In this document: one piece after another, positions 1 to 64,000 of the stretch
How positions within the stretch are numbered: position 1 is the first letter of the stretch
How the letters are laid out: every line of letters begins with the position of its first letter
DNA from: a virus
Virus record (IMG/VR): IMGVR_UViG_3300034356_001766
Location: 1 to 64,000 of that record
Reading direction: 5' to 3' (one strand)
Length of the DNA stretch: 64,000 nt
Made by a program: the position numbers and the translations under genes
The notes under the pieces: generated by a model
The model's input: the letters and a program-made list of their open reading frames with translations, nothing else
Told to the model about the DNA's origin: nothing
Databases searched by the model: none

Positions 1-1388
1 ATGCAGAGCTAATGCGTCTCTCGTCTCTAGGTGGAGGTGTAGGAGTGGGATTATCCCGCGTTAGAGAAAGAGGCACCCCTATCACCGGTAACGGAAACTC
101 CGAAGGTATTGTGCCCTGGGCTAAGATCTACGATTCTACTATTATCGCTACCAACCAGGGAGCAGTCAGAAGAGGAGCAGCTTCAGTAAACCTAGATATC
201 AATCACGGTGATATTAAAGAGTTCCTTCAGATTAGAAGACCTAAAGGAGACCCTAACAGACAGTCGCTAAACCTTCACCAATGCGTTGTTGTGGATGATA
301 GCTTCATGCACAAGCTAGAAAGACGCGACCAAGAAGCAGTCGAGCTATGGGTTGAGATTCTAAAGTCAAGGGTTGAGACTGGAGAACCTTACCTTATGTT
401 TAAGGATAACGTCAACAACGATAATCCAACGGCCTACATTAAAAATAACCTCGATGTATCGATGACCAATATCTGTACCGAGATTACCCTGCATACGGAC
501 GAAGAGCATTCGTTTATCTGCTGCTTGAGTTCTGTGAACTTAACCAAGTACGAGGAATGGAAAGACACCGATCTTATCGAGACTTCGATTTACTTTTTGG
601 ACGGGGTGATGGAAGAGTTCTTATTTAAGAGTGACGGTAAGGATTCTCTTGCTAGGTCTAACCGCTCGGCTAGAAAGGGCCGCGCAATCGGTTTAGGGGT
701 ATTAGGATGGCATTCTTTCCTACAAGCAAAGGGCTTGCCTTTTAACTCTATCAGCTCTACAGCATGGACTAATAAGATCTTCTCTCAGATTAAAACCCAG
801 GCCGAAGCAGCTTCTCGCAAGCTAGCCGAAGAGTACGGAGAGCCGGAATGGTGCAAGGGTACCGGGATGAGAAATACCCACCTCATCGCAATTGCCCCTA
901 CTGTCTCTAACAGCACTATCTCCGGAGGAGTATCAGCAGGCATTGAGCCGATACCGGCTAACATTTATACTTTTAACTCCGGCAAAGGAACGTTCATTAG
1001 AAAGAATCCTGTCCTTGAGGAGTACCTAGAGAAGAAAGGCCATAACACCGAAGAGGTATGGGATCAGATCATGAAGGATAGAGGTTCGGTGACCGGGCTA
1101 CCTGAAGACATTATGCCGGCTTATGATAAAGAGGTTTTTTATACCTTTACTGAGATTAACCAGCTAGCGTTAGTAGAGCAGGCCGCGGTCCGGCAGAAGT
1201 ACATCGACCAGACTCAGTCATTGAATCTATCGTTTGATCCTACTGACTCTCCTAAGTTTATCAACCTGGTACACCAGACTGCCTGGAAGTTAGGAATTAA
1301 GACTCTTTACTATTTGCGGACTGACTCAGTGATCAACGGGGATATCGGTTCACGTACTTCAGAGGATTGTCTATCTTGTGACGGCTAG
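1..1388 (+). CDS. nrdA: Ribonucleoside-diphosphate reductase, class I large subunit, 3' part
   Basis: Reduces ribonucleotides to deoxyribonucleotides for phage DNA synthesis. The frame is open from base 3 and runs in from outside the window; the first in-window Met (base 12) sits in the conserved SSLGGGVG stretch, so it is not the start. Visible family marks: NICTEI (Asn, catalytic Cys and Glu of the active-site loop), CCLSSVNL with the partner redox Cys, the radical-transfer Tyr pair in TLYYLRT, and a C-terminal C-x2-C tail (EDCLSCDG) for re-reduction. Roughly 460 C-terminal residues are present; the N-terminal cone and redox region are cut off. No small subunit (nrdB) is seen in the window, so it should lie upstream. 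Class assignment rests on the Tyr pair and the CxxC tail. Confidence 0.95.
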   Translation, partial: AELMRLSSLGGGVGVGLSRVRERGTPITGNGNSEGIVPWAKIYDSTIIATNQGAVRRGAASVNLDINHGDIKEFLQIRRPKGDPNRQSLNLHQCVVVDDSFMHKLERRDQEAVELWVEILKSRVETGEPYLMFKDNVNNDNPTAYIKNNLDVSMTNICTEITLHTDEEHSFICCLSSVNLTKYEEWKDTDLIETSIYFLDGVMEEFLFKSDGKDSLARSNRSARKGRAIGLGVLGWHSFLQAKGLPFNSISSTAWTNKIFSQIKTQAEAASRKLAEEYGEPEWCKGTGMRNTHLIAIAPTVSNSTISGGVSAGIEPIPANIYTFNSGKGTFIRKNPVLEEYLEKKGHNTEEVWDQIMKDRGSVTGLPEDIMPAYDKEVFYTFTEINQLALVEQAAVRQKYIDQTQSLNLSFDPTDSPKFINLVHQTAWKLGIKTLYYLRTDSVINGDIGSRTSEDCLSCDG

Positions 1389-1412
1389 ACTATTTATATT
1401 AAATCTTTGCAT

Positions 1413-1754
1413 ATGAAATTAAGCGATATTATTCTCGAAAGTCTAACTAAGCAAGACAGAGTCGACGTCTCCAGGGAGATTTTAAAGCTAGCTAAAGAGA
1501 TCGGACAATACGCCGGTCTAGACGACGGCATGGCAGCACGGGGTGTCGTCGCTATTGACGGAATACTAAGCAGCTACTTCTTAAGAGATTACGATGCCGC
1601 GGTTGAAAAATACGGAGACGCAATCGAAAGCATTGAAGTAGAGACAACCAAGTACGGTCCTAAGGCAGCTGCTCTAAAGATCAACTTCAAACCAGGAATG
1701 GAACCAAAAGGTTTAACAGCAGCAGACGTTAGATCAGCAGGACGACTAGACTAA
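1413..1754 (+). CDS. Hypothetical protein, MKLSDIILE N-terminus
   Basis: 113 residues, not recognised. I place the start at the ATG at 1413, since the in-frame TTG at 1407 gives only two more residues. The N-terminus is a short amphipathic helix (MKLSDIILESL) like those of several other small proteins here (8972, 59169, 59677). The C-terminal 60 bases form the left part of a tandem duplication that continues into the next gene. It lies 24 nt after nrdA, with TATTTATA in the gap. Confidence 0.7.
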   Translation: MKLSDIILESLTKQDRVDVSREILKLAKEIGQYAGLDDGMAARGVVAIDGILSSYFLRDYDAAVEKYGDAIESIEVETTKYGPKAAALKINFKPGMEPKGLTAADVRSAGRLD

Positions 1755-2080
1755 TTAGATGTTCTTAATTTTAACAGTTATACTGGCTGTACTAGTAGTC
1801 GTAGCTTTGCTATACTATATCTTCAAGTTAAAACAAGAGATCTGCACTCTAAAAGAACAGCACATCCAAGACCTACAGTCTAAGATTTTACAGCAATGGA
1901 ACCAAAAAGTCTAACGCTAGCAAACATTGGACCAAAACTAGATTAATTATATGGTATTAGTTTTAGCAGTTATACTAGTTGTACTAGTAGTCGCAGTTTC
2001 ATTTTACTACATCTCTAAGTTAAAACAGGAGATCTACGCTCTAAAAGAGCAGCACACCCTAGACCTACAATCTAAAATTA
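1698..2080 (+). repeat. Diverged tandem duplication, unit about 195 bp
   Basis: The sequence from the end of gene 1413 (ATGGAACCAAAAGG at 1698) through the N-terminal codons of the following membrane-anchored ORF (to about 1890) recurs from 1896 onward. The offset is 198 bp at the left part and 192 bp at the two start codons (1759 and 1951), so small indels have accumulated. The right copy keeps the full downstream gene; the left keeps only its first part. Confidence 0.8.
1759..1914 (+). pseudogene. Truncated upstream copy of the membrane-anchored endonuclease gene
   Basis: 51-codon ORF starting MFLILTVILAVLVVV and reading YYIFKLKQEICTLKEQH, nearly identical to the first ~45 residues of the intact gene at 1951. 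It stops before the nuclease domain, in sequence derived from the end of gene 1413. It may still be translated as a membrane micropeptide, but its origin as one half of the tandem duplication is plain. Confidence 0.75.
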
Positions 2081-2385
2081 GTGCGGCACGTACTGACGCT
2101 AAAAAAAGAAGTACAGCCGTGCAGTGGGGAAAAAGCATTGAGCATTTTGTGCCTTTCACCAGTAAGTTTCCAATCCCGGCTGAAGACGTCTCCTTCCTAG
2201 GAATGCCCATTGACTACGTAGGATTTACAGACACAGGCAGTAAAACCAAGTGTGCAGTTCATTTTGTGGAAGTAAAAAGCGGAAATGCTTTCTTAATGGA
2301 TAAGCAAAAAAACATTAAGACAGCCATTCTAGAGAAGAGAGTGCATTGGCACGAAATCTCCATAGAAGGCAATACGGAAGATTAA
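1951..2385 (+). CDS. Membrane-anchored Holliday-junction-resolvase-like endonuclease
   Basis: 144 residues: an N-terminal transmembrane segment (about 2-21), a short coiled stretch (KLKQEIYALKEQH), then a domain resembling the Endonuc_Holl family (PF10107; predicted nucleases distantly related to archaeal Holliday junction resolvases). Family-like elements are the FPIPAEDVSFLGMPIDYVGF block with an acidic metal ligand and VHFVEVKSG, the E-x-K half of a PD-(D/E)XK site. A membrane-tethered nuclease could degrade host or competitor DNA or act at the envelope; that role is inferred. It is preceded by a truncated copy of itself and ends at a bidirectional terminator. Confidence 0.75.
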   Translation: MVLVLAVILVVLVVAVSFYYISKLKQEIYALKEQHTLDLQSKISAARTDAKKRSTAVQWGKSIEHFVPFTSKFPIPAEDVSFLGMPIDYVGFTDTGSKTKCAVHFVEVKSGNAFLMDKQKNIKTAILEKRVHWHEISIEGNTED

Positions 2386-2409
2386 TAAAAGGCCTTTCGA
2401 CCTTTTTTT
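2386..2409. terminator. Bidirectional rho-independent terminator between convergent genes
   Basis: AAAAGG (2387-2392) pairs with CCTTTT (2401-2406) around an 8-nt loop, with an A-run on the left and a T-run on the right, so it can act on both strands. It separates the + strand endonuclease gene from the only convincing minus-strand gene of the window. Confidence 0.7.
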
Positions 2410-2617
2410 ACTTATCTTTAGGTGTATTGGTCTGAGCTACTAATTGAGCATACTGATCTTTAGTGAATTCACTCTTAGTAACGATCACTACTTTATCATC
2501 ATAGATATAAGCAACCCTACTGTAGTTAGGTTTTTTAGAAGATACAGCTACCGATTCAGGAACCGAGCATGAGGTTATTAAGATAAGACTTAAGAAAGTA
2601 ATAAGTATTTTTTTCAT
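2408..2617 (-). CDS. Small lipoprotein (minus strand)
   Basis: 69 residues starting MKKILITFLSLILITSC: a lipoprotein signal peptide with lipobox ITSC, then a short polar mature part (~52 residues). Probably exported and lipidated, location inner or outer membrane unknown. It is the only clear gene on this strand, so it has its own transcription start, divergent from the 2713 gene. Bacteroidetes phages often carry such single reverse genes for host-interaction functions, but no specific function can be named. Confidence 0.7.
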   Translation of the reverse strand: MKKILITFLSLILITSCSVPESVAVSSKKPNYSRVAYIYDDKVVIVTKSEFTKDQYAQLVAQTNTPKDK

Positions 2618-2670
2618 AGGAGTTAATATTACGTTAATATATAGTTAAACTTCTCTTAAACTTGAAAGAG

Positions 2671-2701
2671 TTGTATATTAAGTTTTTCGTTCCTATCTTT
2701 A
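2671..2701 (+). promoter_or_regulatory. Promoter TTG-N20-TATCTTTA
   Basis: TTG at 2671-2673 and TATCTTTA at 2694-2701, separated by exactly 20 nt and preceded by TTCC. This matches the Bacteroidetes -33/-7 layout. It drives the gene at 2713, giving a leader of about 5-10 nt. Confidence 0.75.
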
Positions 2702-2712
2702 TAGAAATATAA

Positions 2713-2913
2713 ATGGTTATGACACGAAAAGAACTTTTAGAATATACCCGAACCGAAAAGCTTGATAAGCTCTTCATACTGGCAAGTCAAATGGATACTC
2801 TCGCTTTTAAGAGTGTTCAACAGCTTGAGAGCCTGATAGCTCAAAAGACTGAACTAGAGCGTGACCTCGGTCTGCTTAATGAGCGTCTCTCTAGGTTGAA
2901 CGAAGAAAAGTAG
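2713..2913 (+). CDS. Small coiled-coil protein
   Basis: 66 residues, not recognised. Residues ~28-64 form a continuous heptad-like helix (VQQLESLIAQKTELERDL...LLNERLSRLNEE), so an oligomeric coiled coil is likely. First gene behind the promoter at 2671; the next gene starts 2 nt after its stop, suggesting co-transcription with the glucosaminidase. The start could be the ATG at 2713 or the ATG two codons later. Confidence 0.65.
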   Translation: MVMTRKELLEYTRTEKLDKLFILASQMDTLAFKSVQQLESLIAQKTELERDLGLLNERLSRLNEEK

Positions 2914-2915
2914 TC

Positions 2916-3473
2916 ATGCTTTACACCTACGATAAGAAAGGGGTGCAGTATAAAAAATTACTGCAAACCAAGCTAGGCACTAGTCTAGGAATTGCAATAG
3001 GGTTATCGCTTGCTATCTCTTACGGGGTAGGGCGGTTTACTTGGATTAACAGTCTTTCGGAATACGAGAAGAATATACTGCTTATCAACATGAAGCAGAC
3101 CCCTTTCAGCGAAGATGAACTAATCTTACTTATGAAAGACTTGGGAGTTAAGTTCCCTCACATAGTACTAGCTCAGTCAAAGCTTGAGACTAACAACTAC
3201 CGGTCCGGGATCTTCAAAGAGAATCATAATCTCTTTGGGATGAAAGAGGCCCGGTCTAGGATCAGTACCGCCAGAGGCACCAATCGCAACCACGCCTACT
3301 ACGATACCTGGGAGAGCTCGGTCTACGACTATGCCTTCTACCAGTGCAGATACCTCAGCGCTATCAGAAACGAAACCCAGTACTATAGCTACCTCTCCGG
3401 CAGCTACGCCGAAGATCCTTTGTACGTTCAGAAGGTAAAAAAACTTGCTGGAGAGTTAAAAAATAAGTTCTAA
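2916..3473 (+). CDS. Membrane-anchored N-acetylglucosaminidase (FlgJ/LytF-type)
   Basis: 185 residues: cytoplasmic N-terminus, one transmembrane segment (about 22-40) and a peptidoglycan glucosaminidase domain (PF01832-like). Diagnostic block: SKLETNNYRSGIF with the catalytic Glu, then ENHNLFGMK, and the family's typical aromatic-rich YDTWESSVYDYAFYQ. It would cut the glycan backbone of host murein, for wall remodelling or lysis, in addition to the GH19 endolysin at 39494. The stop overlaps the start of the downstream lipoprotein (TAATG), consistent with coupled translation. Confidence 0.85.
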   Translation: MLYTYDKKGVQYKKLLQTKLGTSLGIAIGLSLAISYGVGRFTWINSLSEYEKNILLINMKQTPFSEDELILLMKDLGVKFPHIVLAQSKLETNNYRSGIFKENHNLFGMKEARSRISTARGTNRNHAYYDTWESSVYDYAFYQCRYLSAIRNETQYYSYLSGSYAEDPLYVQKVKKLAGELKNKF

Positions 3474-3994
3474 TGAAAAAGTATCTGCTTTTACTACTGC
3501 CGCTGCTAGTAAGCTGCGAACCAGAGCCTCAACCTGTAGCTAAGTATGGAACTGCTTTCCGACTTAATAACAACACATTCGGCGTCAACGACTTCAGGAT
3601 TGCAGATTCAGGTTATTTTGCTATCTCACATGGATCGCTAGACTTTGGACGCAACTTCTACCGCTCTCACGAAACCTACCCTGACTTTCAAGATTCAATT
3701 GGGTACATTTACTTTAACGGCCAAGGTTGTGGAGAAATTAAATACGTAAATCAAGATACTATACAGCAAGTTATTTCTTTTAACTATACTTGGAGCGACA
3801 AAGACTACAACTATCAGTACTTAACTGTTGAGTTTGCTGACGTACCGGTCCGGACTTGGTCCCGAACTGAGCCTTTATATGTTTTCGGGTATGAAAAAGT
3901 TGGGAAATACTGGTGCTACAGAACTACGATGGCAAGGTATTCTGGTGACTGGAGCTGGGCAGGAAACTTTCTTAAGAGTAATGTTGTTCAATAG
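3473..3994 (+). CDS. Lipoprotein
   Basis: 173 residues with a classic lipoprotein signal (MKKYLLLLLPLLVSC, cleavage before Cys15) followed by EPEPQP, an acidic/Pro stretch typical of surface-directed Bacteroidetes lipoproteins. The mature part is aromatic-rich and beta-like with no recognised fold. Start overlaps the glucosaminidase stop. One of at least five lipoprotein genes in the window. Confidence 0.75.
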   Translation: MKKYLLLLLPLLVSCEPEPQPVAKYGTAFRLNNNTFGVNDFRIADSGYFAISHGSLDFGRNFYRSHETYPDFQDSIGYIYFNGQGCGEIKYVNQDTIQQVISFNYTWSDKDYNYQYLTVEFADVPVRTWSRTEPLYVFGYEKVGKYWCYRTTMARYSGDWSWAGNFLKSNVVQ

Positions 3995-4014
3995 AAAAAT
4001 ACTTCATATCTTTA
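3984..4014 (+). promoter_or_regulatory. Promoter TTG-N20-TATCTTTA overlapping the previous gene's end
   Basis: TTG 3984-3986 lies inside the last codons of the lipoprotein gene; TATCTTTA is at 4007-4014 with a 20-nt spacer. The ATG at 4019 follows after only 4 nt, so the transcript would be leaderless or nearly so. Confidence 0.7.
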
Positions 4015-4018
4015 AGTA

Positions 4019-4450
4019 ATGAAAATCAAGTCTATGACCCACAAACTTAAGCGTCTGACCCAGAAGCTAGGCATTCAAATCCACCGGATGATAGAACCTA
4101 CTAAATACCAAGCCCCTAAAGGTGAGTATGAGATCGAGGCTCTAGCAATATGCAGGAAGCTGGCTAGCCGAAAGTCTAGTACCCTGCTTATGTCTCCGAT
4201 CTCCGGCAAGCGTTACATCCGGAGTAAGGACAATCAGATCCATGTTATTATTGACGGGCACCTTATTACCATCGTAAATCACTCCTACAGCTATGTAATC
4301 CCGGTAGAGGGCCGCTCCCATGAACGCCTTATCCGGATGTTTGATATGGAGGTCGAGCTACGAAGAGGTGTGATGGAGTCTGAGATCCGAGCTAATATCA
4401 AGCACTCTCTATCTAATATTTATCAAAATCTGCTCAATGAACAAGTTTAA
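4019..4450 (+). CDS. Hypothetical protein, basic
   Basis: 143 residues, rich in Lys/Arg at the N-terminus (MKIKSMTHKLKRLTQKLG), no recognised domain. Residues 70-105 read as beta strands (IHVIIDGHLITIVNHSYSYVIPV), the end is helical. The -7 box of its promoter ends 4 nt before the first ATG; the next in-frame ATG (4034) would leave a ~15 nt leader and is a reasonable alternative start. Overlaps the next gene by 14 nt. Confidence 0.65.
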   Translation: MKIKSMTHKLKRLTQKLGIQIHRMIEPTKYQAPKGEYEIEALAICRKLASRKSSTLLMSPISGKRYIRSKDNQIHVIIDGHLITIVNHSYSYVIPVEGRSHERLIRMFDMEVELRRGVMESEIRANIKHSLSNIYQNLLNEQV

Positions 4451-4733
4451 ATACCTCCAGCTAGTAGGAACGCTCACTATCCTAATACCTATAGCAGTTA
4501 TAGCAGGGATGGGGGTAGTCTACAGTCTCCCCAAAGCCCCTCAAGCAATCGACACTACTACAGTTCCTGAGGTTCTTGAACTTCCTAAGACCGACACTGT
4601 AGTAATAGTAAAGGAAATTCAGAAGGTAGCTCTACCTCCTGCGATCGTACAGAAACCTCTACCAACTACTATCCCAGTATCAATCAAAGATACGGCAGAA
4701 AAAATTGCTGTAAAGTTGGACACCGCTCAATAG
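4437..4733 (+). CDS. Small single-pass membrane protein, Pro/Thr/Val-rich ectodomain
   Basis: 98 residues: one transmembrane helix (about 9-30) with few charges before it, then a periplasmic tail rich in Pro, Thr and Val (TTTVPEVLELPKTDTVVIVKEI). The shape recalls inner-membrane spanin-type or TonB-like stalk proteins, but no lipoprotein partner is embedded in another frame and no family is recognised. Confidence 0.6.
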   Translation: MNKFKYLQLVGTLTILIPIAVIAGMGVVYSLPKAPQAIDTTTVPEVLELPKTDTVVIVKEIQKVALPPAIVQKPLPTTIPVSIKDTAEKIAVKLDTAQ

Positions 4734-4746
4734 TTTCATATCTTTA
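4716..4746 (+). promoter_or_regulatory. Promoter TTG-N20-TATCTTTA
   Basis: TTG 4716-4718 (inside the end of the preceding gene) and TATCTTTA 4739-4746, spacer 20 nt, TTTCA before the -7 box. It serves the 23-residue membrane peptide at 4766 and the metallophosphoesterase behind it. Confidence 0.75.
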
Positions 4747-4765
4747 AGAACTAATAAAACAAAAT

Positions 4766-4837
4766 ATGTTTGCACTAGGAATAATTGTAATTGTACTTCT
4801 ACTAGCCATTTTAGGTAAACTAGAAAAGAATAAATAA
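4766..4837 (+). CDS. Membrane micropeptide, 23 residues
   Basis: MFALGIIVIVLLLAILGKLEKNK: a single hydrophobic helix followed by a basic tail. First ORF after the 4716 promoter, one base before the next gene's ATG, so its position looks designed. Two similar micropeptides occur at 9430 and 10087. Function unknown. Confidence 0.5.
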   Translation: MFALGIIVIVLLLAILGKLEKNK

Positions 4838-4838
4838 A

Positions 4839-5525
4839 ATGAAAATCACATTCATCAGCGACACTCACACTAAACACGAGGAAATCAGTAAAGATCTTCC
4901 TGGTGGTGATTTGATCATTCATGCTGGTGATTTGATGAACTCAGGTTACGAGCCAATTGATATTACTCGATTTGTTAACTGGTACAGTTCATTGCTTACA
5001 ATGGATTATAAACACCGAGTGTTTATTGCTGGTAATCACGATCGAATGTTTGAAGATAATCCTGAATTAACTAAGGAGTTAATCAATGCCTATAGTGGTG
5101 GATTGATTTACTTACAAGATCAAACTCACGTTATTGATGGTGTAAAAATTTATGGTTCACCTTGGCAACCAGCATTTTACGATTGGGCGTTTAACCTACC
5201 AAGATGTGGTCAAGATTTAATGCGAGTATGGAATGCAATTCCAAACAATACTGATATCTTAATTACACACGGACCACCATTTGGTCATTGTGATGTCACC
5301 CCTTCCGGTAACCTAAATGTAGGTTGTGAGCTACTTAGGGTTCGAGTGGATGAAATCAAACCTAAAATTCATGTTTTTGGACACGTTCATTCAGGTTATG
5401 GTTACAAGTTCTATGAAGGTACTCATTTTATTAATGCTGCTGTATTAAACGAAAGATACAAATACGCAAACAAACCACTTACTGTTGAGTGGGATCCTGA
5501 AACCAACGAATTAGAATTTATTTAG
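4839..5525 (+). CDS. Calcineurin-like metallophosphoesterase (MPPED type)
   Basis: 228 residues with all metal-binding blocks of the family in order: SDTH (D-x-H), HAGD (GD), GNHD, a late THGPP and the final GHVHSG. The YGSPWQPAFYDWAFN segment resembles the small MPPED/239AB phosphodiesterases. Expected to hydrolyse a phosphodiester or phosphomonoester with a two-metal centre in the cytoplasm; a cyclic nucleotide, nucleic-acid end or host signalling nucleotide are all possible substrates. First large gene of an AT-rich block with codon use unlike the sequence before it. Confidence 0.9.
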   Translation: MKITFISDTHTKHEEISKDLPGGDLIIHAGDLMNSGYEPIDITRFVNWYSSLLTMDYKHRVFIAGNHDRMFEDNPELTKELINAYSGGLIYLQDQTHVIDGVKIYGSPWQPAFYDWAFNLPRCGQDLMRVWNAIPNNTDILITHGPPFGHCDVTPSGNLNVGCELLRVRVDEIKPKIHVFGHVHSGYGYKFYEGTHFINAAVLNERYKYANKPLTVEWDPETNELEFI

Positions 5526-5527
5526 TT

Positions 5528-6112
5528 ATGAGAAACTTTGAATTTCTAAAAATACTTAACTCCCCGTTTAAGATACCTCGGGTTAAGTTTTATATCGGTA
5601 AGGTGGCTATTGGTACACCATATTTTCATCCACGCAATTGGGTTAAACCAACCCCTAAAATGGCTATGGATGAAGCTAAAAAGGAGTTAGCACGTAGGGA
5701 GAAGTGGAATAACGCAAATCCCGATGTTCAATTTAAACAAACTATTATACCACTTGATGAGATGTATAAAGAAAAACTACGTTACCGATTCCCAGTTCCT
5801 AAAAAGATTGGATTTGATTTCGTAGGACTAGGTTATAAAACTAAATGGAGTGAAACCGATTACAGGCATGAATGGAATCCTATCTGGTCTTTTGTATTTT
5901 TTAAATGGCAGATTGCTTTAATATTTACTTCTCCAGAACGTGAGTGTAACTCTCAATACTGGGAGGCTTGGTTGTATTATCAGTACCACACTAAAGGAAG
6001 TAAACAAGAACGTATTGAACAATGTAAGAAAGATTACCCTCAGAAATATACTATTAACAGTGTTAATGGTGATATGAAAAAGGTTAATTACTATGATATT
6101 ATTTTAAAATGA
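5528..6112 (+). CDS. Conserved-type phage hypothetical protein
   Basis: 194 residues, aromatic-rich (many Trp/Tyr), soluble, no domain recognised. Starts 2 nt after the phosphoesterase stop and overlaps the next start by 4 nt, so it belongs to the same operon. A Trp-rich middle (WSFVFFKWQIALIF) could be a buried strand or weak membrane-facing segment. Confidence 0.65.
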   Translation: MRNFEFLKILNSPFKIPRVKFYIGKVAIGTPYFHPRNWVKPTPKMAMDEAKKELARREKWNNANPDVQFKQTIIPLDEMYKEKLRYRFPVPKKIGFDFVGLGYKTKWSETDYRHEWNPIWSFVFFKWQIALIFTSPERECNSQYWEAWLYYQYHTKGSKQERIEQCKKDYPQKYTINSVNGDMKKVNYYDIILK

Positions 6113-6357
6113 AACCAATGACTGAACAAACCTTTATTGATTTAGGATTTAAACGTAATGACGTTACAGTAGATGGTCAGGACTTCTACTACTATACTCT
6201 CGATATTGGAAATACTTTTTTAACTACAAATGCGAGTGATGAAGCAGAACGGATTGGGTGGGAATGTTGGAAAGCTACCCTACCTGATAATCCACTAGCA
6301 AGTGAAGTTAAAGATTTAAGTGAGCTAGAAAATCTAGTTCGTACTCTTCAAAATTAA
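6109..6357 (+). CDS. Small hypothetical protein, paralogue of the gene at 7457
   Basis: 82 residues. Shares the pattern F-x-x-LGF-K...DFYYYTLDIG...TN-x-x-DEA-x-x-GWE and a C-terminal L-E-x-LVR with the protein at 7457-7708, so the two are paralogues. The start may be the first ATG or the ATG at 6118 (MTEQTF), which aligns with the paralogue's MTEEIF. Function unknown. Confidence 0.65.
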   Translation: MKPMTEQTFIDLGFKRNDVTVDGQDFYYYTLDIGNTFLTTNASDEAERIGWECWKATLPDNPLASEVKDLSELENLVRTLQN

Positions 6358-6363
6358 AGTAAT

Positions 6364-6600
6364 ATGAAAAAAGAACAATTTTTAGAACAAATGAATCAAT
6401 GGTATGATAATTCAGATGCACATTATGATAGTTTTGTAGAGCAATTCAGTAAAGATAAAGAGGGGTTAATTGAACTACTAGCCTTAGTAGGTCAATCAAC
6501 CTCAACAACTTCAGTGAACGCTGCTAAATTATTTGAACCTAAAAGTAAAGAAGAGTGGTTATTGGATATCTTAAAACCATTTAACACCAAAGAGAAATGA
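6364..6600 (+). CDS. Small acidic helical protein
   Basis: 78 residues, mainly helical, acidic, no recognised family. Its TGA overlaps the ATG of the next mini-ORF (ATGA), which supports real translation through this stretch. Confidence 0.55.
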   Translation: MKKEQFLEQMNQWYDNSDAHYDSFVEQFSKDKEGLIELLALVGQSTSTTSVNAAKLFEPKSKEEWLLDILKPFNTKEK

Positions 6601-6698
6601 GAACTCCGCCCGCTTATAGCGCATTAGGATTCAGCAAGCGGAAAGCTACCGCCCTGATTAACGGAGTCTTTTTCTTTAACACCAATAAAAATGCCTAA
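6597..6698 (+). CDS. Mini-ORF, 33 residues
   Basis: Starts in an ATGA overlap with the previous stop and overlaps the start of the next mini-ORF. Product is MRTPPAYSALGFSKRKATAL followed by a Phe-rich end. Supported only by the overlap geometry; could also be translated spacer. Confidence 0.35.
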   Translation: MRTPPAYSALGFSKRKATALINGVFFFNTNKNA

Positions 6699-6834
6699 AT
6701 ATCTTAAAACCGCATTTGTAAGAGAACTAGAACAACAGGTTAGAAGAGGTGAACTTTCACACACCCGAATGCTTGACTTAATCCAAGATGAGGTAATTAA
6801 AAATTACAACGATGAGCAAACTCAAGCAAACTAA
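6691..6834 (+). CDS. Small helical protein, 47 residues
   Basis: Encodes a charged helical protein (MPKYLKTAFVRELEQQVRRG...RMLDLIQDEVIKNY). It overlaps the start of the 6812 gene by 23 nt. AAT-AAA-rich spacing before its ATG resembles that of its neighbours. Function unknown. Confidence 0.5.
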   Translation: MPKYLKTAFVRELEQQVRRGELSHTRMLDLIQDEVIKNYNDEQTQAN

Positions 6835-7168
6835 AATTCCAATGACATTAGAAGATAATGTTATGAAGGTTGCTCTTGAACAAGGAGTAATTGAAAACGA
6901 ATTCAATTGGAAATTAGTTCGTGAGCGAGACGGACTAACTAACCAATCTAAGGAAGTAATGTGGGTTGAATGGAATCAAGAAAATAAGTTTAAAGCCCGT
7001 CACGATAAACCAGCAATTGGCTATTCTTTGATTATGTCTCCACTTAATCAGTTCTTTACTTGGCAAACAACTCCTATTACAGAGGTGTTGGAAAAACGAG
7101 AAAATTTTCTTAAATTTAAGACTAAGAACTCAGTATACGAATTATGGAAGCTAAACGCAAACGATTAA
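6812..7168 (+). CDS. Hypothetical protein
   Basis: 118 residues, mixed alpha/beta, not recognised. Sits in the tightly overlapping series 6597-7871 with the start in the end of the previous ORF and the end overlapping the next by 25 nt. AT-rich codon use as in the rest of this block. Confidence 0.6.
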   Translation: MSKLKQTKIPMTLEDNVMKVALEQGVIENEFNWKLVRERDGLTNQSKEVMWVEWNQENKFKARHDKPAIGYSLIMSPLNQFFTWQTTPITEVLEKRENFLKFKTKNSVYELWKLNAND

Positions 7169-7455
7169 CTCGAGACCAAAAAAAAGACAAAGCAATTGTT
7201 GATTTAATCAATCAAATGTTTATTATTGCCGGTCACGATGTTACCTATGATGATATTGTAGGTGTAAAGGATTGGTTTAGAGAATACACAATGACTGTTG
7301 AACAGGGTGAGGAATTCAAAAAATGGGGTAAAAAATATCTTATGAAGGAATTACGCGAATCAGCTAAATCAGCAGAACGTGAAATGTCGTGGTTTAATCT
7401 ACAGTGGGGTTTGACTTACAGTAACTGGGAAGATTATCATAAAATAAAGAAATAA
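7144..7455 (+). CDS. Conserved-type phage hypothetical protein
   Basis: 103 residues: basic start (MEAKRKRLTRDQKKDKAI), a middle with GHDVTYDDIVG and a Trp-rich, helical end (EMSWFNLQWGLTYSNW). I recall this arrangement from hypothetical proteins of other large phages but cannot name a family or function. Confidence 0.65.
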   Translation: MEAKRKRLTRDQKKDKAIVDLINQMFIIAGHDVTYDDIVGVKDWFREYTMTVEQGEEFKKWGKKYLMKELRESAKSAEREMSWFNLQWGLTYSNWEDYHKIKK

Positions 7456-7456
7456 T

Positions 7457-7708
7457 ATGACTGAGGAGATTTTTGAAAAATTAGGCTTTGTAAAAGAAGT
7501 AGTAACACCTGAAGATTCAGGCCTTAATAGGGACTTCTACTACTACACCCTTGATATTGGCGATATTTGTATTATTACAAATTGCGATGATGAAGCAGCT
7601 AAGGAAGGTTGGGAAGCCTATATCTTTGATTCTCTATCTATGAGGGTTAAAGGTGAGGGTGATCTAGAGGACCTAGTTCGTATTATTAGAAATAATACCA
7701 ATGGTTAA
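7457..7708 (+). CDS. Small hypothetical protein, paralogue of the gene at 6109
   Basis: 83 residues. Same architecture as the 6109 protein (RDFYYYTLDIGD, TNCDDEAAKEGWE, DLVRIIRN) with clear protein and nucleotide similarity, the latter best in the TTCTACTACTA segment. Three genes lie between the two copies. Confidence 0.65.
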   Translation: MTEEIFEKLGFVKEVVTPEDSGLNRDFYYYTLDIGDICIITNCDDEAAKEGWEAYIFDSLSMRVKGEGDLEDLVRIIRNNTNG

Positions 7709-7871
7709 GAAAAAGCAGGTATCTGAAAAGTGGGTTGTGATTGATTCAGACGATCACATCTACTACTACCCTACTTTCCTGGCTGCCTTGAAACATCCAG
7801 GCAGTAGGGTAAGCATAATGACAGAAGAATATTATACAACAGCTTATAAAGAAATTACAGCTAAGACATGA
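7701..7871 (+). CDS. Small hypothetical protein, 56 residues
   Basis: Starts inside the end of the 7457 gene and its TGA overlaps the thyA ATG. Sequence begins MVKKKQVSEKWVVIDSDDH; a compact beta-type protein (WVVIDSDDHIYYYPTF). Context suggests translational coupling to thyA. Confidence 0.55.
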   Translation: MVKKKQVSEKWVVIDSDDHIYYYPTFLAALKHPGSRVSIMTEEYYTTAYKEITAKT

Positions 7872-8944
7872 ACAATCTAGATAAAACATACCAGGCACTA
7901 CTTCAGGACATCCTAGATAATGGAGTAGAGAAAACAGACAGAACAGGTACTGGAACAATCTCAGTATTCGGTCGTCAAATTAGACATAAAATGTCTGAAG
8001 GTTATCCTTTGCTTACTACCAAGAAAATGGCATTCAAAACTATGGTAACTGAGTTACTATGGTTTCTAAGAGGAGATACCAACATCAAGTATTTGGTTGA
8101 TAATGGTTGTCATATTTGGGATGGTGATGCTTACAAAAATTACCTTGATAATGTTAAGTCCGTTGAAGAAGGGAAACAGGTTGAAGAAAATGGAAAAATT
8201 TATACCTATAGAAAATATACTAAAGAAGAATTCGTTGATTATATTAAAAATGGAAAGGATATTGAATATAGAATATGGGCTGATTTAGGACCAATTTATG
8301 GTAAGCAATGGAGAAATTGGAATGGGGATAATTTTATTTATGGTGACCTTAAAAATGGTATAGACCAAATCGCAAACCTAATCAACGACCTTAAAACAAA
8401 TCCAGACTCAAGACGATTGATGGTTAATGCTTGGAATGTGGGGGAGTTGGATAAAATGACTTTACCTCCTTGTCATTATGGATTTCAAGTTTATACAAGA
8501 GAGTTAAGTAGGGAAGAACGAATGAGAATTCTTTCAAAAACTCAACCAGTTCAGAGCTGGGAAGGTTATATGAAAAAAGATTTAGATGCGATTGGTGTTC
8601 CTAAACGAGCAATCTCTTTAATGTGGAATCAACGCTCAGTAGATACATTCTTGGGTTTACCATTCAACATTGCTTCATACGGACTATTACTTGAAATGAT
8701 TGCTAAGGAAGTAAATATGATCCCAGATGAATTGATTAGTAATCTAGGAGATGTTCATTTGTATAAGAATCATATCGAACAGGCAAAAGAACAAATCACT
8801 AGAGAGCCGTTTGAATTACCTAAATTAGGAATGAATTATAGAGAGGGAGAATATAATAAAAATTTAACAGATTTTATTCCTGATGATTTTTATCTTATAG
8901 ATTATCAATCACACCCAACAATTAAAGCACCTTTATCAAATTGA
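7868..8944 (+). CDS. thyA: Thymidylate synthase
   Basis: Converts dUMP to dTMP with methylene-tetrahydrofolate in the cytoplasm. 358 residues, about 90 longer than E. coli ThyA because of internal insertions (around residues 95-140 and 215-245). Visible blocks: DRTGTGT with the phosphate-binding Arg, LLWFLRGDTN, DLGPIYGKQWRNW, PDSRRLMVNAWN, the catalytic LPPCHYGFQ Cys, SLMWNQRS, LPFNIASY and DVHLYKNH. Together with NrdA it boosts dNTP supply. Its last 39 bp recur with 4 mismatches at 9385, beyond the next gene. Confidence 0.97.
   Translation: MNNLDKTYQALLQDILDNGVEKTDRTGTGTISVFGRQIRHKMSEGYPLLTTKKMAFKTMVTELLWFLRGDTNIKYLVDNGCHIWDGDAYKNYLDNVKSVEEGKQVEENGKIYTYRKYTKEEFVDYIKNGKDIEYRIWADLGPIYGKQWRNWNGDNFIYGDLKNGIDQIANLINDLKTNPDSRRLMVNAWNVGELDKMTLPPCHYGFQVYTRELSREERMRILSKTQPVQSWEGYMKKDLDAIGVPKRAISLMWNQRSVDTFLGLPFNIASYGLLLEMIAKEVNMIPDELISNLGDVHLYKNHIEQAKEQITREPFELPKLGMNYREGEYNKNLTDFIPDDFYLIDYQSHPTIKAPLSN
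8904..8942 (+). repeat. Direct repeat copy 1 at the thyA 3' end
   Basis: 39 bp covering the last codons of thyA (ATCAATCACACCCAACA...). The second copy, 35 of 39 identical, lies at 9385-9423 and ends the next ORF in another frame. Confidence 0.8.
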
Positions 8945-8971
8945 TCGATATTTACTAATAAAAACATAACC

Positions 8972-9406
8972 ATGAAAAAATCAGAATTCAGTCAAATAAT
9001 TAAGGAAATACTTACCGAAGTGTTAAATGAAGCAACTACTGAATTTGAATTTAATCCTACTATATATGCAAAAGGCAATATTAAAGTTAAGGAAGGTGAT
9101 GATTACTTAAATGGTAAGGTAGTTGGTAAAAATTATACGTTTTTTAACACAGAAGTATCTCCGAATCCTACACTCAAGGTATCTAGATGGAAAGAAGGTA
9201 AAGAACCGAACAACTATACAGTATATTTTTCAGTGCCTAGCGAGTTTGCTGAATCGTATAAGCCTTTAAGCTTAAAATTAAAATCAAGCGGTAAAATTGT
9301 TAGTAGCAATAATACATCATCTGAACAGTATAGTCGATTTAATTTATCTAAAAACGAATTGATGTCTTTATTAGAACTATTTGCATCAATCACACCCAAC
9401 AGTTAA
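8972..9406 (+). CDS. Hypothetical protein between thyA-end repeats
   Basis: 144 residues. N-terminal amphipathic helix MKKSEFSQIIKEILTEVLNE contains several I/L-x-E tripeptides (IKE, LTE, LNE), then a beta-rich body with no known fold. Its last five codons (ITPNS) are written in the second copy of the thyA 3'-end repeat, in a different frame. This suggests the gene was inserted or assembled beside thyA by a duplication event. Confidence 0.6.
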   Translation: MKKSEFSQIIKEILTEVLNEATTEFEFNPTIYAKGNIKVKEGDDYLNGKVVGKNYTFFNTEVSPNPTLKVSRWKEGKEPNNYTVYFSVPSEFAESYKPLSLKLKSSGKIVSSNNTSSEQYSRFNLSKNELMSLLELFASITPNS

Positions 9407-9423
9407 AACACCTTTATCTAACT
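9385..9423 (+). repeat. Direct repeat copy 2 of the thyA 3' end
   Basis: Differs from 8904-8942 at four positions over 39 bp, 481 bp downstream. It supplies the stop codon of the 8972 gene. Confidence 0.8.
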
Positions 9424-9429
9424 AAAATT

Positions 9430-9519
9430 ATGGAATGGTTAAAAGCAGGATTTCTCATTTTATTTGCACTATTTTTTTTAGCAAATGTTTTTCATCACTT
9501 TAGTTGGGATTTAGGATAA
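9430..9519 (+). CDS. Membrane micropeptide, 29 residues
   Basis: MEWLKAGFLILFALFFLANV plus a short tail: a single transmembrane helix. Stop overlaps the next ATG (TAATG). Similar in kind to the peptides at 4766 and 10087. Confidence 0.45.
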   Translation: MEWLKAGFLILFALFFLANVFHHFSWDLG

Positions 9520-9764
9520 TGGACGAGAATAAATGGCATCACCGAATTATGCACCTAACTTCTTTTAGTTTAGGTATAATAGTATCAGCCTTAGTAATCT
9601 CAAAAGGACTGTTTAACCTAATGCTATATACGATAATTGGAAGTATAGCTATTCTACTATTTTCCTTTCTGTACAATTACGTACGCGGGATAGATTATAT
9701 GGTTAAAAATCATCCTGATTACGAAGGTGAAGACCTTTTCAATGAAGAAGAAACTAAATCCTAA
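9519..9764 (+). CDS. Small two-helix membrane protein
   Basis: 81 residues from the ATG at 9519; the upstream TTG at 9504 lies inside the preceding micropeptide gene and is unlikely. Two transmembrane segments (about 12-30 and 34-54) and a charged acidic C-terminal tail. Holin-like in size, but no lysis gene is adjacent, so function is open. Confidence 0.55.
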   Translation: MDENKWHHRIMHLTSFSLGIIVSALVISKGLFNLMLYTIIGSIAILLFSFLYNYVRGIDYMVKNHPDYEGEDLFNEEETKS

Positions 9765-9966
9765 CTTCAAGTTTAGGTCCGGTAAATACACGGACTGGAC
9801 AGTGCAGGAGGTATTCGCTTCTGATCCCGGATACCTTAACTGGGTATATGACAATAAACCCCAGATGCTAAAAGGAGCCGAAGTCACCCCTGCTCAAGCT
9901 CCGGCACCCCTGCCTGTTGCAAGCTCAAAGTACATCCGACCTTCAAACTACGATGAAGCATTCTGA
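9742..9966 (+). CDS. ExoX C-terminal-like small domain protein
   Basis: 74 residues from the ATG at 9742 (an in-frame ATG at 9727 adds five). The core FRSGKYTDWTVQEVFASDPG followed by YLNWV matches the small domain found at the C-terminus of ExoX-type exonucleases and in stand-alone phage proteins (pattern F-x-x-GKY-x-x-x-x-x-EV-x-x-x-DPGYL-W). The exonuclease domain itself is absent, so it is probably an accessory nucleic-acid or protein-binding domain. The tail is Pro/Ala-rich. Confidence 0.6.
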   Translation: MKKKLNPNFKFRSGKYTDWTVQEVFASDPGYLNWVYDNKPQMLKGAEVTPAQAPAPLPVASSKYIRPSNYDEAF

Positions 9967-10043
9967 GTGTTTTGATTAATTTTAGGTACGTTAAATACTG
10001 GAATGAAATTGCTGCTACCTATTTACTAATACGGGTGTAGGAG

Positions 10044-10074
10044 TTGGACCCTAGCAAATTTTTTCGTATATTAA
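10044..10074 (+). promoter_or_regulatory. Promoter TTG-N20-TATATTAA
   Basis: TTG 10044-10046, TATATTAA 10067-10074, 20-nt spacer, TTTTCG before the -7 box. TTG is part of a small inverted repeat (TTG-N8-CAA). Drives the micropeptide at 10087 and probably the queC-like gene. Confidence 0.7.
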
Positions 10075-10086
10075 ATATTATCTATA

Positions 10087-10200
10087 ATGGAAGTACTAGT
10101 TTCTATATTGCAAGGTTTCGGAGCAGTCTGTGGACTACTTTTACTATTTTATGTAAGTAAATCTATCGTACAAGCTATTCAGGGTAAATATAAGGATTAA
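10087..10200 (+). CDS. Membrane micropeptide, 37 residues
   Basis: One transmembrane helix (QGFGAVCGLLLLFYVS) with a basic C-terminal end (AIQGKYKD). First ORF after the promoter at 10044, ahead of the deazaguanine locus. Function unknown. Confidence 0.5.
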   Translation: MEVLVSILQGFGAVCGLLLLFYVSKSIVQAIQGKYKD

Positions 10201-10243
10201 GCTACTATCCTAATCATACTGTAGCAGTTTTAATTAAAGTTAT

Positions 10244-11176
10244 ATGGAAATAGAAAATAAAGTAGGATGTCACTGCGTAGTGAGTCTATCCGGAGGAATG
10301 GATTCCTCTACGTTGCTGCTTAAGGCATTAACTGAATTTGATACTGTCACGGCAGTTTCATTTGACTACGGTCAAAAGCACAGAGTAGAGCTTGATCGAG
10401 CTCAAGATTTGGTAAACTATCTAAATGGCAGAGCTGATGAGACTAAGTATAAAAGTGATTTAGCAGAAGTTATTATGCATCACTTCCCTAAAGTCAACTA
10501 CCAGGTAATTAAGCTTGATGGCCTGAGCCAGCTCCTAAACTCGGCCCTAGTAACAGGAGGTGCCGAAGTTCCGGAAGGTCACTACGCATCCGAGAATATG
10601 AAAGCGACAGTAGTACCTAACAGAAACAAAATTTTTAGCTCAATCACCCAAGCCATCGCTTTATCTATAGCAAATGAAAAACAAGAAGACTGCTCCATCG
10701 CCCTTGGAATCCACGCCGGAGACCATGCCATCTACCCTGACTGCAGACAAGAGTTCAGAGACGCTGACGACCACGCATTTCGTATGGGTAACTGGGATAG
10801 CGATCGGGTATCTTATTGGACTCCTTACCTGGATGGTGATAAGTTCACTATCCTAGAAGACGGAGAGAAGTTGTGTAAGGAGCTAGGGCTTGACTTTGAT
10901 GAAGTATATTCACGCACTAATACTTCCTACAAGCCAATCCTTCTAGAGGTAGAATCAGACACCCCAGGAAAAAAAGTAATGAATGTAGGTATGTGGAATC
11001 AAGGCTACTACAAATGGTACTCAGATTATAAATCAGCTTCATCAGTAGAACGAGTTGAAGCATTTATCAAGCTAGGGCGTCCCGATCCTGCACCTTATGC
11101 TGATGAGACCGGCCCTGTGACTTGGGAGCACGTAGTAGGGGAAGTCTCAAAGGTTCTTGCAGCTGTAGAGAAATAA
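10244..11176 (+). CDS. queC: QueC-like 7-cyano-7-deazaguanine synthase lacking the zinc Cys tetrad
   Basis: QueC converts 7-carboxy-7-deazaguanine (CDG) to preQ0 using ATP and ammonia. 310 residues, longer than the usual ~230. The ATP-pyrophosphatase loop SGGMDSST, FDYGQKH and the VPNRNKIFSSIT block are intact. The normal C-terminal zinc site (a Cys before Tyr, then CGxCxxC-x-ER) is replaced: TNTSYKP and DYKSASSVER carry Ser, Asp, Ser, Ser at the four Cys positions, while the following EAFIKLGRPDPAPY fits QueC well. Either the structural zinc is dispensable in this subfamily or the enzyme does a related reaction. Start fits family. Queues before queD/queE in the same direction; first gene of the modification locus. 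Confidence 0.85.
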   Translation: MEIENKVGCHCVVSLSGGMDSSTLLLKALTEFDTVTAVSFDYGQKHRVELDRAQDLVNYLNGRADETKYKSDLAEVIMHHFPKVNYQVIKLDGLSQLLNSALVTGGAEVPEGHYASENMKATVVPNRNKIFSSITQAIALSIANEKQEDCSIALGIHAGDHAIYPDCRQEFRDADDHAFRMGNWDSDRVSYWTPYLDGDKFTILEDGEKLCKELGLDFDEVYSRTNTSYKPILLEVESDTPGKKVMNVGMWNQGYYKWYSDYKSASSVERVEAFIKLGRPDPAPYADETGPVTWEHVVGEVSKVLAAVEK

Positions 11177-11188
11177 TTTAAAGAGAGC

Positions 11189-11219
11189 TTGTCTCTCCCA
11201 CTATTTATAACTATATTTA
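11189..11219 (+). promoter_or_regulatory. Promoter TTG-N20-TATATTTA
   Basis: TTG 11189-11191 in the loop of a hairpin (AGAGA/TCTCT, 11182-11196) and TATATTTA 11212-11219, spacer 20 nt. Drives the lipoprotein-queD-queE operon; the 5' leader is the element at 11222. Confidence 0.7.
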
Positions 11220-11221
11220 GA

Positions 11222-11247
11222 GTGTCGGAGCACCACTATAAAAACAC
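11222..11247 (+). promoter_or_regulatory. Shared 5'-leader element, copy 1
   Basis: 26 nt right after the -7 box, starting GTGTCGGAGCACCAC and ending TAAAAACAC. It matches 15112-15137 (before folE) at 23 of 26 positions. GTG and CAC can form a tiny hairpin. As both copies begin at the predicted transcription start, a shared RNA-level control or stability element is likely. Confidence 0.6.
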
Positions 11248-11250
11248 CCA

Positions 11251-11844
11251 ATGAAAAAGTTACTTCTATTTTTGCCCTTAATCTGGGCTTGTGAAACGAT
11301 CGAGCCAGCTGCTCCTGAGCCATGCCAGGAATGCATCACCTCCCATCGCGTGGACACAGTCCAGCATCCCGGCACCTACCTCCAGGACGGATACTGGCAT
11401 TTAAAGTACTCCGGCCTTATCTACTTCCAGGTCATAGGTCAGCTAGATTCCATACATCCTAGATATGTTATAAATGGAGTACCCTTATTAGAAGTAACAT
11501 ATGATAGCGATACCTGGTATGTGTTTGATACCATTGCTATGCAAATACCTCTATACTCTCCTTTTACCTCACAGTACACCTCCCCGAACTTTAACTACCC
11601 CATCTCGGTAGGAGATACTACGATCTATATCACCAATCCTAACTACATTGTAAATGCGGTAGGGTACTCGTTCGGGAGTACAAATTTTGTAAATGCTATG
11701 CATACATACCAGCCCCGGTGCGAGGTCCTAGTATTCGAAGAAATGATTGGAGATACGATCTCAGTTTTCATCCGCACACGGTACAACTACGATACCGGTA
11801 AACAAAAAATAGTAGGAGACACACTTAAAGTTATAATAGAATGA
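11251..11844 (+). CDS. Lipoprotein
   Basis: 197 residues; signal peptide MKKLLLFLPLIWAC with lipobox and mature start ETIEPAAPEPCQEC. The mature part is beta-rich with two further Cys close to the N-terminus. Unusual place, leading an operon that contains queD and queE. Overlaps the next gene by 4 nt. Function unknown; envelope location inferred from the signal. Confidence 0.75.
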   Translation: MKKLLLFLPLIWACETIEPAAPEPCQECITSHRVDTVQHPGTYLQDGYWHLKYSGLIYFQVIGQLDSIHPRYVINGVPLLEVTYDSDTWYVFDTIAMQIPLYSPFTSQYTSPNFNYPISVGDTTIYITNPNYIVNAVGYSFGSTNFVNAMHTYQPRCEVLVFEEMIGDTISVFIRTRYNYDTGKQKIVGDTLKVIIE

Positions 11845-12098
11845 GCAAAAAACAGCTGCTGACCGAACCGGTCCTCCCTAAGGAGAGAATCCTTACTTCC
11901 AGGTTCCTGAACCCTGAATTTGTACACACCACAAAGAGTCTAGAGAAGATGCCTGACCAGAAGTGGCACCAGATCATCTCCTTCATCAAGTCCGGAGTGA
12001 GGATTGTAGGTTACGGAATCATTCCTTTCGATTTGGTAGCTGCGGCGATCGTTCTTATATTTAGTGAAGTGATCGGCATTATCGAAGAACTGGTTTAA
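11841..12098 (+). CDS. Small membrane-associated phage protein
   Basis: 85 residues: a polar first half (LPKERILTSRFLNPEFVHTT) and a hydrophobic segment at about 54-78 (IVGYGIIPFDLVAAAIVLIF). Not recognised. ATGA overlap with the lipoprotein suggests a functional pair. Confidence 0.6.
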   Translation: MSKKQLLTEPVLPKERILTSRFLNPEFVHTTKSLEKMPDQKWHQIISFIKSGVRIVGYGIIPFDLVAAAIVLIFSEVIGIIEELV

Positions 12099-12108
12099 AA
12101 TTATTAAA

Positions 12109-12570
12109 ATGAGTTATCAAGCAACTAAAGTATTTGACGGCTACTCGACGGTGTTCCGTCAATGGAAAGCTGAAGGGACTCACTGCCGATTCCTACACGG
12201 GTACGGAGTAAGTCTCAAGGTATGGTTCGAAGGCGAACTAGACGAAAGGAACTGGGTATGGGATTTCGGAGGTATGAAACGTGCTGTAGGTAATATAGAC
12301 GGAATGAATCCTAAGACATGGATGGATTATATGCTCGATCATACCACCATTATAGCCGAAGATGATCCTGAGCTTGAAAACTTTAAAGCAATGCACGAGA
12401 GAGGACTTATTCAGTTGAGAGTCATCCCTGCTACGGGAGCAGAACGCTTTGCAGAATACTTCTACGGGAAGTTAAACGATTTCGTCCAGGCTGAGACCCA
12501 GCACCGGGTGAGAGTAGTCCAGGTAGAGTTCCGGGAGCATGAGAAGAATACAGCAATTTATAAATCATAA
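12109..12570 (+). CDS. queD: QueD-type 6-carboxy-5,6,7,8-tetrahydropterin synthase, phage variant
   Basis: Second step of preQ0 synthesis: dihydroneopterin triphosphate to CPH4. 153 residues. The core THCRFLHGYGVSLKV corresponds to the E. coli QueD region with catalytic Cys and zinc His residues; WDFGGMK, LDHTT and the late VEFREHEKN correspond to the DF-x-x-LK, LDH and Glu motifs. Of the canonical zinc His triad, the AAH His is not visible and HGH reads HGY, so metal binding must differ. I recall cyanophage QueD-like proteins with the same HGYG form. Adjacent to queE with 2 nt spacing. Confidence 0.85.
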   Translation: MSYQATKVFDGYSTVFRQWKAEGTHCRFLHGYGVSLKVWFEGELDERNWVWDFGGMKRAVGNIDGMNPKTWMDYMLDHTTIIAEDDPELENFKAMHERGLIQLRVIPATGAERFAEYFYGKLNDFVQAETQHRVRVVQVEFREHEKNTAIYKS

Positions 12571-12572
12571 CC

Positions 12573-13355
12573 ATGGCATTAAAGAGAGTTGAAGATTATA
12601 GTAAGATTCTACCTATTGTAGAGCTTTATACCTGTATACAGTCGGAAGGTTCAAGAGCAGGTAGACCGACTGTCGCCGTTAGGACTACCGGCTGTACTCA
12701 CCGCTGCTACTTCGGTGAAGGGGGCTGGTGCGATTCTTGGTATACTAGTATCCATCCTGAGAAAGGTAAATATAGTTTTCAAGATATTATTAATATTTAC
12801 GATGCTAATCCTGAAATTAAGGAGATGATGCTTACGGGAGGTTCTCCTACTATGCACCCCGCAATCGTGAACGAACTAACTCACTTTGCAAATGAAAGGC
12901 AAATCATCATTACTATTGAGACTGAAGGCTCTGCTTTCCTCGAAACTGATTACCCTATTGGCCTTATTAGCTTCAGCCCTAAATTTAGTAATAGCGTACC
13001 TGTTTTGGGAGCTACTACACCCTTAGGAAGTACTGTAGATCAAAAGTTTATCGATACTCATAATCGCTTTAGACTCAATAAAGATTCTATTAAGCAGTCA
13101 ATGGCTTACCATTCTGACTATCATATGAAGGTAGTTGTTAATCCAGTTGAACATCCAGATGTTTGGACTGAGATTAGATCATTTATGGATGAGCTAGAGG
13201 TACCAAAAGACAAGATATGGATTATGCCCCCGGGTGATAATCGTGAAGAACTAATCCGTGTTTACCCTATGGTGATTAATTGGTGTACTGCTAATATGTA
13301 CAACTTCACAGGCCGGGAACATATCATTGCTTTTGATACTAAAAGAGAAGTCTAA
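12573..13355 (+). CDS. queE: QueE 7-carboxy-7-deazaguanine synthase, radical SAM
   Basis: Third step: CPH4 to CDG with a [4Fe-4S]/SAM centre. 260 residues. The usual start VELYTCIQSEGSRAGRPTVA (cf. E. coli EMFQTLQGEG) is followed by GCTHRCYFGEGGWCDSWY: the cluster Cys are spaced C-x3-C-x7-C instead of C-x3-C-x2-C. TGGSP (canonical TGGEP) contacts SAM. The end (KDKIWIMPPGDNREE) matches the family's product-binding region. Overlaps the next ATG (TAATG). Confidence 0.9.
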   Translation: MALKRVEDYSKILPIVELYTCIQSEGSRAGRPTVAVRTTGCTHRCYFGEGGWCDSWYTSIHPEKGKYSFQDIINIYDANPEIKEMMLTGGSPTMHPAIVNELTHFANERQIIITIETEGSAFLETDYPIGLISFSPKFSNSVPVLGATTPLGSTVDQKFIDTHNRFRLNKDSIKQSMAYHSDYHMKVVVNPVEHPDVWTEIRSFMDELEVPKDKIWIMPPGDNREELIRVYPMVINWCTANMYNFTGREHIIAFDTKREV

Positions 13356-13534
13356 TGCCTTACATAATTCTTAAACACACCACCATCAACGGTAGTCCCA
13401 GGACTATCCTTGTAAACGATAGTGAAGGAATTTGTATGGAGTTTACCACTTTTGAAAGTGCTGCTAAGCTAGCAGAGCTTTTCCAGGCCAACTCTACCTC
13501 CGGGAATATCTACGAAATAAAAGAGCTAAAATAA
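13355..13534 (+). CDS. Small hypothetical protein, 59 residues
   Basis: Starts in the TAATG overlap with queE and ends in the same kind of overlap with the next gene, so translation coupling is likely. Alpha/beta, soluble (MPYIILKHTTINGSPRTILV). Not recognised. Confidence 0.55.
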   Translation: MPYIILKHTTINGSPRTILVNDSEGICMEFTTFESAAKLAELFQANSTSGNIYEIKELK

Positions 13535-13710
13535 TGCCGCACAACTACCTTCAGGTACTTCATCAGCTATGGGCTCTTAAGATCCTAGAACCTTCCGGCA
13601 TCATAGCCGCTATACATCCTTACGGATACAGACTAAACTACATCACCCTTGACGGTTTAGGGGTAGAGAGTGAGAATGAAAAGTTTCAATTCAAGCACGG
13701 AGTCCGGTAA
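13534..13710 (+). CDS. Small hypothetical protein, 58 residues
   Basis: Second of two short coupled genes after queE (MPHNYLQVLHQLWALKILEP). Not recognised. Confidence 0.5.
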   Translation: MPHNYLQVLHQLWALKILEPSGIIAAIHPYGYRLNYITLDGLGVESENEKFQFKHGVR

Positions 13711-13713
13711 AGC

Positions 13714-13902
13714 ATGAAACTCGGAGAGACAATAAACGTAGGAGATGATTGGTACAAAATTTTTAGAACAGTTAGAGAAGATCGCCAATGGGATGCTGAA
13801 CTTCTTAAACAGTACTGGTTTTGTACACATACCTTCCGTAAGGATGGTGTGCTCTATTTTTGTAGAGAGATACCGAAAGTTGAATTTGAAGAAATAATTT
13901 AG
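13714..13902 (+). CDS. Small hypothetical protein, 62 residues
   Basis: Starts 3 nt after the previous stop. Aromatic-rich (QYWFCTHTFRKDGVLYFCREI); beta-type; not recognised. Confidence 0.5.
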   Translation: MKLGETINVGDDWYKIFRTVREDRQWDAELLKQYWFCTHTFRKDGVLYFCREIPKVEFEEII

Positions 13903-13924
13903 TGTTTTTAGAAACTAACTTAAT

Positions 13925-13984
13925 ATGAAACGTTTTATCAACAAACTTATAAGAGCATTTTTTAAATTTATTCAATACCACTAG
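13925..13984 (+). CDS. Possible 19-residue basic peptide
   Basis: MKRFINKLIRAFFKFIQYH: an amphipathic, cationic helix, directly before the secreted nuclease gene. Only context supports it. Confidence 0.3.
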   Translation: MKRFINKLIRAFFKFIQYH

Positions 13985-13986
13985 CA

Positions 13987-14580
13987 ATGAAAAAATTACT
14001 ACTCCTACTTTTACTTCCTATCTCTCTTTTTGCACAGCTACGAGATAGCGTCTATTTCAACAATACCCATTTCGTTATAAACTACTCCGAAACTCTGGAA
14101 GGACCAAGATCTATTCGATATACGGTACTGTGTCCAACCGGGACAGCCTCAAGATCGGGTATGGAATTCTATAAGGAGAAAAAGATTCATACTTCAGACC
14201 ACAAAGATTATGAAGCAAATGTATGGGATAAAGGACATATGGTTCCTGCTGCATCATTCAACTGCAACCGAGATATGCTATTCTCTACCTTTACTTATAT
14301 AAACTCTAGCTTGCAGCACCAAAGCCTTAACAGAGGAGTTTGGAAGAAGCTCGAGGTCCGGGAAAGAGAATTAGCTACAAAAGGAAGTTTAAGGGTCTTT
14401 ATTAGAATAGAGTACCCGACTGAACCCGTCAGAGTTACTACCGGTGCTGCTATACCTTTAGGGTACTACAAAGAAATAAAAGTTGGAAATAACAGAGAAT
14501 GTTACTATTTTAAGAACGTGCAACCGAACACATCAGATCTTCAGACTTATAAATGCCCATGCAGAAATGTTATTAAATAA
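13987..14580 (+). CDS. Secreted DNA/RNA non-specific endonuclease (NUC family)
   Basis: 197 residues with a cleavable signal peptide (MKKLLLLLLLPISLFAQ), so it acts in the periplasm or outside. The active-site block VWDKGHMVPAASF is the family's D-x-GH signature (catalytic His), followed by INSSLQHQSLNRGVWKKLE with the metal-binding Asn. Expected to cut DNA and RNA without sequence preference: it could shred extracellular DNA, destroy incoming competitor DNA in the periplasm, or recycle nucleotides. Start overlaps nothing; stop overlaps the next ATG. Confidence 0.88.
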   Translation: MKKLLLLLLLPISLFAQLRDSVYFNNTHFVINYSETLEGPRSIRYTVLCPTGTASRSGMEFYKEKKIHTSDHKDYEANVWDKGHMVPAASFNCNRDMLFSTFTYINSSLQHQSLNRGVWKKLEVRERELATKGSLRVFIRIEYPTEPVRVTTGAAIPLGYYKEIKVGNNRECYYFKNVQPNTSDLQTYKCPCRNVIK

Positions 14581-15086
14581 TGCGTAACCTTTTTACACCT
14601 CAGGAAATAGATCTTAAGATTAAGATAATAGCTAAAAAGATTTCTGCCGAACACCAGGGAGATAAAACTCCCGTAGTCATGGTAGGGCTTCTCAATGGAG
14701 CGTTTATGTTCTACTCAGACTTAGTACGTAATCTATCAATTGACGTAGAGTGTGATTTTATAAGAGTCAAAAGCTATACAGCCCAGTTTAAGCAAGGTGA
14801 TATCAAGATACTTAAGGACTTAGAGACTCCTATCAAAGGTAAGCACGTATACTTGGTAGATGATATATATGATACCGGCACTACTATGAAAGCACTAATT
14901 GAGTACCTAGAGGTTAAGAAGCCTGCCTCTATCTCGATTGTAACTCTACTTCGTAGAGAAACTTCTCCGACTCCGGAACAAACCTCCTACCATGCCTTGT
15001 CTATCAAAGATGAATGGGTGGTGGGTTACGGGATGGATGATGAAAACGGTTATTCAAGAAATTTAGATGGAGTGTTTGCACTCTGA
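14580..15086 (+). CDS. hpt: Hypoxanthine/guanine phosphoribosyltransferase
   Basis: Salvages hypoxanthine or guanine with PRPP to IMP/GMP. 168 residues, normal length. PRPP motif VYLVDDIYDTGTTM and the N-terminal LLNGAFMFYSDL loop are clear. Its place inside the deazaguanine locus is notable: DpdA-type base exchange releases free guanine from DNA, and this enzyme could return it to GMP and on to GTP, the FolE substrate. That link is inference. Confidence 0.92.
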   Translation: MRNLFTPQEIDLKIKIIAKKISAEHQGDKTPVVMVGLLNGAFMFYSDLVRNLSIDVECDFIRVKSYTAQFKQGDIKILKDLETPIKGKHVYLVDDIYDTGTTMKALIEYLEVKKPASISIVTLLRRETSPTPEQTSYHALSIKDEWVVGYGMDDENGYSRNLDGVFAL

Positions 15087-15105
15087 GATAAGTTTCGTAT
15101 ATTGT
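15076..15105 (+). promoter_or_regulatory. Promoter TTTG-N19-TATATTGT
   Basis: TTG 15076-15078 (inside the end of hpt) and TATATTGT 15098-15105, preceded by TTTCG. The spacer is 19 nt, one shorter than in the other 15 promoters. Drives folE and the genes behind it. Confidence 0.6.
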
Positions 15106-15111
15106 ACAACG

Positions 15112-15137
15112 GTGTCGTAGCACCACCTTAAAAACAC
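15112..15137 (+). promoter_or_regulatory. Shared 5'-leader element, copy 2
   Basis: Matches 11222-11247 at 23 of 26 positions. GGTG (15111-15114) and CACC can pair as a small hairpin directly at the predicted transcript start. Precedes folE as the first copy precedes the queD/queE operon. Confidence 0.6.
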
Positions 15138-15145
15138 TAATTAAT

Positions 15146-15856
15146 ATGGCAGATAAAAAGCACTATGATGTTGAACTAGCTAAAGCCGGGTTCGCTAACG
15201 GCATCTCTACCCAGCTCGCTGATAAGTTCAAGAAGCATAAGATGATCGATATTCATCTTTCCGAGCAGGAGAAACACGCCATCATCCAAGACGCTGCACA
15301 GGCGTTTGGAAAGTTCCTAGATGCGCTAGGTGTTGACTGGAAGAACGATCCTAACTCCTCCGACACCCCTAACCGAGTTGCTAAGGCTTACGTAAACGAT
15401 TTATGGGCTGGACGATTCAATCCTATGCCCGCTATCACGGCATTCCCTGCCGACGACTACGACGGGATAGTCTTTGAAGGTAATATTCCTTTGACCTCTA
15501 TGTGCTCCCACCACCACCAAGCCATTCAAGGCCGGGTTCATATCGCTTATATCCCAGGTCCAGGCGGTAAAGTGATCGGGCTATCTAAACTAAACCGGGT
15601 AGTAGAGCATTTCGGCCGCCGAGGAGCAATCCAGGAACAGCTTACAGTCGCCATCCATAACGCAGTCAATACCGTTTGCGAAGATAACATCGGTGTAGCT
15701 GTTATGATTGAAGCTACTCACAACTGTGTTTCCTGCAGAGGAACAAAACACGCAGGAGCCTCTATGAAAACTTCTAAGTTATCAGGAAGCTTCTTAAACG
15801 AAGACTCAGCCCGTGCTGAATTTTATGAATTTGTAAAAGGATACTCATGCAAGTAA
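15146..15856 (+). CDS. folE: GTP cyclohydrolase I
   Basis: First step of the deazaguanine pathway: GTP to dihydroneopterin triphosphate plus formate. 236 residues. Zinc ligands are present: Cys and His in SMCSHHHQ and Cys in HNCVSCRG. The GLSKLNRVVEHFGRR block binds substrate. Overlaps the next gene by 10 nt. Confidence 0.96.
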   Translation: MADKKHYDVELAKAGFANGISTQLADKFKKHKMIDIHLSEQEKHAIIQDAAQAFGKFLDALGVDWKNDPNSSDTPNRVAKAYVNDLWAGRFNPMPAITAFPADDYDGIVFEGNIPLTSMCSHHHQAIQGRVHIAYIPGPGGKVIGLSKLNRVVEHFGRRGAIQEQLTVAIHNAVNTVCEDNIGVAVMIEATHNCVSCRGTKHAGASMKTSKLSGSFLNEDSARAEFYEFVKGYSCK

Positions 15857-16350
15857 AAAGAGTAAAATTTGTTGATGAAGTAGAAGTATTCAACAAAACG
15901 TTCGGTAAGCCTAACAACTACACCCCTACCGTCCCTAATGATAAAAAGCTTACTGACTTTGTAGTTAGCTTTATTAGAGAGGAGACTGATGAACTTGAGC
16001 AGGCCATCAAGGATAAAGATATCGTTGAGGTACTGGACGCGATATGTGATCTTCTGTATGTCGCAGTCGGTAATGCTACTATGGTCTTCGGACTCAAGGA
16101 TAAGCTAGTCCCGGCCTACGCCGAGGTACAAGCCTCGAATATGTCTAAGAGCTGTGCTACTGTTGAAGAAGCTGTAGCTACCATCAATGAGAGATCTAAA
16201 GAGCATGGGGAGTGTTACTTCCGAAAGGTTGGTAGCCGATATGTTGTCTATCGGAAGTCTGACGATAAGGTTATGAAGTCCATAAACTACTTCGCCCCTA
16301 ACCTCGAGCAATTCTTTACCGAAGAAGAAATTAAAAAAGCCAAGCAATGA
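15847..16350 (+). CDS. MazG-like nucleotide pyrophosphohydrolase
   Basis: 167 residues. All-alpha NTP-PPase signature EETDELEQA...EVLDAICDLLYV (E-x-x-E...E-x-x-D metal site) and AYAEVQASNMSK, as in phosphoribosyl-ATP pyrophosphohydrolase/MazG-type phage enzymes. Hydrolyses a (d)NTP to NMP and pyrophosphate. C-terminal ~60 residues look like an added small domain. Could clear a non-canonical nucleotide, tune dGTP/GTP or ppGpp; which one is unknown. Confidence 0.85.
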   Translation: MQVKRVKFVDEVEVFNKTFGKPNNYTPTVPNDKKLTDFVVSFIREETDELEQAIKDKDIVEVLDAICDLLYVAVGNATMVFGLKDKLVPAYAEVQASNMSKSCATVEEAVATINERSKEHGECYFRKVGSRYVVYRKSDDKVMKSINYFAPNLEQFFTEEEIKKAKQ

Positions 16351-16535
16351 CACCCCAGGAATTAATCGATCAAAATAAAACTTTCTCAGAAGAGTTGCAG
16401 CAATGGATTGTACCTCTTATCTTTGTAGACGAAGCTCTTAGGATGAAAACTGCTCAGGAGGTCGACCAGAGTATTAAACAGCTTGAAGAAGTAATGCAAG
16501 AATTAAATTCAGTAATTAATAAGATAAATGATTAA
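16347..16535 (+). CDS. Small coiled-coil protein
   Basis: 62 residues, C-terminal heptads (IKQLEEVMQELNSVINKI). Overlaps both neighbours by 4 and 8 nt, so it is probably an operon member that accompanies the MazG-like or DpdA protein. Not recognised. Confidence 0.6.
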   Translation: MTPQELIDQNKTFSEELQQWIVPLIFVDEALRMKTAQEVDQSIKQLEEVMQELNSVINKIND

Positions 16536-17358
16536 GATAGCTCATGAAGCTCCAAAAGCCATCTTCGGTAAGATGCAAGAACTTACTGATTACGATTATG
16601 CTTTAGTGCATCTCTTTGAAGAAGATCCTGAATACCTTCAGCAGTTCAAAGACGCTTTAGCAGCAGGCAGGGAGGTTATCTTAGATAATTCTATCTTTGA
16701 ACTTGAAGAAGCTTTTGATGCCGAACGTTTTACTTACTGGATCAACGAACTTAAGCCAACCTGGTATATTGTTCCTGATGCATTAGAGAACGTAAAGAAG
16801 ACTATGTCTAATATGGCAGAGTGGAATGTTAGGTATGCTCACAAAGTACCCGTTGAATGTAAGAAGATTGGGGTTGTGCAGGGTAAGACTTATACCGAGC
16901 TCGCTAACTGCTACGATCACATGATCAATTCAGCTCAAGTTGATATGGTTGCTATCTCTTTTGACTACAGTTACTACGAGGAGAAGTTTCCTCACCCTAA
17001 TAAGTACGTCAGCTGGATGCTGGGTAGGGTTCAGCTACTAGGTCGGATGCTTAAAGACGGAGTAATTAATACTGATATGCCTCATCACCTTCTAGGTTGC
17101 GGACTACCTCAAGAGTTTCAATTTTACCGCGAAGCTAATTATGATTGGATTTACTCCTTGGATACTTCCAACCCAGTAGTCCACGGCCTGAAAGAGGTCT
17201 ACTACAAGGATCAGGGGCTATGGAATAAAGAATCTCAGAAACTCTTTACCATGATTAACTCTGAAGTAACTTCTACTCAGATGGAGGTCATTCGTCATAA
17301 TGTCTCACGCTTTAGATGGTTTGCAAATGGAAACGCGCAAGTGGGTAGCATTCTTTAG
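16528..17358 (+). CDS. dpdA: DpdA-like DNA guanine transglycosylase (TGT fold)
   Basis: Would exchange guanine in phage DNA for a 7-deazaguanine base. 276 residues. Features in keeping with the phage TGT-like family: LDNSIFELEEAF (Asp near the base pocket), a (beta/alpha) barrel strand WYIVPDAL, KKIGVVQGKTYTELANC, HHLLGCGLPQEF (TGT-like G-x-P) and SLDTSNPVVHG with a possible nucleophilic Asp. The tRNA-TGT zinc Cys site is absent, as expected for shorter phage versions. Assignment rests on these motifs and on being surrounded by folE, queD, queE, queC, queF. Downstream formyltransferase overlaps its end. Confidence 0.8.
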   Translation: MIKIAHEAPKAIFGKMQELTDYDYALVHLFEEDPEYLQQFKDALAAGREVILDNSIFELEEAFDAERFTYWINELKPTWYIVPDALENVKKTMSNMAEWNVRYAHKVPVECKKIGVVQGKTYTELANCYDHMINSAQVDMVAISFDYSYYEEKFPHPNKYVSWMLGRVQLLGRMLKDGVINTDMPHHLLGCGLPQEFQFYREANYDWIYSLDTSNPVVHGLKEVYYKDQGLWNKESQKLFTMINSEVTSTQMEVIRHNVSRFRWFANGNAQVGSIL

Positions 17359-17863
17359 TCAGACTGGTTCCGAGATCGTTCAGATCTCAGAAGCACTGGG
17401 CCGATGGCCGGATATGATTATTACCAATCGCCGGCCTGAGTCTGCTAGGATTATTAATTCCGGGATACCTGAAGATAAGATTTATTATACCTCCAATAGT
17501 CCTGAGGGGTATGAGTATTTTCATTACCTCTGTCAGGTACAAGATCCGATAGTTACTCTTCACGGATGGCTGAGAGTAGTACCAGAGGAAATTTGTACTA
17601 ATTACGAGATGTATAACGGACATCCAGGACTTATAACCAAGTACCCTGAACTCAAAGGTAAAGATCCTCAGATCCGAGCCTTCCAAGGAAATTATAACAC
17701 AGGAGGTTGCGTTATTCATAAAGTAACTCCCGGGGTAGACGAAGGAGAGATCCTTATGGAAAGAGAAGTAGGAATCAGGCTGTTGGATCATGAGGGTTTA
17801 TTTCGTATCTTGCATAAGACTTCGGTAGATATGTGGGTAGAATTCCTTAAAGAAAGGTTATGA
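17327..17863 (+). CDS. dpdN: Formyltransferase, candidate dPreQ1 N-formyltransferase (DpdN)
   Basis: 178 residues of a PurN/Fmt-type formyltransferase: start KWVAFFSQTGSEIVQI, PDMIITN, VTLHGWLRVVP, the signature NGHPGLI (family N-x-HP-S/G), ending GCVIHKVTPGVDEGEI with the Asp of the family's active site. Uses 10-formyl-tetrahydrofolate. I chose the ATG at 17327 because it aligns with the family start; an ATG at 17300 is possible. From memory, a formyltransferase named DpdN has been proposed to make 7-(formylamino)methyl-7-deazaguanine in phage DNA; between dpdA and queF this gene fits that role. Confidence 0.8.
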   Translation: METRKWVAFFSQTGSEIVQISEALGRWPDMIITNRRPESARIINSGIPEDKIYYTSNSPEGYEYFHYLCQVQDPIVTLHGWLRVVPEEICTNYEMYNGHPGLITKYPELKGKDPQIRAFQGNYNTGGCVIHKVTPGVDEGEILMEREVGIRLLDHEGLFRILHKTSVDMWVEFLKERL

Positions 17864-18378
17864 TTAAGAGATTGGCATTAGTAGGGGCTAGCAGTACCGG
17901 TAAAACGACTGTGTATGAGCTGCTTAAGAATCAGCTCCCTAAGTGGGAGTTTGTAAATGAAAGTACCCGGAGGGTAGCTCGGTATGGCTTCCCTATCAAT
18001 GAACTCGGCACTACCGAAACTCAGTTAGCTATCTCAAGCTTTCATCTAGAGGCATTACTCAAACCTTACAACCTGATCTTAGACCGCTGCTACTTAGACT
18101 TAGTAGTTTACTCCCGTCATATGCCCGGACTCTCCCAGTCCGGTCTAGAGTACATAGAAGATACTTGGAAGAGAGTCCAGGATGAATATACCCACTATAT
18201 TTATTTCCCTATCGAGTTCCAGGCGATCGATGACGGAGAAAGAAGTGTTGACGAAGATTGGAGAAAGATCATCGATCAAGAATTTAAATACCAGTTGGAT
18301 CAGACTGACAGGCATTACCTGGCTGTGACCGGCTCACCTATGCAGAGAATAAATCAAATCCTTAAATACATTAAATAA
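17860..18378 (+). CDS. NadR/Ttd14-like P-loop ATPase (AAA_28)
   Basis: 172 residues. Walker A GASSTGKTT at the N-terminus, LILDRCYLDLVVYS as the Walker-B-like/DR-x-x-LD segment, a lid with DGERSVDEDWR. Such proteins include the nicotinamide-riboside kinase domain of NadR. Lies with 4-nt overlaps between the formyltransferase and queF, so it may act on a nucleoside or base of the pathway, or on NAD(P) supply for QueF; unknown. Confidence 0.75.
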   Translation: MIKRLALVGASSTGKTTVYELLKNQLPKWEFVNESTRRVARYGFPINELGTTETQLAISSFHLEALLKPYNLILDRCYLDLVVYSRHMPGLSQSGLEYIEDTWKRVQDEYTHYIYFPIEFQAIDDGERSVDEDWRKIIDQEFKYQLDQTDRHYLAVTGSPMQRINQILKYIK

Positions 18379-19292
18379 TGGACCATAATAAGAACCAAAG
18401 TGCAGTTGTAGAGATTGCAAGCAAACACCTCGGCCAGGTAGGAGGTGCCGGGTACTCCGATCAGTACGATCCTTCGCTGCTGGTTGCGATCCCACGTTAC
18501 CTAAACCGAGAGGCTTACGGCATCAAAGAAGAGAGCCTACCTTTTATAGGAGTGGATGTCTGGAATGCTTACGAAGTCTCGGCGATCACTAAGAAAGGAT
18601 TACCGGTAGCAGGGATGCTTAAGATTGTATGTCCTGCCGACTCACCTTTCCACGTAGAGTCAAAGTCAATCAAGCTTTACCTAAACTCTTTTAACATGAC
18701 TGCTTTCGGTGAGACTGCTAGAGAGTGTATCGAGTTTATCGAAAGTCAGGTCTCTAAAGATCTTACCGACCTCCTGCAAGGAGAGGTGACTTGTAAGTTT
18801 TTTACCAGTAACGATATTCACGAGTATCAGTTTGTAGAGTTTACTCCCCTCGGTGCTTTGGTTGATCTGGATGCAGTAGAGTTTACTTCCTTCCATTCTG
18901 ATGCTACCCAGCTTAAGATCTGGCATACAAAAGAGGATGTAGTAGTTAAGAAGATTGAATCTGATCTACTTAGATCTAATTGCCGGGTGACCAATCAGCC
19001 GGATTGGGGTGATGTTTATATTCATATGATTGGTAAGAACGTTCCTGATGAGGCATCACTGGCCCAGTACATAGTCTCTCACCGCCAGGTATCTCACTTC
19101 CACGAAGAGATTTGTGAGATGATCTTTACCCACCTTACTGAGGCTTATCAGCCTGAAGGTCTGATGGTAGCATGTCTTTACACCCGAAGAGGAGGATTGG
19201 ATATTAACCCTATCCGATCAACGCACGCTAATCTGATCCCGGGCTGGTACAAAGATCCTACCAAGCGGATGAAGAAAACTTTACGACAATAA
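18378..19292 (+). CDS. queF: QueF NADPH-dependent preQ0 reductase, bimodular type
   Basis: Reduces the nitrile of preQ0 to the aminomethyl of preQ1. 304 residues, the long two-module form like E. coli QueF. The substrate/NADPH block FHVESKSIKLYLNSFNMTAF is canonical; the catalytic Cys is in SNCRVTNQPDWGDV together with the proton-relay Asp; SHFHEEICE and RRGGLDINPIRS complete the family. Presence of QueF implies the pathway goes past preQ0, consistent with the formyltransferase. Last gene before the polA promoter. Confidence 0.95.
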   Translation: MDHNKNQSAVVEIASKHLGQVGGAGYSDQYDPSLLVAIPRYLNREAYGIKEESLPFIGVDVWNAYEVSAITKKGLPVAGMLKIVCPADSPFHVESKSIKLYLNSFNMTAFGETARECIEFIESQVSKDLTDLLQGEVTCKFFTSNDIHEYQFVEFTPLGALVDLDAVEFTSFHSDATQLKIWHTKEDVVVKKIESDLLRSNCRVTNQPDWGDVYIHMIGKNVPDEASLAQYIVSHRQVSHFHEEICEMIFTHLTEAYQPEGLMVACLYTRRGGLDINPIRSTHANLIPGWYKDPTKRMKKTLRQ

Positions 19293-19295
19293 GAG

Positions 19296-19326
19296 TTGGC
19301 TCCTTCGGGAGCCTTTCTTATATTTA
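19296..19326 (+). promoter_or_regulatory. Promoter TTG-N20-TATATTTA for DNA polymerase
   Basis: TTG 19296-19298, TATATTTA 19319-19326, spacer 20 nt containing the terminator stem-loop. polA starts 5 nt after the -7 box, so its mRNA should be leaderless or have one or two leader bases. Confidence 0.7.
19298..19319 (+). terminator. UUCG-loop terminator inside a promoter spacer
   Basis: GGCTCC (19298-19303), loop TTCG, GGAGCC (19308-19313), then TTTCTT. A strong hairpin ending the queF transcript. It occupies the spacer between the -33 and -7 elements of the polA promoter. Confidence 0.7.
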
Positions 19327-19331
19327 GCTAT

Positions 19332-21665
19332 ATGTCAATAGAAAAAAAGTACTACCTCGTCACCGATAAAGAGACTGTAAACCTCTTAATCCAGCACATC
19401 CAGGAATCAAAAGTAATCGCTTATGATACCGAGACTGACTCCCTCAATATGAGGAAAGGTCAGATTATAGGATTCTCCGTATCAGGGGATATCGGGATGG
19501 GGTTTTACCTACCTACTATGGCCTGGAACCACCAGACCGGTACCCTAGATGAACTTAACATTGAAGGGGTACCTTGCCACTCTATAGCAAAAAAAATCTT
19601 ACCTATGTTAATCGGCAAGAAGCTTGTAATGCACAACGCATCGTTTGACTGCCGGTTTACTAAAAACTTTTACAAGGTTGACCTCCTGGAAAGTTTATGG
19701 GTAGATACTGCCTTACTAGTCCACACCGTCCAAGAGGAGGGAGCAGGGATGGGGGTATTCGGTCTTAAATCTCTAGCAATATCAGTACAGAATGAAATCG
19801 GACTCGACGTCGAAAAAGCTGCCAACGAAGAGCAGGTCCTACTCAAGGAATCTATTAAAGCCAATGGAGGTTCAGCTACTAAGGAAAACTACGAGATTTA
19901 CAAAGCCGACATGGAGCTTTTGGGTAAGTACGCTGCTGCTGATACCGACCTTACTCTTCGTCTGTGTAGTCATTTTATGGACGTTCTTCAACGAGAGGGT
20001 CTTGAAAAATTCTTCTTCGAAGACGAAGTAATGCCCCTCTACAAGGAGGTTACTATCCCGATGGAGGAGATGGGTGTTGACTTGAATATAGATTTGCTGC
20101 TTGAGACTAGGGATGAGATCTTAAAAGACTTAGCTGAGAATAAGCAGATCGTTCTCAAATCTCTGATAGGTACTAAGGCCGGCCAGGAATGGGTCGTAGA
20201 CACTGCTCTAAATGAGTTCCCACCCTCTAACAAAGGTACATGGGCACAGACACTAGCCGAGCGCTACTCCCTCTCTCTGCCTAAATCTGATAAGACTGGT
20301 AAGTTCTCTATAACCAAAAAGACTTTAGAGGAGCTAGAAGATTCTCCTGCTAAGGAATACTTACTAACCGGGGATCTAAACCTCTTAGATACTATGGAGG
20401 CTATGAAGATATCGATGTCTCTATGGAAGCAAAAGAACGACGGCGACTATGTTAACATTCAGTCTAAAAAGCACCTAGGAGAGATAGCATTTAAGTATAT
20501 GAATATCCGGGCTAGGTCTCAGACCGCTAAAGGTCAGGACCAGTTCGATATGGATATGTTGGAGGATTTGTCTAAGACTCACTCCTGGGCCGAGAATCTC
20601 CGGGTGTATAACAAGCTTCTTAAGATTAAGTCTACTTACATCGATCGATTTGTTGATAACGCCGAAGATGGGAAGTACTTCTTTTACTTCAAGCAGCACG
20701 GTACTGTCTCCGGCCGATACGGCTCCGACGCCCAGCAGCTACCCAAACCCAAGGAAGAGGGTGAGGACGTTCCAATTATCGTTAAGTACAATAACGCTGT
20801 TAGAGCTTTCTTGATAGCTGGAGAAGGAAGGAAGATAATCGATGCTGACTACGAGTCACTAGAACCTCACTGCTTTGCTTCAGTATCCGGGGATAGAGGT
20901 CTGCAAGATATCTTTAATAATGGATGGGACTTCTACTCTACAGTCGCTATCAAAGCCGAGAAGCTAGAACTAGATAAAGTCAACTACCCTAATGGAGTTA
21001 GTCCGGATAAAAAATCTCCAGTCTACCTTAAGAAGATCGATCCCGTTAAAAGAAATAAAGCCAAGGCCTACTCGCTAGGAATCGCTTACGGTATGGAGGC
21101 TTACGCGTTAGGAAAGTCTTTGGATATAGATCAGAAAGCAGCCCAGATACTAGTTGACGGATACTTGGATGGGTTCCCTGAGCTTAAAGCCTGGAGGATC
21201 AACTCCCGGCAGCACGTCAAAGAACATGGCTCTATTAAGAATAAAGTAGGTCGGGTGAGGCACCTACCTAAAGTCCAGAGACTCTACCTTAAGTACGGAG
21301 ATCAGATCATGGACTGGAGATATAGGAATGAGCTCGCCAATACTTACGGTAAGGAACAGGTCATGAGTATGTATAGGGATTATCGCAACGGACTTAATAA
21401 CTGCCTGAACTATCAGCTGCAGTCTCTAGCAGCGGCTGTTGTCAACCGAGCTGCTATCCAGATCAATCGGAAGTTAAAAGAGATGGGAATTGACGGACGA
21501 GTTCAGGCTCAAGTCCATGACCAGCTTATAATCAACGTTCCGGAACATCAGGCTGAGTTAGTAGCCCCTATCATAAAAGAGATCATGGAAAACACCACCC
21601 AGCTAGAAGGAGTAACTCTAAAAGCCCCTCCTGAGATTACCAATAATTGGAGGGATGGGCACTAA
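19332..21665 (+). CDS. polA: Family A DNA polymerase with 3'-5' exonuclease
   Basis: 777 residues from the ATG at 19332 (the frame extends upstream only through the promoter). Exonuclease motifs: YDTETDSL (DxE), NASFDCRF, YAAADTDL. Polymerase motif A DADYESLEPH, motif B RNKAKAYSLGIAYGMEAYALG region, motif C QVHDQL, where the usual VHDE Glu is Gln. No 5'-3' exonuclease domain, as in T7-like and many phage PolA. Replicative polymerase of the phage. Confidence 0.95.
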   Translation: MSIEKKYYLVTDKETVNLLIQHIQESKVIAYDTETDSLNMRKGQIIGFSVSGDIGMGFYLPTMAWNHQTGTLDELNIEGVPCHSIAKKILPMLIGKKLVMHNASFDCRFTKNFYKVDLLESLWVDTALLVHTVQEEGAGMGVFGLKSLAISVQNEIGLDVEKAANEEQVLLKESIKANGGSATKENYEIYKADMELLGKYAAADTDLTLRLCSHFMDVLQREGLEKFFFEDEVMPLYKEVTIPMEEMGVDLNIDLLLETRDEILKDLAENKQIVLKSLIGTKAGQEWVVDTALNEFPPSNKGTWAQTLAERYSLSLPKSDKTGKFSITKKTLEELEDSPAKEYLLTGDLNLLDTMEAMKISMSLWKQKNDGDYVNIQSKKHLGEIAFKYMNIRARSQTAKGQDQFDMDMLEDLSKTHSWAENLRVYNKLLKIKSTYIDRFVDNAEDGKYFFYFKQHGTVSGRYGSDAQQLPKPKEEGEDVPIIVKYNNAVRAFLIAGEGRKIIDADYESLEPHCFASVSGDRGLQDIFNNGWDFYSTVAIKAEKLELDKVNYPNGVSPDKKSPVYLKKIDPVKRNKAKAYSLGIAYGMEAYALGKSLDIDQKAAQILVDGYLDGFPELKAWRINSRQHVKEHGSIKNKVGRVRHLPKVQRLYLKYGDQIMDWRYRNELANTYGKEQVMSMYRDYRNGLNNCLNYQLQSLAAAVVNRAAIQINRKLKEMGIDGRVQAQVHDQLIINVPEHQAELVAPIIKEIMENTTQLEGVTLKAPPEITNNWRDGH

Positions 21666-21692
21666 AATAAAAAGTTTATATATTTATATAAA

Positions 21693-21733
21693 AGAGCAGG
21701 GGACCGCTCTAAACGACTCACCGATTGGGAGTC
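21693..21733 (+). promoter_or_regulatory. Two adjacent hairpins in the hsp20 leader
   Basis: AGAGC/GCTCT (21693-21697 with 21706-21710) and GACTC-A-CC/GG-GAGTC (21715-21733, loop GATT) stand side by side in the 109-nt gap before the hsp20 gene. A structured 5' UTR before a small heat-shock gene suggests an RNA thermometer or stability element. No T-run follows, so a terminator is unlikely. Confidence 0.5.
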
Positions 21734-21774
21734 AGGTTATGTTAAATTATTAATTAAAAATAGATCTTAGGACT

Positions 21775-22212
21775 ATGACACACATCAAGTACACCCCGTG
21801 GACTGTAGATTATACATCCACATTCGATATCCTTTTTAAGGATTTCTTTAACACAAACTCAACGTTTGTATCCCCGATCGATCAAAAGATCGGACATCCA
21901 GTAGATATTTATGAAAATGAAAAAGGGTTATTCTTCGAGATCGCCGCTACCGGCCTCTCGAAACAAGATACCAAAATCTCCATTGAAGGTGACGTCCTTC
22001 GAATTATTCACGATAAAGTGGAAGAGCAGATCGATAAGACTAAAGTTCGTTATTACAACAAAGGACTTAGTAAGCGATCGTTCAATCTAGGTTATAAAAT
22101 CGCCCGTCGATTTGATTTGAGCACCATTGATGCCCAGATGAAAGACGGATTACTAACTATTTCAATCTCTCATGCTGAAGGCAATAAGCCTCACGAAGTA
22201 AAGATTAAATAG
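21775..22212 (+). CDS. Hsp20 small heat-shock protein
   Basis: 145 residues. Short N-terminal arm, alpha-crystallin domain (PVDIYENEKGLFFEIAATGL to GLLTISI) and a C-terminal extension ending HEVKIK. ATP-independent holdase that would keep phage or host proteins soluble and pass them to the GroEL encoded 600 bp downstream. Separate leader with hairpins and its own terminator. Confidence 0.92.
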   Translation: MTHIKYTPWTVDYTSTFDILFKDFFNTNSTFVSPIDQKIGHPVDIYENEKGLFFEIAATGLSKQDTKISIEGDVLRIIHDKVEEQIDKTKVRYYNKGLSKRSFNLGYKIARRFDLSTIDAQMKDGLLTISISHAEGNKPHEVKIK

Positions 22213-22214
22213 AG

Positions 22215-22241
22215 TTGCATTTGGTCCCCTGCAATTTTTTT
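22215..22241 (+). terminator. Terminator overlapping the next promoter
   Basis: TTGCA (22215-22219) pairs with TGCAA (22230-22234), followed by seven T. The loop contains the -33 TTG of the next promoter. Ends hsp20. Confidence 0.5.
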
Positions 22242-22251
22242 CGTATCTTTA
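22221..22251 (+). promoter_or_regulatory. Promoter TTG-N20-TATCTTTA of the chaperonin operon
   Basis: TTG 22221-22223, TATCTTTA 22244-22251, 20-nt spacer, TTTTCG before the -7 box. Reads into 22271-groES-groEL and on. Confidence 0.75.
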
Positions 22252-22270
22252 AGTATTAATCAATATAGTT

Positions 22271-22552
22271 ATGACAAGAGGAAAAAAAGTTGGGCATATT
22301 AAGCCGCAAATTACCATTAAGGATGAGATGATCAATCCTTACTACGTTAGTGTAGATGAGAATCAATTCACCGTTCAGATCGAAGGTTCTACTCTCCCGT
22401 TAGGGTACTACAGTACTCTGGAAGTAGCTATCAAACGTATCGCAAAATATAAGCTTGTAGAGAATCTTAATCAGTCTACTGTTGACTTGAACAGCTTCCT
22501 TAAGGCTTACGATTCCATTCTAAGTCAAATCAATAACAGAATCCCAGTATGA
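22271..22552 (+). CDS. Hypothetical protein upstream of groES
   Basis: 93 residues, first gene of the chaperonin operon. Basic start, beta-rich middle (YYVSVDENQFTVQIEG), helical end. The YYSTLE-x-AIKRI motif occurs in small phage proteins I recall without a known function. Overlaps groES by 4 nt. Confidence 0.65.
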   Translation: MTRGKKVGHIKPQITIKDEMINPYYVSVDENQFTVQIEGSTLPLGYYSTLEVAIKRIAKYKLVENLNQSTVDLNSFLKAYDSILSQINNRIPV

Positions 22553-22845
22553 AAAAATTAATTCCGCTCAATGATCGGATAGTTGTAAAACCTATCGAGC
22601 AGTCCGAGCAGATGTACGGCAATATTATTATTGCTGATATGGGCAGAGAGCGCCCGGAGATGGGTGAAGTCATCGCAGTAGGCCCTGGCCGGATGTCCGA
22701 ATACGGCAAATTCATTCCCGTCAACGTTAATGTTGGGGATGTGGTGCTGCTGCCTAAGATCGGAACTATCCGAGTAGAGTTCGACGGTGAGGAATACTAC
22801 ATCGGTCAATCAAGAGAAATCCTTTGTAAAGTAACAGAAAAATGA
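22549..22845 (+). CDS. groES: Co-chaperonin GroES
   Basis: 98 residues: IPLNDRIVVKPIEQ start, mobile-loop region QMYGNIIIADM, GEVIAVGPG, NVGDVVLLPK, IGQSREILCKV end. Caps the GroEL ring. The mobile loop lacks the usual GGI-V/L tripeptide and has YGNIIIAD, so it may be tuned to the phage GroEL. Overlaps groEL by 4 nt. Confidence 0.92.
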   Translation: MKKLIPLNDRIVVKPIEQSEQMYGNIIIADMGRERPEMGEVIAVGPGRMSEYGKFIPVNVNVGDVVLLPKIGTIRVEFDGEEYYIGQSREILCKVTEK

Positions 22846-24476
22846 GTAAGAGAGTAGAATTTTCAAATCAAGCACGCCTGAGGCTCCTAGCAGGAGTTGA
22901 GCAGCTTGCCAACGCAGTAACTTCGACATTAGGTCCTAACGGCCGGAATGTCATCATCGAACAATCAGCCGGTAACCCGACCTCAACCAAGGACGGTGTG
23001 ACGGTTGCTAAGGCGATGGAGCTAGAAGATACTATCGAGAATATGGGCGCCCAGCTGGTAAAGCAAGCATCCATTAAGACCGCTGACGGAGCCGGGGACG
23101 GTACTACTACCTCAACCCTTCTAGCGTATGAGATCTATAGAGAGGGTTTAGAGTATCTGGACTTACATAACGCCGTTGATATCAGCCGAGGAGTGGCCAA
23201 GGCTACTAAAGGAGTGGTGGAGTATCTGGAGAAGCAGGCCCGCGAAATCACTGACGAGAATCAGCTAAGACAGGTAGCTACTATCTCAGCCAACAACGAC
23301 CCAGAGGTCGGAGAGCTGATTGCTGCTGCAATGGATAAGGTAGGCCGGGATGGAGTCGTTACTATTGAAGAGTCAAGGACGGGTGAGACCTATCTAGAGA
23401 CTGTTGAGGGTATGCAATTCAATAGAGGTTACAAGTCGATATACTTTGTTACCGATAACAATAGCATGACTGCAGCTCTGACTAATCCACTGGTGCTGAT
23501 AACGGATAAAAAGGTTACCGCTGCTAAAGAGCTGCTACCTATACTAGAGGCTTGCTCGGCACAGAACAAGGCTCTGCTTATTATCGCCGATGACATCGAC
23601 GGAGAGGCTTTATCAACGCTGGTGGTTAACAAGATGAGAGGTATCTTGCAGGTAGTGGCTGTGAAGGCTCCTGAGTTCGGAGATCGTAAAAAAGCTATCC
23701 TTGAGGATATCGCTACACTGACCGGCGGTCAAGTAGTATCAGCCGAGAAAGGAATGAGACTTGAGAAGTTCAACACCGACTGGCTAGGTTCAGCCCGGAA
23801 AGTTACCATCGGAAAAGAAGAGACTACAATCGTTGACGGTAAAGGTACTTCAGAAGCTATCCAGGAACGGGTTGAAGAGATCAAAGCTATGATCGATAAC
23901 TCAAAGTCACCTTTCGAGAAAGAGTCTTTGCAGGACCGGTTAGGTAGGCTGATAGGCGGGGTAGCGATCGTTTACGTAGGAGGTCAATCTGAACTAGAGA
24001 TGAAAGAGAAAAAAGATAGGGTAGAGGATGCACTGCATGCCACTAAGGCAGCCCTACAGGAAGGCATTTTGCCAGGTGGAGGTATCGCACTGCTTAACGC
24101 CGGACGCTTCCTGGAGTCAAATAAAGGTGATATGCATTTCGCTAACACCTCTACTGAGGTCGGATACAATATCCTTCTGCAGGCCATCAATAAGCCCTTC
24201 TTTAAGATCCTGACCAATGCCGGGTATAGCGCCGAGTACTGTGACGGCATCAAGGCTAAGGTTCTTGACACGGGTAATCCCTGGCAAGGTTTTAATCTAC
24301 GGACTGAAGAGTACGTTGATATGTTTGAGGAAGGTATTATCGATCCTGCCAAGGTAACACGCCTGGCATTAGAAAATGCAGCTTCAATTGCAGGTACTAT
24401 GCTTACAACCGAATGCGTTATAAGCAACCTAAAAGAGAAGAGCAACGACCCTATGGATTTTAATTCAATGATGTAA
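22842..24476 (+). CDS. groEL: Chaperonin GroEL
   Basis: 544 residues, close to bacterial length. ATP site: LGPNGRNV, DGVTVAK, GDGTTT, and GILPGGG with late catalytic Asp. The C-terminus ends NDPMDFNSMM with no GGM repeats. A complete phage-encoded GroES/GroEL pair plus Hsp20 suggests folding needs (capsid or large enzymes) not served well by the host. Confidence 0.97.
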   Translation: MSKRVEFSNQARLRLLAGVEQLANAVTSTLGPNGRNVIIEQSAGNPTSTKDGVTVAKAMELEDTIENMGAQLVKQASIKTADGAGDGTTTSTLLAYEIYREGLEYLDLHNAVDISRGVAKATKGVVEYLEKQAREITDENQLRQVATISANNDPEVGELIAAAMDKVGRDGVVTIEESRTGETYLETVEGMQFNRGYKSIYFVTDNNSMTAALTNPLVLITDKKVTAAKELLPILEACSAQNKALLIIADDIDGEALSTLVVNKMRGILQVVAVKAPEFGDRKKAILEDIATLTGGQVVSAEKGMRLEKFNTDWLGSARKVTIGKEETTIVDGKGTSEAIQERVEEIKAMIDNSKSPFEKESLQDRLGRLIGGVAIVYVGGQSELEMKEKKDRVEDALHATKAALQEGILPGGGIALLNAGRFLESNKGDMHFANTSTEVGYNILLQAINKPFFKILTNAGYSAEYCDGIKAKVLDTGNPWQGFNLRTEEYVDMFEEGIIDPAKVTRLALENAASIAGTMLTTECVISNLKEKSNDPMDFNSMM

Positions 24477-24613
24477 TGAGCAAAGTTTCAAGCAAAGCCC
24501 GGTACGAGGCATTCCAGGAATGGTATAAGTGGGCGTCCAATCGCTACGCTTCTTTAAGAAAGAAAAGACGCCCTGACTCCCAGGACGGTAACTCCAACAC
24601 TCCTCAGCGATGA
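24476..24613 (+). CDS. Small basic protein, 45 residues
   Basis: TAATG overlap with groEL. Begins MSKVSSKARYEAFQEWYKWA; then Arg/Lys-rich. Possible nucleic-acid binder. Not recognised. Confidence 0.5.
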   Translation: MSKVSSKARYEAFQEWYKWASNRYASLRKKRRPDSQDGNSNTPQR

Positions 24614-24777
24614 AGTTCAAGCCCGGTGATACAGTCAAGGTTCTAGATCCTAGAATCAGCCTCACACTATGTAAGGTAGTTGAGATAAAAGGAGAGGTAA
24701 TAATGATTGAAGATACTTCAGGAGCAATCCACGAAGTATTTGCCGACCAGCTTCACAAGCAGTTACTATTTGGGTAG
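24610..24777 (+). CDS. Small beta-barrel-like protein, 55 residues
   Basis: FKPGDTVKVLDP start and a KVVEIKGEVIMIED repeat-like strand pattern resemble an SH3/KOW-type barrel. ATGA overlap with its predecessor. Function unknown. Confidence 0.5.
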   Translation: MKFKPGDTVKVLDPRISLTLCKVVEIKGEVIMIEDTSGAIHEVFADQLHKQLLFG

Positions 24778-24854
24778 AACTCTTCTTAGCAGCTTTAGAT
24801 CTCCGGGGCTATTTATCTTAGTACTATCTCTAGTTTAATTTTGTCTTACTAAAA

Positions 24855-25025
24855 ATGGATCTTAATCGGATTGAAGAACTAGGGTTCTTAGCTCATAAGG
24901 AAGGTTTTTTCACTCAATGGCAGGACACTGCCTCGCGTTATCTAAAGCGAGAGAACTACCAAGATTCTACTGAAGCCTACGAACAAGCCTACGCTAAGTA
25001 TTCTCAGACAGTTGGGTCTGATTGA
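24855..25025 (+). CDS. Small helical protein, 56 residues
   Basis: Helical and charged (MDLNRIEELGFLAHKEGFF), then Tyr-rich. TAATTTTG at 24836-24843 is a perfect -7-type box, but without TTG at the right distance, so the promoter is doubtful. Not recognised. Confidence 0.5.
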   Translation: MDLNRIEELGFLAHKEGFFTQWQDTASRYLKRENYQDSTEAYEQAYAKYSQTVGSD

Positions 25026-25072
25026 AGGAGTTACTTTATAGAAAAATTATCAGTTTTAATAAAAATAGCAGT

Positions 25073-25405
25073 ATGGAACAAAATACAGGATTTCAAAAAC
25101 TTTTAATTTCTATGATGACAAGAAGGTGGTTAATCACCCTGATTGTCTTGGTTACTTTTATGTTTACTACCTTCGGAATACTAATCTCTATTCATGTAGA
25201 AACGGTTGTAGGTCAGGAGTGGAAAGAACTTTTACTTTTGCTCCTGGGAGCCTTCATCGGTTCCTATGGGAAAATTATCGATTACTGGTTCTCGGATACT
25301 GATAAAGATAAGATGTTAGTACAGAAGATGGACGAAGAAGACGGTGTAACTCTTTCCAATACAGGAGGCTCAGCCGAACCTTTAAATAGCAGCGAGGAAG
25401 AATAA
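25073..25405 (+). CDS. Two-helix membrane protein, holin-like
   Basis: 110 residues from the ATG at 25073; a TTG at 25022 would extend it into the previous gene. Two transmembrane segments (RWLITLIVLVTFMFTTFGIL and ELLLLLLGAFIGSYGKIIDYW), then an acidic cytoplasmic tail. GAFIGSYGKIIDYWF-x-S recalls small phage membrane proteins annotated as putative holins. Not next to the endolysin, so a holin role is tentative. Confidence 0.6.
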   Translation: MEQNTGFQKLLISMMTRRWLITLIVLVTFMFTTFGILISIHVETVVGQEWKELLLLLLGAFIGSYGKIIDYWFSDTDKDKMLVQKMDEEDGVTLSNTGGSAEPLNSSEEE

Positions 25406-25611
25406 TGTCTTCAATGCCATGCCCTGCCTGTAAGCACCCATTAGGGTTGACTTTAGAGTTTATATCCAAGCACCCAATGTCAATGTGTCCTAATTGCCAG
25501 ACTATGTTTAATTTTGAAGTCGGTGATGAAATTAAAGAATCACTAGCTAGCGCACTATCTGATATAAATAAAATTAAAAAACAGTATAAAGGGACGGTTA
25601 AGTTTAAGTAG
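25405..25611 (+). CDS. Zinc-ribbon protein
   Basis: 68 residues. CPACKHPLG...MCPNCQTMF gives two C-x2-C knuckles of a zinc ribbon; C-terminal helix and Lys-rich end. TAATG overlap with the membrane protein. Possibly a transcription or nucleic-acid adaptor. Confidence 0.65.
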   Translation: MSSMPCPACKHPLGLTLEFISKHPMSMCPNCQTMFNFEVGDEIKESLASALSDINKIKKQYKGTVKFK

Positions 25612-25698
25612 ATTTAACAACCTTACTATTGCTTGATACTAGTTATATACATAAAACGGTTATACTAAAACTAAATAACAATATAAAAAAATAAAAAT

Positions 25699-26304
25699 AT
25701 GGCTTCAGATATCTCAGCCCAATTTACCGGTTTACCAATAGAGGATTTAATTGTATCTCCTATCATTGGTATGGCAAAGGGGCAAGCAAAATTAAACGAT
25801 GTAACATGGCAGTACATCAACCAAGTCGCATTCGTAACTGACGAAAAAACAAAAGCTGTAACAGCTCGTTCTTTAGATGTACAGATGCAAAGAGTAATGA
25901 CTGACCCCGACACCGGTGCGCAGGAATTAAAGACACTATACTCTAAAGTACCAATGTTACCATTAGTACCTCTTCCAGCTCTAGCTATCACATCAGCTGA
26001 CATTGAGTTCACTATGGAAGTAAAAACTTCTGAAGTAAACAAAGACTCAGTAGATGCTAAGTCTAGCTTTGAAGCAACAGTTGGTGGTGGGTTCTGGGGT
26101 ATGAAATACTCTGCTACAATGGCAGGTAGTGTTGCAACTCACAAAGAAAACACTCGCTCAAGCGACAACTCAGCTAAGTACAATGTAAAGGTTCACGCCG
26201 AGCAGTTGCCACCAACTGAAGGTATGTTGAAGCTATCTGACTACCTAACTCAGATGCTAGAGCCATCTTTGATCCCATTCGGAGAAGGTACTGCAGCTAA
26301 GTAA
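25699..26304 (+). CDS. DUF2589 family protein
   Basis: 201 residues. N-terminus with PIEDLIVSPIIGMAKGQAKL and the central SKVPMLPLVPLPALAITSADIEFTMEVK pattern are typical of the DUF2589 family (PF11655). Function unknown; family members occur in pairs in bacteria and some phages. Next gene supplies such a partner. Codon use is notably biased (highly optimised ACT/GCT/GTA), which hints at high expression. Confidence 0.75.
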   Translation: MASDISAQFTGLPIEDLIVSPIIGMAKGQAKLNDVTWQYINQVAFVTDEKTKAVTARSLDVQMQRVMTDPDTGAQELKTLYSKVPMLPLVPLPALAITSADIEFTMEVKTSEVNKDSVDAKSSFEATVGGGFWGMKYSATMAGSVATHKENTRSSDNSAKYNVKVHAEQLPPTEGMLKLSDYLTQMLEPSLIPFGEGTAAK

Positions 26305-26329
26305 TAAATAAAATAAAAGAGGTTATAAA

Positions 26330-26794
26330 ATGTCAAGATTAAATGTAGAGGAACTAGTTGGCGGTCTGTTAGAGGCCGCCATGGTTTCTCAAGGTATAAG
26401 TGAAAGGCAGCATATCAATGCTCTCCGGAACTATTTCAATGAAGACGGTACACCCAAAACCACCACCTTTACTATAGGTGAGAAGGAATTGGTTGTACCT
26501 CTTTATATTTTAGCAGATCACTCATCCATTGGATTAGAAGAATTAGATATCGAGTTCTCCTGTAGACTTATATTTGGTGATGAGGAAAGAGAGGTTTCCA
26601 ATCTTAAGAAGTCTCTGCTAGGGTTATTCAAGAAAAAAGGTTATGAGCACAATATCAAAGGTATTGAAGTTGATTCTGGATTTAATCCAAATGAAACAGG
26701 TATAGCTAAGATAAAGGTTAAGTTTAAGGCCGATGAAAAACCTGAAGCGGTTAGTAGGTTGGTTGACGAGTATATAAAATTGCTAGCTAGCTAA
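26330..26794 (+). CDS. DUF2589-partner protein
   Basis: 154 residues, starts MSRLNVEELVGGLLEAAMVS; beta-strands follow (FTIGEKELVVPLYIL, IEFSCRLIFGDEE, IAKIKVKFKADEKPEA). The latter strands run parallel to the DUF2589 protein's VEFT/IEFTMEV strands, so the two may co-assemble. Function unknown. Confidence 0.6.
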   Translation: MSRLNVEELVGGLLEAAMVSQGISERQHINALRNYFNEDGTPKTTTFTIGEKELVVPLYILADHSSIGLEELDIEFSCRLIFGDEEREVSNLKKSLLGLFKKKGYEHNIKGIEVDSGFNPNETGIAKIKVKFKADEKPEAVSRLVDEYIKLLAS

Positions 26795-26805
26795 GAAATA
26801 ACTAT

Positions 26806-26836
26806 TTGGATTTAAGTAAATAGTTTCGTATCTTTA
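26806..26836 (+). promoter_or_regulatory. Promoter TTG-N20-TATCTTTA
   Basis: TTG 26806-26808, TATCTTTA 26829-26836, spacer 20 nt, TTTCG extension. The TTG lies in a possible hairpin CTATTT/AAATAG (26802-26823). It precedes the 26862 gene and probably the tRNAs. Confidence 0.7.
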
Positions 26837-26841
26837 GATAT

Positions 26842-26865
26842 ATGAAACGTTATAAGGTTATATGA
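26842..26865 (+). other. Seven-codon upstream ORF
   Basis: MKRYKVI, ATG 5 nt after the -7 box, its TGA overlapping the ATG of the next gene (ATGA). A leaderless mini-ORF could load ribosomes for the following gene by reinitiation. Speculative. Confidence 0.3.
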
Positions 26866-27035
26866 TTAGGGTAAGGATTGAGAGACGAGGCAGGAGACTA
26901 CTCGCCGTCATAGGTACTGCTCTTTTACTTGGCGCAACATTTTTCACTCACAGTCTTCTATCGTACTTCCTAGGTAGCGTTTGCTTTGGTCTAATCTTCA
27001 GACAAATGATTGAAGATAAATTAACAAAGAAATGA
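26862..27035 (+). CDS. Small membrane protein, 57 residues
   Basis: Arg-rich N-terminus (MIRVRIERRGRRLLAVIG) and two short hydrophobic segments; positively charged inside. ATGA overlap with the mini-ORF. Directly before the tRNA-Arg gene. Unknown function. Confidence 0.5.
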   Translation: MIRVRIERRGRRLLAVIGTALLLGATFFTHSLLSYFLGSVCFGLIFRQMIEDKLTKK

Positions 27036-27049
27036 TTTAACATTAGCAT

Positions 27050-27123
27050 GGTCCGGTAGCTCAGCTGGATAGAGCATCGCACTTCTAATGCGACGGTCGA
27101 AGGTTCGAATCCTTTCCGGATCA
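27050..27123 (+). tRNA. tRNA-Arg (anticodon TCT)
   Basis: Full cloverleaf: acceptor GGTCCGG/CCGGATC, D arm GCTC-AGCTGGATA-GAGC, anticodon stem TCGCA/TGCGA with loop CTTCTAA, T arm with TTCGAAT. CCA is not encoded. Decodes AGA, a codon frequent in the phage genes. Confidence 0.93.
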
Positions 27124-27144
27124 CTACATCCCCAATTTTAACAC

Positions 27145-27218
27145 GCGCCTTTAGCTCAGTCGGTTAGAGCAAGAGACTCATAATTTCTTGGCCGGGGGTT
27201 CGAGCCCCTCAAGGCGCA
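27145..27218 (+). tRNA. tRNA with anticodon CAT (elongator Met or Ile)
   Basis: Acceptor GCGCCTT/AAGGCGC, D arm GCTC/GAGC, anticodon stem AGAGA/TTTCT with loop CTCATAA, T arm GGGGG-TTCGAGC-CCCTC. G1-C72 pairing argues against an initiator tRNA. CAT could be Met or, after lysidine modification, Ile (AUA); the frequent ATA codons in this window make Ile worth testing. No CCA encoded. Confidence 0.92.
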
Positions 27219-27239
27219 CTAATTTTAAATCCGTTTTTT

Positions 27240-27404
27240 ATGACTAAGTTCGAAAAAAGCTTCTACATCCTTCTGTTTGTGCTCTTTGGGGCAGCACTTG
27301 GATTCAATATCGTTGAAAAAGATTACTCGGAAGGGGTCTGGGTGATGATTGCTATCATCTGGATGTACAACTCCTACAACCTTGCCAACAAGTTAATGAA
27401 ATAA
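27240..27404 (+). CDS. Small two-helix membrane protein, 54 residues
   Basis: MTKFEKSFYILLFVLFGAAL, then a second hydrophobic stretch (VWVMIAIIWMYNSY). Between two tRNA genes. Not recognised. Confidence 0.5.
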   Translation: MTKFEKSFYILLFVLFGAALGFNIVEKDYSEGVWVMIAIIWMYNSYNLANKLMK

Positions 27405-27407
27405 AAG

Positions 27408-27438
27408 TTGGTTTATAGGATATAAGTTCCTATATTTA
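27408..27438 (+). promoter_or_regulatory. Promoter TTG-N20-TATATTTA
   Basis: TTG 27408-27410, TATATTTA 27431-27438, spacer 20 nt with inverted repeat TTATA/TATAA. Precedes the lipoprotein at 27496 with a ~50-nt leader. Confidence 0.7.
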
Positions 27439-27495
27439 TAACTTGAAGAGACCCAGACGTGTGCTTTATTTTTGTTTAATTTAATTCTTTTTTTT

Positions 27496-27663
27496 ATGAA
27501 GAAGTTTTTTGCAGCGATTGCTCTTGTTACTTTGGTAGCAGCTTGCAACACCGCCACCGAAGAAGCTGTCGTAGTAGAGGGCGCAACTGACACTACAGTT
27601 GCTACCGACACTCTTGCAGTAGAAGAGGTATCAGCAGAAGGTGTCGAGGCAGCAGCTGAATAA
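27496..27663 (+). CDS. Small acidic lipoprotein
   Basis: 55 residues from the ATG at 27496: signal MKKFFAAIALVTLVAAC with lipobox VAAC, then a Thr/Glu/Val/Ala low-complexity acidic tail (only acidic charges). Looks like small lipoproteins common in flavobacteria. Function unknown. Confidence 0.65.
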   Translation: MKKFFAAIALVTLVAACNTATEEAVVVEGATDTTVATDTLAVEEVSAEGVEAAAE

Positions 27664-27684
27664 GCTAGCCCTGATCCGATAATA

Positions 27685-27761
27685 GGAGGGCACAGCAGCA
27701 TCTGCAACCCAGAAGTGGAGTCAAAAGCCAAGCCGGTGGAAGCCCGGGCCACTTGCCCTCC
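27685..27761 (+). ncRNA. Candidate structured non-coding RNA
   Basis: GGAGGGC (27685-27691) pairs with GCCCTCC (27755-27761), stacked on AAGTGG (27713-27718) with CCACTT (27749-27754). Between the two 5' arms is a small hairpin GCAG-CAT-CTGC (27695-27705); the inner loop holds CCGG/CCGG (27733-27736, 27744-27747). 13 perfect pairs closing a multi-branch fold in a GC-rich island, just upstream of tRNA-Thr. No match to a known RNA class recognised and no T-run for a terminator. Confidence 0.5.
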
Positions 27762-27773
27762 TTCCGTTATATT

Positions 27774-27847
27774 AGCCTCCTTAGCTCAGTTGGTAGAGCC
27801 ACTGATTTGTAATCAGTAGGTCGTTGGTTCGAGTCCGACAGGAGGCT
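27774..27847 (+). tRNA. tRNA-Thr (anticodon TGT)
   Basis: Acceptor GCCTCCT/AGGAGGC, D arm GCTC/GAGC, anticodon stem ACTGA/TCAGT with loop TTTGTAA, T arm GTTGG-TTCGAGT-CCGAC. Decodes ACA. CCA absent. The next gene's true start (27878) lies beyond it. Confidence 0.93.
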
Positions 27848-27877
27848 CTAAAATTATTAACTTACGTTGATCATAGC

Positions 27878-28576
27878 ATGAAGTTATTTATACCTCTTAT
27901 ATGTTACAATCATACCGCTAATACTGAGTGGATGATGTCGACTATGAAGCTCCTAAACTTTGTAAAGGAGCAGCAACTAGCAGTTACCTTCTACCCTATT
28001 TTTTTTGATAGCTTAATCTCAAGAGCTCGTAATGCAGCCGCTGCTCACTTCCTTCAAGATAGTGACGCTACCCATCTCCTGTTTATTGACTCCGATATCA
28101 TATACGAACCTGAGGATGTTGTAAAACTTATCCAAGCTGATAAGGAAGTAATAGGGGGGATGTATCCTAAAAAGTATATTAAGTGGGATCATATTAGGAA
28201 GAATCCAACAGCAGAGAAAGTAGACTTCCCAGTAGGTACTAGTCAAATTAACCCTGAAGGCTTTATCGAAACGATATATGCCCCTACTGGCTTTCTACTC
28301 ATTGCCAGGACAGCTATTGAAAAGCTTATAGAAAAAAATCCTGACTTGGGTTATAAGAACGATATAGACGGCTACGGACCAGGAGACAATTTCTACAACT
28401 TATTCAACGTAGGTGTTAGGAACGGTATTTATGAAAGCGAGGATTGGGGGTTTAGCTCTCTCTGGAGAGAGGCCGGAGGTACAGTCTACATCCACCCTGA
28501 TATAAATGTCAAGCATGTTGGGTGGCATGAGTACGAAGGAGATTTAAAAAAATACTTATTAGAAAATAAAAGATGA
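27878..28576 (+). CDS. Glycosyltransferase, GT-A fold
   Basis: 232 residues from the ATG at 27878; the longer frame would run through the tRNA. FIPLICYNHTANTEWM start, LLFIDSDI (DxD metal/sugar-nucleotide site), YAPTGFLLIART and SEDWGFSSLWREAGG (ED-x-x-F). Similar to short phage and GT2-like enzymes. Overlaps a second GT by 4 nt; probably a pair acting on a common target. Confidence 0.78.
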   Translation: MKLFIPLICYNHTANTEWMMSTMKLLNFVKEQQLAVTFYPIFFDSLISRARNAAAAHFLQDSDATHLLFIDSDIIYEPEDVVKLIQADKEVIGGMYPKKYIKWDHIRKNPTAEKVDFPVGTSQINPEGFIETIYAPTGFLLIARTAIEKLIEKNPDLGYKNDIDGYGPGDNFYNLFNVGVRNGIYESEDWGFSSLWREAGGTVYIHPDINVKHVGWHEYEGDLKKYLLENKR

Positions 28577-29238
28577 AAAAAGTTATATTCGCTCTCCCAG
28601 GCCGAGAATTCTCAGGCCGATTCCTTCAATGCTGGACTGAATTAGTTTACGCATGTTTGCAGAACGGCATCCAGCCAGTTATGTCCCAGCACTACTCCCC
28701 CCTGCTGTACTACGTCCGGAATATGTGTTTAGGAGGAGACAATCTAAGAGGTATAGATCAGAAGCCGTTCGGTGGTCAGCTTGATTATGACTACATTATG
28801 TGGATTGATTCCGATGTAGTGTTTACTCCCGATCACTTCTTCAAGCTACTTCAGGATGATAAAGACATTACATCAGGACTTTACATGATGGCTGACAACA
28901 CCCACTACGCTACAGTTGAGGATTGGGATGATGAGTTCTTCCTAAAGCATGGACACTTTCAGTTCCTGAACAGAGAGATGGTCCAGGCCAAGCAAGGCAA
29001 GCTCTTCACCGCCGACTACACAGGCTTTGGATGGGTGTTAATTAAAAAAGGAGTATTTGAATCCTTACAGTATCCTTGGTTCCAGCCCGTCTGGACGGAA
29101 TATAACATCAATGGAAAGATTGTTAGAGACTTTACAATGGAGGATGTTGCTTTCTGTAAAATGATTAAAGAGAAAGGTTACGATGTTTGGATTGACCCTT
29201 CAGTGATTGTGGGTCACGAAAAGATGGTGGTTTTATAA
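28573..29238 (+). CDS. Glycosyltransferase, GT-A fold
   Basis: 221 residues: LPGREFSGRFLQCWTELV, MWIDSDVVF (DxD), GLYMMADNTHYAT, DYTGFGWVLIKKGVFE, FTMEDVAFCKMIKEKGYDVW (ED acceptor site). Parallel in layout to the gene before it. Target unknown; phage DNA, virion protein or a host glycan are possible. Confidence 0.75.
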   Translation: MKKVIFALPGREFSGRFLQCWTELVYACLQNGIQPVMSQHYSPLLYYVRNMCLGGDNLRGIDQKPFGGQLDYDYIMWIDSDVVFTPDHFFKLLQDDKDITSGLYMMADNTHYATVEDWDDEFFLKHGHFQFLNREMVQAKQGKLFTADYTGFGWVLIKKGVFESLQYPWFQPVWTEYNINGKIVRDFTMEDVAFCKMIKEKGYDVWIDPSVIVGHEKMVVL

Positions 29239-29313
29239 ACTAGACATAAACTTTACTTAAACTTGGTAGCCTATCTTAAATGTAATTATTAATAAACAAT
29301 TACGTTTACATTT

Positions 29314-30822
29314 ATGAAACATTTATTTACCCTTGTAGCTCTTTCAGCAGCTACGTTATTCGGCCAGACCTCTTTCTGGACTTCAACAACTTATAGAGGA
29401 GCATTCGAACCAGCTCCTACCACCCAATGGACTGATAGCTGGACCAATTGGGATCCTCAAAGTACTACCTACCCGATCCACACCCAGACAGTTTCAGGAG
29501 AAATACTTAGTAATCTAACTTGGACAAGCAGCAATGTTTACCTAGTTCAAGGTCCGGTATACTTGAAGAGCTCGCTTACTATCCAACCTGGTACAGTAAT
29601 TCTTTTTGATAAGAACACTGCAGGATCGGCTCTGATTGTAACTAAAGCAGGCACACTCTATGCAGAGGGTACTGCCACTCAACCTATTGTATTTACTTCT
29701 AATGCTGCAGCCGGTCAAAGGAATATAGGTGACTGGGGCGGTATAGTACTTTTAGGTGAGGCAGCTAACAACCTACCTGCTAACGCAACAGCAGGTACTC
29801 CTGCCGGGATCGGTAACATAGAAGGCCTACCTACTTCAGCTAATACTGAATACGGCGGTACTAACGATCAAGATAGTTCAGGTATTCTTAAGTACGTTAG
29901 AATCGAGTTCAGCGGATATGCCTACCAGCCTGATAAAGAGATCAACGGTTTAACATTTGGTTCAGTAGGAAGCAAGACAGTAGTTGAATACGTTCAAGTT
30001 TCGTTTGCTAATGACGATGCCTTTGAATGGTTTGGAGGTACTGTAAATTGCAAGCACTTGGTTTCATACCGCAACCTGGACGACGACATGGATTGCGATT
30101 TTGGCTACAGAGGTAAAGTTCAATTTGCTTTAATTGTTAGAGATCCTTTTATTGCTGATCAGTCATCAGGTTCAACCTCAGAAGGATTTGAATGTGATAA
30201 TGACGGCTCCGGCTCTAACAACGGACCTAAGACAGCTGCTACATTCTCTAACGTAACTGCTATCGGTCCACTAAGAGGTGACCTACAAGCTACAGTCGAT
30301 CCTAAGTTTAGAAGAGCTTTAAGACTCCGCCGGAACAGTGAAATGAAAATCTTCAACTCAGTCTTTACAGACTTTAAAGATGGTATTCATATTGACGGAA
30401 CTTCCACAGAAACAAATGCACTACAGAGTAGGTTAATATTCCAAAATAATCTGATTGCTGGCTGCAGCGGTAAATTCATCCTCAGAGGCACTAATCCTTC
30501 TTTTGATGCCGGTGCCTGGTATTTTACTTCTAATGATACTCTAGCAGTTTCTACTGGATTGTTTACCACTCCCTACAACTACCTACAGCCTGACTATCGC
30601 CCATCAGCTACTAGCGGACTAGACACAGGAGCAAGCTTCACCGACACAAACTTGATCGGTAATACTATCTCAGTTAACGAAGAGCAGTTAGATGTTACTT
30701 ATGAGATTTATGATTGGTACGGTAACTTAGTTTATATTGGGAAACATATACCCTACGACAGACTTAAAGGATTATATGTAATCAAATATAGTGCCAAGCT
30801 AGAAAAAGTATTTGTATACTAA
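29314..30822 (+). CDS. Secreted beta-helix-type protein with T9SS-like C-terminus
   Basis: 502 residues. Signal peptide MKHLFTLVALSAATLFGQ. Central region LTIQPGTVILFDKN...ALIVTKAGTLYAEGTATQPIVFTS...GDWGGIVLLG follows the repeat-like right-handed beta-helix pattern of Bacteroidetes surface proteins. The last ~40 residues (YEIYDWYGNLVYIGKHIPYD, then LKGLYVIKY, with K-V-F-V-Y) resemble a type A Por sorting domain. It should be exported by Sec and then by the host T9SS, and anchored on the surface. Such genes are normally bacterial, so this is unusual in a phage. Confidence 0.75.
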   Translation: MKHLFTLVALSAATLFGQTSFWTSTTYRGAFEPAPTTQWTDSWTNWDPQSTTYPIHTQTVSGEILSNLTWTSSNVYLVQGPVYLKSSLTIQPGTVILFDKNTAGSALIVTKAGTLYAEGTATQPIVFTSNAAAGQRNIGDWGGIVLLGEAANNLPANATAGTPAGIGNIEGLPTSANTEYGGTNDQDSSGILKYVRIEFSGYAYQPDKEINGLTFGSVGSKTVVEYVQVSFANDDAFEWFGGTVNCKHLVSYRNLDDDMDCDFGYRGKVQFALIVRDPFIADQSSGSTSEGFECDNDGSGSNNGPKTAATFSNVTAIGPLRGDLQATVDPKFRRALRLRRNSEMKIFNSVFTDFKDGIHIDGTSTETNALQSRLIFQNNLIAGCSGKFILRGTNPSFDAGAWYFTSNDTLAVSTGLFTTPYNYLQPDYRPSATSGLDTGASFTDTNLIGNTISVNEEQLDVTYEIYDWYGNLVYIGKHIPYDRLKGLYVIKYSAKLEKVFVY

Positions 30823-30823
30823 G

Positions 30824-30854
30824 TTGGGGAACTAAAAGGCTCTTCGTATCTTTA
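30824..30854 (+). promoter_or_regulatory. Promoter TTG-N20-TATCTTTA
   Basis: TTG 30824-30826 (in hairpin AGTT-GGGG-AACT, 30822-30833), TATCTTTA 30847-30854, spacer 20 nt. ATG at 30858 follows after 3 nt: leaderless. Confidence 0.7.
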
Positions 30855-30857
30855 GGT

Positions 30858-31361
30858 ATGGAAGATATGTGCCCGTTTAAGCCCGTTCACTCGGTGGAGT
30901 GGCTGGAGAACTACTTTGCCGAGAACTGCTTTAAGAAGCCCTACGACCGCTTTATGTGGTGGAGGGGATACGTTACTAAGAAGAAGCCTTTGTTCGCTCA
31001 TGCTCACCTCAAGGATAAAGTAATGAACGGGGACTACGACTTACCTCATTACGGGTACGAAGCCGAGCTTGTAGAGCATAAGCTACGTCATGCCTACTTA
31101 ACTAGGAATGATATTACCGGGTTTAACGAAGCTCAGGGTCTGAATATGTCCCGTCGCAAGCGACTGCTCGAAGATCAGATCAAAGAAGATACCAAGCGCC
31201 TGGAAGGACTTTACAAGGACTGTAAAAAGAACTACGGCCTGACTAAGGAGCAGGTCCAGGATGAGATAATGAATCTTGATGGTGATAGCGTTAAGGATCT
31301 TTATTTGATGCTAGAAAAAAAATACGGAAAAAAAACTGTTGCCGTTCCTAAATTTAAATAG
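30858..31361 (+). CDS. Hypothetical protein
   Basis: 167 residues; N-terminal two thirds with Trp-rich CPFKPVHSVEWLENYFAENC, C-terminal half a charged coiled-coil-like helix (RRKRLLEDQIKEDTKRLEGL). Not recognised. Served by its own leaderless promoter. Confidence 0.65.
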   Translation: MEDMCPFKPVHSVEWLENYFAENCFKKPYDRFMWWRGYVTKKKPLFAHAHLKDKVMNGDYDLPHYGYEAELVEHKLRHAYLTRNDITGFNEAQGLNMSRRKRLLEDQIKEDTKRLEGLYKDCKKNYGLTKEQVQDEIMNLDGDSVKDLYLMLEKKYGKKTVAVPKFK

Positions 31362-31411
31362 AGGAAAAGTAAATCCGTATATATTTATATAAAATAAAAA
31401 AAGTAAAAATT

Positions 31412-31714
31412 ATGTTAAAGCGTTTTTGGAATTGGTTATTAGGTAAGACTACTGTTGATGAAAAGATTGTTGAGAAAGTTCAGCAGATCAAAGTAAGAGC
31501 AGAAAGGATTGAAAAAGAGATTGAAGATGTAGTTGTTGCTGTAAAAGAAGTAGGTAAGCAAGCCTCCGATGTCGCTAAAGCTGTGAAGGGTTCACCGAGC
31601 CGCACTCGCAAGCCAGCAGCAAAAAAAAATGCTCCTGCACCGACTGCAACTGCAGTTGAAGCTACTCCTGCTGCCAAGAGAACAGCCTCCAACGGTCGCA
31701 AATCTAGCAAGTAG
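31412..31714 (+). CDS. Helical protein with basic Lys/Ala/Pro-rich tail
   Basis: 100 residues: N-terminal amphipathic helix/coiled coil (~1-58, VEKVQQIKVRAERIEKEIED) and a Ser/Lys/Arg/Pro/Ala tail (SRTRKPAAKKNAPAPT...KRTASNGRKSSK) like the tails of histone-H1-like proteins. Could bind DNA or RNA. Ends at the GTG of the next gene (one-base overlap). Confidence 0.6.
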   Translation: MLKRFWNWLLGKTTVDEKIVEKVQQIKVRAERIEKEIEDVVVAVKEVGKQASDVAKAVKGSPSRTRKPAAKKNAPAPTATAVEATPAAKRTASNGRKSSK

Positions 31715-31956
31715 TGAATCCTAACTTGAACGTAAGCCTGGATCAGACCCTCCCTGTTGAGTGTGAGGAGTGCGGTGGGCTTTACTTTGAACAGGCTCTT
31801 CACATCCGAAAGGTATCTGGCTTGTTAACAGGGACTGGACAGACCTCATACCTTCCGATCCCGGTCTTTGCATGTAAGGCTTGCGGACACGTTAACACGG
31901 AATTTTTACCTAAAGAGTTAAAAGATTTGCCGGGTGATCAAGACAGTACAAATTAG
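31714..31956 (+). CDS. Zinc-ribbon phage protein
   Basis: 80 residues with a GTG start overlapping the previous TAG. C-x2-C at CEECGG and CKACGH enclose a beta sheet (QALHIRKVSGLLTGTG...YLPIPVFAC). I recall similar small zinc-ribbon proteins in T4-like marine phages; function unknown. Confidence 0.65.
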   Translation: MNPNLNVSLDQTLPVECEECGGLYFEQALHIRKVSGLLTGTGQTSYLPIPVFACKACGHVNTEFLPKELKDLPGDQDSTN

Positions 31957-32038
31957 AGTTCAGTTCAACGAACCGATCTGGATGTATGATGGACTTCAAG
32001 AGTCTATCTACGATGATTTTACGGACGAAGAAGAGTAA
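31934..32038 (+). CDS. Possible small acidic protein, 34 residues
   Basis: GTG start 23 nt inside the zinc-ribbon gene; product MIKTVQIRVQFNEPIWMYDG with an acidic end. Followed by a terminator. Weak support. Confidence 0.4.
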   Translation: MIKTVQIRVQFNEPIWMYDGLQESIYDDFTDEEE

Positions 32039-32063
32039 CTAAAAAGTTAACTTTTCTTTAGGG

Positions 32064-32083
32064 AGGGACTTCAGGTCCCTTTT
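32064..32083 (+). terminator. Rho-independent terminator
   Basis: AGGGAC-TTCAG-GTCCCT (32064-32080) followed by TTT. Separates the small-gene operon from the large surface-protein gene at 32157. Confidence 0.75.
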
Positions 32084-32156
32084 CCTGTTTCTATTTATTA
32101 AGGAATTGTTATTAGTAATTGTTGTTTAAAAGACAAAATATAATTAATAACTTTCT

Positions 32157-34091
32157 ATGAAAAGAATTTTTGTAGCCCTCGCTATACTAATAGGAGCAAC
32201 AGCCCAGGCCCAGAACGGTGCCAACGAAATACTGCCAGCCCCTAACTCCGCCACCCCTTTTATACTTGTTGACACTCTGTTTACTCTGAGTAACTATCCA
32301 GCCACTTACACTGACGTGTACATCCACTTTGCCAACCCGACTGCAAGTCCGGTTAAAGCTGTTCAGTTTAGATTGTACTACGACAATACTAAATTCTCTG
32401 GAGCGACGATGTTCTGGGGTCCAACAGCACAGCCCATCGCCGATAAGTACGGATCTTACTTCGATGTAAATGCTAGCGGGTATCTCAACATAGTAGCGAC
32501 CTACACCGGTACCAACACCACCTATGACTGGAATGACGGTGCGATGTTTAAATTAAGACTTACTCACGGTGCAAACTACAAAGGAGTTGTTACTCCTGTA
32601 GTTACTACCGGAGCCGGATCCTATACCAGTCTAGCGACAGTAGGCAACGGAACGGACGTAGCTCTTACCCTATTTAACTACGGAGGAGCATTCCAAATGA
32701 CACCTCTCACCTTCCCTATCAGGGTTAAAAACCCAGATCTATCTCCTGCACAGGGTGTCTGGTTTTCAGCAGCAAAGAGACTTAAGTCAACTCCTCAAGC
32801 TACTTGGCAGTCCATCGCTTCTGATTCTACCAACGGAAGCGGTCTAGTACAGTTCACCCATCCTGTTGATACCAACTACTGGCATCTTAAGATTTCTTCC
32901 CGTATTGATACGATGTCAGACGGAGGCGCTATCTCCATAACCGATGCTTACAAATTAGCCAACCACGTCACCGGTCAGGACACTCTTGCAGGTACCGAAT
33001 GGTATGCTGGTGATATCAATGAATCAGGAACAGTAACTATCTCTGATGGCTTCTCAGTATTCAGTAGACTAGCTCTACAAAGCACTACCTGGAGCGGATT
33101 GTTTACAGGAGTCAACAACGTTGCAATGCAATGGCCTAATAGTTTTGCAACAGCTCAATCAGCAGTAGCAGCTCCCAACTGGGGTACCAATCCTAGAATG
33201 TATAGCATCGATACAATCGTTAACAGACTAGACTCAATCAACCCTTACATCTATGTGATCGGTGATGCTACTACAACCGGGTACAACAACCCCGCTACTA
33301 TCCTTGCCAAGAAAGATCCAACCGGGAACGGAACTACCCAATACATCTTAGACCCAGGAGTCTATCTTTCAAACAAGTTAGACACAGTTCAGTTTAGGTT
33401 CCCTAAGTTAGTACTATCGGTTGACAACTTCGTTGACGTACCGGTTACCATGTACACCTTCGGCAATAAGATCGGAGCAGCTCAGATGGGCTTTGAATAC
33501 GACACCAACATCTTTGAATTTACTTCCATAGAAGCAGGACCAGTAGCTGCTAAATGGACTAGCCTGATCAGTGTTGAGAAGGGAAGAGTGTTCTGGGCCG
33601 GTCACGAAGACAAGCTGAACCCAGGAGTGCTAGAGGCGATGAGTAATGCTTTCACTTTCAGATTCAGAGTTAAATCAATCCTAGGATGGACTTCTACTCC
33701 GATCAGAATCTTTGATAAGGCAGCCGGTAACGAAAAAGCAGTTGACCTATCGGTTAAGCCTTCTCCTAACGATGGATCGATCATCAACGGAAGAGCTGCT
33801 CTAGACCCTGCCACATTAGAGAAGATGTACGGCTTTTATGTCTACCCTAACCCGATTACAGAACTTACCAACGGATGGGCTATAGCTGAATTCTATACCG
33901 AAGACAAGCAGCCCCTCACCATAGTAGTTGCTAACATGCAGGGACAGATTCTGAAAGCTGAAAAAATAGAAGAGACTGATTTAGGTTTCCAAGTTAAAGG
34001 AATCTATATGGGTGACCTGCCCAGAGGAACTTACTTCGTAAGAATGGTTATGAACGATAGAGATAAAGTTTACAAAATAATTAAATACTAA
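32157..34091 (+). CDS. Secreted cohesin/dockerin-like protein with T9SS sorting domain
   Basis: 644 residues. Signal peptide MKRIFVALAILIGATAQA. Cohesin-like beta domains: residues ~30-170 (VYIHFANPTASPVKAVQFRLYYD) and ~410-520 (IGAAQMGFEYDTNIFEF...RVFWAGH). Between them a dockerin-like duplicate: ISITDAYKLANHVTG and GDINESGTVTISDGFSVFSR (~255-300). The C-terminus FYVYPNPI...IVVANMQGQILKAEKI...GDLPRGTYFVRMVMNDRDKV is a clear Por/T9SS sorting domain. It should be exported to the cell surface by host T9SS. Architecture is typical of Bacteroidetes adhesins, not of phages. Length is normal for such proteins. Confidence 0.82.
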   Translation: MKRIFVALAILIGATAQAQNGANEILPAPNSATPFILVDTLFTLSNYPATYTDVYIHFANPTASPVKAVQFRLYYDNTKFSGATMFWGPTAQPIADKYGSYFDVNASGYLNIVATYTGTNTTYDWNDGAMFKLRLTHGANYKGVVTPVVTTGAGSYTSLATVGNGTDVALTLFNYGGAFQMTPLTFPIRVKNPDLSPAQGVWFSAAKRLKSTPQATWQSIASDSTNGSGLVQFTHPVDTNYWHLKISSRIDTMSDGGAISITDAYKLANHVTGQDTLAGTEWYAGDINESGTVTISDGFSVFSRLALQSTTWSGLFTGVNNVAMQWPNSFATAQSAVAAPNWGTNPRMYSIDTIVNRLDSINPYIYVIGDATTTGYNNPATILAKKDPTGNGTTQYILDPGVYLSNKLDTVQFRFPKLVLSVDNFVDVPVTMYTFGNKIGAAQMGFEYDTNIFEFTSIEAGPVAAKWTSLISVEKGRVFWAGHEDKLNPGVLEAMSNAFTFRFRVKSILGWTSTPIRIFDKAAGNEKAVDLSVKPSPNDGSIINGRAALDPATLEKMYGFYVYPNPITELTNGWAIAEFYTEDKQPLTIVVANMQGQILKAEKIEETDLGFQVKGIYMGDLPRGTYFVRMVMNDRDKVYKIIKY

Positions 34092-34097
34092 AATGTC

Positions 34098-34487
34098 ATG
34101 AGTGAAGAGCAAGAAGGCGGAATGTCCGGAGTAAAGAAAACAATCTTAGGAGTCCTAGGAACAGCCGTTACCGGGATAGGTATCTGGGCTTCTACCCAGA
34201 TCAATACCATCCTAGGTATAGAAGAAGAAGGAGCAGCTACTGAACAGGTAGCTCCTGTAGAGCAGTCTAACAATCAGAGCGTTAACGTCTCCGGTCCTGC
34301 TATTACTATTAATGTACCTGATCAGCAGCCTGCCAGAACCAATACTGTCATCAGAGAGACTGTCAGAGAGGTACCCGCTGCCCAGCCAGCTCCAGCTGCA
34401 GCTCCTACAGAAGAGAAGAAAGAAACTCCTCAAGAGAGGATGGCTCGTCTCAAGAAGCAAAAAGAAGATCAAAACGCCGGAAAGTAA
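34098..34487 (+). CDS. Membrane protein with Pro/Ala-rich stalk
   Basis: 129 residues. One transmembrane segment (about 13-33), then Gln/Asn/Val (SNNQSVNVSGPAITINVP) and a Pro/Ala- and Lys/Glu-rich tail. Lies between the T9SS protein and the CsgG-like gene with its stop overlapping the next start. Might be a scaffold for the CsgG-like protein; unknown. Confidence 0.6.
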   Translation: MSEEQEGGMSGVKKTILGVLGTAVTGIGIWASTQINTILGIEEEGAATEQVAPVEQSNNQSVNVSGPAITINVPDQQPARTNTVIRETVREVPAAQPAPAAAPTEEKKETPQERMARLKKQKEDQNAGK

Positions 34488-35227
34488 TGAGAACTAGAAT
34501 GGATGCTATCCTGGAGATCATTTTCGCTCCTCTAGGAATATTAGTAGTAATAGGCGGTATGGTACTTGTAGGTACACTAGCTACGTCTTGCAAATCCTCG
34601 ATTGGGGTGCAGCAGTACCAGGCCGAGTTTGAGAAAGCAGAACCTTTAAACTCTCTACCAGCTTTTGCAGGTGAGAGACAGATCGTTCAACTATCTAAGC
34701 TTAATGTCAATAAGGAGTTATGGGATATGTTCCCTGAGCTTAGAGACAAAAGAGTCGGGATGGGAGTATCAAATAGAATAATTGAGAACTTCGAACAGAC
34801 AGGTCGCTTTAGCTACGCTGAAGAGAAGGAAGCAATACAGACTCAGATGCTAGATGCGTGGGAGACTGAATTAAATGGACTTAGCAATGGTAAAACTAAG
34901 CTCTCAATGGAGGGTATAGCTTTGCCAAAATACATCGTCTATGCTGAAATTTATGACTTCTCTGTATCTTATACTGAAACCTACGATAAGGGAAAGACCA
35001 ATAAGACTAACACCACCATCGTTGGCATTCAGATCAGGATGGTGAACGTTGATAACTCCCAGTACATAGTTGCTTCCGGTCAAGGGACTTCAACTCAGGT
35101 AGGAGAAGGCTTCTTTAAGAACCCTCAAATGGGCTTTGACGGCTCAACAGTAGGTGTTGCTACACAACGTGCGCTAGAGGTTGCGACAGTAAACCTTGTC
35201 AAGCGGATGGAAACTTATGGATGGTAG
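34487..35227 (+). CDS. CsgG-like lipoprotein
   Basis: 246 residues. Long N-terminal segment ending in a lipobox (GTLATSC, ~residues 29-35), then a domain resembling CsgG/HfaB: RQIVQLSKLNV, VGMGVSNRIIENFEQTGRFS (locus corresponding to the family's conserved start of the periplasmic alpha/beta domain), IVGIQIRMVNVDNSQYIV, GSTVGVATQRALEVATVNLV. CsgG forms the outer-membrane pore that exports curli subunits. The ~246 residues are close to CsgG length (277 in E. coli). A pore role for this one is inferred, supported by a Gly/Ser-rich secreted-type protein directly downstream. Confidence 0.72.
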   Translation: MRTRMDAILEIIFAPLGILVVIGGMVLVGTLATSCKSSIGVQQYQAEFEKAEPLNSLPAFAGERQIVQLSKLNVNKELWDMFPELRDKRVGMGVSNRIIENFEQTGRFSYAEEKEAIQTQMLDAWETELNGLSNGKTKLSMEGIALPKYIVYAEIYDFSVSYTETYDKGKTNKTNTTIVGIQIRMVNVDNSQYIVASGQGTSTQVGEGFFKNPQMGFDGSTVGVATQRALEVATVNLVKRMETYGW

Positions 35228-36764
35228 ATGGAGAATAGTCTTAATTTTTCTTCTTACAGGGTTTAAAGGGTTTAGTCAGTATATTTACAACTACACCGAC
35301 CCGTGTACGGGGACGTTAAACTCTATTACTATCTCACAGCCCTCCGGGTCTGTAACTCTTTTTTATGCCGGGCAATATCAGACCTTCACAGCTACCCAGT
35401 TACAGTCTGGAGCCTTCGAGTTATGGGTACAGGGCATTAATGCAGCTGCTCCTGCTGGAAGCAACCCCTGCGCTGGAAATGGGGGTTCTATCGCCACTGG
35501 ATCAAATGCTGCTATTGGAACTAATACGGTCAATAACGTATCAGGCATAGTCGGTATTGCAGCCAACATTGGCGGGAGCATAGGATCTTCCTCTATCCCG
35601 GGTGGAGGCATGGCCGGAAGCGGTAACTCTAATTCTAATTCAAATGACAATGGTACGAATTCTTCTGGTAGCGGTTCTAGTGGTTCTGGGAATGGTGGTG
35701 GTGGTGCTGGGACTGGCTCCGGTGGTTCCGGATCAGGCTCTACAGGTAGCGGAGGGAGCACTGGGGGGAGTGGCGGTAGCGGTAGTACTGGCGGCGGCGG
35801 CTCTGGCTCGGGTTCTGGGGGAGGTTCCGGAGGAGGTTCAGGAACTGGAGGCTCTGGTTCTTCAGGCGGCTCAGGCTCAGGCGGTTCAGGATCGGGTGGT
35901 TCGGGATCAGGTCAACCTTCCTCCGGTCAGGGTGAAGGCGGCGGAGGATCTATTCCATCTTCGGGCGGTGGCGGCTCAACAGAAGGCGGTGGTGCAGATG
36001 CAGGAGCAGTCGGGGGACAAGAAAATACAACCTCAGCATCAGGTGGTGAATCCGAAAGTTCATCCAGTGGTGGTGGAGGCGGTAAAGGAGGTGGCGGTGG
36101 CCAAAAACAAAAAAGCAGGCAAGAAAAAGTAGGTAGAGGAGCTCTCATAGGCTCCGGTGACTTTGTCGCTATTAGGAACTCCGGCAACATCAGGGACACG
36201 GGTCAGGATAATTTTAGGTTCAACTCCTCCATTACTCACGTCAATACCAAGCAAAACTTTATCAAAGGAGTTAATCTGAATTACACTACCGGTGAGAATG
36301 TTCTGAATACTACTCTATACGGTTCCTACAAACATAAAGGGTTTATGGGGGTATTCTCTAATTCGGTGATGAGTAACTTTAAGACCGATTGGTTCAATAC
36401 AGTCACTGCTCTAACAGCTCAAAAAGCAGGTCCTGTAACGATGATGGCAGGGACTAACTTTACGGCCGGGCAGCTGGGGAAGAGCTGGTTCCAGAACTGG
36501 TCTCTGATTGGAGGAGGGTTCACGAACTTTAAAGGAGGCAGGACGGTAAGCGGTAACTTAATGATGCTGGGGGTCTACTCTCCTTACATTTTCTACTACC
36601 AAGGTCAGTGGTATAGTTCAGGAGTGCTGCTGGTACCTCTCGCTAATCTTGACTTTAAACTAACAGATAAATTTAAATGGAGTATATCTTTCTCAGGAGC
36701 TTACCAGTGGAATGCAGAAATACTTAACTACCAGATATCAACAGGAACAAAAATGTTATTATGA
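35217..36764 (+). CDS. Gly/Ser-rich surface protein with barrel-like C-terminal domain
   Basis: 515 residues from the ATG at 35217 (TTG at 35196 possible). Signal peptide RIVLIFLLTGFKGFSQ. Residues ~25-130 beta-like, ~130-300 almost only Gly and Ser with few Asn/Gln, then a basic hinge (QKQKSRQEK) and ~210 residues of alternating hydrophobic/polar strands (FRFNSSITHV, LNTTLYGSYKHKG, WSISFSGAYQWNAE) like an outer-membrane barrel. Overlaps the CsgG-like gene by 11 nt, so it may be its client or partner. Confidence 0.65.
   Translation: MDGRWRIVLIFLLTGFKGFSQYIYNYTDPCTGTLNSITISQPSGSVTLFYAGQYQTFTATQLQSGAFELWVQGINAAAPAGSNPCAGNGGSIATGSNAAIGTNTVNNVSGIVGIAANIGGSIGSSSIPGGGMAGSGNSNSNSNDNGTNSSGSGSSGSGNGGGGAGTGSGGSGSGSTGSGGSTGGSGGSGSTGGGGSGSGSGGGSGGGSGTGGSGSSGGSGSGGSGSGGSGSGQPSSGQGEGGGGSIPSSGGGGSTEGGGADAGAVGGQENTTSASGGESESSSSGGGGGKGGGGGQKQKSRQEKVGRGALIGSGDFVAIRNSGNIRDTGQDNFRFNSSITHVNTKQNFIKGVNLNYTTGENVLNTTLYGSYKHKGFMGVFSNSVMSNFKTDWFNTVTALTAQKAGPVTMMAGTNFTAGQLGKSWFQNWSLIGGGFTNFKGGRTVSGNLMMLGVYSPYIFYYQGQWYSSGVLLVPLANLDFKLTDKFKWSISFSGAYQWNAEILNYQISTGTKMLL
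35612..36108 (+). repeat. GGT/TCN low-complexity tract coding poly-Gly/Ser
   Basis: About 500 bp of GGn and TCn/AGn codons. All three + strand frames and the minus frames stay open over long stretches here, which creates long artefact ORFs (Pro-rich in minus, Val-rich in +). Only the frame read as Gly/Ser is bounded by a signal peptide and a domain. Confidence 0.8.
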
Positions 36765-37573
36765 AAAACTTAGTACTACTAGCTCTACTACCTTTAAACA
36801 TATTAGCTCAGACTTCCGAGAATACTCAGACTATATCCGATGTTACTTCAATACAGTATATTGATTTTGACAACGATGTTATGAGTAGCTCCAACGTATC
36901 GGTTGGGTACCTGGGTGATATGAGAATATTGAGTTACAACCTAACCTATGAATGGGGCAAAGAGAATGTAACAAATGGAATATTTGCATCCAATACTCCT
37001 TTCTTTAAGTACACCAAAGTAGGGTACAGTCATAGTAGGTCTAAAACTCTTAAGAATATAGATAGAACAACCTCATACGGAGTGACGGTATCAGCATTTG
37101 CCGATCATTCGGCTATAGCAATAAGCCCTTATTTTAATCAGATTTACGAGTTTAAGAATAATACCAAACTTGGATATACGTTGTTTATTAGAGATAATAC
37201 CCATGATGATTTTTATTTGTTTGAAGAATTTTATCCGGCCGCATCCTATACAAAGTACAGTGGGATGTTTATAGCAATGAAAGAATTTGAATATAAAAGA
37301 TTTGTATTGGGACCTGAATTATTTTTACTATCTTCTATAAGGACTCACTATTTTAATTTAGATGACTTTGAAGGCGCATTAGATATTTGGTATTGGAATG
37401 ATTTTAACCTTAATGCATACTACGGCTCTTCGATAAAATATAAACTGACTGACAAATTTATGTTCGGTGCTAAACTCAGAAGCTGTTACGCCCACACTCC
37501 TTCAGACAAAACTCTTGGATTTCGTAAGGCAACTCCCTATATACTTTCAATAGGATGTAACTATGATTTCTAA
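36761..37573 (+). CDS. Outer-membrane beta-barrel-type protein
   Basis: 270 residues, signal peptide MKNLVLLALLPLNILA, then about 14 alternating strands rich in Tyr/Phe with short turns (VGYLGDMRILSYNLTYEW, FKYTKVGYSHS, NTKLGYTLFIR) and a C-terminal Phe preceded by alternating residues (YILSIGCNYDF), the typical signal for outer-membrane insertion. ATGA overlap with the gene before. Confidence 0.72.
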   Translation: MKNLVLLALLPLNILAQTSENTQTISDVTSIQYIDFDNDVMSSSNVSVGYLGDMRILSYNLTYEWGKENVTNGIFASNTPFFKYTKVGYSHSRSKTLKNIDRTTSYGVTVSAFADHSAIAISPYFNQIYEFKNNTKLGYTLFIRDNTHDDFYLFEEFYPAASYTKYSGMFIAMKEFEYKRFVLGPELFLLSSIRTHYFNLDDFEGALDIWYWNDFNLNAYYGSSIKYKLTDKFMFGAKLRSCYAHTPSDKTLGFRKATPYILSIGCNYDF

Positions 37574-38744
37574 ATTAAACATAATACTCCTGTTAATTCT
37601 ACCTCTATCTCTGATAGGGCAGACAATCACCCTGACTCCAATTGGAACTCAGGACGTTAGTGGTATACCGGTTACGGTTGAGCACTACACTGCTGGAGGC
37701 TTAAGCGGTACCGTTCAATCCCAGACAGCTTATATACCAGCTAACAGAGGAACCGGAAGTACTACAATTTTTAGTAGTGCTAATGCGGATGAAGCTTCTG
37801 CTGCTATAACATTCCCATCTGGCTTCACCCCTACTATAGGTACAACAACCTACACCCAGGGACACGTTAATGCTAACTCTTGGTTTGGATTTGGGACTAC
37901 AAGCAGTTCAGGCTACCAAGGTAGTGCAACCAACCCGAACGTTCCTACTATCCACATAACTTCAGTTGATAACGGATCCTCAGACAATAACATGTCTAAG
38001 GTTTCAACTGAAACTTACACTGATGGAACTTGGGGGGATGTGTTTAGGGTTAGGTATGAGGGGAACTGCCAGTACAGTCAATCAGGAGTAAATGTGATAT
38101 GGGACTTATACTTTGTAAAAACTCAACCTACAGTCTTTTACGTAGTGATGCGCGCATTCACTGCTGACGGTTCCAACCAAGAACAGATGGGCATTTCAAG
38201 CGGTGCTGCATGGCTGGGTGTGAATTATATCACGACTACAAGTTATGCAGCCGGTACTGCTTTTAGCTTTACATCTTCTTCAAACCAAGGAAGCTGGTCT
38301 ACAATATCAACTCAGAATACAAACGCAACTGGACAGGTAGTAGTTTCTAATCCCACCAATAAGCAGTACAAGGTTACAATCAACACCTCTCAGAAGTTTC
38401 ACCCTATTACTGACTTCAGTCTTATCTACATGATGTTTATAAAAGGTAATTTAGGTCCGTTACAGGACTGGGACTTTTACACTTGTGACTGTAATAACTC
38501 AGCTACCTTTGACTGGGAGGATATAAATTTCTGCTATGCCTTATTAAAGTCAAACTCCCTCCATAACAAGTATATCTTTACTCAGGCAGAAAAAACTACC
38601 ATTGAGGCTAATCCTAACACTAATTATTATAACACATACTCCCCTACCCAGGTACGTACTATTGAGAATCAAAATCAATTCTACATAATGGGCACAGGAA
38701 TACATAACGCCACACAACCAACTAACGCAGGTAAACTCCAATGA
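37563..38744 (+). CDS. Secreted Thr/Ser-rich protein
   Basis: 393 residues with signal peptide MISKLNIILLLILPLSLIGQ. Mature part rich in Thr, Ser, Asn and Gly with Gln/Tyr, beta-sheet like; late Cys pair in YTCDCNNSATFDWEDINF. No family recognised. Overlaps both neighbours, so part of the surface operon 34098-39163. Confidence 0.62.
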   Translation: MISKLNIILLLILPLSLIGQTITLTPIGTQDVSGIPVTVEHYTAGGLSGTVQSQTAYIPANRGTGSTTIFSSANADEASAAITFPSGFTPTIGTTTYTQGHVNANSWFGFGTTSSSGYQGSATNPNVPTIHITSVDNGSSDNNMSKVSTETYTDGTWGDVFRVRYEGNCQYSQSGVNVIWDLYFVKTQPTVFYVVMRAFTADGSNQEQMGISSGAAWLGVNYITTTSYAAGTAFSFTSSSNQGSWSTISTQNTNATGQVVVSNPTNKQYKVTINTSQKFHPITDFSLIYMMFIKGNLGPLQDWDFYTCDCNNSATFDWEDINFCYALLKSNSLHNKYIFTQAEKTTIEANPNTNYYNTYSPTQVRTIENQNQFYIMGTGIHNATQPTNAGKLQ

Positions 38745-39163
38745 TCAATCCAATCCTTGCCATGTGCTTCTACGTAGCTAGCGTAACTTCGAATGCTAAC
38801 CTAGCCGGTATCGACAATCAGAAATTTACTTTCGGGCTAAGGCAGATCACCGAGGACGTTCTCAATGAAAGAGGCAATCCTTTGTGCGACCAAAGCGATC
38901 AAAATGCTAGTCCGGTTTACGTTACGGTGACTGAAATTAAAGCACCTACTCAAGGTATCAGAGTAGGACCTTTTGAGTTTAAGCAAAAGAAAACAATCGT
39001 TGAAGTAGACATCGCAATAGGTTCATCGGTATACCACGGAGTAGGTAGAGCCAATACAAACGTTGCTGCTACGCTAATGCAGCTCCAGGATGAGACTCTA
39101 GCATTCGAAAGAACAGAATTTTCAGTAGCTGTTAAAAAAGCTATCGTTGACGCCCTAAAGTAG
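38741..39163 (+). CDS. Exported small protein at the end of the CsgG-like cluster
   Basis: 140 residues, weak signal-like start (MINPILAMCFYVASVTSNA), alternating strands VYVTVTEIK and VEVDIAIGSSVYHGVGRA and a C-terminal helix. The strand-helix pattern resembles small periplasmic partners of CsgG-like or LptE-like proteins, without a firm match. Confidence 0.55.
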   Translation: MINPILAMCFYVASVTSNANLAGIDNQKFTFGLRQITEDVLNERGNPLCDQSDQNASPVYVTVTEIKAPTQGIRVGPFEFKQKKTIVEVDIAIGSSVYHGVGRANTNVAATLMQLQDETLAFERTEFSVAVKKAIVDALK

Positions 39164-39240
39164 GTCTATTTATATCAAAGGGTTGCCGTAAATTGTTTTC
39201 TTAATTAGTTCTACAAGTTTAACTTTTTAAATAAAAATTT

Positions 39241-39483
39241 ATGGGATTTTTTGATATGTTCAAAGATAAAAACGACCTAAACGAAAAGACAATCGTTGGG
39301 TTTTTATCATTCACAGTAATGGCTATCTTTGCAGGAGCCGACATAGTAACAGGTATTTTAGGCAATCACCTAATAATCAGCGATACAATCTTCAATTCAT
39401 TTGTAATGATTACGCTAGGTGCATTTGGTATTGCAGAGGCAGGAAAGATTTTCGGAGGAAAGAAAGAAGAGAATAACGATTAA
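39241..39483 (+). CDS. Putative holin, two transmembrane segments
   Basis: 80 residues: GFLSFTVMAIFAGADIVTGIL and TIFNSFVMITLGAFGIAEAG are hydrophobic, ends are charged (KKEENND). Position directly before the endolysin and size suit a class II holin. Twin candidate at 40105, so which makes the lethal hole is open. Confidence 0.65.
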   Translation: MGFFDMFKDKNDLNEKTIVGFLSFTVMAIFAGADIVTGILGNHLIISDTIFNSFVMITLGAFGIAEAGKIFGGKKEENND

Positions 39484-39493
39484 AAATTAGATT

Positions 39494-40105
39494 ATGAGCT
39501 TAAAAAGTTTACAAGAGAAGATGGGTATAGCTGCTGACGGCGCTTTTGGTCCCGGAACAATGAAGAAGGCAATGGAGTTTTATAAGTTGACTCCAGTGAG
39601 AGCAGCTCACTTCTTCGCTCAAACAGCCCACGAAACAGGAGGCTTCAAAGCATTCTCAGAGAACCTAAACTACTCCGCCCAAGGCCTGCAAGGTATCTTT
39701 GGCAAGTACTTCCCCGGTAACCTCGAAGAGTCTTACGCCCGCCAGCCTGAAAAGATTGCAAACCGAGTCTACGCCGACAGGATGGGCAACGGAGCTGAAG
39801 CATCAGGAGACGGATACAAGTTCAGAGGCAGAGGAGCTCTGCAGTTGACTGGTAAAGCCAACTATGAAGCATTTGCAAAGTACTTAGGCAATGACGAGGT
39901 CTTGACTAACCCTGATACGGTTGCAACTAAGTATGCTTTCGAATCAGCTATGTTTTTCTTTGAAAGAAATAAACTATGGACTATCTGTGATAAGGGCATC
40001 AACGATGCAGCTATCCTAGAGCTCACCAAGCGCATCAACGGCGGTACTCACGGACTTGAAGACAGAAATGCCAAGACTAAGAAGTACTTCGAGTACGTAA
40101 AGTAA
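39494..40105 (+). CDS. GH19-type endolysin (chitinase-like muramidase)
   Basis: 203 residues. AHFFAQTAHETGGFKAFSEN has the catalytic Glu (HETGG); YKFRGRGALQLTGKANYEAF is the GH19 signature. N-terminal ~25 residues (MGIAADGAFGPGTMKKAMEF) look like a half peptidoglycan-binding repeat. Degrades host peptidoglycan at lysis; no signal peptide, so it needs a holin. TAATG overlap with the following holin gene. Confidence 0.93.
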   Translation: MSLKSLQEKMGIAADGAFGPGTMKKAMEFYKLTPVRAAHFFAQTAHETGGFKAFSENLNYSAQGLQGIFGKYFPGNLEESYARQPEKIANRVYADRMGNGAEASGDGYKFRGRGALQLTGKANYEAFAKYLGNDEVLTNPDTVATKYAFESAMFFFERNKLWTICDKGINDAAILELTKRINGGTHGLEDRNAKTKKYFEYVK

Positions 40106-40521
40106 TGAAACAAACTGCCATCTTTCTTTCCATCACCACTTCTCTTTCATTCGGCTGCTCTTATTTTCTAGAGCTGACAATGGGTAATTTTGAGCAGTAT
40201 CTTGCTCTGATTGCTGTAGTGTTTGTGGATGGGTTCTTCGGTATTATAGCCGGGATCAAGAGAGAGGGCTTCAAGACCTTTAAGGCTGTGAAGGTGCTGC
40301 AAAGAGCAATAACCTGGGTGGTGCTGCTGACTGTGATACTGATGGTAGAGAAAGGATTTGCAGGTACCAGTTGGTTATCTGAAACCATTATCGTACCTTT
40401 CATACTTCTACAGCTTATAAGTGCTCTTAAGAATGCTTCGATGTCAGGCTACATTCACATAGGAGATCTAAATAAGATCTTAGATCGAATAGATCCTCAC
40501 AAAGGAGAAAGAAAAGAATAA
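40105..40521 (+). CDS. Phage holin family protein (Phage_holin_4-like)
   Basis: 138 residues, three to four hydrophobic segments. AVVFVDGFFGIIAGIKREGFKTFKAVKVL is the family hallmark (D-G-x-x-GI-x-AG-x-K...F...K). Follows the endolysin immediately, so the cassette is holin candidate, endolysin, holin. Confidence 0.82.
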   Translation: MKQTAIFLSITTSLSFGCSYFLELTMGNFEQYLALIAVVFVDGFFGIIAGIKREGFKTFKAVKVLQRAITWVVLLTVILMVEKGFAGTSWLSETIIVPFILLQLISALKNASMSGYIHIGDLNKILDRIDPHKGERKE

Positions 40522-40534
40522 AAAGTTTAAAGAG

Positions 40535-40558
40535 CCCTTGTATCCCAAGGGTTTTTTT
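40535..40558 (+). terminator. Terminator after the lysis cassette
   Basis: CCCTTG (40535-40540), loop TATCC, CAAGGG (40546-40551), then seven T. Its 5' arm contains the -33 TTG of the next promoter. Confidence 0.75.
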
Positions 40559-40568
40559 CTTATATTAA
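40538..40568 (+). promoter_or_regulatory. Promoter TTG-N20-TATATTAA fused to a terminator
   Basis: TTG 40538-40540 within the terminator stem, TATATTAA 40561-40568, spacer 20 nt. The next ATG (40573) follows after 4 nt, so the transcript is leaderless. Confidence 0.7.
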
Positions 40569-40572
40569 GGTT

Positions 40573-40932
40573 ATGAATGATAAGAAAGTTACTGCTCAAG
40601 TGAGCGCAGTTGAGATTCTAAAGAAAGAATACCCGACTATCTACAATGGCTATACTCAGGTCCAGCAAGAGCAACTAGAGCTCTTCGCTAAGAAGCACCT
40701 TGACTACGGGATGCATAACATTACTGCAGGTACCCAGCTCGCTACTGAAGATGAGATTGGCTTTGCTCTGACCGGGCTCTGGTATCGGATCTCTGATAAA
40801 GTAAGCCGATGGAAGAACCTGCTTATTAATCGACGAAGCGTTCAGAACGAATCCTTGATGGATACTTACCAGGACCTGGCTAACTACGGCATCATAGCTC
40901 AGCTAGTGGCAAGGGGGATGTGGAAGAAGTAA
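40573..40932 (+). CDS. Nmad1/DUF1599-type protein
   Basis: 119 residues, helical: LFAKKHLDYGMHNITAGTQL, WYRISDKVSRWKNLL, DTYQDLANYGIIAQLVARG. Fits the nucleotide-modification-associated domain 1 (DUF1599) pattern K-x-x-DYG...R-x-x-x-L...D-x-x-DLA-Y. Domain is associated with modified-base phages; catalytic role not proven. Own leaderless promoter behind the lysis terminator. Confidence 0.62.
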   Translation: MNDKKVTAQVSAVEILKKEYPTIYNGYTQVQQEQLELFAKKHLDYGMHNITAGTQLATEDEIGFALTGLWYRISDKVSRWKNLLINRRSVQNESLMDTYQDLANYGIIAQLVARGMWKK

Positions 40933-40933
40933 G

Positions 40934-41872
40934 ATGGCAAAAAAGAAACTTCCTAAGGAGGTAAGCCTGGTTCGTGAATATGAAGTAGAGAAGTACGACA
41001 CAAAGGAGAATAAAAACATCTCCTACAGTCAATACTCAATCTACAGTACGTGTCCACATCAGTGGTACCTTTCGTATCCGAAAAAGCTAGCACCTTACAC
41101 TCCTAGCATCCATACTGTCTTCGGGACTGCACTCCATGAGACAGTCCAGAACTGGCTTGATGTCCTCTTTAATGAGTCCGTCAAAGCTTCTAATGAGATC
41201 GATCTACCGGCCTACCTTATGGACCGGTTAAAGAAGACTTACAAGAAAGAGAGGTTTAGTAACGGAAATAAAGACTTCACCACTCCGGCCCAGCTCCAGG
41301 AATTCCATAATGACGGAATAGCGATCCTGGACTACCTAAAAAAGAAACGAGCTATCTACTTTAGCACCAAGGGCACATACTTAGTAGGGGTAGAGGTTCC
41401 GCTTATTCAGAAGCTTAAGCCCGGACTATACTTTAAAGCCTACCTGGACTTAGTCTTCTTTAACGAAGTTACAGGAAAGTATTTGATATTGGATATCAAG
41501 ACTTCGACCAAGGGATGGAGTGACTATGAGAAGAAAAGCGATACTAAGATCTCTCAGATTCTATTCTATAAAGAATTCTTCGCCCAGCAGTTCGGTACTG
41601 ATGTAGATAGCATCAACGTAGAATTTTTTATCGTTAGAAGAAAAATATTTGAAGGAGGGGAGTTCGTACCTAAGAGGGTGCAGCAATTCCGACCTGCTTC
41701 AGGAAAGATCAAAAGAGGACAGGTGATGTCTGGTTTGAATAGGTTTGTGGAGGAAGCCTTTAATAACTCCGGTCAATATATAGAAAAAGATTTTACTAAG
41801 AACGCATCAAAGAACAACTGTAGATTCTGTCCATTTAACAAAAGCCCTCTCTGCAATGCAGCTATTCTGTAG
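40934..41872 (+). CDS. PD-(D/E)XK nuclease, RecB/Cas4-like with Fe-S Cys set
   Basis: 312 residues. ISYSQYSIYSTCPHQWYLSY is the RecB-family opening with first Cys; GTALHETVQNW; YLILDIKTSTKG is motif D-x-K; C-terminal CRFCPF and SPLC give three more Cys, as in 4Fe-4S AddB/Cas4/phage exonucleases. Probably a 5'-3' or dsDNA-end exonuclease for recombination or replication. Confidence 0.82.
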   Translation: MAKKKLPKEVSLVREYEVEKYDTKENKNISYSQYSIYSTCPHQWYLSYPKKLAPYTPSIHTVFGTALHETVQNWLDVLFNESVKASNEIDLPAYLMDRLKKTYKKERFSNGNKDFTTPAQLQEFHNDGIAILDYLKKKRAIYFSTKGTYLVGVEVPLIQKLKPGLYFKAYLDLVFFNEVTGKYLILDIKTSTKGWSDYEKKSDTKISQILFYKEFFAQQFGTDVDSINVEFFIVRRKIFEGGEFVPKRVQQFRPASGKIKRGQVMSGLNRFVEEAFNNSGQYIEKDFTKNASKNNCRFCPFNKSPLCNAAIL

Positions 41873-41911
41873 TCACAGCCTATTTATATATGTATATATA
41901 AAACAAAGGCT

Positions 41912-42094
41912 ATGGACAACAAAAAGCTGACAAGCGTCAAAGTAGAGCAGCAGTTATTCGATGAGTTTAAAGTTCAATGCGTACGCTATAAATTTTCATT
42001 CCAAAAGTTGGCAGATAGAGCGATCTTTTTCTATCTTACGGATGATACGTTTAGAAACAAAGTACATAATCAGAACGATTTAAACATAAAATAA
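41912..42094 (+). CDS. Ribbon-helix-helix-like small protein
   Basis: 60 residues. KLTSVKVEQQLFDEFKVQCV then FQKLADRAIFFYL fits an RHH/Arc-type strand-helix-helix. Candidate transcription regulator at the border of the glycan locus. TATTTATA at 41881 precedes it. The stop overlaps the next gene's ATG. Confidence 0.62.
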   Translation: MDNKKLTSVKVEQQLFDEFKVQCVRYKFSFQKLADRAIFFYLTDDTFRNKVHNQNDLNIK

Positions 42095-43539
42095 TGCAAG
42101 ACAAATTTGGTTATATTGAGCAGAAAGATCGAAAGAAGATTCTTCTGCTATGTGATGATATAAGGCTGCACTCCGGAGTCGCTACTATGGCGAGAGAGAT
42201 TGTAGTAGGTACCTCCCACCACTTTAACTGGGTGAATCTAGGAGGTGCGATGAAGCACCCTGACGAGAAGAAAGCTTTCGACCTCTCTGACGACGTTAAC
42301 AAGCAGAATGGAATCCAAGATTCTAGTGTTAAGCTTTATGCAACATCCGGTTACGGGACAGCTGACATAGTCAGGGAACTTATCAGGACTGAGAAGCCAG
42401 ATGCAATACTGCACTTCACCGATCCTAGGTACTGGACTTGGTTGTATGATATCGAAAGAGAGATCAGGCAGCAAATTCCTTTGCTGTACTTGAATATCTG
42501 GGACGATTATCCGGCTCCGTTATACAATAAGGCTTACTACGAGTGCTGTGACTTGCTGATGGGAATCTCTAAGCAGACTACCAACATCAATAAGCTTGTA
42601 TTAGAAGAAGCTGCCGGTAAGAAAATTATTGAATATGTTCCTCACGGCATCAATCAAAAGCATTTCTTCCCTATTACTTCCGAGTATAAGAACTTTGATA
42701 AGTATCAGGAGTTCAAAAAGACTATCTTTGAAGGCAAAGAGATCGACTATGTAGTGTTCTGGAACTCCAGGAACATTAGACGAAAGTCACCCGGTGATGT
42801 TATACTAGCCTATAGAAACTTTTGTGATAAGATCGGTGTTGAGAAAGCAAAGAGATGTGCTCTTATAATGCATACCCAGCCCGTGGACGAAAATGGAACT
42901 GATCTATATGCCGTAAGAGAGGCTGTATGCGACTCATCATACGTGAATGTATTCTTCTCTCAGGAAAGACTTGGTACCGAATCAATGAACTGGCTTTATA
43001 ACCTAGCCGACGTCACTGTGTTAATCTCTTCTAACGAAGGTTGGGGTTTAAGTCTGACTGAATCTATGATGGCCGGGACTATGATCATCGGTAATGTTAC
43101 CGGTGGGATGCAAGATCAGATGAGGTTTGTTGATGACAAAGGTGAATGGTATACTCCTTCATTTGAAGTACCTTCCAATCATATGGGAACTTATAAGGAG
43201 CATGGTGAGTGGGTAATACCGGTCTTCCCTTCTAACATCTCTCTAGTAGGTTCAGTTCCGACTCCCTACATCTTCGATGATAGATGCGACTTTAGAGACG
43301 TTACGGATGCTATCTTAAAAACCTACCAGATGTCAAGTCAGGAGAGGCAGAGCAGAGGAGCAGCCGGCCGGGAGTGGGTCCTATCAGAAGAATCAATGAT
43401 GTCAGCTGATAACATGGGTAGAAATATTATCAAGTACATTGATAAGACCTTCCAGGAGTTTACACCCCGGACCAGCTACGATATCATTAAGGTAAAGGAT
43501 GTAGAAAAAAAATATGTTAAACACCCAATAGTCTACTAA
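42094..43539 (+). CDS. Glycosyltransferase, GT-B (GT4-like)
   Basis: 481 residues. LLLCDDIRLHSGVATMAREI is the N-terminal acceptor-side start; the C-terminal half has VFWNSRNIRRKSPGDVI, VSSNEGWGLSLTESMMAGTMII, the E-x7-E type of retaining GT4. First enzyme of the glycan locus, overlaps the next GT by one base. Confidence 0.82.
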   Translation: MQDKFGYIEQKDRKKILLLCDDIRLHSGVATMAREIVVGTSHHFNWVNLGGAMKHPDEKKAFDLSDDVNKQNGIQDSSVKLYATSGYGTADIVRELIRTEKPDAILHFTDPRYWTWLYDIEREIRQQIPLLYLNIWDDYPAPLYNKAYYECCDLLMGISKQTTNINKLVLEEAAGKKIIEYVPHGINQKHFFPITSEYKNFDKYQEFKKTIFEGKEIDYVVFWNSRNIRRKSPGDVILAYRNFCDKIGVEKAKRCALIMHTQPVDENGTDLYAVREAVCDSSYVNVFFSQERLGTESMNWLYNLADVTVLISSNEGWGLSLTESMMAGTMIIGNVTGGMQDQMRFVDDKGEWYTPSFEVPSNHMGTYKEHGEWVIPVFPSNISLVGSVPTPYIFDDRCDFRDVTDAILKTYQMSSQERQSRGAAGREWVLSEESMMSADNMGRNIIKYIDKTFQEFTPRTSYDIIKVKDVEKKYVKHPIVY

Positions 43540-44807
43540 TGGATAAAATTTCAGTTATAGTTAGCTGCCCGATCGATACTTACAGCGGTTACGGTGGACG
43601 GTCAAGAGATCTTGTTAAGGCTCTTCTTAAATCAGGCAAGTACGACGTTAAGATTTTAAGCCAGCGCTGGGGCAGTACTCGGTTTGGATATCTCAAAGAG
43701 CATTCCGAGCATGAGCTTGCTTCCCTTATTATACCTTCGATCACAAGTCGACCTAACCTCTGGATTCAAATTACAGTACCTAACGAATTCCAGGCAGTAG
43801 GAGAGTACAACATCGGCATTACGGCCGGTATTGAAACCACTGTTTGTGATCCTAGCTGGATTGAAGGTTTGAATAGGATGAACCTTAACCTAGTATCATC
43901 CCAGCATTCGAAAGAAACCTTCTTACGCTCTCAGTTTAACGTTGAAGAGAACGGCAAGGTCAAAAGGCAGATTAAACTTGAAAAACCTATGGAGGTATTA
44001 TTTGAAGGAGCTGATCTTACAAAGTATCTTCCGGGCACTTCAAAGTTTAACCTCGAAGGTATTGAGGAGGAATTCGCTTACCTATTTGTTGGACACTGGC
44101 TGCAAGGTAACGTAGGTCAAGACAGAAAGAATGTAGGGTATATGGTTAAAATTTTCTTAGAAGTATTTAAGAATAAGAAGAAGCAACCTGCTCTAATTCT
44201 AAAGACTCAGTCAGCTAATGCTTCTATCCTTGATAGGGATCAGCTGCTGAAGAAGATCGATGCTATAAGAAAGACCGTTAAAGGTTCACTACCCAACATC
44301 TATATAATTCATGGGGAGATGTCTGATCAGGAGATTAACCATCTCTACAATCACCCTAAAGTAAAAGCTATGATTAGCTTCACCAAAGGAGAAGGCTTTG
44401 GAAGGCCTCTGCTAGAGTTTAGTTTAGTAAACAAACCTATCATTGCCTGCAACTGGTCCGGTCATATTGACTTCCTGGATAAGGAATTCTGCTACCTAGT
44501 CAACGGAACCTTAACTAATGTTGATAAGAGTGCTGCAGTAGATAAAATGCTTTTAAAAGAATCTCAATGGTTTACCCCTAACGATTCCGAAGCAGCTACC
44601 GCTCTTCGCCTTGTCTTTGAAGACTATAAAAAGTATGCAGAGCTAGCAAAGAGACAGGGATATAAGTCTCGTACAAACTTTAGCTGGGAGAAGATGGCAG
44701 AGCAATTAGATACAATTCTAACAGCTAATCTCCCCACCTTCACCAAGCAGATAGAGCTCAAACTTCCTACCTTAAATCTTCCTAAATTACAAAAAATAAA
44801 TGGATAA
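43539..44807 (+). CDS. Glycosyltransferase, GT-B
   Basis: 422 residues. ISVIVSCPIDTYSGYGGRSRDL start, EYNIGITAGIET, FTKGEGFGRPLLEFSLVNKPII (EGFG-x-P-x-x-E motif of GT4), NWSGHIDFL. Probably adds a sugar in the same pathway as its neighbour. Confidence 0.82.
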   Translation: MDKISVIVSCPIDTYSGYGGRSRDLVKALLKSGKYDVKILSQRWGSTRFGYLKEHSEHELASLIIPSITSRPNLWIQITVPNEFQAVGEYNIGITAGIETTVCDPSWIEGLNRMNLNLVSSQHSKETFLRSQFNVEENGKVKRQIKLEKPMEVLFEGADLTKYLPGTSKFNLEGIEEEFAYLFVGHWLQGNVGQDRKNVGYMVKIFLEVFKNKKKQPALILKTQSANASILDRDQLLKKIDAIRKTVKGSLPNIYIIHGEMSDQEINHLYNHPKVKAMISFTKGEGFGRPLLEFSLVNKPIIACNWSGHIDFLDKEFCYLVNGTLTNVDKSAAVDKMLLKESQWFTPNDSEAATALRLVFEDYKKYAELAKRQGYKSRTNFSWEKMAEQLDTILTANLPTFTKQIELKLPTLNLPKLQKING

Positions 44808-45237
44808 GTTAACCGATTGCAAGAGATGCGGCTCCAATGCCTGCTACGAACAGCACGTCACCGACAAGCTAACGACGTGGCTATGTATGGGGTGCGGGTT
44901 TACAACCTCAACAGTTATGACTGAAGGCAGTCAAGCTACTACGAATGCTTTAGAATCTTCTCCAGAGCTCTACAAAGACCTCCTTCATAAGGACCAGGAC
45001 GGGAATATCTGGATGCCTGCTACGGTGACGTTGCCGGGCAGAGGGATGGTTTTCATAGACGGAACTACTAAGGAGAACTGGGTATGGACTGCTGTTAAGG
45101 CTGTTGAGATCCTAAAAGAGGAGCAGCACAAGTACCCTGAAGGTCAGACCCACAAAATGGATATGAAAGGAGCCCGGAACTTCAAGCAAAGAGACTTCAT
45201 GGATGCTCTAGAGGTAATTGAGTTTTACGCAATGTAA
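44800..45237 (+). CDS. Zinc-ribbon conserved phage protein
   Basis: 145 residues. CKRCGSNACY...CMGCGF is a zinc ribbon; the second half is alpha/beta (MVFIDGTTKENWVWTAVKAV). Not a sugar enzyme; I recall similar proteins in T4-like phages. Overlaps neighbours by 8 and 1 nt. Confidence 0.62.
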   Translation: MDKLTDCKRCGSNACYEQHVTDKLTTWLCMGCGFTTSTVMTEGSQATTNALESSPELYKDLLHKDQDGNIWMPATVTLPGRGMVFIDGTTKENWVWTAVKAVEILKEEQHKYPEGQTHKMDMKGARNFKQRDFMDALEVIEFYAM

Positions 45238-45866
45238 TGAAAATTAGTTATGCTGTAACGGTTTGTAATGAGCTTGTAGAGATACAGCGGCTACTACCTT
45301 ACCTGATTGAAAATAAAAGGAAAGAAGATGAGATAGTTATCTTCTACGATTCCAATAATGGAAGTAAGTCAGTTGATGAGTACTTAAGAAGCTTATCTTC
45401 TAATACCTTTGCTCCATTTCGATTTATTCATTACCACTTCGATGGGCATTTTGCCAATATGAAGAATGCTTTAACGGAAGCCTGTCTAGGAGATTACATA
45501 TTTCAGATCGATGCTGACGAAGTACCCAACATACACTTACTTCAGTACCTACCTACCCTGCTAGAGGCTAACCAGATAGAGGTACTGAGGGTACCTAGAG
45601 TCAATACAGTTCATGGACTAACTTCGGAACATACCCGGAAGTGGGGATGGACTGTTGACAATCACGGAAGGGTTAACTGGCCCGACCTCCAATGGAGGAT
45701 CTATGCCAACAATGGAAAGATTAAATGGAAAAATAAAGTCCATGAAGTGTTGGAAGGATACCAAACTTATGCTATATTGCCTCTAGAGATGGAGTATAGC
45801 CTGAGTCACCATAAGTATATTGACCGGCAGGAAAGACAAAATGACTACTATGAAACCTTAGCATGA
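45237..45866 (+). CDS. Family 2 glycosyltransferase
   Basis: 209 residues. YAVTVCNELVEIQRLLPYLI start and QIDADEVPN (DxD) with VHGLTSEHTRKWGW; short GT-A. Ends with an H-x-K-Y-I-D motif (SHHKYIDRQERQNDYY) like GT2 synthases. Confidence 0.78.
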   Translation: MKISYAVTVCNELVEIQRLLPYLIENKRKEDEIVIFYDSNNGSKSVDEYLRSLSSNTFAPFRFIHYHFDGHFANMKNALTEACLGDYIFQIDADEVPNIHLLQYLPTLLEANQIEVLRVPRVNTVHGLTSEHTRKWGWTVDNHGRVNWPDLQWRIYANNGKIKWKNKVHEVLEGYQTYAILPLEMEYSLSHHKYIDRQERQNDYYETLA

Positions 45867-46879
45867 TAAGAATAAAGCTACGCAATTGGAATAAGGGGAG
45901 GAATATACAAACATTTCGTCCGTTTGTTTTGCATACCTCTCTATTTTATCAAGCTGGAATTCAATTCGTAGAAGAAGGCGACTGCGATTTTGAATTTATT
46001 GGGATGGAAGATTTTATAAATAAGAAACTTCCTTTAGGTGAGAGTATTAGCAAGGGCTTAGAATTGCTCGCAACAATAGAGAAACCTTATTTTCTATTTG
46101 ATGGATCTGATTCAACCTCGTTAATGGGGGCTTACGAGGTCTTTACTCAATCCCAAGCTATACATCTGTATAAGAACCAGCTCTTGTCGAGAGAAGAGTA
46201 CAAAAATAAGACAGCTTTCAATAAATGGTTTTTTGGAACTGGAACTTCTTTAGACCTGAGCTACGACATTTCAGAAAAAGAATACGAAAAAATTAAACTA
46301 TCAGGATGGAATTTAGGGTATCATCACCCTCAATACTTAAATTTTACACCAAACAATCTCAGTAAGGATATAGATGTCTGTGCGATCTATCAAGGGCTCC
46401 ATGTTGAAAATTCTGACCACCATGTTCGTAATGATCTTCTGTATACCTCCCATAGGGTAAGTGCCTGGGAGACATTGAGTAAGTCTAGTAGGAATGTCGT
46501 TACAGATAAAAAACCCTACAGTGAGTATGTAGATATCCTAAGCAGATCTAAAGTTGCTATATCTCCTTTTGGAATGGGTGAAATCTGTTTTAGAGATTTT
46601 GAAATAGTACATTACGGAACAGTTATGATAAAACCTGATATGTCCAGAATTATAACAGAACCTAATTTGTACGTACCGTATGAAACATACATTCCATGTA
46701 AACCTGATTGGAGCGACTTATTAGATGTCGTTGAGGAAGTTCTTACGAATTGGGATAAATATGAACCTATTGCTAAGAAAGCACAACAGAGATTATTAGA
46801 AAATTTTTCTCCTAGCAGGCTAGTAGAGTATTGGAAAGACCGTCTTCTATCATACCCAGGAGTAATACGCTTTACATGA
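45863..46879 (+). CDS. Glycosyltransferase-like protein (GT-B/exostosin-like)
   Basis: 338 residues. C-terminal half: SEYVDILSRSKVAISPFGMG, ICFRDFEIVHYGTVMIKPD, NLYVPYETYIPCKPDWSDL resembles GT1_2/exostosin-like domains. N-terminal half AT-rich and unlike others. Marks the start of a stretch with lower GC (45.9-48.9 kb). Confidence 0.62.
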   Translation: MIRIKLRNWNKGRNIQTFRPFVLHTSLFYQAGIQFVEEGDCDFEFIGMEDFINKKLPLGESISKGLELLATIEKPYFLFDGSDSTSLMGAYEVFTQSQAIHLYKNQLLSREEYKNKTAFNKWFFGTGTSLDLSYDISEKEYEKIKLSGWNLGYHHPQYLNFTPNNLSKDIDVCAIYQGLHVENSDHHVRNDLLYTSHRVSAWETLSKSSRNVVTDKKPYSEYVDILSRSKVAISPFGMGEICFRDFEIVHYGTVMIKPDMSRIITEPNLYVPYETYIPCKPDWSDLLDVVEEVLTNWDKYEPIAKKAQQRLLENFSPSRLVEYWKDRLLSYPGVIRFT

Positions 46880-47688
46880 AAGTTAATAGACTAGGAGAAG
46901 TTATAAACAGAGCTATGATACCTGCAGGAGTAGCAGCAGATAACATTAATGGCCCTGTAGTATTTAGACGTCCAAATTTTTTTACACCTGGTCCGGATTG
47001 GATTATGTACTTTGCTCACCATAGAGGCAGCAGTATTCGACAAGCTACAGCTGATAATATAGAAGGTCCGTGGCAAGTACTGCCCTCCACTATCTTAGAA
47101 TTGAATAAAATCCCAGGATACGATCACATAGCTTCCCCAGAAGTTGTAGTTCATGATACTTTTTTAGAGCTGTACTACCACTGTCCATACGGAGATTTTC
47201 AGTATACATTTGTGGCAACTACTAAAAATGGAGTAGACTGGGAATACGGTACTGAAGTACAGGGAATGTTTTATATGAGAATTATAGAAGATAACTATGC
47301 TGTAGCAAAATATAAGAACGATGGAGGAATAGCCTATAAACGGAAAGGATCGAGTTTTGAAGAAGTAAGAAAAATTCTTCCAAATATGAGACATTGTGCA
47401 TATCATAACCATAAACTGTATTGGAGCTGTATAGGAGACTCACCGGAAAGTATATTTAGAGGTACCTTAATTTTACCTGAGTTTGATATAAGAGATGTTG
47501 AAGAAGTTATCAAGCCGACTTATAACTTTGAAACAGGAGGACATACTCCTAACCCTTCCCGCCCGGGCCCAGCTGTTAGAGTGAATGAGGTAAGAGATCC
47601 TTACATTATAGAAGTAGGAGGTATAGTTTATATCTTCTATACAGTTAAAGGAGAAGAAGCAATTGCATTAGCTACTATAGAGGAATGA
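46876..47688 (+). CDS. Beta-propeller glycosidase-like protein (GH43/GH32-like)
   Basis: 270 residues from the ATG at 46876 (ATGA overlap); the upstream ATG at 46831 lies inside the previous gene. Repeated blade-like stretches: GPVVFRRPNFF, WIMYFAHHRGSSIRQATADN, HIASPEVVVHDTFLELYYH, NEVRDPYIIEVGGIVYIFYT. A five-bladed propeller of the GH43/GH117-like type. Could trim or modify the glycan, or bind it. Confidence 0.65.
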   Translation: MKVNRLGEVINRAMIPAGVAADNINGPVVFRRPNFFTPGPDWIMYFAHHRGSSIRQATADNIEGPWQVLPSTILELNKIPGYDHIASPEVVVHDTFLELYYHCPYGDFQYTFVATTKNGVDWEYGTEVQGMFYMRIIEDNYAVAKYKNDGGIAYKRKGSSFEEVRKILPNMRHCAYHNHKLYWSCIGDSPESIFRGTLILPEFDIRDVEEVIKPTYNFETGGHTPNPSRPGPAVRVNEVRDPYIIEVGGIVYIFYTVKGEEAIALATIEE

Positions 47689-48359
47689 AACATTTTAGTA
47701 TATTTGGACTCCGTCGGACAGGTAATCATACGATTATAGAATGGTTATCTAAACATTTTACACACACCACTCATTATAATGATTGTTGGGGATGGCCTGA
47801 ACCTAATAACCACTGGTCTAAAAAAGAGTATGGAGATTTGCTGTCTCCAACTGATCTTACAATTTTCTCGTACGAAGATTTTGAACCATCTAAAGAAGAA
47901 ATTGAACATTCTGAGACTATTATACTTTTTAGAGATTGGTATAATATTGCTGCATCTCGTCATGTAAGCGGTAGAGGGTACAAAGACACAGCCAGGCATC
48001 GTCATAAATCTGGGTATAATAGAAGTGTAGTAGAAGTCTGGTTGAAATATGCTGAACTGTATGAAAATCACCCAGACAGGTTTATACTGTTTAATAAATG
48101 GACTACCAGTGAGGATTATAGGAATGAAGTAGCCAGTAGATTAGGACTACAGGGGCATGTACCCTACACACAGCAGCTACCGGAAAGTAAAATCGGCAAT
48201 GGAAGTAGCTTTGGAGAAGATACTATAAACCCTTGGGGTGTAAACCTAAGATACACTAAGCTAGCCACAGAACATCCAGCAGCTTACTTCGACATCACTA
48301 GTAACTTAACAGTTAATGATTTTTGTAGAAAAATTTTTAATATTAATTTAGATAAATAA
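47685..48359 (+). CDS. Sulfotransferase-like protein
   Basis: 224 residues. FGLRRTGNHTIIEWLSKHF is a 5' PAPS-loop-like P-loop; IILFRDWYNIAASRH resembles the 3' phosphate-binding R-x-x-x-S segment. Transfers sulfate, perhaps to the glycan; sulfated sugars are common in marine systems. Function from motifs only. Confidence 0.68.
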   Translation: MKHFSIFGLRRTGNHTIIEWLSKHFTHTTHYNDCWGWPEPNNHWSKKEYGDLLSPTDLTIFSYEDFEPSKEEIEHSETIILFRDWYNIAASRHVSGRGYKDTARHRHKSGYNRSVVEVWLKYAELYENHPDRFILFNKWTTSEDYRNEVASRLGLQGHVPYTQQLPESKIGNGSSFGEDTINPWGVNLRYTKLATEHPAAYFDITSNLTVNDFCRKIFNINLDK

Positions 48360-48868
48360 TGGGAATAGGAAGCGTTTCAATTTCAAGTACAGTGGTGGAT
48401 TTTATTAAAGAAATACTTCCACAAGGAAGTACTATCTTAGAATTTGGCTCTGGGGAAGGTACAGTACGGCTAAGCAAGTACTTTAAAATGTATTCTGTAG
48501 AAAATCAACCCGAATGGATGGGACATTACCCTAATGCAACTACCTATATAAACTGTTCGACTAAGTGGTACGATGAACAATTCACTGCTCCAGAAATGAA
48601 AAGCGTTCAACGAGCATGGTTTAACCCAGAACAGCTTTTTATAAATCTTCCACAACAGTACGACTTGATACTAATTGATGGACCAGGCGGTCAATTTGGA
48701 AGAGGAGGTTTCCTAAAATTTTTAGATGAATTTAATACAGACGTGCCTCTAATTTTTGATGATGTTAATCGAGCTGCAGAACTAGAACTAATACAGAAAG
48801 TTTCAGAAAGAGTTAATCGTTCGTACTTTATACACAAAGAAGACCCCGCATTAGGCTATATACTATGA
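48359..48868 (+). CDS. SAM methyltransferase-like protein
   Basis: 169 residues. Rossmann motif ILEFGSGEGTVRLSKYF, YSVENQPEW (acidic after strand 2), YDLILIDGPGG. Possibly a sugar O-methyltransferase. Overlaps neighbours by 1 and 4 nt. Confidence 0.68.
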   Translation: MGIGSVSISSTVVDFIKEILPQGSTILEFGSGEGTVRLSKYFKMYSVENQPEWMGHYPNATTYINCSTKWYDEQFTAPEMKSVQRAWFNPEQLFINLPQQYDLILIDGPGGQFGRGGFLKFLDEFNTDVPLIFDDVNRAAELELIQKVSERVNRSYFIHKEDPALGYIL

Positions 48869-49824
48869 AAACAACTTTTGCAATAGGCTGCTTAGTACAG
48901 TGGTACGAGATAGAAATACTTCCTGAGTACATCGACTCTCTATTAGGTGCTGTAAACGCTTATGATAAGGATAAGGTACTTATTGATTTAAAATTAGTTA
49001 TCAATCAAGACCTTGAGCGATTAGACAATCCAGACAAGCTTGATTACATTTTATCTCAATTTAATCAACAGTTAGAGAGATTAGAAGGCTACCACAGTGA
49101 TGGCTTTATTGACAAAAGTCTTACCACTGTTGCGGATTATAGAAGGGAGTTCAATACAAGATACTGTGAACTGGCCGATGTACTGATTTGGGGTGAGACC
49201 GATATGCTAGTACCTAAACAGGCCTTCACCGCTCTTAATAACCTACACCAGAATGTAAACACTCCTAAGTACCTGGCAACGTTTGCTATCTGTAAGATGT
49301 GGGATGATAGCTGGAAGCCTTTAGAGCACGTAGAGTTTACAGACAAGCCCTTTATTGATATGGATACTGAGAACTGGTGGTCTCTTAGGTACACAATGAC
49401 TAAAGAAGAGATGAATACCTTCAACGATAAGGTAGAAGAGCTAGACCTATCTGTTATACACCCTCACAAATACAACGGATGTGGACTAATAATAAGCTCA
49501 GAAGTTATTAAAGCAGGAGTAAACATTCCTCAATCAGTATTCTTTATCCACGAAGATACAGCCTTTATGTTAATGACTCAGAAGATATTAGGAAATATTC
49601 CTCAATATCATTTTAAAAATATTCTAGTAGTACATAACAGAAAGCATCCTAACAAGAGAAATTATATTGCTGGGGAGGAAGGAATAAGTAAGACCGATAC
49701 AGGAGCACAGAGAAGAGCTCATTCCTGGTACCAGTCTGCAAATAAGCTTTGCGAGCAAAACTGCTATAATTTGTTTAATCCTACGTATAAGGCATATACT
49801 TGGAAAGATGTATTTGGAAAATAA
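48865..49824 (+). CDS. Glycosyltransferase-like protein (GT-A)
   Basis: 319 residues. VLIWGETDMLVPKQAF (E-T-D-M like DxD), IIHEDTAFML (H-E-D acceptor site), HNRKHPNKRNYIAGEEG. Long insert in the middle. No firm family. Ends before a promoter-like region. Confidence 0.6.
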   Translation: MKTTFAIGCLVQWYEIEILPEYIDSLLGAVNAYDKDKVLIDLKLVINQDLERLDNPDKLDYILSQFNQQLERLEGYHSDGFIDKSLTTVADYRREFNTRYCELADVLIWGETDMLVPKQAFTALNNLHQNVNTPKYLATFAICKMWDDSWKPLEHVEFTDKPFIDMDTENWWSLRYTMTKEEMNTFNDKVEELDLSVIHPHKYNGCGLIISSEVIKAGVNIPQSVFFIHEDTAFMLMTQKILGNIPQYHFKNILVVHNRKHPNKRNYIAGEEGISKTDTGAQRRAHSWYQSANKLCEQNCYNLFNPTYKAYTWKDVFGK

Positions 49825-49844
49825 AAAAGAAGTTCATATATTAA
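49814..49844 (+). promoter_or_regulatory. Promoter TTG-N20-TATATTAA inside the glycan locus
   Basis: TTG 49814-49816 (in the end of the previous gene), TATATTAA 49837-49844, spacer 20 nt, TTCA before the -7 box. ATG at 49852 is 7 nt downstream. The only clear internal promoter of the locus. Confidence 0.7.
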
Positions 49845-49851
49845 ATAATTG

Positions 49852-50577
49852 ATGAAAAGGTTAATATTTACCACCGCTGTTAATACAGAAGGTAGAACAG
49901 TTAAAGACAGTGATATCTTTAATATTGCTAGAAAGACCTGGGAGCAATACTGCCAGCGCTACGGTATAGACTTTTATGTTATTGACACCCCTCAGCACCC
50001 TGATACACCTCCACACTGGTTTAGGTATTGGATCTTTGATCATAAACCTGACTATGATCAGTATTTGTATATCGATACAGATATTTTTGCTAGATGGGAT
50101 GCACCTAATATCTTTGATGAATTTAAACTTGGGAGTATATATGCTGTAAAAGATAATGGTGGGTTAAGTTGGATCTGGGAAGGTATTAACGCCTATCAGA
50201 GTATGTTTCCCGGGGTAGAGCTAGATTGGGATAAGTACTTTAACTCAGGTATGATTCTGTTTGACAGTAGTCACAAAGAGCTCTTTACTGCATTTAAACA
50301 ATTCTATATAGATAACCAAGCAGCTATCCAGCAGTATAGAGACAGGTACCGGAAAGGACATGATCAGACTATTTTTAACTACTTTCTAGCGTATGCAGGA
50401 GCAGATGTTAAACTTATTTCAGAGAAATGGAATCTCTTTCATATGATTCGTAGAGAGATCTTATATAACGGATACTTTATAGACATGGGGTACTTCTGGC
50501 ATTTTAATAACGTAGAGAGGAATGTACAGGTAGAGCTACTTAATAATGTATGGATGCAAATTAAAAATAACTATTAA
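49852..50577 (+). CDS. Glycosyltransferase family 8-like
   Basis: 241 residues from the ATG at 49852. QYLYIDTDIFARWDAP has the D-x-D, KYFNSGMILFDS the N-S-G-hydrophobic acceptor motif, KGHDQTIFNYF the H-D-Q of GT8-like/galactinol-type enzymes. Sits behind its own promoter. Confidence 0.78.
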   Translation: MKRLIFTTAVNTEGRTVKDSDIFNIARKTWEQYCQRYGIDFYVIDTPQHPDTPPHWFRYWIFDHKPDYDQYLYIDTDIFARWDAPNIFDEFKLGSIYAVKDNGGLSWIWEGINAYQSMFPGVELDWDKYFNSGMILFDSSHKELFTAFKQFYIDNQAAIQQYRDRYRKGHDQTIFNYFLAYAGADVKLISEKWNLFHMIRREILYNGYFIDMGYFWHFNNVERNVQVELLNNVWMQIKNNY

Positions 50578-50587
50578 ATTACGGACT

Positions 50588-51451
50588 ATGACACGTTATG
50601 ATTTTAAAGATAAACTTTACCTTGTAACAGGAGGTAGTGGCTTTCTAGGAGTTCCCCTAGTGGCAAGACTCTTAAGAGATGGAGCTAGAGTTAGAGTACT
50701 TTCTAGGGACGAAGGCAAGCTCATACTTCTTAAACAGTCCTACCCAGAAGTAGAAATACTAACAGGAGATGTTGCGGACTGGTTTGAAGTAAAACAGGCT
50801 ATGGAAGGAGTAGACGGGGTCTTCCATTTAGCAGCATCTAAGCACGTAGGTATTGCAGAGTATCAAGTTCGGGAATGTATTAAGTCGAATACTATTGGCT
50901 CTATGAATATCTTAGAACATTCTTTAGATAAAGAATTAGACTTTGTGATAGGTATTAGCACTGATAAAGCAGCACAGGTCGCCGGCGTTTACGGTGCATC
51001 AAAGCTACTAATGGAAAGACTATTTACTCAGTTTGAAAAACTTAATACTAAATGTGACTACCGTATCGTTAGGTACGGAAACGTTCTATACTCTACTGGA
51101 TCTGTGCTCTGCAAGTGGAAAGATCTCTTACAAGAAGGTAAAGAAGTTATTGTTACAGCCCCTGAAGCTACTCGTTTCTTCTGGACAGTTGATCAAGCTT
51201 TAGATCTAATTTATGATTGCTTAGAGAATGCAGAAGATAGTAAGCCTTATGTACCTGGTATGAAGGCTATGAGTATTGAAAGCCTTTTGGAAGCTATGGC
51301 ACAGAAATACTTACCTGAAGGTAAGGAGAAGTCTATTAAGGTAATTGGACTACAGCCAGGAGAGAATTTGCATGAGAAGATCCTTGAACAGGGACCTGCT
51401 TCTAATGAAGTTGAACAGTATACTATTGAAGAGATTAAAGAGCTCATCTAG
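50588..51451 (+). CDS. UDP-GlcNAc 4,6-dehydratase-like (PseB/CapD short-chain enzyme)
   Basis: 287 residues from ATG 50588. NAD motif TGGSGFLG, GVDGVFHLAASKHVG, STDKAA and YGASK with catalytic Tyr/Lys, RYGNVLYSTGSVLCKWKDLL, RFFWTVDQALDLI, ending GENLHEKI. This pattern is the polysaccharide dehydratase family making 4-keto-6-deoxy sugars. Feeds the aminotransferase at 52286. Confidence 0.85.
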   Translation: MTRYDFKDKLYLVTGGSGFLGVPLVARLLRDGARVRVLSRDEGKLILLKQSYPEVEILTGDVADWFEVKQAMEGVDGVFHLAASKHVGIAEYQVRECIKSNTIGSMNILEHSLDKELDFVIGISTDKAAQVAGVYGASKLLMERLFTQFEKLNTKCDYRIVRYGNVLYSTGSVLCKWKDLLQEGKEVIVTAPEATRFFWTVDQALDLIYDCLENAEDSKPYVPGMKAMSIESLLEAMAQKYLPEGKEKSIKVIGLQPGENLHEKILEQGPASNEVEQYTIEEIKELI

Positions 51452-52293
51452 TGAATATACTTATACTAGGAGGTAATAGATTCGTAGGTAGACATCTAGC
51501 TTCGGAGCTAGGTAATAACCATTTGGTAACTGTGTTTAATAGATCAGGTACCGGACCTAGTAATGTTAGTATTATTCAAGGAGATAGAAATAGTAGTAAA
51601 GATCTAGATAAGATAGATTTTAGTACGTACAATGTAGTAGTAGACTTTTGCCTATTTAAGCCTGAGCAATTTAATTTAATTAAAGACCGGTTAGTATGTA
51701 GGTATATTTTTATAAGTAGTGCTGCTGCCTATGCCGATTCACACCGATTTATGTTTAATGCTAATGCACCTATAGGAGGCTTGTCGGCTTTTGAACCTTA
51801 CGGCAGAGAGAAAGCCGAGTGCGAAACCCTCATCCAGCAGAGCAATTTAGACTACGTTATTGTTAGGCCTCCTTATGTAGATGGAGCAAATAGTCATCGT
51901 CCTCGTTTAGCTTACTTTATTAATAAGTTAAAGAATAGAGAAGCTATCGAAATCGACAAAGACGGTTTGGGTGTTATGTCCTTTGTATGGGTTGAAGATT
52001 TAGTTGAAGCTCTCTGCATACTTACTATCGGGACATACCCTTCTAGAACAGCAGTTAATGCTGTGGGTTATGAACACTACACTGTGCTAGAGCTTATCGA
52101 AGAGCTAGCTAAATTACTGGGCGTTACTGCTATCTACGAGTATAGTAGCAATCAAGCTATCTACCAGAATACAGATTTAGTCTTAACACCTGGAAGCCTG
52201 TTAGAGTTCTTTAAAGAACCTTTTATAGACAGGTTACCAGAATACCTAAAGTGGTATAATATAAATGCAAAAGATAAATACGGATATGAATAA
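51451..52293 (+). CDS. NAD-dependent epimerase/dehydratase-like
   Basis: 280 residues, GTG start right after the previous stop. MNILILGGNRFVGRHLASEL, FISSAAAYADSH, YGREKAECE (Y-x3-K), VRPPYVDG, VWVEDLVEAL. SDR-type epimerase/reductase of nucleotide sugars, partner of the 4,6-dehydratase. Confidence 0.8.
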   Translation: MNILILGGNRFVGRHLASELGNNHLVTVFNRSGTGPSNVSIIQGDRNSSKDLDKIDFSTYNVVVDFCLFKPEQFNLIKDRLVCRYIFISSAAAYADSHRFMFNANAPIGGLSAFEPYGREKAECETLIQQSNLDYVIVRPPYVDGANSHRPRLAYFINKLKNREAIEIDKDGLGVMSFVWVEDLVEALCILTIGTYPSRTAVNAVGYEHYTVLELIEELAKLLGVTAIYEYSSNQAIYQNTDLVLTPGSLLEFFKEPFIDRLPEYLKWYNINAKDKYGYE

Positions 52294-53431
52294 TTTATAT
52301 AGAGCAAAGCCTTTCTTTCCTGAACAGGACCATGGCTACATTATGGATGCCTGGAAGCAGATTTTAGAATCAGGAATGTTCATACAGGGCAAATATGTAT
52401 CGGAATTTGAAAAACTTTTTGCTGAGTATTGTGGTACAGAGTTTGCTATTGCAACAAACTCAGGTGCTACAGCGCTAGAGGTTGCACTACGTGCTACAGG
52501 TATAGAGGGTAAAAAGTTCTTAGTCCCTACTCAGACCTTTGTAGCTAGTGTCAGCGCTATTGTTAGATCAAACAACATACCAATCATCACAGATATCAAT
52601 CCAGATACTCAGTGCCTGGATCTAGACATTATTAAAGCTAATGTTGATAAAGATACAGCCGGTATCATGTGGGTACATATGGCTGGAACAATAGCTCCAG
52701 ACTATCACGAGATTAAAGAATATTGTGATCAAAACAATTTGATACTGCTTGAAGATGCTTCACACGCAGTTGGTGCCTCTATCGACGGAATCAAAGCAGG
52801 TAACTTAGGACTAGCAGGCTGCTTCTCTCTATTTGCCACAAAGATTATAACATCAGGAGAAGGAGGAATGATTACAACCAACGATGTAGAGTTTGCTGAA
52901 AGATGTAGAATACTTCGCAATCACGGTTCGGTTAGAAACGACTCCCCAGTAGTAGGATTAGATTATGGAGTAACTTGCAGTGTGGCTTCTTCTAATTATA
53001 GAATGCCAGAAATGGCAGCTGTAGTAGGTATAACTCAAATAAAAAGAGTAGATGAGTTTGTTATTAAACGTAACGAGATAGCTCAACGTTATGCAGAGAA
53101 GCTAGACAGTACTAAGGTTAACATCTTTAAGGTACCTTTAAATCAGACTATGACCTGGTGGCAGTATATAGTAGTGTTAAAAGCAGGTACAGCTCTTTTA
53201 GATAGAACAGAAGTATGTACAAGACTGCTTCAAGAGTATAATGTTCCTACAGCTAATGCGTACTGGCCTGCTTGTCACGAACAACCTGCATTTAAGGAAT
53301 ATGTAGAGGGATATAGTTACCCTGTTGCAGATGATTTACTTCATCGTCATATTGCTTTACCAATGTACTACGAAATGTCTTTAGAGCAAGTTGATTATGT
53401 TGCCAATGCTGTAAACAGTATTATTAAATGA
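52286..53431 (+). CDS. DegT/DnrJ/EryC1 sugar aminotransferase
   Basis: 381 residues from the ATG at 52286 (52265 possible). TNSGATALEVAL, VPTQTFVASVSAI, LLEDASHAVGAS, SLFATKIITSGEGG with PLP Lys, RNHGSV, SNYRMPEMAA-x-G. Makes an amino sugar from the keto intermediate. Ends with a 4-nt overlap to WbqC. Confidence 0.93.
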   Translation: MNNLYRAKPFFPEQDHGYIMDAWKQILESGMFIQGKYVSEFEKLFAEYCGTEFAIATNSGATALEVALRATGIEGKKFLVPTQTFVASVSAIVRSNNIPIITDINPDTQCLDLDIIKANVDKDTAGIMWVHMAGTIAPDYHEIKEYCDQNNLILLEDASHAVGASIDGIKAGNLGLAGCFSLFATKIITSGEGGMITTNDVEFAERCRILRNHGSVRNDSPVVGLDYGVTCSVASSNYRMPEMAAVVGITQIKRVDEFVIKRNEIAQRYAEKLDSTKVNIFKVPLNQTMTWWQYIVVLKAGTALLDRTEVCTRLLQEYNVPTANAYWPACHEQPAFKEYVEGYSYPVADDLLHRHIALPMYYEMSLEQVDYVANAVNSIIK

Positions 53432-54108
53432 TTGTAAGTATACACCAGCCTAATTACTTACCCTGGTTAGGGTACTTTGACAAAATAAAAAAAAGCGACT
53501 GCTTTGTTATTTTTGATGACGTACAGTTTCCTAGAGGTAAAAATCATTTTGGACATAGAAATTATATTAAGACTAACACAGATAAAAAATGGTTAACAGT
53601 CTCAGTTAGAGACAAAAGTAGTTTAAAGCCGTTTAATGTAATAGAAATATCTGATAACTGGCAGGATGAACACGTAAGGTTAATAGAAGCTTTCTACAGT
53701 AAAGCACCGTACTTTACTCAATATTTTCCAAAACTAAAAGAGCTTATCTGCAGAGAGTACTGCTGCCTATCTGATCTTAATGTAGAGCTGCTTAAATACT
53801 TTCTGGAAGTGTTAAACATAAAAACTAAACTGATTAAAAGTTCAGAGATATGTCCTCCGGATATAGCAGGTTTTGATCGTATATTGTACATATTAGAAAA
53901 ACTTAACACAACGAAATACATTTCCGGAACCGGACCAGGATCAATGAGGTATATTGACGAAGAAGTATTTAACGCAAAAGGGATAGAACTAATATGGCAA
54001 CACTACGACCATCCTACCTACTCTCAGCAGTATGGAGAGTTTATACCCTATATGTCTATCGTAGATTTACTTTTTAACGAAGGACCTAACAGTACAGATA
54101 TTATATGA
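53428..54108 (+). CDS. WbqC-like protein
   Basis: 226 residues. IVSIHQPNYLPWLGYFDKI, DDVQFPRGKNHFGHRNYIK, KWLTVSVRDK, YISGTGPGSMRYID fit the WbqC family (PF08889), found in O-antigen and glycan clusters, possibly an acyl/amido transferase. Overlaps PIG-L by 4 nt. Confidence 0.87.
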   Translation: MIVSIHQPNYLPWLGYFDKIKKSDCFVIFDDVQFPRGKNHFGHRNYIKTNTDKKWLTVSVRDKSSLKPFNVIEISDNWQDEHVRLIEAFYSKAPYFTQYFPKLKELICREYCCLSDLNVELLKYFLEVLNIKTKLIKSSEICPPDIAGFDRILYILEKLNTTKYISGTGPGSMRYIDEEVFNAKGIELIWQHYDHPTYSQQYGEFIPYMSIVDLLFNEGPNSTDII

Positions 54109-54761
54109 AGAGAATCCTAGCAATCGGAGCCCATCCAGATGATATTGAATTCGGATGTGGGGGTACTTTATTTAAACATAAACAGCGAGGAGACTTCGTA
54201 GTATACTTATGTATGACTAGTACAGAGTCTGTAGACGGAGTTACAGGTCAACTACTACGCTCTAAGGAGCAAAACTACCAAGAGGTTGAATGTGCTGCTA
54301 AAGTATTAGACTGTGATACAATAGAGTTCCTACCTTTTACAGACCTAAAAGTACCTTTCTCTTTTGAATCAGTAAGCGGTGTGGAAGCAATTATACGCAA
54401 GTATAATATAGATATAATTTACACCCACTGGACAGGAGATGCTAATCAGGACCATATTAACACGTTTAAAACAACGATGGCAGCTTCCAGATATGTTAAA
54501 AATGTTTACTGCTACGAACAGATACCAGTTCCTCGTATGTCTGAGAATCCTATGAATATAAATTACTATGTAGACATTACTGATAGCTTTGATAAAAAAA
54601 TAGAAGCTGCTAACTGTCATAAGAGTCAGATGTTAAAGTATAAAGCTCACGGGTTTGACGTAGAGAATAACTTAAGAGTATTAGCAGAATTTAGAGGTAT
54701 TCAAGCTCAATGTAAGTACGCAGAAGCATTTCAGGTAATTAAAAAAGTACAGACATGGTAG
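54105..54761 (+). CDS. PIG-L/LmbE-type N-deacetylase
   Basis: 218 residues. Zinc motif AIGAHPDDIEFGCGGTL (HPDD) and later THWTGDANQDHINTF (H-x-D-H). Removes acetyl from an N-acetyl sugar. Follows WbqC, with which it is commonly paired. Confidence 0.92.
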   Translation: MKRILAIGAHPDDIEFGCGGTLFKHKQRGDFVVYLCMTSTESVDGVTGQLLRSKEQNYQEVECAAKVLDCDTIEFLPFTDLKVPFSFESVSGVEAIIRKYNIDIIYTHWTGDANQDHINTFKTTMAASRYVKNVYCYEQIPVPRMSENPMNINYYVDITDSFDKKIEAANCHKSQMLKYKAHGFDVENNLRVLAEFRGIQAQCKYAEAFQVIKKVQTW

Positions 54762-55690
54762 TAAAGACGAACCCAGAGTTTGGAATAGAGCTAGCCTTAG
54801 TAGTTCCATATGCCTACTGGTTACATCAAAATAGAGAACTAGAAGGTGTAGTTACAAGTAGAGGAATGTCTCCATATTACTACTTTTGTGATAATGTACG
54901 AGAAGAATTTCAAGAAAGAACAATCGATAATAAAGCTGCAGGATTAGATGATCTACCTAATAACTGGATACATGGTACTAATCCTTTAGAAAAACCAGGA
55001 GTACTAGACTATTCTAAATGGACCGCTCCCTCTTATAGGGAGTATTATACTAACTCTGAATTTGTTTTCGACAAACCTACAGTCTTTATTACTAACAAGT
55101 ATAATATGGAGCATGGAGAGGTACCCTACGGCTATTTCTCTATCGAGGCTTTATATCGGATATTTACTGTATTAAAAGAGAAAGGTTACAATATAGTATA
55201 TAAGCGTGCTACAAACACTGAAAAGGAATTTGCTGTTGATCAAAACGAAACTAATTCACTACACCTAGGTTATAAAGACATCCTAGCTGATGTAGAGGGG
55301 ATTGGAACTGTAAATGACTTTCAATTCTGTAAATATTTTGATAATGTAATACTACTACAGGATATTGTGGACAACTCTAAGTACGATTACAATACAACAC
55401 AGCTTATGGTTATGGCCAATAGTGAAAAATTTATTACAGTATGTGGCGGTAATTCCATACTATCTGCTATGTTTGACAGAGATGTCATTAGCTATGTACA
55501 CAAAGGTAAAGAACTGAGACCTAACTATTTTGGACCGGATAGTTACTTCCAAAAGCTATCTAAAGGTACAGTTTACCCTGCCTACGATGTTATGGGACAC
55601 ATAAATAAAGAAACTTACGGATATAAAGTAAATAACACAGGTACTAACGACTATAGTGGAGTATTTGAACTTATAGAAAAATTATTCTAA
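54755..55690 (+). CDS. Unassigned glycan-locus protein (glycosyltransferase-like)
   Basis: 311 residues. No clear motif; LALVVPYAYWLHQNRELEGVV start, PTVFITNKYNMEHGEVP, FITVCGGNSILSAMF, SYVHKGKELRPNYFGP in the second half suggest a GT-B-like Rossmann half. Context only. Confidence 0.55.
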   Translation: MVVKTNPEFGIELALVVPYAYWLHQNRELEGVVTSRGMSPYYYFCDNVREEFQERTIDNKAAGLDDLPNNWIHGTNPLEKPGVLDYSKWTAPSYREYYTNSEFVFDKPTVFITNKYNMEHGEVPYGYFSIEALYRIFTVLKEKGYNIVYKRATNTEKEFAVDQNETNSLHLGYKDILADVEGIGTVNDFQFCKYFDNVILLQDIVDNSKYDYNTTQLMVMANSEKFITVCGGNSILSAMFDRDVISYVHKGKELRPNYFGPDSYFQKLSKGTVYPAYDVMGHINKETYGYKVNNTGTNDYSGVFELIEKLF

Positions 55691-56358
55691 TGAAAGTAAC
55701 GATTGCCATAGATGACGTACACCCAGAACAAGGTTGGGGTGTAGAAGGAGATCAGTGCATGGAGTACTTAGATGAGCTTAATAAAGAGTTTGGTGCTAAG
55801 TTCACTTTATTTATACCCTCTAACTACCACAATAAAGCCCCACTATCCCAGAATAGAGAATGGGTTGAATGGTTGAAAAGTAAAGGTTACTTTGAGCTAG
55901 CAGCTCACGGACATTACCATGCCTGTGAGAGGACAGATATAGGTGAGTGTGAGTTTTTTGAATTGGATACTCCCGCTAAAGCTTCTGATAGGTTGGATAA
56001 CTTACTTGCAGAATGGAAAGCAGTAGGACATCTTCCTAAAGGATGGCGCAACCCGGGCTGGTTAGCACACCCGGCTGCTATTGAAGAGTTGGGTAAAAGA
56101 TTTAAGTATGCTGCTATACATTACGAACATAACCACAACATACCCTGGTCATGTAAAACATTTTACGGACATGACGGTATACATACAACCGATGTAGGTC
56201 TTCATAATGGAGATATGATTATGTTCCAATCTCATATTGCTGGAGACTGGAATGATAATACTTGGAATGAGACAAACTACAAGCAAATGAGACTATCTTT
56301 GCAATTTTTGACTGATACAACTAAAGTTACTTTTAAGACACTTGAAGAATGCTTATAA
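55690..56358 (+). CDS. Polysaccharide deacetylase-like (NodB/DUF2334 fold)
   Basis: 222 residues. VTIAIDDVHPEQGW (metal Asp), FELAAHGHYHACERT (H-x3-H), KGWRNPGWLAHPAAI (motif 3), GDMIMFQSHIAGDW (late His). Carbohydrate esterase 4-like barrel. Probably removes an N- or O-acetyl in the glycan. Confidence 0.78.
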   Translation: MKVTIAIDDVHPEQGWGVEGDQCMEYLDELNKEFGAKFTLFIPSNYHNKAPLSQNREWVEWLKSKGYFELAAHGHYHACERTDIGECEFFELDTPAKASDRLDNLLAEWKAVGHLPKGWRNPGWLAHPAAIEELGKRFKYAAIHYEHNHNIPWSCKTFYGHDGIHTTDVGLHNGDMIMFQSHIAGDWNDNTWNETNYKQMRLSLQFLTDTTKVTFKTLEECL

Positions 56359-56954
56359 ATGAATTAATACAGCGGGATAATATCCCAGACAAACCAGCAT
56401 TCCACGCTACAACTACGCATAAGTTTAAGCAAGATCTTTGGGACTTCTTTAACAAAGATGCTTATAAACAACTCACCTTCGTTGAGTTTGGAACATCTTC
56501 TGGATATACGTCCATGATAGCTAGCTACTTATTTAAAGAAGTGCATACTATAAATCTACAGCAAAGCGAAAACGTACAGAACTACCTGTCTTTTCGGCAA
56601 AATATATTTACTCATGCCTTTGATCTATACAGCGGAAACCTTGCCCAGTGGAATAATATCCCAACCGGGGATATCTTTTTTATAGATGCTAGACATGACT
56701 ATCCAGCAGTATTGCAAGATATTAATAGCGTACTCACCTGTGTACAATCACAACAGAGCAAAAAAATTATAGTGTTTGACGACTATGGAATATTCCCAGG
56801 AGTAAAGAGAGCAGTTGATGAGTATATTGATAAAGGAATACTTGAAGTTGTTACAGGCATAGGGCAAAAAGAAGGTTACGTATATGGGGAACCTACCGAA
56901 GAAATTACAAGAACTTTGTTTGCAGTAGAAGGATTGATATGCAGAGAAGTATAG
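56349..56954 (+). CDS. SAM-dependent methyltransferase-like
   Basis: 201 residues. LTFVEFGTSSGYTSMIASYL (motif I), IFFIDARHDYPAVLQDI, KKIIVFDDYGIFPGVKRAV. Similar to Methyltransf_24-type enzymes in polysaccharide loci. Second methyltransferase of the locus. Confidence 0.72.
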   Translation: MLINELIQRDNIPDKPAFHATTTHKFKQDLWDFFNKDAYKQLTFVEFGTSSGYTSMIASYLFKEVHTINLQQSENVQNYLSFRQNIFTHAFDLYSGNLAQWNNIPTGDIFFIDARHDYPAVLQDINSVLTCVQSQQSKKIIVFDDYGIFPGVKRAVDEYIDKGILEVVTGIGQKEGYVYGEPTEEITRTLFAVEGLICREV

Positions 56955-57850
56955 CATTTTTTACAGAAATGGGGTTTACCGGAAAGGTACCTCGTACGCA
57001 TACAAATATGCGTACAGAGTTCGCTTGGATGGTAGCTATGAATGCAGACCATTACCACTTAACACAGGTACCTGACCGACAGTATGACTTAGGAATTATA
57101 ATTAATTCCAAAACCCACCCAGACTGGGTAGATACTTCTAAGTTAAAAGGAGTATGTAAACAGGTAGGTATCATGCAAGAAGGTCCTTTCTGGTACTTTC
57201 AAGATTACTCCCTTCCAGAGCAGGTACATTATTTTAATAACCTAATGTCTGCGGATATTATCTTTGTGCACAACGAACAAGATAGAAAATACTACAAAGG
57301 ATTAACTGACCATCCAGATGTAAGAGTATTACGTTCTCTTATGGTAGAAGATCCTATTACAGAAGTAGTGCCTTTAGAAAAAAGAACCGGAGTAATGATC
57401 GGAGGCAATTTCAAGAGCTGGTACGGAGGGTTTGATTCATTTATGTTAGCTAAGAGCATTACAGATGAAATTTACTCTCCTCAAATGGGCAGACGTCAAG
57501 AAGGAGAAGAACAATTAGGAATCATACAACTACCATATCTAGAATGGAATCAGTGGATAACTGAATTAAGTAAAAGGAGAATTGGTATACATATGATGAG
57601 AACTCATGCAGCAGGTACTTTTGCTATGAATTGTGCATACCTAGGTATTCCTTGTGTAGGATATGAAGGGTTGGATACCCAACGTATACTTCATCCACAC
57701 CTAGCTGTTAAGGATGGAGACTTAGAAACAGCAAGAAAGTTAGTACAGAAGTTGCATACTGACGAAGATTTTTATATATTATGCAGTAAACAAGCTAAAG
57801 AATTATACCAAGAACATTACCATGAAAATAAGTTTTATACAGCCATCTAG
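56939..57850 (+). CDS. Glycosyltransferase, GT-B
   Basis: 303 residues. YDLGIIINSKTHPDWVDTS, IIFVHNEQDRKYYKGL, GVMIGGNFKSWYGGFDSF, IGIHMMRTHAAGTFAMNCAY and GIPCVGYEGLDTQR resemble the C-terminal nucleotide-binding half of GT-B enzymes. Overlaps the next gene by 29 nt. Confidence 0.68.
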   Translation: MQRSIAFFTEMGFTGKVPRTHTNMRTEFAWMVAMNADHYHLTQVPDRQYDLGIIINSKTHPDWVDTSKLKGVCKQVGIMQEGPFWYFQDYSLPEQVHYFNNLMSADIIFVHNEQDRKYYKGLTDHPDVRVLRSLMVEDPITEVVPLEKRTGVMIGGNFKSWYGGFDSFMLAKSITDEIYSPQMGRRQEGEEQLGIIQLPYLEWNQWITELSKRRIGIHMMRTHAAGTFAMNCAYLGIPCVGYEGLDTQRILHPHLAVKDGDLETARKLVQKLHTDEDFYILCSKQAKELYQEHYHENKFYTAI

Positions 57851-59009
57851 GAATAACCTTAAGTACCTTAAGTGGTCCTACGAAGCTATTAGAAAGAATC
57901 AAGGCGATCATGAGGTAGAGATCTGTGTAGCAGATGACGCATCTACAGACGGCACCTGGGCCTGGTGTGTGGAAACTGAAAAGAAAGATTCTAACTTTAA
58001 ATGGATTCGTAACGAGGGACCTGAAAGGTTAGGTCACACAATTTTATACGACCGCTTAATCAACGATGTAGCAACAAAGGATATTGCTATGATCTACCAT
58101 GCCGATATGTACTTATGCCCAGGAGCACTGGATGCTATTGAACAGGAGATTAAACCCCGTACAATTGTCTCTCTTACTAGGATTGAACCTCCACTACACC
58201 CAGACGGTCCAGAGAAGATTTTAAGAGACTTTGGAGTAGAACCAGAAGAGTTTAAGGAAGAAGCTCTACTTGCTTTTATTAATTCCCGAGTACCCAATAA
58301 CGATGTTACCGAAGGTGTGTTTGCACCCTGGGCTTTCTACCGAGAGGACTTCCAGAAGATCGGCGGCCATGACCCTCTCTACGCGCCTCAGTCAAAAGAA
58401 GATTCTGATATCTTTAACCGATTCCTACTTGACGGAATAACATTTGTACAGACTTGGCACGGATGTGTTTACCACATGACCTGCAGAGGAAGTAGACGTA
58501 ATACTGTTGATAAAGCTAAGAACATCTACGAGGATAGTCCGGAGTGGCTAGCACAGAATCAAAGAAGTTCTCGAAACTTTATACGCAAATGGGGCCACTT
58601 TGTTAAACACGATGCTTTAATGAAACCTATCGTATACCCTAAATATGATATTGGGATTAAAGTTACAGGATGTAACAGCGAGTTATTGGAGTTATTAGAG
58701 CCATGGTGCTCAACTATTCTAATCGATGATGAGATGCAAGTGCTAACCTCGCACTATTTGGATAAAGAACAGCCCAATACCAAAATAAATCTTAGTAACA
58801 AGATTAAGACTACTTCTTTGGATAAACTAGAGAATGAAGTGATAATTGGGATAGACAGAGATACTTTTAAAGAAGGAGATTTTCAAATACTACAACAGCT
58901 ACCCTTAATACTTCAGATGAATGGAAGTCCAGGTAAGTTTATGCTAGGTACTATGACTTTAAAGATCAAAGCACTCACAGAATATCAAGACACTTTAATC
59001 AATCTATAA
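57822..59009 (+). CDS. Family 2 glycosyltransferase with C-terminal extension
   Basis: 395 residues. ISFIQPSRNNLKYLKWSYEA, ICVADDASTDGTWAWC, IYHADMYLCPGALDAI (DxD form A-D-M), EDSDIFNRFLLDG, YHMTCRGSRRNT. Last ~120 residues are an extra domain of unknown role. Last enzyme of the glycan locus. Confidence 0.85.
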   Translation: MKISFIQPSRNNLKYLKWSYEAIRKNQGDHEVEICVADDASTDGTWAWCVETEKKDSNFKWIRNEGPERLGHTILYDRLINDVATKDIAMIYHADMYLCPGALDAIEQEIKPRTIVSLTRIEPPLHPDGPEKILRDFGVEPEEFKEEALLAFINSRVPNNDVTEGVFAPWAFYREDFQKIGGHDPLYAPQSKEDSDIFNRFLLDGITFVQTWHGCVYHMTCRGSRRNTVDKAKNIYEDSPEWLAQNQRSSRNFIRKWGHFVKHDALMKPIVYPKYDIGIKVTGCNSELLELLEPWCSTILIDDEMQVLTSHYLDKEQPNTKINLSNKIKTTSLDKLENEVIIGIDRDTFKEGDFQILQQLPLILQMNGSPGKFMLGTMTLKIKALTEYQDTLINL

Positions 59010-59013
59010 ACTG

Positions 59014-59148
59014 ATGGGTAAGATTCATTTACAGGACTTAGATCGGCTGGAGGAAGAATCTCGTCCTTACCAGCCTATCAAGACCAATAGGAAGAAAAAA
59101 GTAAGTCCTATTTATAAAAAGGATAGCGACCAGTTGGATCGAAACTAA
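59014..59148 (+). CDS. Small basic protein, 44 residues
   Basis: MGKIHLQDLDRLEEESRPYQ, then Lys-rich (KTNRKKKVSPIYKKD). Its last codons overlap the -33 TTG of the next promoter. Not recognised. Confidence 0.5.
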   Translation: MGKIHLQDLDRLEEESRPYQPIKTNRKKKVSPIYKKDSDQLDRN

Positions 59149-59164
59149 ATTATTCTTATATTTA
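59134..59164 (+). promoter_or_regulatory. Promoter TTG-N20-TATATTTA
   Basis: TTG 59134-59136 in inverted repeat AGTT-N7-AACT (59132-59146), TATATTTA 59157-59164, spacer 20 nt. ATG at 59169 after 4 nt: leaderless. Confidence 0.7.
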
Positions 59165-59168
59165 AGCT

Positions 59169-59510
59169 ATGAAAGAACTACTTTTAAAAGAAATCCAAAA
59201 CGTAATTGCTGAAGCTACTAAGGTAAACTTCAAGGGTAAGCAGTTTGTACTTAAAGTAGACGTTAACGAAGATCCTAACAAAAAAGGAATTAAGGTGCAG
59301 TTTATCCCTGCCGATATGTCTCCTATCAACCCTACCGAGCAGAATGAGATTGCTATGGCACTGAGCGATAAACTCGACTCAGGCCTGAAGCAATTCGGTA
59401 TGCAGGTAGAGCGGGACAGGCAGCTCAAGGACAAGTCAGTGATTGGCTTCTTTATTTACATCGAGTATGTAGACAAAATTATTCGGCAAGCATTAGGAAC
59501 TCAAGCTTAA
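59169..59510 (+). CDS. Hypothetical protein
   Basis: 113 residues. N-terminal amphipathic helix (MKELLLKEIQNVIAEATK), then an alpha/beta body (VLKVDVNEDPNKKGIKVQFI). IAE motif in the first helix. Not recognised; first of several small conserved-type genes in 59-64 kb. Confidence 0.62.
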   Translation: MKELLLKEIQNVIAEATKVNFKGKQFVLKVDVNEDPNKKGIKVQFIPADMSPINPTEQNEIAMALSDKLDSGLKQFGMQVERDRQLKDKSVIGFFIYIEYVDKIIRQALGTQA

Positions 59511-59524
59511 CTTAGTTTACTTTT

Positions 59525-59680
59525 ATGAAGAAATTCTCTTTCTACAGTCTTACAGATAGTAGCCAGGAGGTGATTGGGTCTACCCGAGCATTTACCCGGT
59601 TAGCAGCAGCAAAAAACTTTGCCGAAAAAAAGCAGTTATCGCTTAAAAATTTTCTAAGTATATTTAGCGTCACAAGATGA
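59525..59680 (+). CDS. Small basic protein, 51 residues
   Basis: MKKFSFYSLTDSSQEVIGST then Ala-rich and Lys-rich; TGA overlaps the next ATG. Not recognised. Confidence 0.5.
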   Translation: MKKFSFYSLTDSSQEVIGSTRAFTRLAAAKNFAEKKQLSLKNFLSIFSVTR

Positions 59681-60081
59681 AGCCTAAAGAAATGCTTAGA
59701 CAGATACTCAAGGACGTTATACCTTTGAAGTACAGAATTAAAGAGGTACCCCGAAACAAAGAAGCTATGACTAAAGAATTATTTATCGAGATAGTCAAGC
59801 TTTTAAAAGAGATTGACGATAGGACCAACTTCGTAGCATCGGAGATTGGAATGGACACAACCCAGTACGAGGATAAGTTCTTCAGGGTTATTGAGAATCT
59901 TATGCGGATTGCTTTCAACAGAGAGCAGGTATTTTTGATTGAGCTTTATCTTAATGAGATCGACTACAACGACAAAGAGGAGTGGGATGGTAACATCTCA
60001 GTAACTGTTGAGAAGAAAGAGCAAAAGATTGCCTTCCGTACTCCGGAAGATGTCTGGGAAGCTATCCAAAAGTTTAAGTAA
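59677..60081 (+). CDS. Hypothetical helical protein
   Basis: 134 residues, MKPKEMLRQILKDVIPLKYR start, then helices (ELFIEIVKLLKEIDDRTNF, RVIENLMRIAFNREQVFLIE). ATGA overlap with the small gene before. Not recognised. Confidence 0.6.
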   Translation: MKPKEMLRQILKDVIPLKYRIKEVPRNKEAMTKELFIEIVKLLKEIDDRTNFVASEIGMDTTQYEDKFFRVIENLMRIAFNREQVFLIELYLNEIDYNDKEEWDGNISVTVEKKEQKIAFRTPEDVWEAIQKFK

Positions 60082-60085
60082 AAAG

Positions 60086-60116
60086 TTGGAGACTAGTTGA
60101 CTAGTTCCTATCTTTA
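60086..60116 (+). promoter_or_regulatory. Promoter TTG-N20-TATCTTTA
   Basis: TTG 60086-60088, TATCTTTA 60109-60116, spacer 20 nt with inverted repeat ACTAG-TTGA-CTAGT. Leader ~13-18 nt before the ATG at 60135. Confidence 0.75.
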
Positions 60117-60134
60117 GTTAAATAAAAATAGAAT

Positions 60135-60521
60135 ATGAATAAAAGGTTTTGTAGTGTGTGTGGGGATGAGATTAATCCCCTGCGTGTAAAAGCTCTCCCG
60201 GAGACTAAGACTTGTATTAACCACTCTACTGTGGGTGCTAAGAGAGGTCGGATTTTGACTTTAGGAGAGGGTGATCATACCTATAATGAGATTGAAATTT
60301 TAGATGAAGAGGTATACCGCCGAGTAGTAGCTTTGGAGTTTGGTGTAGATCGCCTAGCCGAAGAGATGCCTGAGATCCAGAACTACGATGCGACTATGGT
60401 TTCTGACGATACCCGAGCCCTGAGAGAGAAAGCTGAGAAGGTGCTTGAGGATGAGGAAGACTCCAAGCTCCTTGAAGATCCTGAAGAGGTGATCGAGGAA
60501 TCAGAAGAAGAAGAGGAATAG
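60135..60521 (+). CDS. DksA/TraR-type zinc-finger protein with acidic tail
   Basis: 128 residues. FCSVCGDEINPLRVKALPET then C-I-N-H matches the DksA/TraR C4-type finger C-x2-C...C-x2-C (last position His). The rest is an extended acidic region ending in poly-Glu. Possibly RNA polymerase related. Tail may mimic DNA or act in protein binding. Confidence 0.7.
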   Translation: MNKRFCSVCGDEINPLRVKALPETKTCINHSTVGAKRGRILTLGEGDHTYNEIEILDEEVYRRVVALEFGVDRLAEEMPEIQNYDATMVSDDTRALREKAEKVLEDEEDSKLLEDPEEVIEESEEEEE

Positions 60522-61168
60522 TGGAGGAGAAGAAGAAAGGGCGTCCTAGTAAGATTTTGCTAAGGGAGGATATCGAGCGAGCAGTTAAGATGACTAAGTC
60601 AAATAAAGCTGCAGCTCGTTACCTCCACTGCTCTTTCCCTCACTACAGAAAGTATGCTGTCCTGTATACCAATCAGGATGGTGTAACTCTCTTTGAAGCT
60701 CATAAGAATCAGGCTGGGGTAGGGATACCTAAATTTCTAACAGGTAGGGCTACTCAAGCCCCTCTAGAGCAGATCCTGGACGGAACCTTTCCTGTTGAGC
60801 ATTTTAAGCCTGCGAAGATTAAAGCAGCTTTGATATCAGAAGGGTACTTAGCTGAGAGTTGCAAGAGGTGTGACTTCGGTGAGAGTAGGCTCTTGGATGG
60901 AAAGATTCCTTTGATTTTGACTTTCAAAGATAAGAATAAGCACAACTACCACCGGGATAACATCGAACTACTCTGCTACAACTGTTGCTTTCTCTATGCT
61001 GCTTCTCCTATTTCTGACGATCAGGTAGAGCAGATGGAGGATTATATCGAGATTCAGGTTAAGAATTTTGACTGGGAGATAGATCAATCTCATATTGACC
61101 ATCTGAAAGAGCTGGGGCTGTGGGAGGATAATAAGAAGCCCGGTGATGAGTTTATATCCCGGGCATGA
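60521..61168 (+). CDS. HNH-like zinc-finger protein
   Basis: 215 residues with GTG start overlapping the previous TAG. N-terminal helix-turn-helix-like part (IERAVKMTKSNKAAARYLH), then CKRCDFG, PLILTFKDKNKHNYHRDNIE and LCYNCCFL: Cys pairs around the N-x-x-H-type core of HNH proteins. May be a nicking or homing-related nuclease, or a structural zinc protein; the first metal His of the HNH core is read as KDKNKHNYHRDN. Confidence 0.65.
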   Translation: MEEKKKGRPSKILLREDIERAVKMTKSNKAAARYLHCSFPHYRKYAVLYTNQDGVTLFEAHKNQAGVGIPKFLTGRATQAPLEQILDGTFPVEHFKPAKIKAALISEGYLAESCKRCDFGESRLLDGKIPLILTFKDKNKHNYHRDNIELLCYNCCFLYAASPISDDQVEQMEDYIEIQVKNFDWEIDQSHIDHLKELGLWEDNKKPGDEFISRA

Positions 61169-61386
61169 AAGTACCTAAGAAGAGACAGCGACCCCAGCTC
61201 GATAGCGAGAAGAACAAGCAGTACCTTCTTAGCAAGCATGCTGATAAGCTCTTAGAGCAGGATCAGAAGAATAAAAAGTTGTCTCAAAAGTTGCTTAAAG
61301 GGGATATATTTACTATCTTTATCGAAGAAGAAAAAAATAAAGGTTATGAGCGAGAAGAGAGGACTGACGGAGAAGATAAAGTTTGA
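61165..61386 (+). CDS. Small basic helical protein
   Basis: 73 residues (MKVPKKRQRPQLDSEKNKQY), charged and helical. Overlaps both neighbours (4 nt, 41 nt). Not recognised. Confidence 0.5.
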   Translation: MKVPKKRQRPQLDSEKNKQYLLSKHADKLLEQDQKNKKLSQKLLKGDIFTIFIEEEKNKGYEREERTDGEDKV

Positions 61387-61630
61387 GTTTAATACTGCTG
61401 GGGTATTAGAGATTCAGTATAATACCGGGACTTGGGGTAGAGTTACTGCGATTACTTTCCGAGCTTATGACGGACCTCGCCGGATTACCGAGCCTCAGTT
61501 TACTCAGAAGTCTAACCCTCATGTACCTATGAGGACCTATTTATACGAAGGACCTGTGTACTACTACGGCTCTAATAAGGAGGCAGTTAAGCAGAATAAT
61601 CATACTGTTCGTAATTTGTATAACAGCTAA
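61346..61630 (+). CDS. Small beta-rich protein
   Basis: 94 residues (MSEKRGLTEKIKFEFNTAGV). Beta-type, YYYGSNKEAVKQNNHTVRNLY end. Not recognised. Confidence 0.52.
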   Translation: MSEKRGLTEKIKFEFNTAGVLEIQYNTGTWGRVTAITFRAYDGPRRITEPQFTQKSNPHVPMRTYLYEGPVYYYGSNKEAVKQNNHTVRNLYNS

Positions 61631-61639
61631 TCAATTTAT

Positions 61640-61948
61640 ATGAGACAGTTTGTATTCGAAAACCCGCAAGAATTTAGTACTTTCTTTTCAGGAAAGAACG
61701 TAAAGATCACTAATGCTATCACCGCCGGCATCAGAGTAGCTGTTAAGGCTAGGAAGAAACACGCTGACTTATTTGAGGTTAGCTTTGAAGGAGGAGATAC
61801 TGCATACGATATTAGTCTGCCATCTACCGAATGGCCGCAGGCTTTGGCTAAATGTTTAGAGTTCTACGAGGAGTCTCAGCTCTACGATGATGCCATCGAT
61901 ACTTACCAGCTTATTAAGCAACTCTCAAATGAAAGAGATCTTATCTAA
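61640..61948 (+). CDS. Hypothetical protein
   Basis: 102 residues, MRQFVFENPQEFSTFFSGKN start, mixed alpha/beta. Not recognised. Overlaps next. Confidence 0.58.
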   Translation: MRQFVFENPQEFSTFFSGKNVKITNAITAGIRVAVKARKKHADLFEVSFEGGDTAYDISLPSTEWPQALAKCLEFYEESQLYDDAIDTYQLIKQLSNERDLI

Positions 61949-62162
61949 GACCCGGTTAGACGGCTCTACTATCACCTACTTCATGTCCGATGATAAGAGG
62001 ACTGTTACATCAGAACTATCTTACCCCAGGTCATTCAGGAATACCTATGAGGAGTTAGAGCATAGGAATGAAGGACTGCCTAAGACCAAGCGCCAGTACA
62101 TGACTGATGAAGGTAAGGTGGTAGGGTATCTTACTGCAAAAAAGTTAGGAATTATTACCTAG
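61929..62162 (+). CDS. Small hypothetical protein
   Basis: 77 residues from ATG 61929 (MKEILSKTRLDGSTITYFMS); the longer frame from 61887 sits inside the previous gene. Overlap of 20 nt with it. Ends in a helix (YMTDEGKVVGYLTAKKLGII). Not recognised. Confidence 0.5.
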   Translation: MKEILSKTRLDGSTITYFMSDDKRTVTSELSYPRSFRNTYEELEHRNEGLPKTKRQYMTDEGKVVGYLTAKKLGIIT

Positions 62163-62167
62163 GTTAG

Positions 62168-62198
62168 TTGGATCTAATCAAGTTAGTTCCTATCTTTA
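62168..62198 (+). promoter_or_regulatory. Promoter TTG-N20-TATCTTTA
   Basis: TTG 62168-62170, TATCTTTA 62191-62198, spacer 20 nt, TTG-N8-CAA inverted repeat in the spacer. Leader ~13-18 nt; drives the DUF932 gene. Confidence 0.75.
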
Positions 62199-62216
62199 AG
62201 TATAATTAAAAACAAA

Positions 62217-63044
62217 ATGGTTATGATGATTTCAGATAGCAAGCAAGACCGCGTAATGTCAATAGAAGATCTAAAGAAGGTAGTACCTTTTGCCTTCATT
62301 GATAAACCTACCCGAGAGGTATCAGATAAGTACGTTCACGTACCTACTAGCCGGGTGATAGAAGATTTAATGAGTATGGGTTGGGAGCCGGTCCAGGCAG
62401 CTCAGCGCCGAGGAAGGGCCGGGAAGGTTTCGATCTTCTCTAAGCATATGATTAAGTTCCAGAATCCTAACTTAGTTATTAAAGGTGCTCAAGGTGATGA
62501 TGTATTTCCTCAGATCATCCTTACTAACTCTCATGATGGAACTCAGTCGTTTAAGTTCATGATGGGGCTATATCGCCTTGTTTGCAGCAATGGATTGGTA
62601 GTTGCTGATGAGCAGTTTGCTAACTTCAAGATCCGGCATATGGGATATAGTTTTGAAGACCTTCAAAAGCTTATCGAGACTGCAGTAGTAGCGCTACCTA
62701 AGAAGGTAGAGGTTATCAATATGATGAAGGAAGTGCAGATGACAGAGGTTCAGCAGAAAGACTTCGCTATGAAGGCTTACTTACTACGCCGTGGTATCGA
62801 GATGAGCGATGAAGTTCAGGTAGAGGATGAGGTGTTAGAGGGTATTCTTTCTAGCCGCCGGACCCAAGACCAGGGCGATGATCTGTGGCTGACCTTTAAT
62901 CGCATCCAAGAAGCTATCACCCAAGGAGGATTCAAAGGAGCTTTGAACGGAGCTAAGGTACGTCAGGTGCGTAAGATTAGGTCGTTTGAGAAAGACCTTA
63001 AGATCAATCAAGACTTATTCCAGCTAGCGCTACAGTATGCGTAA
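62217..63044 (+). CDS. DUF932 family protein
   Basis: 275 residues. MSIEDLKKVVPFAF start, HVPTSRVIEDLMSMGWEPVQA, HMIKFQN, IILTNSHDGTQSFKFMMGLYR, LVCSNGLVV are the usual DUF932 pattern, seen in phages and plasmids. Function not known. Helical end. Start at 62217 or the ATG two codons later. Confidence 0.82.
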   Translation: MVMMISDSKQDRVMSIEDLKKVVPFAFIDKPTREVSDKYVHVPTSRVIEDLMSMGWEPVQAAQRRGRAGKVSIFSKHMIKFQNPNLVIKGAQGDDVFPQIILTNSHDGTQSFKFMMGLYRLVCSNGLVVADEQFANFKIRHMGYSFEDLQKLIETAVVALPKKVEVINMMKEVQMTEVQQKDFAMKAYLLRRGIEMSDEVQVEDEVLEGILSSRRTQDQGDDLWLTFNRIQEAITQGGFKGALNGAKVRQVRKIRSFEKDLKINQDLFQLALQYA

Positions 63045-63201
63045 GATAAGAGATAAGAAAGCCACCGCACCTGTCCGTTTCGAGAGAGACGGGCAGCTGT
63101 GGGAGGTAGTTCACAAGACAGACGATATGGCTTATGCCGTAAGGTTGAATAAGAAAGGCTCTCCGGTTGGTATCATTGAAAGGTTTTATGAGCAGGTCTA
63201 G
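63037..63201 (+). CDS. Small hypothetical protein, 54 residues
   Basis: MRKIRDKKATAPVRFERDGQ, beta-type. Overlaps the DUF932 gene by 8 nt. Not recognised. Confidence 0.5.
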   Translation: MRKIRDKKATAPVRFERDGQLWEVVHKTDDMAYAVRLNKKGSPVGIIERFYEQV

Positions 63202-63307
63202 GGCAGGGAGGCCGAGGGGCGAGCGGAGGGGCGTTTCCCTCTCTCGCACCGAAGGTGCCACGCGCATTCTCATCAAAAGCCCTACCGGGCTTGGTAAAAA
63301 GATTTAG
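63188..63307 (+). CDS. Possible Arg/Gly-rich peptide, 39 residues
   Basis: MSRSRAGRPRGERRGVSLSR then a short end. Overlaps the previous gene by 14 nt. Its sequence is exactly the GC-rich structured island, so it may be a chance reading through an RNA gene. Confidence 0.3.
   Translation: MSRSRAGRPRGERRGVSLSRTEGATRILIKSPTGLGKKI
63201..63292 (+). ncRNA. Candidate GC-rich structured RNA
   Basis: In an AT-rich genome this 90-nt stretch is very G/C-rich and holds three hairpins: GGAGGG/CCCTCT (63225-63230 with 63237-63242), GCACC-GAA-GGTGC (63246-63258) and AAGCCC-TACC-GGGCTT (63277-63292). It starts with four G-runs (63201-63231). No known class recognised. No strong T-run after the last hairpin. 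Confidence 0.42.
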
Positions 63308-63340
63308 ATAAAAGGATTAATAAAAAAACAAATAAGAGTT

Positions 63341-63574
63341 ATGGAGTACGGAAGTATAAGATGGAGGCCGTGGGTGTGTCTGCTAAAAGACGATGAAGGT
63401 ATCACGGATGTTAAGAGGTTTGATAACTTCCAGGACATGCTACAGTGGAGGTTAGAGAACATAAGGAAGGGTTTGAATGCCGTCTCTATGACAGAAGAAT
63501 ACTACCTCGGTCTTGAGACCGATGAGCATGCGGAGTGGTGGAAGAGTGTTAAACAGCTAATTGCATCTTTATGA
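63341..63574 (+). CDS. Small hypothetical protein, 77 residues
   Basis: MEYGSIRWRPWVCLLKDDEG; Trp-rich, mixed alpha/beta. 33 nt after the previous ORF. TAATG-like overlap with the next. Confidence 0.52.
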   Translation: MEYGSIRWRPWVCLLKDDEGITDVKRFDNFQDMLQWRLENIRKGLNAVSMTEEYYLGLETDEHAEWWKSVKQLIASL

Positions 63575-63705
63575 GTAAGAGAATACCTTTAGACCAGGAC
63601 CCGGCATTCCGGGACCTTAATTGGGACCTTCCTTTGAACAAGGATTGGGATGGCACGTTACAAGACGGATTAGAAAATGAAGAGTGGGATGATGAAGAAG
63701 AGTGA
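63571..63705 (+). CDS. Small acidic protein, 44 residues
   Basis: ATGA overlap with the previous gene. MSKRIPLDQDPAFRDLNWDL then Asp/Glu-rich with Trp. Not recognised. Confidence 0.48.
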   Translation: MSKRIPLDQDPAFRDLNWDLPLNKDWDGTLQDGLENEEWDDEEE

Positions 63706-63874
63706 ACAGGAGTGGGATCACTACTCGGGACTACCCTCACCGTTAGCCTACCAAAGAAGAGAGCTAGAAAAGAAGCTAGAGAGGGAGTACGATGATTATG
63801 ATTCTCAGGATGATGATAGAGAGTATAACCCCGGTAAGAGGACTTACAGTGATAGTCTCGAGGATGAAGAATAA
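63677..63874 (+). CDS. Small charged protein, 65 residues
   Basis: MKSGMMKKSEQEWDHYSGLP; helical, acidic end (YDSQDDDREYNPGKRTYSD). Start could be ATG 63689. Not recognised. Confidence 0.5.
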   Translation: MKSGMMKKSEQEWDHYSGLPSPLAYQRRELEKKLEREYDDYDSQDDDREYNPGKRTYSDSLEDEE

Positions 63875-63893
63875 CTTTTTATACAAAGTACTT

Positions 63894-64000
63894 ATGAAAG
63901 ACGGCAAGAGTAAAGGACAATGGCAGGACTGGGATAAGGCATATGCAAAGACTAGGTCGGTGATATGGAGCTGTAACAAGGAAGAGCATCTGGAGGCAGG
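63894..64000 (+). CDS. Partial small ORF at window end
   Basis: MKDGKSKGQWQDWDKAYAKT... open to the window edge. Not recognised; truncated by the window. Confidence 0.45.
   Translation, partial: MKDGKSKGQWQDWDKAYAKTRSVIWSCNKEEHLEA

Follow-up and report, generated by a model that had tools for sequence, protein, structure and literature searches.

Genes for 7-deazaguanine synthesis stand in this viral DNA together with a putative transglycosylase and a formyltransferase, raising the question of which base the phage builds and whether guanine is exchanged on DNA or on nucleotides. We consider it likely that the cassette makes 7-(formylamino)methyl-7-deazaguanine (formyl-preQ1), which would be placed instead of guanine in the phage DNA. 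The modified nucleoside fdPreQ1 and the enzyme DpdN were reportedly published in 2023.

The window, by which we mean the whole stretch analysed, covers 64.0 kb of a 64.7-kb IMG/VR contig, and its nearest described relative is the Flavobacterium phage immuto (vB_FspM_immuto_2-6A, MW353175; genus Immutovirus). The seven genes named by an earlier sequence-only reading (QueC, QueD, QueE, FolE, transglycosylase, formyltransferase and QueF) were borne out by an ORF check and profile matches, and all are intact (Table 1); its list omitted the hypoxanthine-guanine phosphoribosyltransferase (HGPRT), the MazG-like hydrolase and the P-loop kinase of the same locus. The same gene set, in near-identical order, was found in immuto and in dozens of IMG/VR contigs, a recurrence that excludes chance association. 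Loci of relatives were taken from the best 80 matches per scan, and all counts below therefore describe sampled relatives, among them 123 distinct DpdA relatives in the matches listed.

Table 1. Features of the modification cassette and its 3' flank.
Feature	Coordinates	Strand	Evidence
QueC-like preQ0 synthase without zinc motif	10244..11176	+	PF06508 7.6e-37
QueD (CPH4 synthase)	12109..12570	+	PF01242 5.4e-16; phrog_2389 2e-39
QueE (CDG synthase)	12573..13355	+	phrog_2076 4e-47; radical-SAM cysteines C-x3-C-x7-C
Exported-looking DNA/RNA non-specific endonuclease	13987..14580	+	PF01223 1.4e-21; same cluster in at least 43 loci
HGPRT, putative guanine salvage	14580..15086	+	TIGR01203 152.2 bits against a cut-off of 150
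FolE (GTP cyclohydrolase IA)	15146..15856	+	PF01227 3e-44
MazG/PRA-PH-type nucleotide pyrophosphohydrolase	15847..16350	+	PF01503 2.5e-12; phrog_671 3.6e-31
Small conserved ORF directly 5' of DpdA	16347..16535	+	cluster 4, at least 75 loci
DpdA-type guanine transglycosylase, CP220/immuto group	16528..17358	+	phrog_19058 8e-48; AF2 and Foldseek
N-formyltransferase, proposed preQ1 formyltransferase (DpdN-like)	17327..17863	+	PF00551 9e-10
P-loop nucleotide kinase (AAA_28)	17860..18378	+	PF13521 1.6e-15; phrog_2107
QueF (preQ0 nitrile reductase), two-domain type	18378..19292	+	TIGR03138 1.6e-79; PF14819/PF14489
Terminator-like hairpin directly 3' of QueF	19298..19313	+	GGCTCC-TTCG-GGAGCC, then TTTCTTAT
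Family A DNA polymerase (PolA), next gene after the hairpin	19296..21665	+	conserved 3' of QueF

The strong hairpin marks the end of the cassette. The true start of PolA is likely near 19332, and this gene lies 3' of QueF in 55 of 92 loci among the matches listed, with contig ends truncating others. The endonuclease inside the cassette is probably accessory. An Rfam search of the window matched tRNAs, with no preQ1 riboswitch or other Rfam match, and a promoter search stayed at chance level (19 matches, 20.1 expected).

The gene set from GTP to preQ1

By their families and the key residues that they keep, FolE, QueD, QueE and QueC would convert GTP to preQ0, and QueF would convert preQ0 to preQ1. 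Indeed, QueF aligns with PDB 3bp1 over 278 residues (2.8e-51), and its catalytic Cys and Asp as well as the NADPH motif are present (SNCxxTNQPDWG and ESKSxKLYLNS, aligned with 3bp1). FolE2 stands in place of FolE in 7 loci, and no locus among the matches listed has both. QueC keeps SGGMDS, YGQKHRVE, VPNRN and YPDC, matching the canonical SGGxDS, YxQxHxxE, VPxRN and YPDC as defined for this family, and residues of the motifs kept here are essential in E. coli QueC (PMC13329287). The zinc motif C(x)8CxxCxxC was not found in the C-termini of the 22 relatives inspected, and 30 aligned sequences have no majority Cys column there. QueD has likewise lost part of its zinc ligands, reading LHGY at the position where E. 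coli QueD has LHGH. Because these changes are conserved across the group, decay is unlikely; enzymes altered in this way might form another product, which counts against formyl-preQ1. The sequence-only reading had mentioned neither this loss in QueC nor the relatives with a GNAT acyl enzyme described below.

Sequence evidence supports a complete GTP-to-preQ1 gene set in the window. The claim that the phage does without host genes was overstated, since 10-formyl-THF, SAM, NADPH and ATP have to be supplied by the host.

A TGT-fold enzyme and its acyltransferase partner

Sequence libraries linked the 16528 protein to two unnamed PHROGs (phrog_19058 best) and, weakly, to archaeosine TGT (TIGR00432, 0.0065). 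Alignment of its profile with DpdA1 by hhalign gave a probability of 1.5% and an E-value of 0.035, too weak to use, and the kinship rests on the fold. Foldseek matched an AF2 model built from 38 relatives (pLDDT 92.7) to solved structures at probability 1.0, namely to the TGT 3hfy (E 8e-8) and to DpdA 7ui4, an enzyme that inserts preQ0 into DNA (1e-5). The modelled (beta/alpha)8 fold of TGT places the protein in the TGT/DpdA superfamily, in agreement with the sequence-only reading. D53, D84 and D212 are invariant in the 38 sequences, and we take them, by motif comparison, to be the TGT catalytic aspartates. Such an enzyme would swap guanine for a 7-deazaguanine base.

The 16528 protein is 68% identical to an immuto protein annotated as DpdA and about 40% identical to a hypothetical protein of the Campylobacter phage CP220 and its kin (E 5e-45 to 1e-41 over 94%), and it is distantly similar to proteins of the Cellulophaga phage phiST and the Chryseobacterium phage MA9V-3. 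We group it with the CP220-type DpdAs, which we take to be the DpdA3 subfamily, reportedly named in Cui et al. 2023. Isoelectric point failed to distinguish this type from DpdA1 and was dropped as a criterion. In CP220 and CPt10, 100% of dG is replaced, by dADG, and phages of the other DpdA groups show small to partial replacement (PMC8306585). Since the present DpdA groups with that of CP220, dG replacement is probably extensive in this phage as well. This grouping also bears on whether the Que genes serve queuosine in tRNA, with the TGT-like protein acting on tRNA. Although bacteria use the same enzymes to make preQ1 for tRNA, the protein clusters with the homologue of a phage whose DNA is modified, and neither the annotated genes nor those searched for showed a QueA or QueG, making a role in tRNA highly improbable.

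The formyltransferase ORF opens at 17300, and the start aligned among relatives is 17327, the one that had been proposed. The AF2 model of the protein matches the PurN fold, and its triad N97, H99 and D138 (N-x-H...D) is invariant in 32 relatives. The homology to PurN (TIGR00639, 3e-10), an enzyme known in phages (phrog_9240), would suit a role elsewhere, such as purine synthesis, leaving preQ1 or G+ as the final DNA base. However, the window protein scores 39.8 bits and that of immuto, the sole PurN-like gene found in this phage, 54.3 bits, both far below the NCBIfam cut-off of 150.1, and SQTGxE is read where PurN has its glycinamide-ribonucleotide (GAR) binding motif, which we take to be SGxGSN. 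In a scan seeded with the formyltransferase, DpdA was present in 69/69 loci with enough upstream sequence, and the kinase and QueF in 66/66 with enough downstream sequence (among the matches listed). This constant company of DpdA and QueF and the low PurN scores agree with the sequence-only reading, which had assigned the protein to a formyl-preQ1 pathway.

The relatives that lack this gene point to the same acceptor. Of the 123 distinct DpdA relatives among the matches listed, we scored the 96 in which QueF follows downstream and the upstream flank measures 1 kb or more; the formyltransferase is present in 92 of them and absent from 4. All four (L075, L078, L165 and L297) have a GNAT N-acyltransferase in the cassette: fused to the kinase in L075, 3' of the kinase beside an amidoligase-like neighbour (weak match) in L078, joined to a HAD-like domain and accompanied by a VOC protein in L165, and directly 5' of DpdA in L297. 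The fourth relative came from a later scan, by which time the pattern had been noted. In formyltransferase-bearing loci, GNAT was sought by a motif search of all loci, which gave only other proteins, and by a Pfam run on cluster representatives. A scan with the HAD-GNAT protein returned only three already known contigs among the matches listed. Since GNAT replaces the formyltransferase and both use an amine acceptor, the acceptor fits the preQ1 amine, not GAR, and we regard preQ1 or G+ as an unlikely final base. The formyltransferase would cap the preQ1 amine with 10-formyl-THF, and the GNAT relatives would be predicted to make another N-acyl-preQ1.

Taken together, the full preQ1 gene set, the enzyme of TGT/DpdA fold and the linked formyltransferase make formyl-preQ1 the best prediction. 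The earlier claim of every step from GTP to fdPreQ1 stands as far as these genes and this fold go, with fdPreQ1 itself as the predicted end product and protection from restriction as a putative benefit.

Partner genes and the level of base exchange

The HGPRT matches a PDB HGPRT at 2e-30, and 57/61 distinct loci among the matches listed have a phosphoribosyltransferase (PRT) no more than 3 kb from FolE, mostly 23-78 bp upstream. The guanine that base exchange sets free would naturally serve as substrate for this enzyme, which would recycle it; CP220 has no PRT, so salvage is not obligatory. At least 203 loci have a MazG-like hydrolase and at least 9 have a dCTP-deaminase/dUTPase-like protein, redundant loci included, with both in none of those listed. 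The P-loop kinase adjoins DpdA in the immuto, CP220, phiST, MA9V-3 and L087/L089 lineages, which use two Pfam kinase families, and no such kinase stands beside DpdA in 10 DpdA1 loci or at the DpdA2 locus of nt-1.

Pathways that hypermodify bases at the nucleotide level usually combine a hydrolase, a modifying enzyme and a dedicated kinase, as for hydroxymethyl-dCTP in T4 and dZTP in S-2L. Because the partner genes resemble this scheme, exchange on dGMP has to be weighed seriously against exchange on DNA. The modifying enzyme here differs from those of T4 and S-2L in being a TGT-fold base exchanger, whose action on nucleotides is a candidate reading. The hydrolase, of either type, would turn dGTP into dGMP and the small DpdA would swap the base on dGMP, after which the kinase would phosphorylate the resulting modified dNMP for insertion by the phage polymerase. 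Such a route refines the formyl-preQ1 explanation and conflicts solely with its post-replicative step. The kinase beside DpdA in five lineages and the mutual exclusion of the two hydrolases fit it, as does the complete dG replacement in CP220. By contrast, known TGT/DpdA enzymes work on polynucleotides, and the literature puts DpdA at the level of nucleic acid (PMC12783734); nor does pI set the present type apart from DpdA1.

The kinase itself argues in both directions. Three GNAT variants have a kinase 35-51% identical to its nearest relative, compared with 63-97% for FolE, MazG, DpdA, QueF and PolA, as if kinase and acyl enzyme had been replaced together. A second clade, which bears the formyltransferase, also has a divergent kinase, so this argument is limited to the three first-clade GNAT variants L075, L078 and L165. 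The compact, reshuffled operon of the second clade retains kinase and PRT, again in line with a nucleotide route. On the other side, 7/96 scored loci among the matches listed have no recognisable kinase, for which reason we dropped the statement that it is always present, and Streptomyces phages carry members of the family with no Que genes in the vicinity, which rules out that it is exclusive to the phages studied here. On balance, we see the nucleotide route as a realistic possibility that falls short of an even chance. The fuller version, in which HGPRT recycles the guanine and the acyl group, formyl or other, is added before the kinase acts, is advanced more tentatively.

Relation to known systems and significance

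The putative formyl-preQ1 cassette shares with immuto a PRT, a MazG-like hydrolase, formyltransferase, kinase, QueF, PolA and GroES/EL. The order in immuto is QueD, QueE, PRT, FolE, MazG, DpdA, formyltransferase, kinase, QueF, PolA, GroES, GroEL, and identity to the window is 68% for DpdA, 58% for the formyltransferase and 66% for QueF. QueC follows ThyA near QueD in the window, whereas the immuto QueC is placed some 11 kb upstream of QueD, and the 168-aa HGPRT corresponds to a shorter, divergent PRT. CP220 and CPt10 likewise have a related DpdA (40%) adjoining a related AAA_28 kinase. Unlike the window, they carry an HD-kinase fusion in place of MazG, and formyltransferase, QueF and PRT were searched for there and not found; their reported base is dADG (PMC8306585), compared with the formyl-preQ1 predicted here. 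DpdA1 systems (9g, CAjan, Dp-1 and others) also combine preQ0 synthesis genes with a TGT-fold DNA transglycosylase, but DpdA1 is distant, and hydrolase and PRT, like the kinase, are absent beside it in the 10 loci. The DNA of Dp-1 is reported to contain dPreQ1, without formyl (PMC6884629).

The window thus joins the Immutovirus-type pathway, already known, and the fresh parts are the acyl swap and the logic of kinase, hydrolase and salvage. The formyl-preQ1 pathway, so far proposed for a small number of isolates, is extended to aquatic phage contigs that form a widespread group, and this group also supplies a family of QueC proteins that lack the zinc site regarded as defining the enzyme. The exchange of formyltransferase for GNAT predicts other N-acyl-preQ1 bases in phage DNA and makes that prediction testable. 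How dG replacement becomes complete can likewise be put to the test, with exchange either on the DNA itself or at the nucleotide stage, the latter being the way of T4 and S-2L. Exchange at the level of dGMP, if true, would make this DpdA the first TGT-fold enzyme to act on a mononucleotide and would account for complete dG replacement.

Unusual preQ0-pathway enzymes and genes beside the kinase

In the window and across the relatives examined, QueC lacks the zinc-binding cysteines, and the radical-SAM cysteines of the window's QueE are spaced C-x3-C-x7-C, as opposed to the common C-x3-C-x2-C. In a few relatives the interval between the formyltransferase and kinase genes encodes a 2Fe-2S ferredoxin, possibly an electron donor for QueE. 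At two other loci, this interval holds an ornithine-cyclodeaminase/mu-crystallin-like protein together with a nucleotide-modification-associated DUF1599 protein.

Features in the window and in the sampled loci (L numbers)
Locus	Position	Feature
Window	12-1388	Ribonucleotide reductase, part of large subunit (contig start)
Window	7868	ThyA
Window	10244-11176	QueC
Window	12573-13355	QueE
Window	13987-14580	DNA/RNA non-specific endonuclease
Window	21775-22212	Small heat-shock-like protein
Window	22549-24476	GroES and GroEL
Window	42094-53431	Sugar-modification island
L041	10526-10897	Staphylococcal-nuclease-like protein
L160	11360-11683	Ferredoxin
L161	10577-10900	Ferredoxin
L202	1164-2406	Cyclodeaminase-like and DUF1599 proteins
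L236	8530-9769	Cyclodeaminase-like and DUF1599 proteins

Other genes of the window and of DpdA1 phages

Ribonucleotide reductase and ThyA are additional nucleotide-metabolism genes of the window, which also encodes its own chaperonins and a small heat-shock-like protein. The sugar-modification island, with glycosyltransferases, epimerases and an aminotransferase, has a counterpart in the nearest described relative, Flavobacterium phage vB_FspM_immuto_2-6A. ParB-like genes lie near the DpdA1 transglycosylase genes of actinophages (L250, L252).

Nucleases in the modification cassette

A Staphylococcal-nuclease-like protein is encoded between the kinase and QueF in 14 relatives (L041 and 13 other loci). 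Inside the window's cassette lies a non-specific endonuclease gene, whose product carries a signal-peptide-like N-terminus and a DKGH motif, and whose cluster is represented in 43 loci. It is possible that the phage's own DNA resists this nuclease.

Follow-up and report, generated by a model that had tools for sequence, protein, structure and literature searches.

Can a phage use the secretion machinery of its host to place its own proteins on the surface of the infected cell, and for what purpose would it do so? The question is raised by a 64,000-nucleotide stretch of DNA (positions 1 to 64,000 of the IMG/VR virus record IMGVR_UViG_3300034356_001766; hereafter, the window), for which a sequence-only reading had proposed that two proteins are exported via the type IX secretion system (T9SS) of the host. 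For the protein encoded at 32157..34091 (+ strand), the use of the host T9SS, in a genuine phage, is well supported by its sorting domain, its conservation, purifying selection and its presence in a cultured Flavobacterium phage, whereas such an export was not established for the protein encoded at 29314..30822 (+ strand).

The 32157 gene encodes a scaffold of 644 aa, in which a signal peptide, an Ig/cohesin-like part, a dockerin-like module, a cohesin and a type A C-terminal sorting domain (CTD) follow one another from the N- to the C-terminus. The Sec signal peptide (MKRIFVALAILIGATAQA^Q) was read directly from the sequence, and a hydrophobic N-terminus was detected by a crude score in 93% of 75 scaffolds. 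The CTD (aa 562–643; 33840..34085, + strand) matched TIGR04183 with 32.3 bits (E 7e-8), well above the NCBI cut-off of 23 bits. PF18962, with a cut-off of 27 bits, scored 26.8 bits on the whole protein, slightly below the threshold, and 31.2 bits in the genome search, above it. Both signals that had been ascribed to this protein from the letters alone were thus confirmed. With a dN/dS of 0.063 against an orthologue of 83% identity, the CTD is evidently under purifying selection. No T9SS type B domain was found within the 64-kb window. The cohesin domain (approximately aa 411–550; 33387..33806, + strand) matched PF00963 with 40.3 bits (cut-off 24.1), and a profile match of this region to the scaffolding proteins 1g1k and 2vn5 was obtained as well. 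The dockerin-like EF-hand loop at aa 286–298 (DINESGTVTISDG; 33012..33050, + strand) was present in 52 of 58 distinct scaffolds and in 1 of 433 other ORFs; it is a single loop, not two repeats, and its PF00404 (dockerin type I) score of 14.7 bits is below the cut-off of 22.9. The AF2 model of the whole scaffold, built from an alignment of six close sequences, had a pLDDT of 35.

The suspicion that the locus is an assembly chimera of host and phage sequence, or a decaying host gene trapped in a phage, arises from the fact that T9SS CTDs are elsewhere a bacterial feature. The sequence-only reading had itself named a chimera as a finding that would overturn it, and this was contradicted by several results. 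Of the 50 related phage records, 49 (48 of the 49 IMG/VR contigs, plus the cultured Flavobacterium phage immuto) have a T9SS domain scoring above the cut-off at the homologous gene; the only exception was a 9-kb fragment in which the scaffold gene was not found. In immuto, whose scaffold is split, the domain is present in four deposited genomes. Moreover, a contig that is 94–97% identical to the window in this region (L008/L024) also encodes a terminase, and the low dN/dS of the CTD does not suit a decaying gene. We therefore consider this explanation practically negligible. Bacterial origin of the module was also rejected: a genome scan gave four matches, three of which were on contigs with phage genes (L106–L108), while the fourth, on an Ignavibacteriales contig, was a pair of CsgG-like genes with no scaffold match. 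When 10 isolated phages with other Bacteroidetes hosts were examined, no T9SS sorting domain was detected. The module belongs to a group of large Bacteroidetes viruses, and the host of the window phage would be a Bacteroidetes bacterium. SprA was found in the Flavobacterium, Bacteroidetes and Ignavibacteriales MAGs holding the loci L106, L107 and L105, respectively. Neither virion proteomics of immuto nor a paper describing it was found in the literature searched.

The scaffold gene is the first gene of a tightly packed operon (32157–40521), which extends beyond the region originally singled out and comprises, in this order, the T9SS scaffold, a small membrane protein, a putative lipoprotein with the CsgG fold, two predicted barrels, an exported tip protein, an endolysin and a holin. 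This gene order is conserved among the related loci. The small protein (34098..34487, + strand), whose position is conserved in 78 loci, has an N-terminal hydrophobic stretch followed by a Pro/Ala-rich remainder, and profile searches gave no family match. The exported protein encoded at 35196..36764 (+ strand; true start, by homology, probably at 35217) consists, according to an alignment of six homologues, of a short N-terminal domain, a long Gly/Ser linker and a C-terminal part that looks barrel-like by inspection. A second outer-membrane barrel (36761..37573, + strand), also predicted by inspection, is optional in the operon and was found in 13 loci. The 140-aa protein encoded at 38741..39163 (+ strand) is a remote relative of the 34487 protein, as the two families cross-matched. 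The operon ends with the genes of a holin-like membrane protein of 80 aa (39241..39483, + strand; assigned by inspection, no Pfam match), a GH19-like endolysin (39494..40105, + strand; PF00182 36.2 bits, cut-off 25.5; phrog_181 E 5e-62) and a holin of the Phage_holin_4_1 family (40105..40521, + strand; PF05105 29.9 bits, cut-off 22.2). The latter two, both above curated cut-offs, form a phage lysis cassette (39494–40521). Weak terminator-like stems upstream (32061..32083, + strand) and downstream (40529..40557, + strand) of the operon were no commoner than in shuffled sequence, and the promoter scan gave fewer candidates than the shuffles did. Signal-peptide-like starts were found in 89–100% of the module proteins (the 34098 family excepted) and in 32% of other ORFs. 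The module diverges faster than the replication genes.

The 34487 protein (34487..35227, + strand) has, according to its AF2 model (pLDDT 63.5; alignment rows from IMG/VR loci only), the fold of the curli channel CsgG. The model aligned with CsgG with a VIA Z-score of 14.0 and an rmsd of 3.5 over 161 residues, and the Foldseek E-value was 8e-8. PF03783 (CsgG) did not score above the cut-off in any of 32 records (best 13.4 vs. 20.8 bits), and the assignment of the protein to CsgG by sequence was abandoned since the Pfam, PDB-sequence and hhalign tests were negative or borderline; our claim is therefore limited to the fold. A cysteine following a hydrophobic start, as in lipoproteins, was present in most homologues and missing in immuto gp017. 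Of the two membrane hairpins that go with a nonameric CsgG pore, the second appears shorter by inspection, and the protein may form a ring without a pore.

The tip gene (37563..38744, + strand) encodes an exported protein of 393 aa with a dockerin-like loop near its C-terminus, and its slot is variable. In the L023 locus, a gene of a C-type lectin stands in place of the window tip, and the tip is exchanged as a cassette among near-identical phages. The survey of 59 tip slots revealed mutually unrelated binding domains (Lectin_C in 18, PA14 in 17 and GEVED in 6), and EPN and WND motifs occurred in 19 of 62 tips. The tip of the window itself has no recognised domain, and tips as a rule lack the CTD. 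A diversity-generating retroelement was considered as the source of tip variation and discarded: the PF00078 reverse transcriptase was found in none of 21 records, several of which are fragments.

The 29314 gene, in contrast to the scaffold gene, lies outside the conserved operon and is accessory. The signal peptide previously noticed in its product of 502 aa was recognised by inspection again, but the sorting domain was not borne out, as the protein matched no T9SS model in profile searches. Its homologue in L016/L026 shares 92% amino acid identity with it up to residue 456 and ends in a recognisable type A tail (YPNP...LPKGVY), whose 16.5–18.2 bits are below both T9SS cut-offs. Since the similarity of the two genes at the DNA level breaks off abruptly after residue 456, the end of the window copy, which is shorter, CTD-like and without the PNP motif, is an exchanged one.

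We propose, with a probability of roughly 0.45, that the operon acts on the outside of the infected cell, on which an exchangeable and often glycan-binding complex would be shown late in infection via the host T9SS. The scaffold would enter the periplasm by the Sec pathway, its type A CTD would be recognised, and the host T9SS would move the protein to the surface and anchor it there, as expected from its sorting domain and the established biology of T9SS. The surface cohesin might then grip the exported tips through their dockerin-like module. With tips that bear a C-type lectin, PA14 or another binding domain and are interchanged between phages, the coat so assembled would be variable and would often bind glycans. 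Its portion in the outer membrane would consist of the CsgG-fold lipoprotein, the small relative of this lipoprotein and the barrels, and may be the way by which the tips leave the cell. The likeliest use would be to occupy or mask host surface glycans late in infection, which could keep rivals out and prevent the released progeny from sticking to the dying cell or its debris. The CTD and its selection, the gene order, the signal-peptide-like starts, the CsgG fold, the unrelated binding domains in one slot, the cassette exchange, SprA in the related MAGs, the loop shared by scaffold and tips, the split scaffold of immuto and the faster divergence of the module are all consistent with such a display. 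Counting against it are the adjacent endolysin and holin, which would fit a role in lysis as well, the dockerin-like loop, which is single and below the Pfam cut-off, and the tips, which are without a CTD and, in the window, without a recognised domain. The purposes suggested initially, i.e. blocking co-infection, aggregating cells or altering adhesion, are plausible. A more elaborate version, a cellulosome-like viral surface organelle, seems doubtful; in it, the phage would anchor a cohesin scaffold via the host T9SS, deliver interchangeable lectin-type partners through a CsgG-fold channel of its own, attach them through dockerin-like modules and tie all this to lysis, the specificity cassette being swapped among phages.

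The chief rival of surface display is a module for outer-membrane lysis and egress, in which the CsgG-fold lipoprotein, the barrels and the small membrane protein would permeabilise or bridge the envelope as infection ends and the exported scaffold and tips would be accessory. The holin-like gene, endolysin and holin come directly after the module, and an endolysin-family gene was found within 2 kb of 62 of the 82 modules, although in immuto it lies about 6 kb away. The gene of the inner-membrane-like 34098 protein shares one base with the lipoprotein gene, an overlap known from spanin pairs, but the 34098 protein gave no significant spanin-type match in profile searches. A role in lysis had also been proposed for the CsgG of phage Melnitz (PMC9004378). 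We consider this explanation unlikely, since it accounts neither for the T9SS-anchored scaffold nor for the exchange of lectins and PA14.

The adhesive domains in the tip slot would also suit a module for aggregation or adhesion, whose displayed lectins would link an infected cell to particles or to neighbouring cells and thereby bring the progeny to new hosts ('sibling capture'), much as proposed for the curli of pelagiphages (PMC7029224, PMC9599517) and of a T4-like marine Bacteroidetes virus (PMC7198788). If expressed late, as presumed for a module beside lysis genes, the lectins would have little time to aggregate cells, and no amyloid subunit was identified; we regard such a role as improbable. 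It is far less probable still that the scaffold and tips belong to the virion, for instance as tail adhesins, with an incidental likeness to the CTD. C-type lectin and PA14 folds are known in phage tail proteins, but nearly every copy here has a signal peptide, the T9SS CTD is kept under selection, and next to the module stand nucleotide and lysis genes rather than tail genes.

Individual elements of the module are already known. For Cryophage, three T9SS cargo genes were reported and superinfection exclusion or competition was suggested (Bellas et al. 2020, PMC7468147). There, too, type A domains are carried by phage genes (endoglucanase, GH39, PA14) that vary among variants, and export via the host T9SS was proposed together with superinfection exclusion (PMC7468147). 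The Cryophage cargo consists of variable accessory genes, whereas here a single scaffold is shared throughout a phage group and sits in an operon with CsgG-fold, barrel, tip and lysis genes, in which the variation falls to a distinct exported gene. Phage curli (T8SS) clusters are known from HTVC008M and other pelagiphages, Melnitz and the T4-like marine Bacteroidetes virus (PMC7029224, PMC9599517, PMC9004378, PMC7198788). They share with the present module a phage-encoded protein of the CsgG fold, in our case a putative outer-membrane lipoprotein, within a conserved cluster of exported proteins; they differ in that our module shows no CsgG match at the sequence level and no identified CsgF or curlin but possesses the T9SS scaffold, lectin/PA14 tips and adjoining lysis genes. 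The cohesin-bearing scaffold and the partners with an EF-hand-type loop resemble a cellulosome, although the single dockerin-like loop is sub-threshold, the anchoring is by T9SS, no cellulase partners were seen and the docking is putative. Phage T5 produces Llp, a receptor-blocking lipoprotein at the outer membrane. The proposed function would be similar, an outer-membrane phage protein guarding against superinfection and the loss of progeny to debris, but with masking, itself a proposal, by a T9SS-anchored multi-protein assembly; a sequence relation to Llp is not expected.

In the open-access papers searched, we found no report of a combined, swappable and lysis-linked T9SS/CsgG-fold module. 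If the proposed reading is true, remodelling of the outer host surface via a bacterial secretion machine would be a conserved function in a widespread group of Bacteroidetes phages, rather than the effect of an occasional cargo gene, and phage T9SS cargo and phage CsgG, hitherto the subjects of separate reports, would be united in one module. Surface display would be coupled to the lysis genes, and the module would be a natural example of a system whose binding part can be swapped. As immuto and Flavobacterium sp. LMO8 are a cultured pair, the role of phage curli-type and T9SS genes would be directly testable.

The protein encoded at 32157-34091 (644 aa) has a clear Sec signal peptide at its N-terminus, as the sequence-only reading had claimed, and the HMM check confirmed a type A sorting domain of the type IX secretion system (T9SS) at its C-terminus (TIGR04183, 32.3 bits, cut-off 23). 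PF18962 scored near its cut-off of 27 (26.8 bits on the protein, 31.2 bits in the genome search). The dN/dS of this C-terminal domain (CTD) is 0.063 against an 83% orthologue, and its P-x-P motif occurs in 58/58 distinct scaffolds (the 32157 protein and its homologues). The T9SS reading is thus right for this protein and only suggestive for the 29314 protein, for which the signal peptide is present but no T9SS model matched. Its homologue in the related loci L016 and L026 is 92% identical up to residue 456 and carries a YPNP...LPKGVY tail (16.5-18.2 bits, under both cut-offs); the window version of the tail has no PNP motif. Since DNA similarity to the homologue ends abruptly at the residue 456 point, the tail was exchanged. 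Immediately after the homologue, L026:1879-3480 encodes a type B T9SS cargo (CHU_C, 71.6 bits).

The window record is a phage, a 64.7-kb linear IMG/VR contig encoding ribonucleotide reductase, DNA polymerase A, GroEL, thymidylate synthase and endolysins. A terminase is present in the L008/L024 contig, whose DNA is 94-97% identical to the window across most of the region, and in most other long records that were tested (15 of 19). Among cultured phages, the window phage is closest to Flavobacterium phage vB_FspM_immuto (Immutovirus, 160 kb, host Flavobacterium sp. LMO8), with 72% identity in DNA polymerase and 67% in GroEL. Whereas core replication proteins of the two are ~70% identical, the module proteins share about 29-39%, which fits rapid evolution at a host-facing surface. 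QueC-like, QueE-like and two GTP cyclohydrolase genes (10244-19292) make up a 7-deazaguanine pathway, as in immuto, perhaps for DNA modification. The SprA translocon was found in Flavobacterium and Bacteroidetes MAGs holding related contigs. Three phage contigs with module parts (L106, L107 and L108) were binned into bacterial MAGs, one of which, a Sphingomonadaceae MAG, is without SprA.

A profile search of IMG/VR with the 34487 protein gave 318 related stretches, and the best 80 loci were analysed. The conserved gene order is scaffold, 34098 family, 34487 family, 35196 family, an optional barrel, variable exported gene(s) and 38741 family. In the window, adjacent genes from 32157 to 39163 overlap or almost touch, and short gaps then precede a holin-like gene, a GH19 endolysin and a Phage_holin_4_1 holin (end 40521). 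Of 82 modules, 62 have a gene of the endolysin family no more than 2 kb away. Terminator-like stems stand ahead of 32157 and just past 40521, such sites being no commoner than in shuffles. A second lysis-type enzyme, a glucosaminidase (PF01832, 2916-3473), is distant from the main lysis genes. In the survey of phage genomes, the T9SS domain exceeded the cut-off in 49/50 module-bearing records, the exception being a 9-kb fragment, each record usually having a single open frame, about 630-670 aa long (245 aa in immuto), and in none of 10 isolated phages of other Bacteroidetes. The 635-kb uncultured metagenomic phage LR745206 has three type A matches, two over cut-off, and four type B matches; type B domains were over cut-off in this phage and in 8 of the 40 IMG/VR phage records searched.

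The scaffold comprises a cohesin domain (40.3 bits, cut-off 24.1) with profile similarity to solved scaffolding proteins, a dockerin-like loop and the CTD. The loop, which is below the Pfam dockerin cut-off, occurs in 52 of 58 distinct scaffolds and in 30 of 62 distinct variable exported proteins (tips), 67-77 residues from the tip C-terminus (background 1/433 other ORFs and 2/1240 shuffles). The immuto scaffold is split into two neighbouring genes (29% identity): gp014 reaches as far as the loop-bearing module, and gp015 has a signal peptide of its own, the cohesin and the CTD. Because the loop is common to scaffolds and tips and the immuto scaffold is split, we propose that tips would dock on the scaffold cohesin. 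Among 59 tips, the domains were Lectin_C (18), PA14 (17), GEVED (6), Ig_7 (2) and Laminin_G_3 (2), and the EPN and WND sugar-binding motifs are kept in 19/62; the window's own tip (37563-38744, plus strand) has no recognised domain. Over 29373-37632 the DNA of the window and of locus L023 is 94.4% identical, and over 38741-40523 it is 97.0% identical. Between these stretches L023 encodes a C-type lectin in place of the window tip, the exchange beginning past the signal peptide and stopping at the gene end. In L051 (L011), the scaffold is 65% identical to that of the window, yet the tip is 95.5% identical.

The AF2 model of the 34487 protein (mean pLDDT 63.5) has only CsgG among its top structural matches (Foldseek E 8e-8; VIA Z 14.0, rmsd 3.5 over 161 residues). 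Sequence tests fall short of a match, and we therefore assign it to the CsgG fold and not to the CsgG family; it may form a pore or else a PelC-like ring. Going by sequence, the 35196 and 36761 proteins look like outer-membrane barrels. Judged by profiles, the 38741 protein is remotely related to 34487: with iteration, its profile retrieves many 34487 homologues as well, and an Ignavibacteriales protein matches both, while hhalign alone supports the kinship weakly. An Ignavibacteriales contig (L105:9977-16016) carries two neighbouring CsgG-like genes related to the phage pair, followed by 825-aa and 720-aa proteins, a possible bacterial relative of the module's outer-membrane part.

Phage T9SS cargo is known from Cryophage (PMC7468147), T9SS domains lie close to BACON genes in crAss-like contigs (PMC6949934), and phage CsgG is known in pelagiphages (PMC7029224, PMC9599517). 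Phage T9SS cargo and phage CsgG have each been reported before, and we found no description of the combined module in the open-access literature, the part that was searchable.

What the sequence shows is a set of export signals and a T9SS domain, conservation and selection, exchange of cassettes, and linkage to lysis genes. In the mechanism that we propose, the host T9SS would carry the scaffold late in infection to the surface, where it would be anchored. Aggregation of cells, as proposed for a T4-like marine Bacteroidetes virus with curli genes (PMC7198788), and outer-membrane lysis, in line with the lysis role proposed for CsgG of phage Melnitz (PMC9004378), are rival explanations, and we rank both below receptor masking, our first choice; superinfection exclusion was already proposed for Cryophage. 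A long glycosyltransferase-rich block with an aminotransferase (42094-59009) may alter host surface sugars jointly with the module. Receptor masking would act against rival phages and against the loss of progeny to debris.
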